From: a virus | Direction: 5' to 3' (one strand) | Length of the DNA stretch: 31,714 nt | IMG/VR virus record: IMGVR_UViG_3300046753_000575 | Span: 1 to 31,714 of that record | Shown: positions 1 through 31,714 of the stretch, in pieces | How the letters are laid out: the number at the start of each line of letters is the position of its first letter | How positions within the stretch are numbered: the stretch's first letter is position 1 | Made by a program: the position numbers and the translations under genes | The notes under the pieces: generated by a model | The model's database searches: none | Seen by the model: only the letters and a program-made list of their open reading frames with translations | Told to the model about the DNA's origin: nothing

Positions 1-44
1 ATCCGAGTAGGATGACTCTGTAAGGGTTCAAAGGTCATAGTAGC

Positions 45-52
45 TCTAAATA
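45..52 (+). promoter_or_regulatory. Candidate T4-type late promoter (TCTAAATA)
   Basis: The octamer TCTAAATA differs from the T4 late consensus TATAAATA at one position. It lies 22 bases before the ATG at 75, in a short intergenic gap. The same octamer recurs at 1153-1160, also just before a gene. It may therefore be a real variant of the late promoter, read by a gp55-type sigma factor, but one octamer in AT-rich DNA is weak evidence. Confidence 0.4.
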
Positions 53-74
53 CTTAGGGAAATCGAGTGAGCAG

Positions 75-389
75 ATGCTATCTACACAATACCGACTTAA
101 ACTAGAATTTATTTGTAAATGTATTGCTAATGGAGAAGAAGTCAAACTAGACGATATGGTTTGGGCACAGAAACTTGCTAAAGCAAATACATCTGCTAAT
201 GAGATGTTGAAGATGGCACGTCGCCAACATGCACAACAGATTGAAGAAGGAAGTACAGATGATTTTTTGAATAGGATGGGTTTAGGTGATCCCGATCCAT
301 CCAATCACAAAAAGGGATTTAAAGACGCCGACGATATTAAGAATTGGTTTCACCAAGACAAACCTGATGATTGGAGACAACGTGACTAA
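75..389 (+). CDS. Hypothetical protein, 104 aa
   Basis: I do not recognise a family. The product is charged and mostly helical. The N-terminal half (about residues 1-60) is rich in Lys, Glu and Ala and looks like a helical bundle. The C-terminal third is acidic and Gly/Asp/Pro-rich (GLGDPDPSNHKKGF near residues 70-83) and ends in a Trp-containing tail. There is no signal peptide or membrane segment. It heads a chain of tiny translationally coupled genes: its stop overlaps the GTG start of the next gene. A candidate late promoter sits at 45-52. Short genes of this kind commonly fill gaps in cyanomyovirus structural regions. The coding call is fairly secure from length, frame and coupling; function is unknown. 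Confidence 0.75.
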   Translation: MLSTQYRLKLEFICKCIANGEEVKLDDMVWAQKLAKANTSANEMLKMARRQHAQQIEEGSTDDFLNRMGLGDPDPSNHKKGFKDADDIKNWFHQDKPDDWRQRD

Positions 390-486
390 GAAACAATATA
401 AACAACTGCTACTGGACCACTTCACAGAGCAGTTGGATAAACTCACAGCAAAAGAACTCAAAGAACTTGCTGCGAGACACACATGA
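382..486 (+). CDS. Small hypothetical protein, 34 aa, GTG start
   Basis: The frame is open upstream as far as an ATG at 286, but I choose the GTG at 382. It has a GGAG Shine-Dalgarno at 373-376 and overlaps the preceding stop (gtgactaa), which is the usual coupling in this cluster. The longer reading would overlap the upstream gene by more than 100 bases. The product is a short amphipathic helix pair (TKKQYKQLLLDHFTEQL followed by a Lys/Glu/Leu helix) with no known domain. It ends in an ATGA overlap with the next gene. The function is unknown; it could be a small binding or regulatory peptide. Confidence 0.55.
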   Translation: MTKKQYKQLLLDHFTEQLDKLTAKELKELAARHT

Positions 487-614
487 AGGATTATGTCTGT
501 ATCCCCACTTGGGACCCTATTTTTGAGATGATGCGCTATCATTGGGTTCACAAGTCAGAAAAAGATCCTGAGCAATTCGTGAAAAATCTTAACCCAGAGC
601 AAGAAGTGCTATGA
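483..614 (+). CDS. Small hypothetical protein, 43 aa
   Basis: This is a short reading frame starting at an ATG inside ATGA with the preceding stop and ending in ATGA with the next gene at 611. It is therefore coupled on both sides, which is the main reason to accept it. The product starts MKDYVCIPTWDP and has an aromatic middle (MMRYHWVHK near residues 16-24). It ends in an acidic helix with NPEQEVL at the C-terminus. No domain, signal peptide or membrane segment is recognisable. A chance frame of this length cannot be fully excluded, but exact double overlap with no gaps is typical of real phage micro-genes. Confidence 0.6.
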   Translation: MKDYVCIPTWDPIFEMMRYHWVHKSEKDPEQFVKNLNPEQEVL

Positions 615-904
615 AACAACTTTTTTTAGTTCCTGCTGGCGATGGTAGATGTATCACTCATGATGGACACGTTCAAATGGGTAGTTTTAATCACTCAGTA
701 GAGAAGCATCTTGAGTTATGTCCTGATCAAGATTGGCAAGTAACATACTGGATGCCTGATCCTCTAGGGTTGAGATACAAAAGAGCAAACTATCAACATA
801 CTATGAAAGCAAACGAAGGTTCTGCTAGAACTGACAATGCTGGTGATAGTCGTCCTAGAGACTTTCCAGATCAAGCATCAAATCGATTAGAACGAACATT
901 ATAA
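611..904 (+). CDS. Hypothetical protein, 97 aa
   Basis: I do not recognise a family. The N-terminal half (residues 1-55) looks like a compact beta-rich fold with a Cys and several His residues: RCITHDGH near 13-20, NHSVEKHLELCPDQDW near 27-42, and VTYWMPDP near 44-51. The C-terminal 35 residues are polar and probably disordered. The Cys/His spacing is not a clear zinc-finger pattern. It is coupled to the preceding micro-gene by ATGA and followed after 11 bases by glutaredoxin. It is cytoplasmic as far as can be seen, and its role is unknown. Confidence 0.7.
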   Translation: MKQLFLVPAGDGRCITHDGHVQMGSFNHSVEKHLELCPDQDWQVTYWMPDPLGLRYKRANYQHTMKANEGSARTDNAGDSRPRDFPDQASNRLERTL

Positions 905-915
905 AAATAAAGCAA

Positions 916-1152
916 ATGCAAGCAGTAATTTACACGAACGGTAGTCAGGAATGTGAGCGTATGGCATCTTTGCTTAAATCTTTGGGTGGAGAATTTTTAG
1001 AATACAAACTTAATTGTCATTTTACACAAAGAGCATTTGAAGCAGAATTTGGTGTTAATGCAACATATCCTCAAGTATCTCTAGGGACAAAACATGTAGG
1101 TGACATGAAGGAAACCCTACACCATCTTAAGAAACAAGGTATGTTTACTTAA
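916..1152 (+). CDS. Glutaredoxin-like protein, CxxM active site
   Basis: A 78-residue thioredoxin-fold protein of the phage glutaredoxin (NrdC-like) type. Glutaredoxins reduce disulfides, classically those of ribonucleotide reductase, using glutathione. It shows the opening strand VIYTNGSQEC, the catalytic-site Cys at residue 13 followed by ERM, and the cis-Pro loop TYPQVSLG near residues 50-57. These are followed by a Gly-Asp turn and the C-terminal helix ETLHHLKKQ. The usual CPYC is replaced by CERM, so only the N-terminal Cys is kept, which points to monothiol chemistry. One further Cys lies near residue 34 (KLNCHF). It stands in the small-gene cluster with only a weak ribosome-binding site. 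Likely roles are support of phage nucleotide reduction or redox control; exact substrates cannot be read from sequence. Confidence 0.85.
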   Translation: MQAVIYTNGSQECERMASLLKSLGGEFLEYKLNCHFTQRAFEAEFGVNATYPQVSLGTKHVGDMKETLHHLKKQGMFT

Positions 1153-1160
1153 TCTAAATA
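1153..1160 (+). promoter_or_regulatory. Candidate T4-type late promoter (TCTAAATA)
   Basis: This is the same variant octamer as at 45-52. It is immediately followed by TTAGGAGA (Shine-Dalgarno, 1161-1168) and the ATG at 1182. It begins directly after the glutaredoxin stop codon, in the only intergenic gap of the local cluster. It probably starts a transcript for the gene at 1182 and cpeT. Confidence 0.45.
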
Positions 1161-1181
1161 TTAGGAGATACGCCAAAACAC

Positions 1182-1454
1182 ATGAATTTGGAATATATTC
1201 TAACTCAAGGATATGTTTTTCTAGAAGGTAGTGTTGTGCGTATGTATTTTGTGCAAGGCATTCCATATACTTTTGATGAACTTCCTAAAATAATTCAAGA
1301 TCATCCTTCAATTCAAACTGAAGCATTGAAAGGTCATGATTGGGATATGGACATGTTATATACATGGTCTTCATATTTGATGGAAGAAGAACTACATCCA
1401 TTGGTGTTTGATATTAAAGTAGACAACCCAGAGCTCCTACCACAAGATGATTAA
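1182..1454 (+). CDS. Hypothetical acidic protein, 90 aa
   Basis: No family is recognised. The protein is acidic and aromatic-rich: FLEGSVVRMYFVQGIPYTF near residues 13-31, then a predicted helix with IIQDHPSI near 37-44, a Trp-rich stretch (GHDWDMDMLYTWSSYLMEEE near 51-70) and an Asp/Pro-rich tail. It has no membrane segment. AGGAGA at 1163-1168 can serve as ribosome-binding site, though at long spacing. A candidate late promoter lies at 1153-1160. Its end overlaps the start of cpeT by 8 bases, so the two are translationally coupled. A role linked to CpeT is possible but is only inferred from position. Confidence 0.75.
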   Translation: MNLEYILTQGYVFLEGSVVRMYFVQGIPYTFDELPKIIQDHPSIQTEALKGHDWDMDMLYTWSSYLMEEELHPLVFDIKVDNPELLPQDD

Positions 1455-1998
1455 TCAATTTTATGATTGGTTTGAGGGTAAATTTGATAATAAAATTCAA
1501 GCATTCTCCTACCCATCAAAGTTCGCATACATAATAGTACGTCATAAGAAACTCAGTGAAGATGGGTTATTTTATGGTGAACAAGCATATTTCAACACAT
1601 TAAATAAACCTTATCGTCAATTTGTGATGTCAGTTACAAATCGAATTGGTGGTAATAGTATTATAGTTCGTAATTACGAATTACAAGAAAAACAAAAATT
1701 TTGTGGATTTAGAAATACTGACTTATTGTTTAACAGTAGGGAGTTGACATATAAACATGGATGTGATACAATATTCACATGGAAATCTGAAGCAAACCAA
1801 TTTATTGGTGAAATCGAACCAGGATGCTCTTGTGCAGTTCCTTGGGGTAATAAAAATACTTACCTCAAAAATGCTGCAGCACTAGGAGAAGACTGGTATC
1901 ATGTAACAGACCAAGGATTCGATATCGACACTCACGAACAAGTTTGGGGTACAAAACATGGGCAGTTCCAGTTCAAACGATCACTTAAGCATATATGA
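1447..1998 (+). CDS. cpeT: CpeT/CpcT-type phycobiliprotein lyase
   Basis: CpeT/CpcT proteins are bilin lyases or lyase-like chaperones that attach or handle chromophores on phycobiliprotein beta subunits. The 183-residue length is near the family norm. The order of family landmarks is clear: PYRQFVMSV near residues 55-63, NSIIVRNYEL near 70-79, a Cys/Gly-rich central segment with GCDTIFTW near 105-112, FIGEIEPGCSC near 119-129, a YL strand, and the diagnostic C-terminal block DQGFDIDTHEQVWGTKHG near 156-173 ending in FKR. No signal peptide is present, so it acts in the host cytoplasm. Cyanophages are known to carry cpeT, and pcyA lies downstream in this window, so this is a bilin module. Whether it has lyase activity or acts as a chaperone cannot be told from sequence. 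An internal sigma70-like promoter lies at 1744-1772. Confidence 0.9.
   Translation: MINQFYDWFEGKFDNKIQAFSYPSKFAYIIVRHKKLSEDGLFYGEQAYFNTLNKPYRQFVMSVTNRIGGNSIIVRNYELQEKQKFCGFRNTDLLFNSRELTYKHGCDTIFTWKSEANQFIGEIEPGCSCAVPWGNKNTYLKNAAALGEDWYHVTDQGFDIDTHEQVWGTKHGQFQFKRSLKHI
1744..1772 (+). promoter_or_regulatory. Sigma70-like promoter inside cpeT
   Basis: TTGACA at 1744-1749 is followed by a 17-base spacer and TACAAT at 1767-1772, matching the bacterial consensus at 11 of 12 positions with ideal spacing. It lies within the cpeT reading frame and points at the small gene, the two tRNAs, the oxygenase and pcyA. It could let host RNA polymerase express these separately from late transcription. Being inside a coding region, it may be a chance match. 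Confidence 0.4.
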
Positions 1999-2188
1999 CT
2001 TTGGGGGTCTTGACAGACACCCTGTTAATGTGTTAAGATTGATCAGTGAACTTGAAGGATCTTCCCAACTCCTTAAATATATGGGATTTGAGGAAGATAT
2101 GAACACACTTAACGAAATGAAAAAAAGATACTATAAACTTTATTTCAAGTTAAACAAAGAACATAATGCCAGTGTAGCTCAGGGGTAG
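1958..2188 (+). CDS. Hypothetical protein, 76 aa, overlapping cpeT and tRNA-Thr
   Basis: No family is recognised. The frame begins 41 bases before the end of cpeT and ends 21 bases inside tRNA-Thr. Codons 9 to about 68 look protein-like: PVNVLRLISELEGSSQLLKY, then a Lys/Tyr-rich amphipathic helix (KKRYYKLYFKLNKEH). This suggests a small helical protein. The last five or six residues are encoded by the tRNA acceptor and D-arm. A GGGG stretch upstream of 1958 could be the ribosome-binding site. Without this gene, 1999-2167 would be an unexplained gap in an otherwise dense region. The overlap with the tRNA is odd, so the call is moderate; a pseudogenised C-terminus created by tRNA insertion is an alternative. 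Confidence 0.5.
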   Translation: MGSSSSNDHLSIYDFGGLDRHPVNVLRLISELEGSSQLLKYMGFEEDMNTLNEMKKRYYKLYFKLNKEHNASVAQG

Positions 2189-2239
2189 AGCAGGGTACTT
2201 GTAATACTCAGGTCGGGCGTTCAAATCGTCTCACTGGCT
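2168..2239 (+). tRNA. tRNA-Thr (anticodon UGU)
   Basis: The cloverleaf is complete by eye. The acceptor stem is GCCAGTG/CACTGGC and the D-stem GCTC/GAGC. The anticodon arm is GGGTA/TACTC with loop CTTGTAA, giving anticodon TGT for Thr ACA codons. The variable loop is 5 bases, and the T-arm is GGGCG/CGTCT with loop TTCAAAT. The length is 72 with discriminator T and no encoded CCA. The fibre genes downstream are very Thr-rich with frequent ACA, so it may support their translation. Confidence 0.93.
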
Positions 2240-2241
2240 TC

Positions 2242-2281
2242 AGGGGAGTACAAAAGATCTGCATTTAGAAGCAGCGCCCCT
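2242..2281 (+). other. Folded element between tRNAs, possible tRNA relic
   Basis: The 3-bases-after-tRNA-Thr segment folds into a 7-position outer stem AGGGGAG/CGCCCCT (one A-G mismatch) enclosing a 4-bp inner stem CTGC/GCAG. The loop is ATTTAGAA, which resembles a Leu(UAG) anticodon loop. The T-arm is absent and only 10 bases replace the D-arm. It may be the remnant of a deleted tRNA or a processing hairpin between the two tRNAs. No function is claimed. Confidence 0.35.
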
Positions 2282-2289
2282 ATAAATCT

Positions 2290-2370
2290 GCCTGAGTGGT
2301 GGAATGGTAGACACGCAAGTCTTAGGAACTTGTGTCGCAAGACGTGAAGGTTCAAGTCCTTTCTCAGGCA
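2290..2370 (+). tRNA. tRNA-Leu (anticodon UAG)
   Basis: A class II tRNA with acceptor GCCTGAG/CTCAGGC and an anticodon stem CAAGT/ACTTG around loop CTTAGGA, giving anticodon TAG for Leu CUA codons. The long variable arm (near TGTCGCAAGACGT) is characteristic of tRNA-Leu. The T-loop is TTCAAGT. The length is 81 including discriminator A, with no encoded CCA. The next coding sequence begins only four bases after the discriminator. Confidence 0.95.
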
Positions 2371-2374
2371 TAAT

Positions 2375-2965
2375 ATGAAAAAACATACAAAATACATTAT
2401 TGAGTACGAAAATGTTTTAGAAGATGGTGTTATTGATGACATCATGAAAGCATTTGATTCTATTCGAGGTCGCAGACTGCTGAAAGGTGAGCGAAATAAA
2501 GATAGAAAAAACTATGCCCATTATCTGGGTATGTGGAAAAATGATCCATATTTGTACTATACTGAAAGAAAAATTTCTCAATATGGGGAATATTGGTTAG
2601 GAAGATATAGAGAAGATTGTCCTGAAATTGAGTACTCAATGATGAGTGAATATCCAATTTTAGAAAATTTTGTCTATAGATACTACGAGACAGGAGATCA
2701 ATACAATTGGCATGTCGATAAATCTCATACCGACATACAGTTAAAAATTTCTTTACTACTATTTTTAAACGATGATTTTGAAGGCGGTGAACTTGCTTTT
2801 GTAAATGATAATTTAAAAATTAAACCTAAGAAAGGAAGCGTGGTGTTTTTCCCATGTGGTCCTTATTTCTTGCATTCATCCACACCAATACTTGAAGGTA
2901 ATAAACATGTTGTCTGGAACTGTTATGGACAAAAAGCTACACCCCCTGATAAAACATACTTCTGA
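2375..2965 (+). CDS. 2OG-Fe(II) oxygenase, prolyl-4-hydroxylase-like
   Basis: A 196-residue double-stranded beta-helix dioxygenase that would couple 2-oxoglutarate decarboxylation to hydroxylation of a protein or small substrate. The iron facial triad is visible as H113-x-D115 (YNWHVDKSH) and distal H167 (FLHSSTPIL). Lys177, ten residues after the distal His, is the position and residue that bind 2-oxoglutarate in prolyl-4-hydroxylases. The strand LLLFLNDDFEGGEL near 128-141 and the KPKKGSVVFFP turn are typical. The start at 2375 keeps the family N-terminus (YIIEYENVLEDG). It is only four bases from tRNA-Leu, so any ribosome-binding site lies within the tRNA. It overlaps pcyA. The substrate is unknown; a virion protein or host protein is possible. 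Confidence 0.85.
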   Translation: MKKHTKYIIEYENVLEDGVIDDIMKAFDSIRGRRLLKGERNKDRKNYAHYLGMWKNDPYLYYTERKISQYGEYWLGRYREDCPEIEYSMMSEYPILENFVYRYYETGDQYNWHVDKSHTDIQLKISLLLFLNDDFEGGELAFVNDNLKIKPKKGSVVFFPCGPYFLHSSTPILEGNKHVVWNCYGQKATPPDKTYF

Positions 2966-3614
2966 AGTAGTTCTCAATAAATGGCAAACTAATATTCCAG
3001 ACATGAAAAAGTTGGATATTGGTGAAGAATTTGAATATATCGAACGTGAAGATGTAGTTATCAAAAATTATGTGTGGGAATCTGAAAGATTTCGTAAAAT
3101 TCATCTTGAAATTGCTCAGATGTCTATTGGGTTAGACATTATGCATGTTAATATGTACCCTAGATTTGAATATAATCTTCCTATTTTTGGTGCAGATATT
3201 GTTGCAACGGAAAAAAGTGTTGGTGCGGCAATTATTGATTTATCTCCATTAGGTAAAAACTTACCTGAAGATTATAAAATGCTGCAGATGTTTTATACAC
3301 CTTTTAATGAAGTTAGACAAATTCCTGAATGGGGTGACGTTTTTTCTAAATATTGTGTTTTTGTTCGTCCTGAAAAGCAAGAGTTTGAACAATTTGTTGC
3401 TATTACTGACAGTTACTTGACATGTCATTTAAAATTGTCAGAAAATAGACAAGCAAATGTAGATAATATTCAGAAAAATCACGATCAGCAACAATATTAT
3501 TGCGATCAACAACAAAAGAACGATAAAACTCGAAAAATACTACATAAACTGTTCGGTGAACCATTTGGAGACCGATACTTGAGTGAAATGTTATTTGATT
3601 GCCCAGCGGTATAA
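2925..3614 (+). CDS. pcyA: Phycocyanobilin:ferredoxin oxidoreductase
   Basis: A ferredoxin-dependent bilin reductase of the PcyA type, converting biliverdin IXalpha to phycocyanobilin in four-electron steps. By alignment from memory with Synechocystis PcyA, the catalytic Glu76, His88 and Asp105 correspond to Glu62 (RKIHLEIA), His74 (LDIMHVNMYP) and Asp91 (PIFGADIVA), with identical spacings of 12 and 17. The Glu and the C-terminal signature YYCDQQQKNDKTRKILHKLF followed by RYLSEMLFD favour PcyA over PebA or PebS. I choose the ATG at 2925 (229 residues, a GGA six bases upstream). The frame extends upstream to 2856 within the oxygenase gene and to another ATG at 2907. It overlaps the oxygenase by 41 bases. 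The stop codon lies inside the late promoter at 3610-3617. It acts in the host cytoplasm. Confidence 0.9.
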   Translation: MDKKLHPLIKHTSEVVLNKWQTNIPDMKKLDIGEEFEYIEREDVVIKNYVWESERFRKIHLEIAQMSIGLDIMHVNMYPRFEYNLPIFGADIVATEKSVGAAIIDLSPLGKNLPEDYKMLQMFYTPFNEVRQIPEWGDVFSKYCVFVRPEKQEFEQFVAITDSYLTCHLKLSENRQANVDNIQKNHDQQQYYCDQQQKNDKTRKILHKLFGEPFGDRYLSEMLFDCPAV

Positions 3615-3617
3615 ATA
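3610..3617 (+). promoter_or_regulatory. T4-type late promoter (TATAAATA)
   Basis: An exact match to the T4 late promoter consensus. It ends 36 bases before the ATG of the giant fibre gene at 3654 and includes the pcyA stop codon. The same octamer stands at the same distance before the fibre gene at 24900, which strongly supports function in late transcription. Confidence 0.75.
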
Positions 3618-3653
3618 AAGCAAGAGAAAACGACCGAATAGGCTTGGGTAATT

Positions 3654-6600
3654 ATGCCTCTAACTAGACTTGATAACCTGTATTCAAGTAAAACTGGTAA
3701 GTATCTGTACGTATCACCAGATGACTTCAATGCAACGGATGAATTAGATAACAGGGGCAACAGTCCTCTGCGTCCGTTTAAGACGATCCAAAGAGCGTTT
3801 ATCGAAGTATCTCGATATTCGTATCTTCCAGGAAGCAATAACGATAGGTTTGACCAGTTCAGCATCATGCTGATGCCTGGTAACCATTATATTGATAACC
3901 GTCCTGGTCTTGTGACTGAGAATGTCGTTGAGGCACGATATTTTGATGCTGCAAACTTAATTAACGCAAACCGCCAAGAAATCATTGATTGGGCAGTTGC
4001 ACAGGTGCCTGTTGAGCACCCTGATTTTTATTATCCAGGCGATCCACAAACAGGAGAGTGGTCTCGCTATAAGGATGCATTTAGACTCATCCAAAAAAAC
4101 CGTGGAGAAATTATTGACCGTGCAGTAGCAGAAGTTACTGTAGATCATCCTGATTTCTTCTTCCCAGGAGATTCACAAACTGATACTGGTTCTAGATATG
4201 CTGATGCATATCGCATGATCCAAAAAAACAAGAGTCAAATCTCTCAGGATGCATTCAACTTTATGAATGCAAACAACCCACCTTCTCCATTGCCTAGTGG
4301 GTATAATTCATCCTGTGTTCGTGACATTAAGCATATGATGGATGCTGTCACTTTGGATGTATTCCAGGGTGAAGGAAATGTTCACACTAGGAATTTCATT
4401 AAGCAATACTTTAATAGTGAAGGTACTGACTGGGTAGGTCCGAAAAAGTTCTATACACCCACTAATGCGACATATAATCCCGCATCTGGTGAAGTTGTAG
4501 TTACTTTCCCACAGTCACATAGTCTCACTACAGGTGAAAGGATCTATATCAAGGAAGGTGGTCTGTCCTTTACTTGTGATATGGATGGAAATCAGGCAGT
4601 TAAGTCATATCCACGTCGTGGTGAAGATCCTTATGCAATCAAAGGATTCACTATTACAGCAACAACTGCAGATACTATTACATTCCTGGCAGGTGCTGCA
4701 GGTACTAATAAAACTTGGACACCTTCAAGCGCAGTTTATAATGCAGCAACTGGAGATTTAACTCTAAGTCTTGGTCAGCATGGTCTTGCTGTTGGTAAGC
4801 ATGTTGTATTGGAAGATAATTCTTTTACATACACATGTGATCAAGATGGAAATACTGTACAAAAAACATACCCACGTCCTGGTGTTGATCCTTATGCTGG
4901 AAAATCAATTGAGATTACTAGCGTATCGTCTGCAACTGCAACTGCAACCGCTGCATTGTATACAGCATCATCTGGTGATATTGAACTTACTATCGCAAAT
5001 CACGGTTTCCAGGATGGAGACTATATTCTAGTTACTGACAACTCATTGCAGTTTACTTGTGACTTGGATAGTAATACATCTGTAAAATCATATCCTAGAC
5101 CCCAATATGACTATCCATCAGGCAGATGGATGGAAGTTAGCAATACAACTACTAATACCTTTACGATTAATGTTGGTCCTTCCAGTTACACAGGAAACCA
5201 CACCTTTGCTGGTGCTACTGCTGATGGTATTCTGCATCAGACTGGTGATATCACTATCAACGTTGGTGATGGTGGTAGTGCATCTGGTTCTGTCCATCAA
5301 TTTGTCTCAGCAACTGCTGGTGCTGTCAAGTTTGAACCCAATACAACTCATCAGTTTGATAGCGCACTAGAAGGTGCTATTGAAAGTGATACGGTAGGTC
5401 TTCGTGGTGAAGAATCCCATGCACTAACTGCATTTAGTAAGGCAGTCAAGTACATGAAACTTGCTATTACTAATAACTATGTTTCTACATCTAGTCCTGG
5501 TACAGAGTATCAAGATTTCTCGGTAACACCTGATCCTAATACTTCTGACAACACTGATCTTACTTCTTGTTCTGACGTACAGACATATATTGATAACCTC
5601 TATTCTGTTATTGATAGTGTTTTCTCGAATTCAGATCTTCAATTAAGAAACGGTCTGTTTGATCTGAGTAATGTTCTGCCTGCAGAAGTTACTACTACTA
5701 AACTTGGTCCAGGTGAACTCAAGTGTAAGCGTGACGTTGGTCAATTCGTAGACTATTTGGGTCTCGACGTTCATGCTGTAGGTGGTAATGTCTACACTAG
5801 AAAACTTCTACAAAATTACTTTGATGCATCTGGTAACAACTGGGTAACTGATGGTCTGCAAGGAGAAGTAGCACAGTCTCGTACTGTTTTTTCTAAAGCA
5901 ATCGAACAGATGCTTCTTGCAATTACTAATCAATTGCATGCTTATAAAGATACAACAATTACTGCTGGTTTCTCTACTTTTGGTCAAGGTCCTGTTATTC
6001 AGGAAAATCTTCTATCTGGTAATCCTGCAGCATGTGCTGATGTCCAAACACTTATTAATAATCTAGGTGCTATTGTTGATCAGGTTATTAGTGACGAAAA
6101 TCTAAGTAATCTACCCGAAGAAACTCAATCAGCAATTCAAAATGCTGGCGAAGCAAAATGTAAGCGTGATGCTGGTATTATTATTGATGCGTTGGTTTCT
6201 GATATCAGATCTGATGGTAATGCAAACATCATTACATCTGCTAAAGCATACTTCGACAGATTTGGAGTTCCTATCACTAATGGTCTCCTAGGTGAGCAGA
6301 ACGAATCAATTACGGTATTCAATGCAATTGCTGACCATGCAAAATTGGCAGTTTCTAACAGACTACTTTCTAAGGATCTGACTATTTCTTATGGTCCTGC
6401 TTATGCAAATGCAAATACAGCAGATGTTCCTTACAGTGGATCTGGTAATCCTGCTGTATGTCAAGATGTACAAGCATCTATCTCTACACTTATTCAGATT
6501 GTAGTTGATACTATTCAAGCAGGTAATCTAGACAGTCTTGCAGCAATTAAAGTTACTGGTGTTCTTCCTTCCTTTAACTATAACAGAGCTCTAGAAGAAT

Positions 6601-9600
6601 GGCAGGACAACTCGATTGTTGATCTTTCCAATGCAGACAACGTTCTTTATAAGTTTAACGCTGCTAAGGGTGGTGCTATCGTCCCTAGAGGATGTTCTTT
6701 GATTGGTTATGACCTGAGACGTACTGTTGTTCGTCCTCTATATGTTCCCGATCCTGCTGATACTACACAACCAAGAACATCTATCTTCAATCTAACTGGT
6801 GGTTGTTACTTGTGGCAGTTCACTATTAAAGATGGTGATCTATCCGCACAATCTCCATTGTATGATGCTAGCGCAGGTGTTGGTAAAGTTTACTATCAGA
6901 ATGGCAATACTTCACTTGCAATTCCTGAGTATTCTCACCATAAAATCTGCATCATGGAGTATGCAGACAGATCTGATCTTGACAACTACTACGAAAAAGT
7001 AGGTAAGGCATTCCAGCAGTTCCAACAATCTATTGATGATGGTGGTCTGCAATCCCTGGTACAAGAAAACAGAATTGTTGGTCCTCTATCTGATAGTAGA
7101 ACTATTGAGAGCATCAAAATTGATGACTTTGCTACATTTAGTGGAACACTTAACAATACAGAGACAATTAGCAATGTCACTAATGCTGATGAACTGAAGG
7201 TAGGATTTGAGATCACTACTACTGATGTTAGCGTTACGATTGAACCTAATACTACTGTTGCTAATATTTCTGGTACTACAGTTACTCTAAGCAAACCAGT
7301 TGTCGGCAGTGGCGTTAAGTCAATGAAGGCATCTTTTGGTTATGTTACTGCAACAGTAACAACCAAAATTGATCATGGTTACTTTGAAGGTCAATATGTT
7401 GCTATCATTAACTCTGGACTATCTGACGAAATCAACGGTACTTTCAAAGTTATTGAGATCAACCAGGTTAATCCTAAGATCTTTAAGTATGAAGTCTATG
7501 GTAAGACTGCAGCTTCGCTATCTTTAGTCTCTGGACAGACATATCTGTCAGGTGAAGTCGGCGGAGTTAGCACAAACGCGGTAGTTCTTGCGGAAATTGA
7601 CTCTGTTGAGTCCGCATCTCCTTACGTGTTTAACTGCTCGATCCGCTCCACTTGGGGTCAATGCGGAATGTGGGCGGATGGATCTAAGGCAACTGGATTC
7701 AAGTCAATGGTCGTAGCTCAATATACGGGAGTTAGCCTTCAGAAAGACGATCGTGCTTACATTCGTTACGACAGATTTACTAATACTTGGAACCAAGCAT
7801 CACTTACTGACGCATTTGCTACTGTTCCTTATCACACTAAAGGTGATGCATATTGGAAAGATGACTGGAGAAACTTCCACATTCGCGCATCGGATGACTC
7901 ATTCATTCAGTGCGTCTCGGTCTTCGCTGTTGGTTTCTTCGATCACTTCCTAATGGAAAGTGGTGGCGATATGTCCATCACGAACTCTAACTCTAACTTT
8001 GGTAATACATCACTTCACTCTATTGGTTACAAAGGTTTTGCTTTCAACCAAGATAAAGGTGGTTACGTTACTGACATTATTCCTCCAGCAACTATTAGTG
8101 CTAGTGAAGTAGAAATCAACCAGTGGTATACACTTGACGTTGATGCATCTAACTCTAGAACTAACCATACAAGACTTTATATTGCTGGTGATGACATCAG
8201 TGATCCTGAGAAGAAACCTGCTACATCTATTAATGGATTTAGACTTGGTGCTAGATCTGGTGAGCAACTACTTGTCAACCTTGATCGTTATGCAACAGAA
8301 CCTACTGGTCCTAATGAATTCTCGGCACAACTAGAACCAAGTGGATTTAAAACTTGGACAGTTGGTGTAGAAACACTAACACCTGCTTCTGCTAATATTA
8401 ATAATAGCGCACAAGATGCTGCTAATAGAATTGAAGATAATAAAGAATTTATCCAATCTGAAGCATATCAGTATATTATTGAAAAGAATCCTGGTCTTCT
8501 GACAAAAGCAGGCATTACTATTTCTAAATGTGAAAGAGACATTGGATATTTTGTTGATGCTGTAGTTAATGACTTGCGTCTAACAGGTAATATCAATAGT
8601 ATTCAGGCAGCAGAAGGTTATTATATTGCTGGTACACTTGCATATATCTCTAATGAGTTGAACGAAACAATTGATGCTCTTGAATATGTCAAGACTATCA
8701 TGATCGCAGCAATGCGTAACTTCGACTTTGTTGTTAGAGGTTGTGCGGTATTTGATAATAGTGCAATCGTAAATGTTCCTACTACTCAGGGCATTATGGT
8801 TGGTATGAGTGTAGCAGAATATTCTGCTGGATCCTTTACTGGATCAACTCTCAATCCTGGTGCTGTTCCTACTGCTAATATTCCTCTAGACACTGTAGTC
8901 AAACGTATCATTAGCAGTACCCAAATTGAATTGGGAACTCAAAATTCGGCACTTAATAATGGATTCTCCCAAGCAGCTGCTGGTGATTCTCCTAATGCTA
9001 TTCTGTGGTTCAGTACTGCTTCAGGTACATGGACAAATATAGCACCAACCACCGACACTACTATTACTCCATACAATGAAGTTGATGGTAATGGTGATCC
9101 TCTTCCTGAGTGTGTTGGAATTGCAACTCTAATTGAAGGTTACTTCGAGCAAGTATTCCTGGTACTTAACAATGGTTACACCGATTTGGGTGGTACTGAA
9201 GTTGATGCCCACAATGCTATTATTTCTAATAAGCGATTTATTGCTACTGAAGCAGTAGAGCGTGTTGCAACTGATGCTACTTATTCTGGCACAAAATTGG
9301 GTCAGGGACTGCTAGCATCCACTGGTGAAACTATTGAAGATGCTTGTATTGATGACGTTGAGACTGTTCTAAATGAAATTGCATTCGATATTAAATTCGG
9401 TGGTAACAGTAGAACATGGGATGCAGCAAATCTGTATAAGTCATCTGCATCTGTTATCGGTGAAGAAGCAGAATCTATTGCAGTATTCAATATTGCTAGA
9501 GATCTTGCAATCGCAGCAATGCGCCAAGAGACAATCACTGTTCAAGGAACACATGGTCTGACACAAGTTATTGACTCACAAGTTCCTCCTGACTATGATC

Positions 9601-12600
9601 AGAATGGTGTTCTTGAGAACCCACTATGTGCAGGTATTGCGAACCAGATTACTACATCGATTGCATTAATTACCTCTGGTATTAATAATGGTTCTCTTGG
9701 TAACAAGACAATGCCTATCATTAGTAGCATTACTAAGGTAGAACCAACATTGAATGCTGGTGCATTGGCATCGAGAGCAACATTGTTTAGTCTTGCTACA
9801 GGAACATTCCTTGGCAATCCTAATCCACATAACCTAGAATCTGGTACTGCTGTTAGACTTGTACCTAGAGCAAAAGCAGGTAGAAATCCTGATAAGCGTC
9901 TGATTAGACTGCCCAAAGGATTTGATACAAATACCAAGTACTATGTCATTGCTCCTGGCAGAAATCTTTATCCAGAAAACTTCGCAAACCAAAGCAATGT
10001 TGTTACAGTAACAGAAGCATCTGGTACATCTTTCAGTACTCCTGATGCTACTCGCGCTAGTGCAGCAGGTCTTTATCGTTCTGTTATTGCACAACCTAAG
10101 GAAGATACTAACACAAATGTTAATGCAACTTATACTGCATTAGCATCTGGTACTGGACTTAAGTTTGATATTGTAGTCAATTCTGATGGTAGTATTCAAG
10201 CAATTACAGGTAACGCTGGTGATTCTAAGATTGTAGATCCTGGTTCTAGATATCAGAATGGAGACCTTGTTGTCATCAGTGATGGACAACTAGGTGCTAC
10301 TGGTGCTGCTGATATTGAAATCGAGATCACTGCAGTTTCTGCTGCTGATTATCCTGGTGCATTTGATGGAACGGAAACTAACAAGTTGATGCTTGCTACA
10401 TCTCCTGAGAATGCTGCAGCAGGCATCTACATGTATTCACCAGAAACTGACTCTGTTGATCCTGACGTAGAGATTGAAATTCAGCAATATGTTCTAGACG
10501 GTAAGTACAACCTTCACAGATATAAGTGTTCTGTTGTTGGTGCTTCTGAGATTGAATCTTCAGTTGCACACATCTTTGATGTTCCTGCACCAAACACAAC
10601 TCCACAAGAAGTATTTGTTAGAGTTGCTGCAAACATTCAAGGGTCTACGCTTCCACAACTTAGTGGTACACAAGCAAGTCTTGAAATTCCTACTGATACA
10701 ATTTACTATGTACGTTATGTAAGTAACAAGCGTTTCACCTTGCATGAAAATATTTCAGATGCTGAATCTGGTGACAGAGCACTTACATTCGTAAGTGGAA
10801 CTGGTTTAGATTTCTATGTCTACTCTAACAAGCGTACCTCACCAGTTAAGTTTGATCCTACGTACACTTCATCCATCAACACTACAGGTCTTTGGTATCT
10901 TAATGTTGTTGATGAAAGTAGTACTGCTAGTGTATATAATCGCTATAGCATTCTGTCTAGATTCCATGGTGGTGCAGAACTGTCTACTGACTATCAGTTT
11001 AAGACAGATCCTACACTTGATACCAGATATCTACGTGTTAAAGATCCTAGAGAGAAAGAAAATAGAGTCTACAGACTGCGTTATGTTGTTCCTTCCTATC
11101 TGGAAACAGTTCGTGACCCTCTCAATGGTTTCGTTATTAGAACTAGAACTGATGACAAGCGTCGTCTTGTTCCACAAAGAGTTCTACTCAAGCCAATTCA
11201 GGGTAATTCAATTACAACTGCTAAGTTCTATAACCCAATCGGTGCAACTGAAAGAATCGGTGCTACTAAGGCAGCATTAGCCGCAGGCGATAGCAATAGA
11301 CCACTGGATCCAGCAGTTCTAGATCTGCTTCCTGAGCAACAGAATCTATATGATCCATATGTGGCACCTAAGCAAATTGAATTTGGATCTAAGATTGCAT
11401 CTACAATTCAATCTGCTAAAGAAGTTACTCCTCTCGGACAATCAGATACTTTCCTTGAGGTGACTCTATTTGATCACACGATCATTAATGAGACAGTTAA
11501 GAATGAAATCTTTACGGTTGTTTCTGTTAATAACCTACAAGGTGGATACTTTGCACCTAATGCTACACAAAGCAACGCAGGCAATAAAATTTCTTGGTCT
11601 ACTGTATCGGGAGATAATACTTCTCAAGGTACTGCATATCTTCAGGCAGAAGTTAATGATGTCGATGGATTTGCTGCTGGATATACATTTGTACTTAAGA
11701 ACGTCGTAGGCGATCTATATTACGCACCAAATTCTATTGTTAGATTCACGCAAGGTGCTGCGAGTATGGATCTAATCGCTCAACCTAACTCTTTCGGTGA
11801 TCTTGATGGATTGGATAAAGCAGTAAGAACTAACTATCTCTATAGAGTAGAAGGTTCTAATGTATATACTATTGCTCCTGGTGATACTGTTAGTGATGAC
11901 GAAGGCAATAGTTACTATGTTTCTCAAATTGAAGACCAAGGAGATTTTGAAGATACCTTCTACATCTTTGACATTGATACTCTACAAGAACGTATTCCAC
12001 AACAGCAAGATGGTATTTACTACCTAACATGTGTTCGTGGTAATATTTCACCATTCCCAACAGGTTCTGGTGTTGGTGAGAACTTTAGAAACTTTAAATT
12101 CTCTCAACCTATTTCTCAGTTGTATCCTATCAACTATAAGAATGACCCATTGTGGTTCCAGGTTGATGGTGGAACAGGTGTTAGAGATACTGCTATTGTT
12201 GATGTTCCTCAAACTGTTTCTGCTGCTGACAACTATGTTCATGGACTAGTAACAGTTAATGATGCTAAGTCTAGCAGCACTAGAGAAATGGTCGTTGACA
12301 TGACCCTCAATAGTATGCTTGATCAGTATCAGTATACTAATAGCGTTACTTATACCAATCCTAATACTGGAATCTCCACAATTCTGGACAACAGAATTCA
12401 AGCACAGGAAGGTAACGCAACTTCTGGTTCAGAAGATAGAATGATTCCTATCTCTGGAGACTCACAGTTCCCAACAGAACGTAAACTTTACGTTGAACTT
12501 CGTAGACCATCTATTGCTAGATCTGGTAACCACACATTTGAGTATCTTGGATTCGGTCCAGGTAACTACTCAACTGGTTTCCCACTGCGCCAGGAAGTGG

Positions 12601-15600
12601 TCTTAACTGACAAACAGGACTTCTATGCTCAATCTAAGCGTGAAGACGGTGGTATCGTCTTCTACACGGGTCTGAACAGCAATGGTGACCTGTATATCGG
12701 TAACAAGAAAGTTAATGCTATTACTGGTGAAGAAACATTCCTTGAATCTGCTGCATTAGTTGATTCTGAGGACGAAGATGATGATATCGGTTCACTCGTT
12801 ACAACGTTTGAATCGCCTGTAACATTCAACAATACCATTACTGTTGCAGGTAAGGCAACATTTGCTGGTCCACTTGATATTAGTGTTGATCCTCCAGAAG
12901 GAGCAGCACTTAGAGTTCAGTCAAATGTATCTGGTGGAACAGACGATATCACGCTATTCCGTGGTTCATGGCCTGACCCAACAGATGGTGACGTTGTTAT
13001 TGCTGAGAACAGTGTTCGTGCTGCATTGTATAAACTCAATGCTAGACGCCAGATTAATAGTGTAGAGGGACAGAATTATTCGTTCAGAACGCATTTTGCT
13101 GCTGGCGAACCTTCTAACATTGTACCTTGGCAGAATAGTGACAGATACCTTACTGAACAAGAAGTTATCTATAATGGCACTGCCCCTGTTGAGTTTGGAG
13201 ATATTCTATTAAAAGGCGATACAGTAGGACTAAGTGGATCTCTTGGTTGGATCTACGTTAATGATTACCTAACATTTGAAGGTTCTGTACTTAAAATCGA
13301 GTCTACTGGCACAGAAATTATCAAAGTTACGTTGGCTGCTGGTCAGACAAATTCTGGTAATAAGATTACAGAAGATTCCTTTATCAGAATTCAGAACTTC
13401 GAGAACACCGACATCAATGGTACATGGCCCATCACGTCGTTGCTGGTTGGTGCTCCAGTATTCACACCGTCTGCTTCATTCTTCTATGTTAGAACTGATA
13501 CGGTAATTGATAGTGGTCTATCCTATGATTGGAGTAATCAAGCAACAGGTGCTGACATTCTTCGTTCTACTGCTAACTGGAAAGAAGTTGGTGTATTAGG
13601 TGCTGAATCAATCAGAACTAGAACTGAAGAACGTGGTGATTTTAGAGTTGGTATTAACACCGTCGCTAGAACAGATCATAATGCAGTCAGTAAAGGTAAT
13701 GTTGATGACTTTACAATTCCTAGAGCAAACCTTGATGTTGTAGGTACTGCATTCATCTCTGGTCAGACCCTAGTCACATACGATATTGCAGGCAATGCAA
13801 CTAATCGTTATGACGATAACTCGATGAATTCTGATGTTAGAGAAGCACTCACTGGTGGTGATCTAGCATCCCAAGGATTTATCAAGCAAGATAATGCATT
13901 CCTGGTTGGTGGTGATAGTAACAATCTTACTCAATCAGCAACTTTACGTGTTTCAACTAGTGATGTAGTAACACCCGCCACATCCACATATAAAACAGGT
14001 GGTAGACTTGGTGTTAACACCACGCTTGGATTGCTTCCTGAGCAAGAACTAGATCGCAACTTTGTTGTCTTTGGTGATGCTCGCATCACTGGAAACCTCA
14101 AGATTGAAGATGACATCAGTGTTGATGGTGGAGATATTAACTCTACATCAAACACATTCAGTTTCATTAACAACAACTCAACTATCCTTAACCTAATGGG
14201 TGAGGGTCAGCAAATTAACTTTGCTAACAATACAACACAGGATCAAACGCTTGCTATTGGTAACTCTGCTAACAATCAAGTTGTTAGAATTGGTTCCAAT
14301 GCTGGCACTACATTATTGAGTATCCATAAGAACTCAACTACTGCTTCAGTTGATATTGCTACAGTATCTGCAGATCCTGCAAATAGTTGTGAAGTTTCTA
14401 TTGGTGGTGCTTATGGCAATACTAACTCCAGCACATTGATTGGCACATATCAGACAATCGTTAGTGGTTCACTTGAAATTGGTAATGGTGTTGCTGCTGG
14501 AACTGGTACTTCTAATATCTTCTGTAGAACTAAAAAAGCAATTCTGTTCAGTGATGACAGAACTACACAAGTAGATGCATTTACAAGTGCAAACAGACTA
14601 CTACTTGGTTCACTTGGTGGTACATCTACTATCAGAAACTCACTAGGTGTTGAGGCATCTTTGAGAGTAGAAGGTAACATTAGACTTAACGGTGGTACTA
14701 ACGCTGGTATTATTGAGATTGGTAGAGGTAGATTCAGTACACCTATTGTTGCTCACAGCACTGGAAGTCTTGATCTTCCTAACATTGACTTCTACAAGTA
14801 TCAGTCTACTGGTAGACAGATCGTTACTTCTGGTAACGCACTCTGGGGTGGTACAAATGACCTTGCTGGTGGTGGACAGATTGCTGGTTTCGATAATGTT
14901 CAAACTACTGATCCTAATAGCCTACGTGCTGCTGGTACTTACAGTTCTGTTCAAGCACAAGGTGGTCAAGGTGGTGGTGCCAAGTTTGATGTACTGGTTG
15001 CATTTGATGGTATTGTTACAATTACCATTACTGCTTCTGGTACGGGATACAATAACAACGATCAACTAACACTACCTGATGCTGCTTTAGGTGGTGGTGG
15101 TGCTCCTGATATCACTCTTGATATCAACGGTGTTAATGATCCAGGTAACGTCTATTACCTGCCTATCTCTACACCAGCAGCAACTGACTTCTTTATTGGT
15201 GATCTACTCCTACTTGATCGTGGCAACGCTGCTACACCTGATACAGTAACAGTTACTGGTGGTGGTTCTATTACAGGTCTTCGTGACGAAGCAAAATCTG
15301 AAATTGTTCGTGTTGTTGGTCTAACTAACCTTACAAACCCCAACGATTCTGAAGGTTTCCGACTTGCAGTCGAGAGAGCACAAGAAGGCACTGGTGATTA
15401 TATTTCAGCAAATAATTATGAAGGTTGGACCGATCACCCAGGTGGTCAGTATGGTACTGTAATTGCTAAACTTATTAAGCAGAGTGCAGCATCATTCATT
15501 ACTGGTTCTGATGTTAATCAGGATGATGAACTTGACCAGACTGAATTTGTTGGCATTGGTGCTGGTAGTGCTAATGTAAGAATTGGTGTTGCTGAATTCG

Positions 15601-16631
15601 GTGGTGTACTAACTACTCAAGATTTCTTGAGACTCAGCGGAACTGAATTTGTTTCTGTTGCTGATGTTATTGCTAGCGATGTTCAAAAACTAACCATCAA
15701 TGATGGTGGTATCCCAGGATCTGAAGTAGTTACATTTGAAGTTGATTCTACTACTGGTGATATCATCTCTACTGGTTCACTTGGATTGGGACTTGGATAC
15801 AACAGACTTACTGTTGATGGTAACAGTGGTAACATTGCAACCACAGGTACGCTAGATGTTAACAAATCCATTACTTTAAATGGAGCAACAGTTCCTCTTG
15901 CTGAAGTATTCAATATCAATAACGGTGCAGGACTTACAACCTTCCAGGTTGATTCTGCAACTGGCAACCTATTGATGAATGGTGGCAACATTAACATCTT
16001 TGCTGTTGATGGAATCACCCCACGTCTAACAATGGATGGTGTTGGTGACTTCAAAACATATGGTTCATTCTCTGCTCTTGGTGATGGACTATCTGAATTT
16101 GGAGGTGACGTTAAGATTGCTGGTGATCTAACTGTTAATGGTGGTGATCTCGTTGTTAACAAGAACGGAAGTGAAGTCTTTGCAGTTGATGATGATGGTT
16201 CAGTCAACATTGCTGGTATTAGTAACTACTTCTCACCTACAGGTGCGATGAAGTGGGAGTACTCAGCAGACTCTATCGTTATTGGTGAAGCAAATACTAA
16301 CTACTTCTTGAATATTTCTGGAAATACTATCTTTAAGTTACCTGACTCACCAGAGATGGGTGACATGATTCGCATTATAGATATTGGTGGTACTCTAACA
16401 TATAATCAGACACTAATTGTTCGTGCGTTTGCTTTGACTCCTATTCAAGGAACTACATCTAACACAGGAACTGCACTTGTTAACCTAAATGCAGGTTCAC
16501 ATACTGGTGGTGAACTAGTTGTCCAGACACCTAATGCGTCGTTTGGTTTAGTATACGCAGGAATTTCCACATCAGATGGTAATCCTGGAGCACCTGCATC
16601 TAAAGCAGGTTGGTATTTAATCGAGGTATAA
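3654..16631 (+). CDS. Giant beta-helix tail-fibre-like virion protein, 4325 aa
   Basis: This is a large virion structural or fibre protein of the kind found in cyanomyoviruses. Residues 30-95 begin a right-handed beta-helix (RPFKTIQRAFIEV, then MLMPGNHYIDNRPG). Strands that appear to continue it resume near 985-1110 (GGAIVPRGCSLIGYDLRRT, TGGCYLWQFTIKDGD) and near 1420-1470 (ESGGDMSITNSNSNFGNTSL). Repeat-rich segments at about 98-960 and 1580-2010 look inserted. The C-terminal third has fibre-type modules: ESPVTFNNTITVAGKATFAG near 3053, GNLKIEDDISVDGGDI near 3480, and VNGGDLVVN near 4160. The end (ELVVQTPNASFGLVYAGIS) resembles other cyanophage fibre C-termini. There is no S74 chaperone domain. 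A perfect late promoter precedes it, and it is followed after four bases by a collar-domain gene. It is probably a host-contacting distal tail or baseplate-associated fibre; the exact position in the virion is unknown. Confidence 0.88.
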   Translation: MPLTRLDNLYSSKTGKYLYVSPDDFNATDELDNRGNSPLRPFKTIQRAFIEVSRYSYLPGSNNDRFDQFSIMLMPGNHYIDNRPGLVTENVVEARYFDAANLINANRQEIIDWAVAQVPVEHPDFYYPGDPQTGEWSRYKDAFRLIQKNRGEIIDRAVAEVTVDHPDFFFPGDSQTDTGSRYADAYRMIQKNKSQISQDAFNFMNANNPPSPLPSGYNSSCVRDIKHMMDAVTLDVFQGEGNVHTRNFIKQYFNSEGTDWVGPKKFYTPTNATYNPASGEVVVTFPQSHSLTTGERIYIKEGGLSFTCDMDGNQAVKSYPRRGEDPYAIKGFTITATTADTITFLAGAAGTNKTWTPSSAVYNAATGDLTLSLGQHGLAVGKHVVLEDNSFTYTCDQDGNTVQKTYPRPGVDPYAGKSIEITSVSSATATATAALYTASSGDIELTIANHGFQDGDYILVTDNSLQFTCDLDSNTSVKSYPRPQYDYPSGRWMEVSNTTTNTFTINVGPSSYTGNHTFAGATADGILHQTGDITINVGDGGSASGSVHQFVSATAGAVKFEPNTTHQFDSALEGAIESDTVGLRGEESHALTAFSKAVKYMKLAITNNYVSTSSPGTEYQDFSVTPDPNTSDNTDLTSCSDVQTYIDNLYSVIDSVFSNSDLQLRNGLFDLSNVLPAEVTTTKLGPGELKCKRDVGQFVDYLGLDVHAVGGNVYTRKLLQNYFDASGNNWVTDGLQGEVAQSRTVFSKAIEQMLLAITNQLHAYKDTTITAGFSTFGQGPVIQENLLSGNPAACADVQTLINNLGAIVDQVISDENLSNLPEETQSAIQNAGEAKCKRDAGIIIDALVSDIRSDGNANIITSAKAYFDRFGVPITNGLLGEQNESITVFNAIADHAKLAVSNRLLSKDLTISYGPAYANANTADVPYSGSGNPAVCQDVQASISTLIQIVVDTIQAGNLDSLAAIKVTGVLPSFNYNRALEEWQDNSIVDLSNADNVLYKFNAAKGGAIVPRGCSLIGYDLRRTVVRPLYVPDPADTTQPRTSIFNLTGGCYLWQFTIKDGDLSAQSPLYDASAGVGKVYYQNGNTSLAIPEYSHHKICIMEYADRSDLDNYYEKVGKAFQQFQQSIDDGGLQSLVQENRIVGPLSDSRTIESIKIDDFATFSGTLNNTETISNVTNADELKVGFEITTTDVSVTIEPNTTVANISGTTVTLSKPVVGSGVKSMKASFGYVTATVTTKIDHGYFEGQYVAIINSGLSDEINGTFKVIEINQVNPKIFKYEVYGKTAASLSLVSGQTYLSGEVGGVSTNAVVLAEIDSVESASPYVFNCSIRSTWGQCGMWADGSKATGFKSMVVAQYTGVSLQKDDRAYIRYDRFTNTWNQASLTDAFATVPYHTKGDAYWKDDWRNFHIRASDDSFIQCVSVFAVGFFDHFLMESGGDMSITNSNSNFGNTSLHSIGYKGFAFNQDKGGYVTDIIPPATISASEVEINQWYTLDVDASNSRTNHTRLYIAGDDISDPEKKPATSINGFRLGARSGEQLLVNLDRYATEPTGPNEFSAQLEPSGFKTWTVGVETLTPASANINNSAQDAANRIEDNKEFIQSEAYQYIIEKNPGLLTKAGITISKCERDIGYFVDAVVNDLRLTGNINSIQAAEGYYIAGTLAYISNELNETIDALEYVKTIMIAAMRNFDFVVRGCAVFDNSAIVNVPTTQGIMVGMSVAEYSAGSFTGSTLNPGAVPTANIPLDTVVKRIISSTQIELGTQNSALNNGFSQAAAGDSPNAILWFSTASGTWTNIAPTTDTTITPYNEVDGNGDPLPECVGIATLIEGYFEQVFLVLNNGYTDLGGTEVDAHNAIISNKRFIATEAVERVATDATYSGTKLGQGLLASTGETIEDACIDDVETVLNEIAFDIKFGGNSRTWDAANLYKSSASVIGEEAESIAVFNIARDLAIAAMRQETITVQGTHGLTQVIDSQVPPDYDQNGVLENPLCAGIANQITTSIALITSGINNGSLGNKTMPIISSITKVEPTLNAGALASRATLFSLATGTFLGNPNPHNLESGTAVRLVPRAKAGRNPDKRLIRLPKGFDTNTKYYVIAPGRNLYPENFANQSNVVTVTEASGTSFSTPDATRASAAGLYRSVIAQPKEDTNTNVNATYTALASGTGLKFDIVVNSDGSIQAITGNAGDSKIVDPGSRYQNGDLVVISDGQLGATGAADIEIEITAVSAADYPGAFDGTETNKLMLATSPENAAAGIYMYSPETDSVDPDVEIEIQQYVLDGKYNLHRYKCSVVGASEIESSVAHIFDVPAPNTTPQEVFVRVAANIQGSTLPQLSGTQASLEIPTDTIYYVRYVSNKRFTLHENISDAESGDRALTFVSGTGLDFYVYSNKRTSPVKFDPTYTSSINTTGLWYLNVVDESSTASVYNRYSILSRFHGGAELSTDYQFKTDPTLDTRYLRVKDPREKENRVYRLRYVVPSYLETVRDPLNGFVIRTRTDDKRRLVPQRVLLKPIQGNSITTAKFYNPIGATERIGATKAALAAGDSNRPLDPAVLDLLPEQQNLYDPYVAPKQIEFGSKIASTIQSAKEVTPLGQSDTFLEVTLFDHTIINETVKNEIFTVVSVNNLQGGYFAPNATQSNAGNKISWSTVSGDNTSQGTAYLQAEVNDVDGFAAGYTFVLKNVVGDLYYAPNSIVRFTQGAASMDLIAQPNSFGDLDGLDKAVRTNYLYRVEGSNVYTIAPGDTVSDDEGNSYYVSQIEDQGDFEDTFYIFDIDTLQERIPQQQDGIYYLTCVRGNISPFPTGSGVGENFRNFKFSQPISQLYPINYKNDPLWFQVDGGTGVRDTAIVDVPQTVSAADNYVHGLVTVNDAKSSSTREMVVDMTLNSMLDQYQYTNSVTYTNPNTGISTILDNRIQAQEGNATSGSEDRMIPISGDSQFPTERKLYVELRRPSIARSGNHTFEYLGFGPGNYSTGFPLRQEVVLTDKQDFYAQSKREDGGIVFYTGLNSNGDLYIGNKKVNAITGEETFLESAALVDSEDEDDDIGSLVTTFESPVTFNNTITVAGKATFAGPLDISVDPPEGAALRVQSNVSGGTDDITLFRGSWPDPTDGDVVIAENSVRAALYKLNARRQINSVEGQNYSFRTHFAAGEPSNIVPWQNSDRYLTEQEVIYNGTAPVEFGDILLKGDTVGLSGSLGWIYVNDYLTFEGSVLKIESTGTEIIKVTLAAGQTNSGNKITEDSFIRIQNFENTDINGTWPITSLLVGAPVFTPSASFFYVRTDTVIDSGLSYDWSNQATGADILRSTANWKEVGVLGAESIRTRTEERGDFRVGINTVARTDHNAVSKGNVDDFTIPRANLDVVGTAFISGQTLVTYDIAGNATNRYDDNSMNSDVREALTGGDLASQGFIKQDNAFLVGGDSNNLTQSATLRVSTSDVVTPATSTYKTGGRLGVNTTLGLLPEQELDRNFVVFGDARITGNLKIEDDISVDGGDINSTSNTFSFINNNSTILNLMGEGQQINFANNTTQDQTLAIGNSANNQVVRIGSNAGTTLLSIHKNSTTASVDIATVSADPANSCEVSIGGAYGNTNSSTLIGTYQTIVSGSLEIGNGVAAGTGTSNIFCRTKKAILFSDDRTTQVDAFTSANRLLLGSLGGTSTIRNSLGVEASLRVEGNIRLNGGTNAGIIEIGRGRFSTPIVAHSTGSLDLPNIDFYKYQSTGRQIVTSGNALWGGTNDLAGGGQIAGFDNVQTTDPNSLRAAGTYSSVQAQGGQGGGAKFDVLVAFDGIVTITITASGTGYNNNDQLTLPDAALGGGGAPDITLDINGVNDPGNVYYLPISTPAATDFFIGDLLLLDRGNAATPDTVTVTGGGSITGLRDEAKSEIVRVVGLTNLTNPNDSEGFRLAVERAQEGTGDYISANNYEGWTDHPGGQYGTVIAKLIKQSAASFITGSDVNQDDELDQTEFVGIGAGSANVRIGVAEFGGVLTTQDFLRLSGTEFVSVADVIASDVQKLTINDGGIPGSEVVTFEVDSTTGDIISTGSLGLGLGYNRLTVDGNSGNIATTGTLDVNKSITLNGATVPLAEVFNINNGAGLTTFQVDSATGNLLMNGGNINIFAVDGITPRLTMDGVGDFKTYGSFSALGDGLSEFGGDVKIAGDLTVNGGDLVVNKNGSEVFAVDDDGSVNIAGISNYFSPTGAMKWEYSADSIVIGEANTNYFLNISGNTIFKLPDSPEMGDMIRIIDIGGTLTYNQTLIVRAFALTPIQGTTSNTGTALVNLNAGSHTGGELVVQTPNASFGLVYAGISTSDGNPGAPASKAGWYLIEV
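3945..4260 (+). repeat. Tandem 43-residue (129-base) repeat in giant gene
   Basis: Three copies start at residues 98, 141 and 184 of the giant protein (bases 3945, 4074 and 4203). Copies 1 and 2 are full length, each with a helix of the form N-R-x-E-I-I-D-x-A followed by HPDF, a PGD turn and SRY. Copy 3 is truncated after the helix. Exact in-frame 129-base spacing indicates tandem duplication. Confidence 0.85.
4311..6500 (+). repeat. Cys-anchored helical repeat block 1 in giant gene
   Basis: Two alternating motifs recur. Type B is C-x-R-D followed by a helix with D-A/Y and often GGN or DGN plus a Tyr-ending helix; its cysteines are at residues 221, 691 and 836. Type D is C-x-D-V-Q-x-x-I-x-x-L; its cysteines are at 639, 794 and 936. 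Order is B, D, B, D, B, D. A helix with T-V-F/A-F-S/N followed by A-x-x-N-R/Q-L lies between B and D. The coding is mixed with the TCD repeats. Confidence 0.75.
4467..5199 (+). repeat. Three diverged TCD/SYPR repeats in giant gene
   Basis: Copies begin near residues 272, 360 and 434. Each has Y-N/T-A-x-x-G-D/E, then N/S-H-G/S-L/F, then a Thr-Cys-Asp core (Cys308, Cys395, Cys469), and then K-S/T-YPR. The spacings are 87 and 74 residues. These look like small beta-domains inserted in the beta-helix protein. Confidence 0.8.
8391..9700 (+). repeat. Cys-anchored helical repeat block 2 in giant gene
   Basis: The same module family as block 1, about 650 residues further on. Helix motifs with N-K-x-F-I-x-x-E-A occur near residues 1592 and 1848. 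Type B cysteines are at 1626 (C-E-R-D) and 1898 (C-I-D-D, with KFGGN following). Type D cysteines are at 1820 and 1992. Two complete module pairs are present, supporting repeated duplication or transfer of one domain into different places of the same protein. Confidence 0.72.
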
Positions 16632-16635
16632 TTCT

Positions 16636-17937
16636 ATGCCCTTCTATCAGGGAATTAAAACAGCAAAAGCTGCCGCCATCGGTACAATTATGCCCTGGAC
16701 TGGAGCAATCTCCAAAATTCCAGCAGGTTGGATTGTATGTGACGGCAGTACTATTTCGGCACGAGATTTTCCCCTACTTGCTAGAACAATTCAAGATACT
16801 TATAATGCAGGTCCATCAACTTTTGGTGGTACATTTCCTACCTATTCAGGTGATATTGTACTTCCAGCATTGATTAATAGACCTTTATGCGATATTGAGT
16901 CAACGTATTTTGGTGCAGGTAATACAGGTTTACCTCAGGATGAAGACAGTCTTGCGTTTTCAGAAATTAGTCCATACATTGGACCAAATACTGATAACGG
17001 TGTTCCTAATACTTTCAATGACGTTGCAACTGATGTAATTTTTACTTTGAATGAACGTGAGGAAACTGCCGAAGGAAATTACTTCTACGGCGGAAAAATT
17101 TCTGGCAATTTTGTGGTCCCTGGAACTGGAGAAGGTTCTAAAACTGTATACTTTGGACCTAGAAAACTAGGAAGAGCACATTTGAAAGGACATAAACATG
17201 GTGGTAGGAATATTCCTACTATTGGGTCAACTAATCTTTCTACACCTGGAGAAGGTGTTATTCCATGGAGTAACGTCACATTTAACTTTGAATTAGATGT
17301 TACTGATAATGAACCAGGTCCATCTGGTGATACTTTGGAAATGTCATTCGATATGAATGATCAGCAACGTGGAAAAAATGGATTTGGTCAAGGACCAGCT
17401 GGCAGAACTGTTGGTGGTGTTAGAGCAGAAAGTCCACCTATTAACTGGACTCCAAAAGAATGTGTATGGAATCCAATTAATGTTAAAGAAACTGAACCAA
17501 GTAATCAACGTGGATCTATTAATGGTTTTTCGGGTGGTGTCATTGGTGGTAATTCAAATGATTTTAAAGAAGAAGCAAAATATAAAATTGGTGGGGGTGA
17601 TATTATCATTCCATCTGGTTTTACCACATACTACGTAGATCAGGCTGATGGATCTAGAACAGAATATGATACATTTAATTCTAATCCTGCTTGGGATTTT
17701 AATTTAAACCAAGCATCTCCTGGTGTTCAAGATGTCATCAGACCACATACTCATGAAGAATTTGAAGTTAACTTTGTAAGATCTGGTTTGCAACCAGAAT
17801 CTAGTCTTCAAGTTGACGTTTCTGCTCCCAATGCAAATCTAAACCTAGATAATACTAGAAACCAGGGTGTTTTGCAAATTAATTTTAATACCACCCAACC
17901 AGGCGTCACTACACTGTATCTAATTAGAGCATACTAA
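16636..17937 (+). CDS. Tail-collar-domain fibre protein, 433 aa
   Basis: A phage tail-collar (T4 gp12-like) protein, probably a short-fibre or fibre-tip component. The collar domain spans about residues 15-95: GTIMPWTGAISKIPAGWIVC, DGSTISARDFPLLA, and then a LPALINRPL strand. Two His-x-His sites are visible, H186-K-H188 (with H182) and H371-T-H373. In gp12, similar HxH sites bind a metal in the receptor-binding tip. The C-terminus (TTLYLIRAY) matches the hydrophobic end found in related collar proteins. GAGG at 16623-16626, inside the upstream gene, is the ribosome-binding site. The stop overlaps the next start (TAATG). It works with the neighbouring collar protein and the giant fibre; the division of labour is not known. 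Confidence 0.85.
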   Translation: MPFYQGIKTAKAAAIGTIMPWTGAISKIPAGWIVCDGSTISARDFPLLARTIQDTYNAGPSTFGGTFPTYSGDIVLPALINRPLCDIESTYFGAGNTGLPQDEDSLAFSEISPYIGPNTDNGVPNTFNDVATDVIFTLNEREETAEGNYFYGGKISGNFVVPGTGEGSKTVYFGPRKLGRAHLKGHKHGGRNIPTIGSTNLSTPGEGVIPWSNVTFNFELDVTDNEPGPSGDTLEMSFDMNDQQRGKNGFGQGPAGRTVGGVRAESPPINWTPKECVWNPINVKETEPSNQRGSINGFSGGVIGGNSNDFKEEAKYKIGGGDIIIPSGFTTYYVDQADGSRTEYDTFNSNPAWDFNLNQASPGVQDVIRPHTHEEFEVNFVRSGLQPESSLQVDVSAPNANLNLDNTRNQGVLQINFNTTQPGVTTLYLIRAY

Positions 17938-18833
17938 TGGCAACATCCAATACAAATAACTACGCAAGAGTCAAATCAAAAGGTTTTGGTGGAGTAACAG
18001 GATCAATTCAAATCCATGCTACTCAATTTACCCAGAGTATTTCTGATCCTAATAACCAGACATGGAAAGATTATCTTCCAGGTGGGTTTTTGCCATGTAA
18101 TGGTGCTATTAAAAATGCTGATGAATTTTATGCATTATCAGAAATTTTAGGCGTTGGTAATGAAACTAAGTTTAAAAAACCTGGTAGTATTGTACGTGAC
18201 GCTGATCCAGATATTAATGATCTAGGACAATTTCAATTGCCTGATCTTGGATCTAAAGTTATTATTCCTAGTAGATCAGTTGGTGATTATATCAATTTTT
18301 TAGCAGATGATGAAGAAACCACTAGAGTTGGTCCAGCAGTAGAAGTTTTTTGTAATGAAGGAAATCAATTGACATGTGATTTTCTTGGTAGTTTTGAAGG
18401 TACTAAACAATTTGATAATTATGATTTTAAATCTGCTCCTAAGTATGCATTTGATACTACTTCTAGTACAGAATTTCTAGATATTGAAAATATTCAAGGG
18501 CATGCTCATAAAATGTCTAACCGTGGTGTTCTAAACTATACTGCACAGCATGCTGTTGGTGGTGATGGTAAAGACCAAGGTACTTTGTCAGGTAACTCTG
18601 GTTCTGGTAACTTCATGGAAATTAGTGATATCAGTAATCAATTCCCATCACAACATGAACATAGGATAGACAAACCTTCAGTTTATGAACATAATTTTCA
18701 ATATCAACACGGATCTTTTGATATTCCTGCTGATGGAGTATATTCTACTGTAAATGTTGGCACAGAAAGTTTTAAGAAATTAGACAGAGCTACAACACCG
18801 TTTATTATCGTATTGTATATTATTAAATTTTGA
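17937..18833 (+). CDS. Tail-collar-domain protein, 298 aa
   Basis: A second, shorter collar-type protein. Residues 40-105 show the collar pattern in diverged form: DYLPGGFLPCNGAIKNADEF, LSEILG, and FQLPDLGSKVIIP. His-x-His sites are H189-A-H191 (IQGHAHKMSN) and H240-E-H242 (PSQHEHRID), placed much as in the neighbouring gene. The C-terminus ends FIIVLYIIKF, comparable to the hydrophobic tails of the other collar proteins. It starts by a one-base overlap with the previous stop, so the two are translationally coupled. It is probably an adaptor or tip partner of the 433-residue protein; paralogy by tandem duplication followed by divergence is likely. Confidence 0.8.
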   Translation: MATSNTNNYARVKSKGFGGVTGSIQIHATQFTQSISDPNNQTWKDYLPGGFLPCNGAIKNADEFYALSEILGVGNETKFKKPGSIVRDADPDINDLGQFQLPDLGSKVIIPSRSVGDYINFLADDEETTRVGPAVEVFCNEGNQLTCDFLGSFEGTKQFDNYDFKSAPKYAFDTTSSTEFLDIENIQGHAHKMSNRGVLNYTAQHAVGGDGKDQGTLSGNSGSGNFMEISDISNQFPSQHEHRIDKPSVYEHNFQYQHGSFDIPADGVYSTVNVGTESFKKLDRATTPFIIVLYIIKF

Positions 18834-18837
18834 TATT

Positions 18838-19002
18838 ATGACGTTTTTACAAAAGGTACAACAAAAGGGCAGAGAACGTATGGATATATGTGCTACATGT
18901 CCTGAGTTTAGATCTTCTACAGGACAATGTAGAAAATGTGGTTGTTTCATGAAAGCAAAGGTATTATTTCCTATTGCAGCATGCCCAATAGGTAAATGGT
19001 AA
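18838..19002 (+). CDS. Cys-rich zinc-ribbon-like mini-protein, 54 aa
   Basis: A short protein with four closely placed Cys pairs: C-A-T-C near residues 18-21, C-R-K-C-G-C near 31-36, then F-M and a terminal C-P-I-G-K-W. This Cys pattern, including the CGCFM core and the CPxGKW end, matches small phage proteins annotated as DUF6171, recalled from memory. It likely binds one zinc ion. It starts four bases after the collar gene and ends 19 bases before the first adhesin gene, so it sits between two structural blocks. The role of the family is not known to me; a small accessory or assembly factor is possible. The start ATG at 18838 is the only one that keeps all Cys residues and fits the gap. Confidence 0.8.
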   Translation: MTFLQKVQQKGRERMDICATCPEFRSSTGQCRKCGCFMKAKVLFPIAACPIGKW

Positions 19003-19021
19003 TTATTTAAAGGTAAACTTA

Positions 19022-20797
19022 ATGGCTAATTCAACAGTAACGGTTAGTTTTTCTTTTGGAGGAACGTCAGGAACTATTCCTGGTGGTGCCATTGGTGTAT
19101 CATTTTCAGTTGGTGGTGGACGTGGTGGATCGGGTGGTTCTGATGCTGGCGGTCCTGGTGGCAGCGGTGGTAATGGAAGATATGGAAGTTTTAATATACC
19201 AACCTCATCATCGCCACGTTCATTTACTGGATATATTGGATATGCAGGATCTAATGGTCCTGGTGGTGCTGGTGCTGTTAATGGTGGTCCAGGTGGACAA
19301 AATGGTCCTATTAATGGAGATGGTGGTACTGGAGGTGCTGATGGAACTAGTGGATGGTCTGGATGTGGAGGTGGTGGAGGTGCTGCAGGAGCATTTTATC
19401 TAAATGGAACACTAGTAGCAGTTGCCGCAGGCGGTGGTGCTGGCGGAGGTGGATCCTATGCTTGTGGAGGACCACAACGTCCTGGTGGTAATGGAAGTGG
19501 TGGTCAAGGATTTAGTGCAACTAATGGTGGAATTGGTATAGGTAATGGTGGTAATGGTGCTAACAAAGGTGGTGGAGACGGCGGCGGTGGTGGCGCTGGT
19601 GGCGGCGGAGCAGGTGGTGGAGGCGGCGGCGGTGCAGGTACTGATTGTTCTGTTGGTGGTGGTGGCGGCGCTGGCGGTGGATCAAGATATCGTTCTGATT
19701 TAATTTCACTTGCCAGTCAAGGCGGTGTTGGTGGCAATGGATTTGGGTCTTTATCGTATGCATTAAGTATTGCTGAAATTAATAGTTTTACGGTAAGTGA
19801 TAATTCTATTATTTTAGGAACAACAGTAACTTTATCGTGGTCTGTTAGTGACTCTAATTCCCAGTCAATTGATCAAGGAATCGGTGGTGTTGCTTCAAGT
19901 GGTAGTATCAATGTAACCCCATCAGATGATATTACATATACACTGAATGCGTTTGGTAATGGAGGAAATGATTCGGCAAATGTAAGTATAGTTGTATACG
20001 ATCCTGTAGTTGCAGATATATACTCAACTCCTACTTCAATTGTTGCTGGTGGTTCTACAACATTACAATGGACTGTTACTGGGGATGCGTCAGGAAATGC
20101 TCTAATTGACCAAGGGATTGGTGCTGTACCATTTAGTGCTAATCAAAGTGTATCTCCAACTACTACAACAACTTATACCATATCCGCATCAGGTCCAGGT
20201 GGTTCAGATACAGACTCTACAACGGTTATTGTATATCAAAAACCACAAATTTCTGGTAATTTGCCATCTCAAATTAATTATGGTGATGCTTTATCCGTTC
20301 CAATAACCTATAGGTATGCATCTCAAGGTATTGCTGTTACTGAATCTTATTCATTTAGAGATCCTGCCACTGGTAATATTGTCAGTAGTACTCAATCTTC
20401 TACTATGCCTGCAACAGGAAACGATGAAAATTCTGCACAAGTAGTTAATAATTTTGAACCTAATATTCCTTGGGGTACAGAGGGACCATTCACTTGTCAG
20501 TTTACTTTAGTTGCTAATGGTAATGGTGGTTCTACTCAATTGAATACTAATGTTATTAATGTAGAGATTGATTTGGAACCAATCTATATTAATATACCAA
20601 ATAGCGAAGATCAACTTCCAGGAGAACCAGAAGTTATTGCACCCGAAGAAGAAATTGTTATCAGTGATCCAATTGTCATTGAAGATATAGATATACCAGT
20701 GGAGATCAAAGCAAATAAACCTATTCAGGTTAAGTTTGATGATGATGATGGAGATATTGAAGCATCTTGGAATAACGTTCGCAAAAGTAGTTTATAA
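19022..20797 (+). CDS. Gly-rich adhesin with Ig-like repeats, paralog 1 (591 aa)
   Basis: A modular surface protein. Residues about 25-235 form a Gly-rich head with runs such as GGPGGSGG and stretches of GGGGGAGGG. The composition resembles the polyglycine-helix receptor-binding heads of T-even gp38-type adhesins, but I see no sequence match to them. Two Ig-like domains follow (about 252-327 and 327-410), with SIILGTTVTLSWSV and STTLQWTVTG strands and TTTTYTISASG ends. The C-terminal domain (about 411-591) is shared with the next two genes: PSQINYGDALSVPITYRYAS, PIYINIPNSEDQLPG, IPVEIKANKPIQVKFDD, and SSL at the end. AAAGG at 19010-19013 is the ribosome-binding site. It is probably a fibre-tip protein for host recognition, with the C-terminus attaching it to a fibre; this is inferred. 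Confidence 0.78.
   Translation: MANSTVTVSFSFGGTSGTIPGGAIGVSFSVGGGRGGSGGSDAGGPGGSGGNGRYGSFNIPTSSSPRSFTGYIGYAGSNGPGGAGAVNGGPGGQNGPINGDGGTGGADGTSGWSGCGGGGGAAGAFYLNGTLVAVAAGGGAGGGGSYACGGPQRPGGNGSGGQGFSATNGGIGIGNGGNGANKGGGDGGGGGAGGGGAGGGGGGGAGTDCSVGGGGGAGGGSRYRSDLISLASQGGVGGNGFGSLSYALSIAEINSFTVSDNSIILGTTVTLSWSVSDSNSQSIDQGIGGVASSGSINVTPSDDITYTLNAFGNGGNDSANVSIVVYDPVVADIYSTPTSIVAGGSTTLQWTVTGDASGNALIDQGIGAVPFSANQSVSPTTTTTYTISASGPGGSDTDSTTVIVYQKPQISGNLPSQINYGDALSVPITYRYASQGIAVTESYSFRDPATGNIVSSTQSSTMPATGNDENSAQVVNNFEPNIPWGTEGPFTCQFTLVANGNGGSTQLNTNVINVEIDLEPIYINIPNSEDQLPGEPEVIAPEEEIVISDPIVIEDIDIPVEIKANKPIQVKFDDDDGDIEASWNNVRKSSL
20003..20248 (+). repeat. 246-base segment shared with 24078-24323
   Basis: This segment covers the second Ig-like domain of paralog 1 and aligns without gaps to 24078-24323 in paralog 3. 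Both copies are 246 bases. Most bases are identical and one exact run exceeds 35 bases (around the Ser-Gly-Pro-Gly-Gly-Ser codons). The flanking regions are less alike. This points to recent duplication or gene conversion. Confidence 0.85.
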
Positions 20798-20799
20798 CT

Positions 20800-23376
20800 A
20801 TGTCCAGAATTACCCAACAATTAGTTCAAAACGGCACAGTTACAATTCCTCAATATGCAGAGGATATTCAATTTGTTCTTAGTGGTGCTAAAGGTGGAAC
20901 TGCTGGTCCATCATATGATATCGATGGACGTGGTGCATTACCATGTTCCCCAACATATTATGGAGCAATTGGTCAGTATATGACAGGGACTCTTAGCAAT
21001 AGTCTAGGAGGAAGTTATGGTTCTACTATATCAGTAATTCTTGGACAACCTGGAGCATATAACGCTGCTTCAGGAGGATATGATGCTGGATCTGCAGGAG
21101 GATATGGTTATCATTATGGCGGAGCAGGTGGTGTTCAACCAGGCAACGAAACTTGGTGTGCTGGTGGTGGTGGCGCAGGTGGCGGTGGATCTAGTGCCAT
21201 GTTTTTGGGTAGTACTTTAATAGCAGAAGCAGGTGGAGGTGGTGGTGCAGGTGGTGGATGTGTAGATTTTCAGTTTTTAGGGGGACAAACTGGACAATAT
21301 GGCACTACGATAACGACTAGTAATAATGGCAGTAATGGTGGCACTGGAGGCAATGGAAATACTTCAGCAAATGCTGGAGGTGGTGGAGGTGGTGGAGGAA
21401 ACCCAGGCGGTAGTGGCGGCATTGGATTCGGTGCGGGTAATCATATTCCTGGAGGTGGTGGTGGCATGGGTAGTGGATATTATAATACTTCGTATGTAAA
21501 TAGTGCATCAATTAGTAATCCATCACCAAGCACGAACAGTTTTGGATATTTTGAAGTTTCTTATGTGATAAACATTCCTATACCTCCACCTACAGTAAGT
21601 CTCACTTCAAATGATGCTGACAATACAGTAGTTACAGGTACTAATGTGACTCTTACCTATTCTGCTACTGATGTTGGAACTGGTGCTGGTGATAGTACTT
21701 CTTTTACTGCGACAGATGCTTTTGGAACTGTAACTAATCCTATTGCTAGTCCAGTGGGAAGTAGTGGTGTATATTTTCCTACTCCCTTAACTACAACAAC
21801 CTATACATATACTGCAACTAATATTTCTGGAACTGCTACAACCAGTTTAACTATTACAGTTGTATTGGAACCACCAACAGTAAATCTTCTTTCAAGTGAT
21901 GGTGATAATAGGATTAATCTTGGACAGTGTGTGAATTTAACTTATAGTACATCTGGATATTTTATTACTAATAGTACTTTAACAGGTTTAGCAAATCCAG
22001 GATCTAGTGGAGTAACGCAAGTCTGTCCTACTACAACCACAACTTATACATTTACATCAACTAATGCTGCTGGATCTGATAGTAAATCGGTAACTATTAC
22101 TGTTATTCAAATACCAGTTGTAAGTCTTACTTCAAATGATGCTGATAATGCTATCATTCGTGGTCAGTCTATAGATTTAACATGGTATACTGGTAGTGAT
22201 TTTATTACATCAACTTCTTTAAGTAATTATGGACCAACACCAGGAACTAGTGGTACTGCATCATTTTTCCCACAGGATACTACGTTATATACTTACACCG
22301 CAACAAATCCTGCTGGTTCTACCAGTGCTGGTTTAAGTGTTACTGTTTATATTCCACCTGAAGTTTCTATCAGTTCTAATTATAGTACACTTATTATTGG
22401 GGAATGTGCAACTCTTTCTTGGGTAGGAATAGCAAACAATGTTACATCGTCTTCCTTAACTGGTTATCCTGGTTCTCCAGGAACTTCTGGTAGTACTACA
22501 GTATGTCCTACATCAACAACAACCTATACATATTCAGTAACAAATTTAGGTGGAACTGATACTGCTAGTGTAACTATTATTGTTTATGTACCACCGACAG
22601 TAACTCTCACTTCAAGTGATGCCAATAATGCTATCATTCGTGGTGAATCTGTAACTTTATATTGGGGAGCAACAGGAAGTACAATGACTTTCACTTCCTT
22701 AACTGGTTACAATGGTTCTCCAGGAACTTCTGGAAATGTTACTGTCACTCCAACTGTAACAACAACCTATACATATACTGCAGTAAATCTTGGGGGTTCA
22801 GCTACAAAGTCAATAACTATAGTTGTATATCAAATACCACAACTTAGTGTCACTCAAGTTAGTGATATCGATTATGGAGAGTCACTAAGTATTCCATTGA
22901 CGTATAGGTATGCATCTCAAGGTGTTTCTGTTAGTGAAACATATTCATACAGAGATCCTGCTACTGGAAGTTTTATTTCTACTACTGAATCTACTCAAGT
23001 ATTGGCAGGAAATGGTGATGATCAAAGTGCTGCTGAAATAGTTACTACTTTCAATCCTAATATTACATGGAATGATCAAGGACCATTTACTTTACAATAT
23101 AATTTTACTGCTACTGGGAATTCTGGACAGGTAATTGCTAGTACACCAATCATCAATGTAGATGTAGATTTGGTGCCTGTTGGTATGAATGTTCCATCTA
23201 GTACAGATCAGTTGCCAGGATCAGAAGTTTTGAGTCCAGATGATGAGACTGTCATAAGTGATCCTATGATGATTGAAAATATTGATATTCCAGTAGAAAT
23301 TAAAGCAACTGAACCTATTCAAGTTAGATTTGATGATGAATCAACGTGGCATGATCTTCGTGAGAGTGACCTATGA
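20800..23376 (+). CDS. Gly-rich adhesin with five Ig-like repeats, paralog 2 (858 aa)
   Basis: The same architecture as the upstream gene but with a longer stalk. Residues about 20-230 are a Gly-rich head (AGGGGGAGGG and PGGSGGIGFG runs, with scattered Cys and Tyr). Residues about 262-680 are five Ig-like repeats of roughly 80-90 residues. The C-terminal domain (about 680-858) is homologous to those of its neighbours: IDYGESLSIPLTYRYAS, IPVEIKATEPIQVRFDDE, ending RESDL. It starts two bases after the previous stop and shares ATGA with the next gene, so the three adhesins form one translational unit. It is likely a virion fibre-tip or decorating adhesin. The number of Ig domains probably sets reach. 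Confidence 0.78.
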   Translation: MSRITQQLVQNGTVTIPQYAEDIQFVLSGAKGGTAGPSYDIDGRGALPCSPTYYGAIGQYMTGTLSNSLGGSYGSTISVILGQPGAYNAASGGYDAGSAGGYGYHYGGAGGVQPGNETWCAGGGGAGGGGSSAMFLGSTLIAEAGGGGGAGGGCVDFQFLGGQTGQYGTTITTSNNGSNGGTGGNGNTSANAGGGGGGGGNPGGSGGIGFGAGNHIPGGGGGMGSGYYNTSYVNSASISNPSPSTNSFGYFEVSYVINIPIPPPTVSLTSNDADNTVVTGTNVTLTYSATDVGTGAGDSTSFTATDAFGTVTNPIASPVGSSGVYFPTPLTTTTYTYTATNISGTATTSLTITVVLEPPTVNLLSSDGDNRINLGQCVNLTYSTSGYFITNSTLTGLANPGSSGVTQVCPTTTTTYTFTSTNAAGSDSKSVTITVIQIPVVSLTSNDADNAIIRGQSIDLTWYTGSDFITSTSLSNYGPTPGTSGTASFFPQDTTLYTYTATNPAGSTSAGLSVTVYIPPEVSISSNYSTLIIGECATLSWVGIANNVTSSSLTGYPGSPGTSGSTTVCPTSTTTYTYSVTNLGGTDTASVTIIVYVPPTVTLTSSDANNAIIRGESVTLYWGATGSTMTFTSLTGYNGSPGTSGNVTVTPTVTTTYTYTAVNLGGSATKSITIVVYQIPQLSVTQVSDIDYGESLSIPLTYRYASQGVSVSETYSYRDPATGSFISTTESTQVLAGNGDDQSAAEIVTTFNPNITWNDQGPFTLQYNFTATGNSGQVIASTPIINVDVDLVPVGMNVPSSTDQLPGSEVLSPDDETVISDPMMIENIDIPVEIKATEPIQVRFDDESTWHDLRESDL
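21584..22830 (+). repeat. Five Ig-like domain repeats in paralog 2
   Basis: Each repeat starts PPxVxLxSxDxxN or a close variant and has a G-x-x-V-x-L-x-Y/W strand. It continues with a Ser/Thr loop such as TSSSLTGYPGSPGTSG, and ends TTTYTYTxTNxxGxxxxSxTITV. Cys residues appear in repeats 2 and 4 only, at matching places (GQC/GEC and VCP), so two of the five domains could hold an internal disulfide. Confidence 0.85.
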
Positions 23377-24860
23377 CCCAAGATTTTAGTTTTACAAGTA
23401 GATCTCCTAATACTTCAGGTTTTAGTGGTCAATATTTTGAGCCAAATTGGTCTAGTTTCATGAACATCTATAATATAGGTGGTAGTGATACTTCTGGTAC
23501 TGCTGGTCCTAATAGAACATTTTATTGGACTATCACTTTTAATAATTATGGTAGGCAAAGATTTTATGCCAATTGTGATGATAGTGGTGCAATTTATATT
23601 AATGGCACCTATGAAATGGGGATGGGTGGTTTCCGAGGACAAAGTTTAGTCACTACTTCAAATTACTATCCTCCAGGTACATATACTCTTAGTGCTAATG
23701 CTAATAATAGTGGTGGTGGACCTTGGGGTATTGCCATAGATTGGGTTGGATATATCCCACCACCAGCAGGATGTACTAATCCCCTTGCTTCAAATTATAA
23801 TTCAGGTGCATTAGTTGATGATGGATCGTGTATATTTCCTTCACCATCTATCACTTATAGTATTAATCCATCTAGTATTATTCAAGGACAAACGGCAACA
23901 TTGAATTGGTCAGTATCTAATTCTACATCTCAATCATTTGATCAAGGTATTGGATCAGTTGCTAGTTCTGGTAGTAGAAATGTGACTGGTGTTATGAATA
24001 CCACCACCTATACTTTATCGGCAACATATTATTCTTATACTAGTTCTTCTAGATCTTTAACTTTAACAGTATATGAACCTGTAGTTGCAGATATATCTTC
24101 TTCCCCAACTGCTATAATTTCGGGAAGTTCTACGACATTACAATGGACTGTTACTGGATCTACATCTGGAAATGCTATTATTGATCAAGGAATCGGTGCT
24201 GTACCATTTAGTGCTAATCTAAGTGTATCTCCAACTACTACAACAACTTACACTATATCTGCATCAGGTCCAGGTGGTTCAGATACAGACTCTACAACTG
24301 TTGTTGTATATCAAAAACCACAACTGACTGTTAATTTTCCGACTAATATTGAGTATGGTGAGTCTCTGTCTATCCCAATAACTTATAGGTATGCATCTTC
24401 GGGTGTCTCTATTCAGGCAACATATACGTATAGAGATGCAAATACTGGAAATACTGACGATGTTACTATTGTTAACTACAGTTTAACTGGTACATCTAAT
24501 GACGAAAGTTCTCCTGCATTAAGTCAAAATTGGAGTCCAAATATTCCATGGAATGGTAATGGTCCATTGAGAGTTAATTTTACTGCTACTGCTAATGGTA
24601 ATGGAGGAAGTACTTCTTTAAGTAGTAATTTTTATGATGTGATAGTTGATTTGACACCTATCTATATTAATATACCAATTAGCGAAGATCAAATTCCAGC
24701 AGACCCTGAAGTTGTAAGTCCAGATGCAGATGTTGTTCTTAGTGATCCTATTATTATTGAAGATGTAGATATAAGTGTAGAAATCAAAGCAAATAAACCT
24801 ATCCAAGTTAGATTCGATGATGAGGAAACCTGGAACAATGTTCGACAAAGTTCTCTATAA
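23373..24860 (+). CDS. Adhesin paralog 3 with PA14-like head and DGSC motif (495 aa)
   Basis: This paralog has a different head. Residues about 1-130 resemble a PA14/GLEYA-type carbohydrate-binding fold: FYANCDDSGAIYINGTYEMG, a Gly-rich loop, YPPGTYTLSANANNSGG, and then GIAIDWVGY. The next segment (about 133-155) is a Cys-flanked Ca-binding-like motif, CTNPLASNY followed by DDGSC. Two Ig-like domains (about 157-235 and 235-317) follow, and then the shared C-terminal domain ending IPISEDQIPADPE, IKANKPIQVRFDDEE and SSL. There is no Gly-rich head. It starts by ATGA overlap with paralog 2. It is probably a sugar-binding receptor recognition protein. The PA14 assignment is by pattern only. Confidence 0.75.
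   Translation: MTQDFSFTSRSPNTSGFSGQYFEPNWSSFMNIYNIGGSDTSGTAGPNRTFYWTITFNNYGRQRFYANCDDSGAIYINGTYEMGMGGFRGQSLVTTSNYYPPGTYTLSANANNSGGGPWGIAIDWVGYIPPPAGCTNPLASNYNSGALVDDGSCIFPSPSITYSINPSSIIQGQTATLNWSVSNSTSQSFDQGIGSVASSGSRNVTGVMNTTTYTLSATYYSYTSSSRSLTLTVYEPVVADISSSPTAIISGSSTTLQWTVTGSTSGNAIIDQGIGAVPFSANLSVSPTTTTTYTISASGPGGSDTDSTTVVVYQKPQLTVNFPTNIEYGESLSIPITYRYASSGVSIQATYTYRDANTGNTDDVTIVNYSLTGTSNDESSPALSQNWSPNIPWNGNGPLRVNFTATANGNGGSTSLSSNFYDVIVDLTPIYINIPISEDQIPADPEVVSPDADVVLSDPIIIEDVDISVEIKANKPIQVRFDDEETWNNVRQSSL
24078..24323 (+). repeat. 246-base segment shared with 20003-20248
   Basis: The second copy of the near-identical Ig-like segment described at 20003-20248. It lies in the matching place between the first Ig domain and the shared C-terminal domain of paralog 3. 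Paralog 2, lying between them, lacks this version. Confidence 0.85.
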
Positions 24861-24863
24861 ATA
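24856..24863 (+). promoter_or_regulatory. T4-type late promoter (TATAAATA)
   Basis: An exact consensus octamer overlapping the stop codon of adhesin paralog 3. It ends 36 bases before the ATG at 24900, the same distance as at 3610-3617. It probably starts a transcript for the fibre gene at 24900 and the oxygenases downstream. Confidence 0.75.
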
Positions 24864-24899
24864 TATCATGGCTTGTAAGTACCTGTAGAATAAGACAAG

Positions 24900-27800
24900 A
24901 TGCCAATATATCAGTATTCAACTACACCACTATATGCGTCAGACGGACAGACAGTTCAGTTCCGATATGAAGCGCCGCTAGATTATGCGGATATTCAACA
25001 GGTAATTATTGAAATTGGTGATATTGTCACTTTTTGGGTAATTGAAACTATCCCAGAAGATATTGCACCAAATCCATTTGATCTAAGGGAAATTAATCCA
25101 GCTGAAATACATGATCCACCAACCAATCCTCAAATCTATACATATGCTGAGACTGCTGCTGGTCCTGATGCTGCCCCTGCAGGTGGTGGAGGTGGTACTC
25201 CATTAAGACTTGGAGAAGAAGTTATTACGGTTTCAGGTCTTTCTGATGGTACAGAAGTAAATTTGATCGTTAGTAGTAATGGTCTAGTTGCAGATGAATG
25301 GGCATGGAGAGTAAGAAATTGGAACGGAACATCATATGATGCATGGCCTGCATTTACTACAGGATCAAACTGGCCATCACCTGTTCCAAAGGTAAAAAAT
25401 GAAGATCAGATTCAAGTTAGAACTGCTTCAACAGTATTTGCAGCAGATAAAAGAAAACTTACTGTTCAAATTGGTTCTGCATCTGCCGACTGGGAACTAC
25501 TAACAGGTTCATTACCTGTCAATACACCAACACCAGCACCACAATTTCAATCATTAAACAATTTAAATTTAGGTGATATTGTATACAGTAATGTTGTACA
25601 AATTGCTGGTCTCACATCATCAACGGCAATAGTTAGTATTATACCTGGTACTGGTTCATTTGCTATTTCTAATAGTAATGCTACAACAACAAACGCAGAT
25701 AATTTTGAGGTATTAACTGGTGCTAGTTTTGGAACTAGCGGTACTATTAGTAATGGTCAATATCTCCAGTTAAAAGGTGTAGCGTCATCTAGTTCTAACT
25801 CACAAGTAAACTATAATGTTTCTATTGGTGATGGTATTAATGTTTCAGCATGGTTGATTGAAACTGGTGTTGGTGTTGATCTAATTGTAGATTCATTTTC
25901 ATTTCAAGATTTAGTTGAGCAAGTACCTGGTACACAAGATATACTATCAGAAATAGAAACTATTAGTGGTTTAACTCCTGGTGTTACAGTTCCAGTTACT
26001 GTTAATAGTTTTTCTCCACCAGAAGCACTTCCAAGAATTAGAGTTAATAGTGGTTCGACTGGTCCTATATCTAACATTTTCGTAGGTAATAATAGTACCA
26101 TTCAATTGGTAATGAATGCTCATCCTGACTTACCTATTGCTCCTGGAACAAAATCATCTAGTGTTAGTATTAGTGTAGGTAATAGAATTATTAATAGTTG
26201 GGATATTAGCAATTGGTATGGTCCTGATGAAACTCCATCATTTGTTGATCCTGCTGATGCTATAAACCAAACTCCAGGTGGTACAGGTGTACTTGGACCA
26301 GTTCTTTTAGAAAATTTCAACGTACCTATTCAAGTTTCGATTACAAATCCAATTGCGTATGATGAATTTGATGTAGCAACTGGTGAGTCGGTTAATCCTA
26401 TCTTGGTTTCTATTGATGGTGGTGTAATTCAATCACTTCCAGCAACAGTTCCTAATAACCCAACAGGTCAACCTGTATCAGTTGTATTCTTTACTGATCA
26501 ACCAGGAAATGCTAATGTTGATCCTGTACAAGGTCTATCACATTACCTAGAATTTGACATTACATTTGGTCTTGCTCCCACTACTACAGTAAAAGTTTTT
26601 AACTATGCAGTGAAACCTACACCACCTGCATATGTTAGTCAGTGGTATACTAACAAAAATGATAAGTTTGATGAGGCAGCATATGAAGCAGCAGGATCAC
26701 CTGTAGCAAATGCTGCTGATTATTATAGTGCAAGTAAATTTGATGGTTTGACAATTGGTACTGTTGTTGCTGTACCCAAAGAAACTATTTCTGGATATGG
26801 TGATCTTGCAAACAGATATCCTGGATTCCTGGAATGTAACGGACAACAACTTTTTGCTGCTGATTATCCTTGGTTGTGGGATAGTATTGAAAATACATAT
26901 GGTGGCAACGCTAGTTATGATGAGGCAACTAAAGTATATTCAGGTGAGTTTAACATACCTGACTATAGAAACAAAAGACTAGCAGGTAAAGGTATTGTTG
27001 ATTCATCTAGAGGTGCATCTGCATTCTTAGAAGCAACTAATCCTGGTGGTTCTTATGATATTGTTGGATCTACTGGTGGTTATTGGTATGTGTCTGATGT
27101 AGGTGTTGCTGGTCCTGATCCGTTAGAGCAAGTATTCACTACACCAGGATCTAATCAAGGTACAGAATCTCCATTCTATGTACTAGGTACACCAAAAACA
27201 TTTGGTTTATCCGAACTAACAGGTGAAGTTAGCTTTACTGTTACTGGTAGTGTTAAGGCTACTATTGGTCCAGTACGTGAGCAAAGAATTGGTGTACCAC
27301 CACATGACCACTTCTTTGTTGTTGGGCAACCAGAAAATGCATCAGGTGATCCAGTAATTCCTTGGGAAGTATGGGCATACTATAAAACAGAAAGCGATTC
27401 GGGTCCAAACAGTGACTCAACAGGATCAAGAGAAAGTGGTGAGAAACAAGATGAACCATCATCTGATACTGTATATTCTGAATGGAAACAGCTAAACGAA
27501 CTTAACGCTTCTCAGTTTAACCAAGCATTAGCAGATACTAATGGTGGATCACTAGAAGATGAATTGCCATTAGGACCAGAAGGATCTAACTCAACATCAA
27601 CATTTGGTAACTATTGGGGATCACCTACTAGTGGTCTGCCGAATCAAAATGGATTGTTTAGAAAAGCACCAGGCATTTCACTTAATGATGCTGGTGTTCT
27701 TGATACAAAGGAAGCGAAAGCTAGAATTGATCAATATGTATCACCGACAGCAGAAGCAACACATGCTCACCAACTAGGAACAATTGAAGTTACTGATCTT

Positions 27801-28043
27801 GCTACGGATTATACCTATGGTAATGGAAATGCCTTTGGTGGATTCACTCAGGGTCTAGCAACATATGGATCTGATACTGAAGTGACGTTCAACCAATCAG
27901 ACGTTCAAATTGAACTAAATGAGGCAAACTTTACTTGGAGTAATTCAAGCAAACCAATTCCTAGCGTAGCACTGGATCCACAAAGAAGGGTTCCTATCCT
28001 AGCACCCTTCCATAAAATGAAATATATAATAAAGGCGTATTGA
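24900..28043 (+). CDS. Large collar-domain tail-fibre-like protein, 1047 aa
   Basis: Residues 1-600 are beta-rich repeats without a recognised domain. They include a Pro/Gly linker near 90-100 and several segments built on V-x-x-L-x-x-G-T/D-x-V with SVSIS-type strands. A tail-collar domain lies at about 615-705: LTIGTVVAVPKETISGYGDL, ANRYPGFLECNGQQLFA, and FNIPDYRNKRLAG. HxH sites are H802-D-H804 (VPPHDHFF) and H955-A-H957. The C-terminus (FHKMKYIIKAY) matches the hydrophobic ends of the other two collar proteins. A perfect late promoter precedes it, and no strong Shine-Dalgarno is seen. It is probably a fibre or short-fibre component made late, with the collar part contacting the baseplate or the receptor. 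Paralogy with the 433- and 298-residue proteins is limited to the collar and HxH region. Confidence 0.82.
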   Translation: MPIYQYSTTPLYASDGQTVQFRYEAPLDYADIQQVIIEIGDIVTFWVIETIPEDIAPNPFDLREINPAEIHDPPTNPQIYTYAETAAGPDAAPAGGGGGTPLRLGEEVITVSGLSDGTEVNLIVSSNGLVADEWAWRVRNWNGTSYDAWPAFTTGSNWPSPVPKVKNEDQIQVRTASTVFAADKRKLTVQIGSASADWELLTGSLPVNTPTPAPQFQSLNNLNLGDIVYSNVVQIAGLTSSTAIVSIIPGTGSFAISNSNATTTNADNFEVLTGASFGTSGTISNGQYLQLKGVASSSSNSQVNYNVSIGDGINVSAWLIETGVGVDLIVDSFSFQDLVEQVPGTQDILSEIETISGLTPGVTVPVTVNSFSPPEALPRIRVNSGSTGPISNIFVGNNSTIQLVMNAHPDLPIAPGTKSSSVSISVGNRIINSWDISNWYGPDETPSFVDPADAINQTPGGTGVLGPVLLENFNVPIQVSITNPIAYDEFDVATGESVNPILVSIDGGVIQSLPATVPNNPTGQPVSVVFFTDQPGNANVDPVQGLSHYLEFDITFGLAPTTTVKVFNYAVKPTPPAYVSQWYTNKNDKFDEAAYEAAGSPVANAADYYSASKFDGLTIGTVVAVPKETISGYGDLANRYPGFLECNGQQLFAADYPWLWDSIENTYGGNASYDEATKVYSGEFNIPDYRNKRLAGKGIVDSSRGASAFLEATNPGGSYDIVGSTGGYWYVSDVGVAGPDPLEQVFTTPGSNQGTESPFYVLGTPKTFGLSELTGEVSFTVTGSVKATIGPVREQRIGVPPHDHFFVVGQPENASGDPVIPWEVWAYYKTESDSGPNSDSTGSRESGEKQDEPSSDTVYSEWKQLNELNASQFNQALADTNGGSLEDELPLGPEGSNSTSTFGNYWGSPTSGLPNQNGLFRKAPGISLNDAGVLDTKEAKARIDQYVSPTAEATHAHQLGTIEVTDLATDYTYGNGNAFGGFTQGLATYGSDTEVTFNQSDVQIELNEANFTWSNSSKPIPSVALDPQRRVPILAPFHKMKYIIKAY

Positions 28044-28053
28044 TATTATTCAT

Positions 28054-28773
28054 ATGAAATTTGGAAATGGTGAAGATAAGACAACACCTTATCGTCCTCT
28101 TAGTTTAATGATCGATGAGCGAATGACCGACTATGAGTGTGAGGATTTCATTGCAGTCTGGGAAAACTTTGTTCCTGCAGCATTTTGTGATCAATTGATT
28201 AAATGGTTTGACAATAAACTTAATAACGGTCAGGTAGATTTTCATGCAAGTGATGAACTAGAAGAAACCGAATTTGGTGAAGATACTGATCAAGATACTG
28301 AAAGCGTGGTTGCTTATGGTGAGCAGCAGTATGGTAGTAATATGAGACGTAAAGACAAGTCTATTCTTGTTAATTACGCAAATGAGAAAATTACATATCA
28401 AGTTAATCAATTCTTGAAATCATGTGTTGCTCATTATATACATGAGTTTGGACAACTTAAAGGTGTCGGGATGTTTTCATCTGACATCAAGATGCAGCAC
28501 ACAACACAAGGTGGTGGATATCATCTATGGCACTATGAAAATTCTTCTGGTTCACATGCTGCTAGAGAACTTACGTGGATGATTTATCTTAATGATGTAG
28601 ATGATGATGCAGGTGGGGAAACCGAATTTTTATATCAACATAGACGCATTAAACCAACAAAAGGAACAGTTGTAGTCTTCCCTGCAGGTCTCACTCATGT
28701 GCATAAAGGTAATACTTTACTAAAAGGTGATAAATATATTGTGACAGGTTGGTATATCAAAGCGTCAATATGA
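28054..28773 (+). CDS. 2OG-Fe(II) oxygenase, P4H-like with HxE
   Basis: A 239-residue dioxygenase. The core is WHYENS (H160-x-E162), TWMIYLNDVDDDAGGETEF near 173-191, and the distal segment FPAGLTHVHKGN with H217 (or H215). Lys227, ten residues past H217, is the prolyl-4-hydroxylase-type 2-oxoglutarate ligand. The acidic ligand is Glu rather than the commoner Asp, which is unusual but known in some members. Residues 1-40 precede the domain, and an acidic stretch near 68-85 (EELEETEFGEDTDQDTES region) is probably a loop. It starts 10 bases after the fibre stop with no clear ribosome-binding site and overlaps the next gene by ATGA. Cytoplasmic; the substrate is unknown, and the setting suggests a fibre or host surface-related target. 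Confidence 0.85.
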   Translation: MKFGNGEDKTTPYRPLSLMIDERMTDYECEDFIAVWENFVPAAFCDQLIKWFDNKLNNGQVDFHASDELEETEFGEDTDQDTESVVAYGEQQYGSNMRRKDKSILVNYANEKITYQVNQFLKSCVAHYIHEFGQLKGVGMFSSDIKMQHTTQGGGYHLWHYENSSGSHAARELTWMIYLNDVDDDAGGETEFLYQHRRIKPTKGTVVVFPAGLTHVHKGNTLLKGDKYIVTGWYIKASI

Positions 28774-29714
28774 CAACAACACCAATAGTAACAAGAAGAC
28801 CTTTACTGCAGATTGATCTGGTCAATCAACGTGTTATCATGGCAAATGGTAATGTGCCTGATACTCAGACTGATGATGAAGGCACATTCCAAGCCGTCGA
28901 TTTTTCTGATGAATTAAAAACTAAGTTTCTTGAAACAATAGGAAACTTCTGGAATTCAGAAGATGATAAACTTGAGTTTTTTGCATATTATACTGATAAA
29001 ACGTTTATTGTTCAACGTAAACGTAAGAAATATGATTTCAAGAGCGACTCCAATTACTTTAGTCAATACCAATTCAAGGGTGCAACCCAAGAACAAGGTG
29101 ACTATGTATTTACTGCTGCTAAAGGTATTTTCAGTATTCGTTTGGAAGGAAAACGAAGAATAGCACTTGAAAGTATTTCTGCAGTTGAAAAAGAAGTTTC
29201 ATATTTTGAGGCAAAGTATCTCAAGCGTAAGCGTGAGAAGCGAATGATGCTAAGTGCAACCGATTGGCGTGTACTTCCTGATGTTACTGATAAGTATGAA
29301 GGTGAAAAGGATCAATGGATTGCATGGAGACACTTGATTAGACAGGTAACTGTTCCTAATCCAACCAAGTTTGATACTATGCTTGACTTTGCTAAGTCAA
29401 TTTATAATATTAAATATCCTATTGACCCTGCAATTTATAGAGAGAAGTATCCTGATGGCAAATTAGCAGATGGTGAGACTGATGCACCTGCATATCTAGA
29501 CGAAACTGATGAAAATCAGTGGGTTGGATATGATACATATGCATCTAAGGACTTTGTTAACGAAAGAGTGCTCAATGCTCTAATCTATGCTAAAGTACGT
29601 ACCAAGTCTCCAATTTATGTTGAGAAAAAAGTGAGAGATATTATTAAGGCAATGGACATTGAAAGTATTGATCCAGATTTTGATTCCGAACTATTTAAAA
29701 TTGCAGAAGAATGA
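28770..29714 (+). CDS. Protein with tail-assembly-chaperone-like C-terminus, 314 aa
   Basis: The C-terminal region contains a Phage_tail_APC-like signature near residues 157-200: a run of basic residues (KREKRMMLSATDWRVLPDV), then KDQWIAWRHLIRQV and VPNP. This resembles the domain with Asp-Trp and an Arg-x-x-Leu-Arg helix found in tail fibre assembly or tail assembly proteins. Residues 1-150 form a beta-rich domain I do not recognise. The end (about 235-314) is helical and acidic. The ATG at 28770 is chosen over an upstream one at 28749 because it makes the usual ATGA overlap. Sitting beside fibres and oxygenases, it is likely an assembly factor for one of the fibre proteins. The similarity is by pattern only. 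Confidence 0.65.
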   Translation: MTTTPIVTRRPLLQIDLVNQRVIMANGNVPDTQTDDEGTFQAVDFSDELKTKFLETIGNFWNSEDDKLEFFAYYTDKTFIVQRKRKKYDFKSDSNYFSQYQFKGATQEQGDYVFTAAKGIFSIRLEGKRRIALESISAVEKEVSYFEAKYLKRKREKRMMLSATDWRVLPDVTDKYEGEKDQWIAWRHLIRQVTVPNPTKFDTMLDFAKSIYNIKYPIDPAIYREKYPDGKLADGETDAPAYLDETDENQWVGYDTYASKDFVNERVLNALIYAKVRTKSPIYVEKKVRDIIKAMDIESIDPDFDSELFKIAEE

Positions 29715-30409
29715 TTTATAGATTTAAATTACTCTCACCCGATGAGTTGAAGCGAATAAACTACAAATTTAATGATTGCACCCATTGGAATTCGGGTAAG
29801 GTGCAACTTAATGGCGAAAGTGTTGAAGATGGTCAAGTTAAATGTAACAAGTTCATTGATCAACACTCATCAGAATATAAGTATTGCATTGAAATAATTA
29901 ATAAGGCATTGCAGAAAAGCAAACGCTTTAAAACAACATATGCAATGAAAGATATCACTCAACCAATGCTCACTGAATATGAGACTGGTGGACATTACAA
30001 TCTTCACATTGACTCCGTTGAGATTAATAATCTTAGAACAGATCATAGTATGACTCTGTTTTTGAATGAACCAAGTGAATACGAGGGTGGTGAGTTAGTT
30101 CTCAGTCTTTCTGATACTGTTCAAAAAATTAAAGAACCAGCAGGAATGCTTGTAATATATCCTACTGGACTACTACATGAAGTAACTGAGGTGACATCTG
30201 GTCATCGCCGTGTTGCAATTATGTGGTCACAAAGTCTTATCGATGATTATCTACTGAGATCTCAGGTTATAGATTTAGGTAGAGCAATTGGTAATGTCAC
30301 TCACTGGTGTAATAAGAATAATGTGGATGCAAAAACTACACAGAATCTGTTAGTTCCACTTGAGCAAGTTAGAAACAATTTTGTGAGAGAATATGGAAGT
30401 TTTGACTAA
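29711..30409 (+). CDS. PKHD-type 2OG-Fe(II) hydroxylase
   Basis: A 232-residue dioxygenase resembling the PiuC/YbiX (PKHD-type) family. The triad is H99-x-D101 (HYNLHIDSVE) and H156 (GLLHEVTEV), with Arg166 ten residues later as the 2-oxoglutarate anchor (HRRVAIMWSQSLI). The SMTLFLNEPSEYEGGELVLS strands near 116-135 and the WSQSLIDDYLLR helix are typical of the family. The extra C-terminal helices (about 185-232) also fit. Members in bacteria are linked to iron acquisition and to hydroxylation, with unclear substrates. It overlaps the previous gene by ATGA and the next oxygenase by 17 bases, making a co-translated set. Confidence 0.85.
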   Translation: MIYRFKLLSPDELKRINYKFNDCTHWNSGKVQLNGESVEDGQVKCNKFIDQHSSEYKYCIEIINKALQKSKRFKTTYAMKDITQPMLTEYETGGHYNLHIDSVEINNLRTDHSMTLFLNEPSEYEGGELVLSLSDTVQKIKEPAGMLVIYPTGLLHEVTEVTSGHRRVAIMWSQSLIDDYLLRSQVIDLGRAIGNVTHWCNKNNVDAKTTQNLLVPLEQVRNNFVREYGSFD

Positions 30410-30899
30410 TGTCTTTACAAAGAAAGATCTAAAATCTATTCAAGAAAAAATAAGACAACCAAAATGGAGATATGGACACGGTTCTGATAACAGTAATCCA
30501 TTAGGTGTACCATTCTGGATCATGGAATTTAATGATGATCCTTTCTTTAGTAAATACTTACTAAATATTATTAGGACCAAAGTTAATGAACCTGGTCTCG
30601 TACTGGAACATGTTTATGCAAATGGACATGTATTTGGTGATAAAGCAACACCACATGTTGATTCAAATAGTCAAGATGGTAGAACATTTTTGTTTTACGC
30701 TAATGATGTCTGGGATCCTCTATGGGGTGGCAGCACAGTATTTAATATGGGCAATGGTCAATATGCATATATGAAACCAGAACCCAATAAGGCAGTATAC
30801 TTTCCAGGTATGATTCAACACCATGCTGAAGAAGTTTCTAGAATGTATACTGGTTTGAGAGTAACAATAGCTTGGAAATTAAATGGAGCTCAACACTAA
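30393..30899 (+). CDS. 2OG-Fe(II) oxygenase, short, 168 aa
   Basis: A compact dioxygenase. The core is ATPHVDSNSQDGRTFLFYA (H88-x-D90), then WDPLWGGSTVFN, then YFPGMIQHHAEEVSRMYTG (H143 or H144). R156 follows 12 residues after H144, with VTIAWKL as the last strand. It lacks extra domains. This length is close to the minimal catalytic core. Its start lies 17 bases inside the previous gene, and it also overlaps the following gene by 17 bases. It is the third oxygenase downstream of the fibres and the fourth in the window. The substrate is unknown. It differs from the first two in having Arg rather than Lys as the likely 2-oxoglutarate ligand. Confidence 0.82.
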   Translation: MEVLTNVFTKKDLKSIQEKIRQPKWRYGHGSDNSNPLGVPFWIMEFNDDPFFSKYLLNIIRTKVNEPGLVLEHVYANGHVFGDKATPHVDSNSQDGRTFLFYANDVWDPLWGGSTVFNMGNGQYAYMKPEPNKAVYFPGMIQHHAEEVSRMYTGLRVTIAWKLNGAQH

Positions 30900-31236
30900 C
30901 TACAACACCGCATACATGCATGACTTCATTGGTTCTGTTGCAGCAACCAAGGAGAAACCTATTATCTTTATTAGATCATGGGGTTGGAATAATACCACTG
31001 ATGTGAGTGCTATTAATGCATCAATGGACTTGTATAAAAGTATATTGCCTCTTGATATATGGACATCAATGCATGTAAGTGAGTTTACTTTTATTGAAGC
31101 AGAAGATCTAACCCTTGCTGTGGATTGGTGTGATGATGTATTTCCTAAGAGTCAGGAAAGTACTACCAATCAAGCAAACTACGTCTTCTATGCTGTATAT
31201 AATACTGTAGGTCAACTAGTTTCATCTAACGAATAA
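30883..31236 (+). CDS. Hypothetical protein, 117 aa
   Basis: I do not recognise a family. The sequence has a Trp/Ile-rich strand (KPIIFIRSWGWNN near residues 24-36), a helix with ASMDLYKSILPLDIWTSMHV near 46-65, an acidic middle (AEDLTLAVDWCDDVFP) and a C-terminal strand (YVFYAVYNTVGQ). This fits a small alpha/beta fold. There is no membrane segment or signal peptide. It overlaps the preceding oxygenase by 17 bases and the following gene by one base (TAATG), so it is part of the same translated series. A role next to the oxygenases cannot be inferred with any certainty. Confidence 0.7.
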   Translation: MELNTNYNTAYMHDFIGSVAATKEKPIIFIRSWGWNNTTDVSAINASMDLYKSILPLDIWTSMHVSEFTFIEAEDLTLAVDWCDDVFPKSQESTTNQANYVFYAVYNTVGQLVSSNE

Positions 31237-31714
31237 TGGCATTTTTTCAAGAAGAAATTGATACATGTAAACTGTACAGTATGAATACTGGTGAGTACTT
31301 GTGTACCTACGAAAGAATGTGGGCAGCATGTACTTCTATTGTTGATACTAGGTATTCTAGTCCATTTACAGATGAGATGAAGTCAAAGTTGACTCAATAT
31401 TTGTCATATAATGATGAAGATCTGGGTCTGGATACATCTGCTACATTAGCAAGATATGCAGAAGTGTGGCATAAAGATAATGTAGTAGAGAAGGCAGCAA
31501 TCACAACTGAGATACCATTCACATATCTTTCTGATGGTAGGAACTACTTCAAGACAAAGAAAGCACTTGAGTTAGTTGATGAAACCATGCAAGTATGCAC
31601 AGACATGTTTTCGTGGAGTTCTCCTACTGATGTATATTTTGATAAAATCTATTGCGATCAGAACTGTAATACTATTGGACTGTCAGTTAGTCCTACCACA
31701 CTAAATCCTCAATA
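31236..31714 (+). CDS. Hypothetical protein, 3' end cut by window
   Basis: The frame opens with an ATG overlapping the previous stop by one base (TAATG) and runs 159 codons to the window edge without a stop. It begins MAFFQEEIDTCKLYSMNTGE. It contains helices such as TDEMKSKLTQYLSYNDED near residues 45-62 and KTKKALELVDETMQVC near 109-124. A Cys-rich part (CDQNCN near 143-148) lies near the cut. No domain is recognised. The last two bases are TA, so the true stop could follow at once, but this cannot be seen. It is likely co-translated with the oxygenase set. Confidence 0.7.
   Translation, partial: MAFFQEEIDTCKLYSMNTGEYLCTYERMWAACTSIVDTRYSSPFTDEMKSKLTQYLSYNDEDLGLDTSATLARYAEVWHKDNVVEKAAITTEIPFTYLSDGRNYFKTKKALELVDETMQVCTDMFSWSSPTDVYFDKIYCDQNCNTIGLSVSPTTLNPQ

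Follow-up and report, generated by a model that had tools for sequence, protein, structure and literature searches.

The window analysed here, a 31,714-base IMG/VR fragment of a virus that infects marine cyanobacteria and is closest to the Synechococcus phages Sf-FP1 and Sf-CH3, carries a giant tail-fibre gene that shares 77.5% DNA identity with its Sf-FP1/Sf-CH3 counterpart across the whole gene. As summarized in Table 1, cpeT, an oxygenase gene and pcyA lie directly upstream of the fibre gene on the same strand, and the same order was found in Sf-FP1. The deduced CpeT matched PF06206 over its full length (141.1 bits against a cut-off of 21; profile positions 2-181 of 181), with CpcT (4o4o, 3.1e-21) and a phage 'antenna protein' (5hi8, 5.7e-15) as PDB matches, and PcyA was identified likewise (PF05996, 1e-52; PDB 2d1e, 1.4e-48). 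The pcyA ORF begins before the oxygenase gene has ended; since the homology begins at about residue 24, its true start probably lies inside the ORF, downstream of position 2856. No heme oxygenase (HO) was seen within the window fragment. Genes for tRNA-Thr and tRNA-Leu occupy positions 2168-2371, between cpeT and the oxygenase gene; the S-PM2 record places many tRNAs on the fibre-gene DNA itself, possibly as an annotation artefact.

Table 1. Positions of the bilin-related genes and of the parts of the fibre gene in the window.
Feature	Position	Strand	Basis
cpeT, T-type phycobiliprotein lyase, 183 aa	1447..1998	+	PF06206 4.8e-41
2OG-Fe(II) oxygenase between cpeT and pcyA	2375..2965	+	PF13640 6.8e-13
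pcyA, phycocyanobilin:ferredoxin oxidoreductase, ORF 252 aa	2856..3614	+	NF002760 250.5 bits vs equivalog cut-off 206
Giant tail-fibre protein, 4325 aa, five phycobiliprotein-like modules	3654..16631	+	phrog_4527 short tail fiber protein, 5672 bits
N-terminal part, residues 1-87, common to module-free fibres	3654..3914	+	62% identity to S-SM1 fibre 1-87
Two partial module repeats, helix B-like (NANRQEII..., QKNRGEII...), ~residues 100-179	3951..4190	+	Sequence, AF2 helices
Module 1, first half, residues 186-262; Cys221, C-V-R-D	4209..4439	+	Module HMM 4e-19
Nested all-beta insert in module 1, residues 263-581; three repeats with FTCDxDGN	4440..5396	+	Absent in Syn1; AF2
Module 1, second half, residues 582-655; Cys639, C-S-D-V-Q	5397..5618	+	Module HMM 1e-25
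Module 2, residues 674-816; Cys691 C-K-R-D, Cys794 C-A-D-V-Q	5673..6101	+	Module HMM 4e-34
Module 3, residues 813-958; Cys836 C-K-R-D, Cys936 C-Q-D-V-Q	6090..6527	+	Module HMM 7e-42
Resumed beta-helix, residues 985-1541	6606..8276	+	37.6% identity to S-SM1 fibre 97-540
Module 4, first half, residues 1588-1690; Cys1626, C-E-R-D	8415..8723	+	Module HMM 4e-37
Beta insert in module 4, residues 1691-1807	8724..9074	+	Strands 107-203 of AF2 model
Module 4, helix H, residues 1808-1842; Cys1820	9075..9179	+	phmmer: phycoerythrin beta helix H, Cys on Cys
Module 5, residues 1850-2014; Cys1898 C-I-D-D, Cys1992	9201..9695	+	Module HMM 3e-43; AF2 vs PDB phycoerythrin beta, Z 16.7

The fibre protein holds 24 Cys residues in total. 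The initial annotation had described it as a beta-helix interrupted by two blocks in which C-x-R-D and C-x-D-V-Q modules alternate, and all ten cysteines that it listed were found exactly as claimed, alternating in five pairs (221,639), (691,794), (836,936), (1626,1820) and (1898,1992). A single profile HMM matched the main pieces of both blocks (E 1e-18 to 1e-43, a level not expected by chance), confirming that the same module fills both. The wording of the motifs held for block 1 and proved looser in block 2, where Cys1898, Cys1820 and Cys1992 stand in C-I-D-D, C-V-G-I-A and C-A-G-I-A, respectively. Overlooked at that stage were a third repeat type in block 1 (about residues 262-581), the adjacent cpeT and pcyA genes, and the identity of the modules with phycobiliprotein domains. 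The third repeat type consists of three all-beta units of about 80 aa (FTCDxDGN ... K-x-Y-P-R) with Cys308, Cys395 and Cys469, and a 77-aa piece of this insert resembles a segment of the phage phi92 endosialidase (VIA Z 7.8). At the position in Syn1 that corresponds to the two partial repeats before module 1, the module HMM matched weakly (E 0.003).

The only Pfam match of the fibre was Phycobilisome (PF00502; 9.8e-13, 48.8 bits against a cut-off of 22.2), the best stretch being residues 1585-1635 in the first half of module 4. Single modules alone are often weak to this profile (8 of 22 at E<=1), and in a control on 14 genomes PF00502 matched in Synechococcus elongatus only. When residues 1573-2011 were searched as a single sequence against the PDB, phycoerythrin beta was among the few weak matches, and the alignment set the C1898 region against the Cys82/84 site and C1820 against the second of the two bilin cysteines. 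With a profile of 22 phage modules, the best 60 of 174 PDB matches were all phycobiliproteins or their close kin (best 6e-6), C-x-R-D being aligned onto C-x-R-D. Modules 4 and 5 were modelled together by AlphaFold2 (residues 1585-2015; pLDDT 83.9, pTM 0.80). The best 50 matches to this model from each of Foldseek and VIA all have the phycobiliprotein fold, nearly all of them being phycoerythrin or phycocyanin beta chains, and the best VIA match was phycoerythrin beta (7s96_B; Z 16.7, 165/176 residues, 2.8 A). The fold was thus seen in the model of modules 4-5, and modules 1-3 were assigned by sequence and helix pattern; an 890-aa model of block 1 gave Foldseek and VIA matches mainly to the beta insert, which dominated the query.

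These PDB profile, AlphaFold2, Foldseek and VIA matches indicated that the two motifs, taken earlier for separate modules, are halves of one domain that occurs five times: C-x-R-D is helix E with the Cys84 bilin site, and C-x-D-V-Q is the start of helix H with the beta-Cys155 bilin site. The homology of the modules to the phycobiliprotein family is firm. They have the same whole-domain fold and helix order as phycobiliproteins, and keep C-x-R-D with Asp at the Cys84 site, the second Cys at the beta-Cys155 site, the conserved Asn in helix B and the Tyr in helix F. Unlike phycobiliproteins, the phage domains stand in tandem within a structural protein, share only about 20% identity with that family, have a long loop and beta inserts separating helix F from helix H, and would bind a bilin that is as yet putative; moreover, module 3 overlaps helix H of module 2, which thereby also serves module 3 as its helix B region.

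The cysteines had been proposed to pair with each other or to bind metal. In phycobiliprotein structures, Cys84 holds the bilin by a thioether bond and Asp87 holds it by the pyrrole nitrogens. To the regular pairs of cysteines in the window, which would suit a disulphide or metal module, must be opposed that the two Cys of each module map to two separate bilin sites of phycobiliproteins, that no His/Cys cluster pattern is present, and that modules of the array type described below have about one Cys each. This reading was rejected on account of the bilin sites and the array modules, and we regard it as extremely improbable.

The conservation of the bilin sites was assessed in a set of 256 modules sharing less than 70% identity with each other (mean pairwise identity, 30%). 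The equivalents of Cys84 and Asp87 were kept in 238 of 255 (93%) and 243 of 255 (95%) of these non-redundant modules, and both together in 93% of the array-type and 94% of the other modules; Arg86 is frequently Asp in those of the cyanophage type. The second, Cys155-like residue was present in all five window modules and in 78 of the 89 non-redundant cyanophage-type modules covering the site, and in none of the 34 array-type modules covering it. T-type lyases serve beta-Cys153/155 (PMC10452541), and the absence of the second Cys where no T-type lyase was found fits with lyase and site going together.

The array-type phages (contigs L074-L100, except L092) encode 9-25 tandem modules in one protein, and neither psbA nor CpeT was found in the array contigs searched. 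In their module proteins, 454 of 635 cysteines (about 70%) fall on the Cys84 site; one such protein of 4187 aa has 27 Cys for 22 modules, and this ratio of approximately one Cys per module excludes intramodular pairing in the array type. In the two longest array contigs, G017 (274 kb) and G020 (207 kb), the gene for a heme oxygenase adjoins that for a short PcyX-like bilin reductase, a pair whose use in the pcyX phages is unexplained (PMC11480375); nine of ten PcyX-like contigs other than G017, most of them fragments, showed no modules. A bilin reductase and modules were also found together in G043. No relative of the array-type modules was detected on scanning bacterial genomes. The bilin-binding globins termed BBAGs, which are loaded without a lyase (Rockwell 2023; PMC10151467), are likewise C-x-R-D globins that have no part in light harvesting and whose genes lie close to those for HO and bilin reductase, and the position beside bilin biosynthesis genes was found in the window and Sf-FP1 as well (pcyA and cpeT upstream). 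However, BBAGs have been described as separate bacterial globins, whereas the phage modules are repeats in virion proteins and are linked mainly to a T-type lyase.

Comparison with shorter fibres bore out the suggestion that a module had been inserted and duplicated within a beta-helical protein. The N terminus and beta-helix of the window fibre are homologous to those of cyanomyovirus tail fibres (phrog_4527, phrog_529), including the short fibres of S-SM1 (1320 aa), P-SSM2 (1908 aa) and SynMITS9220M01 (1963 aa), which, unlike the window fibre, have no modules. The flanks of the beta-helix are borne out by S-SM1, where residues 1-87 and 97-540 correspond to 1-87 and 985-1481 of the window fibre. 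In general, residues 1-87/91 of the short fibres matched window residues 1-87/91, and 10-25 residues later the match continued from window residue 980-986 onwards; since residue ~87 is thus joined almost directly to 985, block 1 is an insertion. The proposed edges of the first gap accordingly held; those of the second are blurred, the short fibres having no similarity from about 1481-1543 to about 2352 or later.

The copy number of the module is variable, with four in the S-PM2 fibre, five in the window and Syn1 fibres and up to 25 in other proteins, and the module-free beta-helix part matched 458 phage records, the modules 170. Module 1 is continuous in Syn1, whose residues 260|263 match 261|582 of the window fibre; as the window module is split by the all-beta triplet, the latter is one insert nested in another. 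In the AlphaFold2 model, a beta piece splits module 4 likewise.

Searches with a profile of the five window modules gave 1087 matches in 201 ORFs of 175 loci, which included every related fibre compared as well as other large virion genes. The pelagiphage HTVC008M and T4 had no modules, nor did gp85 and gp122 of S-CREM2. At loci L018, L017, L232 and L015, modules reside in other giant virion genes (e.g. T4-GC969) adjoining the gp6/gp7/gp8/gp9 baseplate genes. Occurrence in such further genes indicates that the domain spread between structural genes. Syn19_088, which is T4-GC969, bears modules, and the module protein of S-SM1 is 59-63% identical to it; T4-GC969 has been detected in purified S-SM1 virions (PMC3037559). 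This shows that phage particles contain a module-bearing relative, namely T4-GC969 rather than the window fibre itself. No report of phycobilisome domains in phage structural proteins was found in the open-licence papers searched.

The association of the modules with cpeT was examined in 16 cyanomyovirus genomes, using the cpeT table of PMC3037559 supplemented for Syn1 with cpeT from RefSeq and our own search. All 13 genomes with cpeT bear modules and none of the three without it (P-SSM2, S-SSM7 and S-SM2) does; agreement by chance would occur once in 560, if the relatedness of the genomes is ignored. The outcomes for P-RSM4, Syn33 and S-SSM5 (modules) and S-SM2 (no modules) had been predicted beforehand, and all held. 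Syn1 is listed without cpeT in Table 3 of PMC3037559; its record annotates Syn1_028, and our search found cpeT. The published CpeT of S-ShM2 and P-SSM7 was not recovered by our Pfam search, and DSL-LC03 and S-SKS1 carry modules with no CpeT detected. Bilin reductases do not track the modules: most module-bearing cyanophages have none, and P-SSM2 and S-SSM7 have reductases (published as pebS plus ho1) without modules, which implies other uses for bilin synthesis. At some 55 loci, a good many of them strongly diverged, cpeT was found upstream of the module gene, an arrangement that may go back to a single ancient adjacency instead of having arisen many times. Two short CpeT-family genes (about 150-170 aa) precede the module gene at L010, L112-L114, L123, L125, L126, L132, L149, L163 and L166, and in G032 a bilin reductase gene (84044-84577) lies among short CpeT-family genes.

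Given that the modules are homologous to phycobiliproteins and share their fold, that the bilin sites are conserved, and that cpeT adjoins the module gene and is present or absent together with the modules, we infer that these virion-borne phycobiliprotein domains probably accept phage-made bilin and that the finished fibre is probably pigmented. An older beta-helical fibre would have gained five modules at two places, and beta inserts would later have re-invaded some of them. Heme would be cleaved by a host or phage HO, after which the phage PcyA would make phycocyanobilin, and CpeT would attach the bilin, its most likely target in each module being the Cys155-like cysteine; loading of the Cys84-like C-x-R-D site may involve a host lyase or proceed unaided. 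The loaded fibre would be a pigmented, light-absorbing part of the virion, whose pigment might possibly act in light sensing at adsorption, in photoprotection or purely as a structural cofactor.

Less probable, yet worth serious consideration, is that the fold was captured and duplicated without pigment as a rigid helical spacer or oligomerisation module, in which Cys and Asp would be structural, CpeT and PcyA would serve the host antenna and the gene position would reflect inherited synteny. The modules do have other structural repeats as neighbours, host phycoerythrin reportedly rises on infection with S-PM2 (PMC10452541), and both modules without detected CpeT (DSL-LC03, S-SKS1) and reductases without modules (P-SSM2, S-SSM7) would be in keeping with such a role. 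It would, however, hardly account for a Cys84-Asp87 pair kept in 93-94% of modules while the rest drifts to 30% identity, for a second Cys that is retained in the presence of CpeT and missing where no CpeT was detected, or for a cpeT status that matches the module status in 16 of 16 published genomes. That the modules act inside the cell, as a sink or decoy drawing bilins or lyases from host phycobilisomes before being packaged as fibre, would be in line with a phage-encoded lyase and reductase acting there; it is nevertheless highly unlikely, given the detection of T4-GC969 in purified virions and the occurrence of modules in phages isolated on Prochlorococcus, which lacks phycobilisomes (P-HM2, P-SSM4 and P-SSM7).

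Should the fibre be pigmented as we propose, a light sensor on it is an attractive idea, because adsorption of several cyanomyoviruses is light-dependent (PMC2984593), as cited also for WH7803 (Jia et al., 2010, in PMC9229316). A review instead attributes this light dependence to host energy, and we consider it rather unlikely that fibres and baseplate proteins with covalent bilins, making virions chromoproteins, act as a light sensor gating adsorption. If true, such a sensor would explain both light-dependent adsorption and the bilin genes in phages of phycobilisome-less hosts.

The cyanophage bilin genes cpeT, pcyA, pebS, ho1 and pcyX (PMC3037559, PMC2984593, PMC11480375) have hitherto been discussed as serving the host antenna or as being of unknown use, and the same genes are found here beside and coupled with the modules. 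What the lyase and synthesis genes are for has been described as a mystery or as unresolved (PMC3037559, PMC2984593), the puzzle being sharpest for phages of Prochlorococcus, which has no phycobilisomes, and of non-phototrophs (PMC11480375). No phage-encoded bilin acceptor was found in the open-licence papers searched, and an acceptor encoded by the phage and located in the virion makes this mystery directly testable. If bilin is there, we would know of no earlier example of a pigmented phage fibre; the fibre might then underlie light-dependent adsorption, and it would place the bilin-binding globin family in a new context. The use of phycobiliprotein domains as repeating units of phage fibres is surprising even if they hold no bilin.

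Follow-up and report, generated by a model that had tools for sequence, protein, structure and literature searches.

The three-gene cassette studied here probably encodes exchangeable adhesins that dock on a gp12-like tail fibre by split-domain complementation. In this model, each adhesin would consist of a head, an Ig stalk, a further Ig-like domain and an 80-residue docking tail. The tail would be the first half of a beta-sandwich-like repeat, probably unable to fold alone, and the product of the gene at 24900, a gp12-like fibre, would open with the half that complements it. Like the donor strand of a pilin, an adhesin tail would supply what the half-domain of a fibre subunit lacks, and the adhesin would thereby be held non-covalently. 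Because the tail type is common to the paralogs of a given phage, different heads could be mounted at the same positions, either one in place of another or in mixture. Heads would be swapped by recombination and gene conversion at the common 3' ends, while the tail stays matched to the phage's own fibre protein. The observations behind this model, all made on sequences, are a modular anatomy, a head swap, a concordance of tails with genomes, half-repeats at two cut points and the co-occurrence of tail and half-repeat.

The sequence studied, denoted as the window, is a 31,714-base IMG/VR record, and its genes match those of T4-like marine Synechococcus phages (Kyanoviridae); its nearest relatives are Sf-CH3 and Sf-FP1, followed by S-RIM44 and Syn1. 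A giant fibre gene (3654-16631), a gp12-like gene (16636) and a collar protein gene (17937) precede the three paralogs (19022, 20800 and 23373), which are followed by the gp12-like gene at 24900 and then by genes for a 2OG-Fe(II) oxygenase and a tail assembly chaperone. The identical gene order is annotated in Syn1, S-PM2, S-RIM44, S-H9-2, S-RIM32, Sf-CH11 and others. The cassette is thus syntenic, lying between the collar protein and the 24900 homolog; this homolog directly follows the final paralog in 83 of 97 loci, and six more loci leave no room for it. The 24900 product matched phrog_4924 over its full length, and its collar domain (PF07484) scored 23.5 bits against a cut-off of 24. Between the collar gene and paralog 1, an ORF of about 54 residues (18838-19002, plus strand), shorter than the ORF-length cut-off applied, carries closely spaced cysteines (MDICATCPEF..CRKCGCF). 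Elsewhere in the window, a bilin reductase gene (PF05996) overlaps a 2OG-Fe(II) oxygenase gene (2375-3614), and further oxygenases flank the tail assembly chaperone (28054-30899). In the S-PM2 record (NC_006820), 16 tRNAs are annotated within the giant fibre ORF, where ARAGORN found none, placing six tRNA-like genes upstream instead; the annotation is probably a coordinate error.

Table 1. Features of the adhesin cassette and the adjoining fibre gene, in window coordinates.
Feature	Position	Strand	Basis
Tail collar protein (phrog_4714), upstream border of cassette	17937..18833	+	profile match
Adhesin paralog 1, 591 aa, phrog_2155	19022..20797	+	ORF and profile match
Head of paralog 1, glycine-rich, ALK/LTK type	19022..19768	+	model, pLDDT mostly 80-96
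Two Ig-like stalk domains, paralog 1	19769..20236	+	model; titin Ig Z 10.7
Shared C-terminal Ig-like domain, paralog 1 (tracks head type in tree)	20237..20560	+	
Tail of paralog 1, first half of fibre repeat	20561..20794	+	profile; pLDDT <50 alone
Adhesin paralog 2, 858 aa; head glycine-rich, stalk of 5 Ig-like domains, C-terminus as in paralogs 1 and 3	20800..23376	+	
Tail of paralog 2, first half of fibre repeat	23140..23373	+	profile
Adhesin paralog 3, 495 aa	23373..24860	+	ORF, model
Head of paralog 3, jelly-roll, weakly PA14/GLEYA-like	23373..23756	+	model, profile searches
Two Ig-like stalk domains, paralog 3	23847..24311	+	model; titin Ig Z 10.6
Tail of paralog 3, first half of fibre repeat, weakest of three	24624..24857	+	profile; pLDDT mostly <50
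TATAAATA, late-promoter-like, overlaps stop of paralog 3	24856..24863	+	motif
gp12-like fibre protein, 1047 aa, phrog_4924; proposed dock	24900..28043	+	profile match
Orphan second half-repeat, N-terminus of 24900 product, residues 8-50	24921..25049	+	profile positions 64-106, 27.6 bits
Four complete ~106-residue repeats, 24900 product	25059..26585	+	repeat profile

The ORF coordinates originally predicted for 19022, 20800 and 23373 were exact; genes 1 and 2 are separated by 2 nt, and genes 2 and 3 overlap by ATGA. The three proteins share a C-terminus of about 187-190 residues, in which gene 1 is 53% and 58% identical to genes 2 and 3, respectively, and this region forms a single profile over the whole family, matching 203 ORFs in the loci examined. 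Considering the 53-58% identity and the one family-wide profile, the common C-terminal region that had been predicted is not due to chance. The predicted Ig counts of 2, 5 and 2, obtained here from models for genes 1 and 3 and from sequence alone for gene 2, hold when the Ig-like fold inside the shared C-terminus is excluded and become 3, 6 and 3 when it is included. In the AlphaFold models of paralogs 1 and 3, the head and Ig domains were confident and the tails mostly had pLDDT below 50, which fits a segment that would fold only with a partner; the low values may also come from shallow alignments (20-22 sequences).

All three proteins matched phrog_2155 over most of their length (E 1e-175, 7e-170 and 1e-145), and Pfam and NCBIfam gave no above-threshold family for the full proteins. 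The existing annotation, to which the window genes belong, comprises phrog_2155 and T4-GC 737-739 (S-PM2 orthologs, 'virion structural protein') and specifies neither function nor head types nor partner. The original prediction regarded the system as undescribed: the genes had been annotated, but we found no paper describing the system, and the open-access papers searched gave no account of half-domain docking common to several co-expressed paralogs. In Sullivan 2010 (PMC3037559), which includes virion proteomics, these genes are not named in the passages found.

Two glycine-rich heads and one PA14-like head had been predicted. The head of paralog 1 is clearly of the glycine-rich ALK/LTK fold, as its model matched ALK (7mzy_A) with Z 15.7 over 189 residues at 3.1 Å and 26% identity, well above unrelated entries, and the Bxb1 tail tip (9d93 chain Qa) with Z 11.1 and 29% identity. 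The head of paralog 2 is also glycine-rich and of a different class, with Gly_rich_2 at E 0.012, under the cut-off. The PA14-like assignment of the paralog 3 head is tentative: the head itself had no Pfam hit, PF07691 (PA14) included, one of 20 relatives reached E 0.025, below the cut-off, and one isolated head gave E 0.04. Its model, a jelly-roll, resembles the sugar-binding N-terminal domains of GH2 most closely (Z 9.4 over 115 residues). As close relatives of the cassette proteins, gp38, the grappling-hook GhpA and complement proteins were rejected; gp38 was not among the structure matches listed for the paralog 1 head, whose fold matches ALK/LTK, and the others showed generic Ig similarity.

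When the C-terminal domain was traced across phages together with the attached N-termini, the 138 distinct full-length family proteins fell into 14 BLAST groups, and a stricter rule gave 17 head classes in a 105-protein subset, so the domain is not tied to one fixed head. The kinds include several glycine-rich heads, a PA14-like one, a head marked by a DxSGSM motif, a head matching DUF5648 (E 4e-11) and others. These putative receptor-binding heads, which may bear on host range, probably bind glycans or proteins of the Synechococcus cell surface.

A complete swap was found in S-RIM44. The isolates W2_07_0710 and Np_42_0711 share about 98% DNA identity on either side of the middle cassette gene, except for an 88% stretch within the first cassette gene. 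The middle gene product has 884 aa and a glycine-rich head in one isolate, against 486 aa and a PA14-like head in the other, a glycine-rich 5' part of about 2.4 kb facing a PA14-like 5' part of about 1.2 kb. Identity restarts 261 nt before the gene end, leaving 86 codons and the stop in common, and Syn1 carries the W2_07_0710 version (99.8% identical). The predicted exchange of heads on a fixed C-terminus was therefore borne out by the S-RIM44/Syn1 swap and the 17 classes, but, as only the last 86 codons were kept, the fixed anchor comprises about 80 residues and not 180. In the middle and third genes of one genome, the last ~212 nt are 86% identical, which suggests gene conversion. Complete cassettes hold three paralogs (23 loci), two (7), one (2), four (1) or six (1). 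Some cassette proteins, of up to 1861 aa, contain two tail domains, one of them internal (ACG-2014j Syn7803US23, L014:14261-19846; also L076 and L090), and are apparently paralog fusions. Between S-PM2 and its passaged deletion mutant the cassette showed no differences, hence no sign of selection. In the S-PM2d chemostat study, the flanking ORFs 218, 219, 220 and 224 gained mutations, and its main text does not name ORFs 221-223, the paralogs (PMC9910659).

The tails follow the phage genome, whereas the preceding Ig-like domain follows the head type. In trees with few columns and many weak forks, label retention for the last 78 residues was 0.54 by genome and 0.37 by head, and for the Ig-like domain just before the tail it was 0.24 by genome and 0.56 by head. 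Likewise, tails of unlike-headed paralogs of one genome were closer to each other than same-headed tails of two genomes in 364 of 506 comparisons.

The counterpart of the tail was found in the 24900 product, whose first ~560 residues are about 4.5 tandem 106-residue repeats. With a repeat profile built solely from proteins lacking the tail, the first repeat of each of the 54 non-identical 24900 homologs consisted of a second half alone (positions 61-64 to 106), while 215 of 218 other fibre repeats begin at profile position 10 or earlier. The paralog tails span repeat positions 1 to 47-65, the missing first half. Scores above 10 bits against this profile were obtained for 91 of 105 tails, compared with 1 of 1049 tails after shuffling and 2 of 315 neighbouring segments of the same proteins. 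When tail and fibre N-terminus were joined as one string, a single whole-repeat match resulted in 90 of 94 cases, with a median of 59 bits (69 for real complete repeats), and in 0 of 94 for strings in reverse order, with a shuffled second part or with a different fibre segment. At the level of sequence, the two proteins carry complementary parts of one domain, as donor-strand or split-domain partners would.

In the window, the joined scores were 49.8 bits for paralog 1 (positions 3-106), 48.9 for paralog 2 and 44.0 for paralog 3. Taken singly, the window tails scored low (15.3 bits for paralog 1, positions 1-62; 12.7 for paralog 2; 8.4 for paralog 3), which counts against docking, as does the hhalign value of 77%. 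An initial hhalign run of the tails against the whole fibre protein gave 5%, probably due to unseparated repeats. Of the 57 phage records containing a 24900 relative, 49 showed the N-terminal half-repeat region by tblastn. Tail and half-repeat also co-occur, as S-RSM4 and ACG-2014h, which are without tails, are also without the half-repeat. After correction for the other repeats, tail divergence tracks the fibre half-repeat most (partial r 0.46 versus 0.28, 0.20 and -0.19, given without a significance test).

An unlikely alternative is that the swapped modular adhesins dock elsewhere, on the baseplate or the giant fibre, and that the half-repeats are relics of a split gene. Splitting one ORF would leave half-domains on both sides, and the last paralog and 24900 are indeed adjacent and in the same frame, with two further stops between. 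However, every paralog retains the half, which follows the genome, and in a second lineage the cuts in two proteins again match, at another point. Moreover, the repeat profile found no match in the giant fibre (3654-16631) or the other window proteins; of the partners originally proposed, the giant fibre thus gives no such signal and the 24900 product is the likely one.

The second lineage consists of Sf-CH1b and ten related contigs. Where sequence covers them, its two cassette proteins both stop at position 94-96 of the repeat, and its fibre protein begins M[SA]YTT[TN]WSVST, like the last strand of the repeat (STWTVTT), a match too short for significance by itself. Here, complete repeats lie on the cassette proteins (phrog_4924 137-508) and the fibre protein covers 517-1022. 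Given the cut at 94-96, the adhesin-fibre border has shifted, but in both lineages it falls within a repeat. We lean slightly towards the broader reading that the half-domain is a universal socket for which co-expressed paralogs with unrelated heads compete or mix, its cut point having moved with complementarity kept. A third lineage, the Sf-FR1-type phages (L101, L115-L117), has PA14-like and glycine-rich heads and a different conserved C-terminus (FDFGD...SPT), possibly a divergent form of the same docking tail. These tails gave no signal against the repeat profile, though the Sf-FR1 fibre protein begins with the half-repeat.

The claim that the three proteins are made together agrees with the distribution of a late-promoter-like motif, [CA]TAAATA, which stands before the next gene in all 45 distinct upstream sequences of 24900 homologs, nearly always 30-43 nt from the ATG, and before 1 of 125 cassette genes. 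As the motif is absent before the other 124, the paralogs probably form one transcription unit, with the fibre gene separately supplied. The window form, TATAAATA, also occurs at 3610-3617 on the plus strand, where its spacing to the ATG of the giant fibre gene, 44 nt, equals that seen at 24900. Read-through or fusion of paralog 3 and 24900 was ruled out by in-frame TAA codons at 24858, 24876 and 24891.

The docking model, in which the adhesins would be oriented in the virion with the tail on the fibre, accommodates the suggestion that the three proteins are alternative or mixed tips of a single fibre. T4 gp12 is a trimer, and paralog numbers of 1-6 mismatch three sites, which counts against docking with the stoichiometry that we infer. 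It is improbable that the tails instead pair mutually, the adhesins being homo- or hetero-oligomers held by the C-terminus; tails within one genome are alike and are unfolded in monomer models, but mutual pairing leaves the complementary second half in 54 of 54 homologs, and the co-occurrence, unexplained. Most improbable is a Hoc-like capsid decoration with the C-terminus on the phage head and the N-terminal domains exposed: Foldseek matched the Ig part to RB49 Hoc and PHROGs files phrog_2155 under 'head and packaging', but the genes always lie among tail-fibre genes and the Ig similarity is generic, as titin, ICAM and others score equally high.

The docking model can be set beside several known systems. 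In T-even gp38 the attachment part is N-terminal and the glycine-rich part follows, whereas in the cassette proteins the glycine-rich part is N-terminal and the conserved part C-terminal. The cassette resembles gp37/gp38 in adhesin exchange by recombination and in a glycine-rich receptor-binding part; however, gp38 is one adhesin on the gp37 tip, and here there are 1-6 paralogs with N-terminal heads and a C-terminal docking tail. In chaperone-usher pilins, an incomplete beta-sandwich is completed in trans by the N-terminal part of a partner. The present case, which we infer, differs in concerning a phage fibre of unrelated sequence and in exchanging half a domain (one strand in the Sf-CH1b lineage). 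Hoc of T4 and RB49 is likewise a chain of Ig-like domains with C-terminal attachment, but the cassette has a tail-fibre locus, variable heads and a tail related to a fibre repeat. The tail-tip protein of mycobacteriophage Bxb1 also places an ALK-type glycine-rich fold on a phage tail; unlike the source of the paralogs, Bxb1 is a siphophage, and we know of no Ig stalk or shared tail in its protein. In the passage of PMC4919323 citing Tetart 1998, the specificity of T-even adhesins changes via recombination between conserved motifs. Modular adhesin swapping is known from T-even phages, and the complementary half-repeats of tail and 24900 product are new.

Few receptor-binding proteins are known for T4-like cyanophages, which are abundant and whose hosts are the main primary producers of the ocean. 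This work puts forward candidate adhesins and a candidate socket for them, and reduces their proposed interaction to two fragments of about 130 residues in total. If true, the docking model would explain how adhesins are exchanged without loss of fit to the fibre, and would provide a natural non-covalent split-domain connector. On the broader reading of a universal socket, one phage lineage could carry mixed receptor-binding tips and exchange heads freely.
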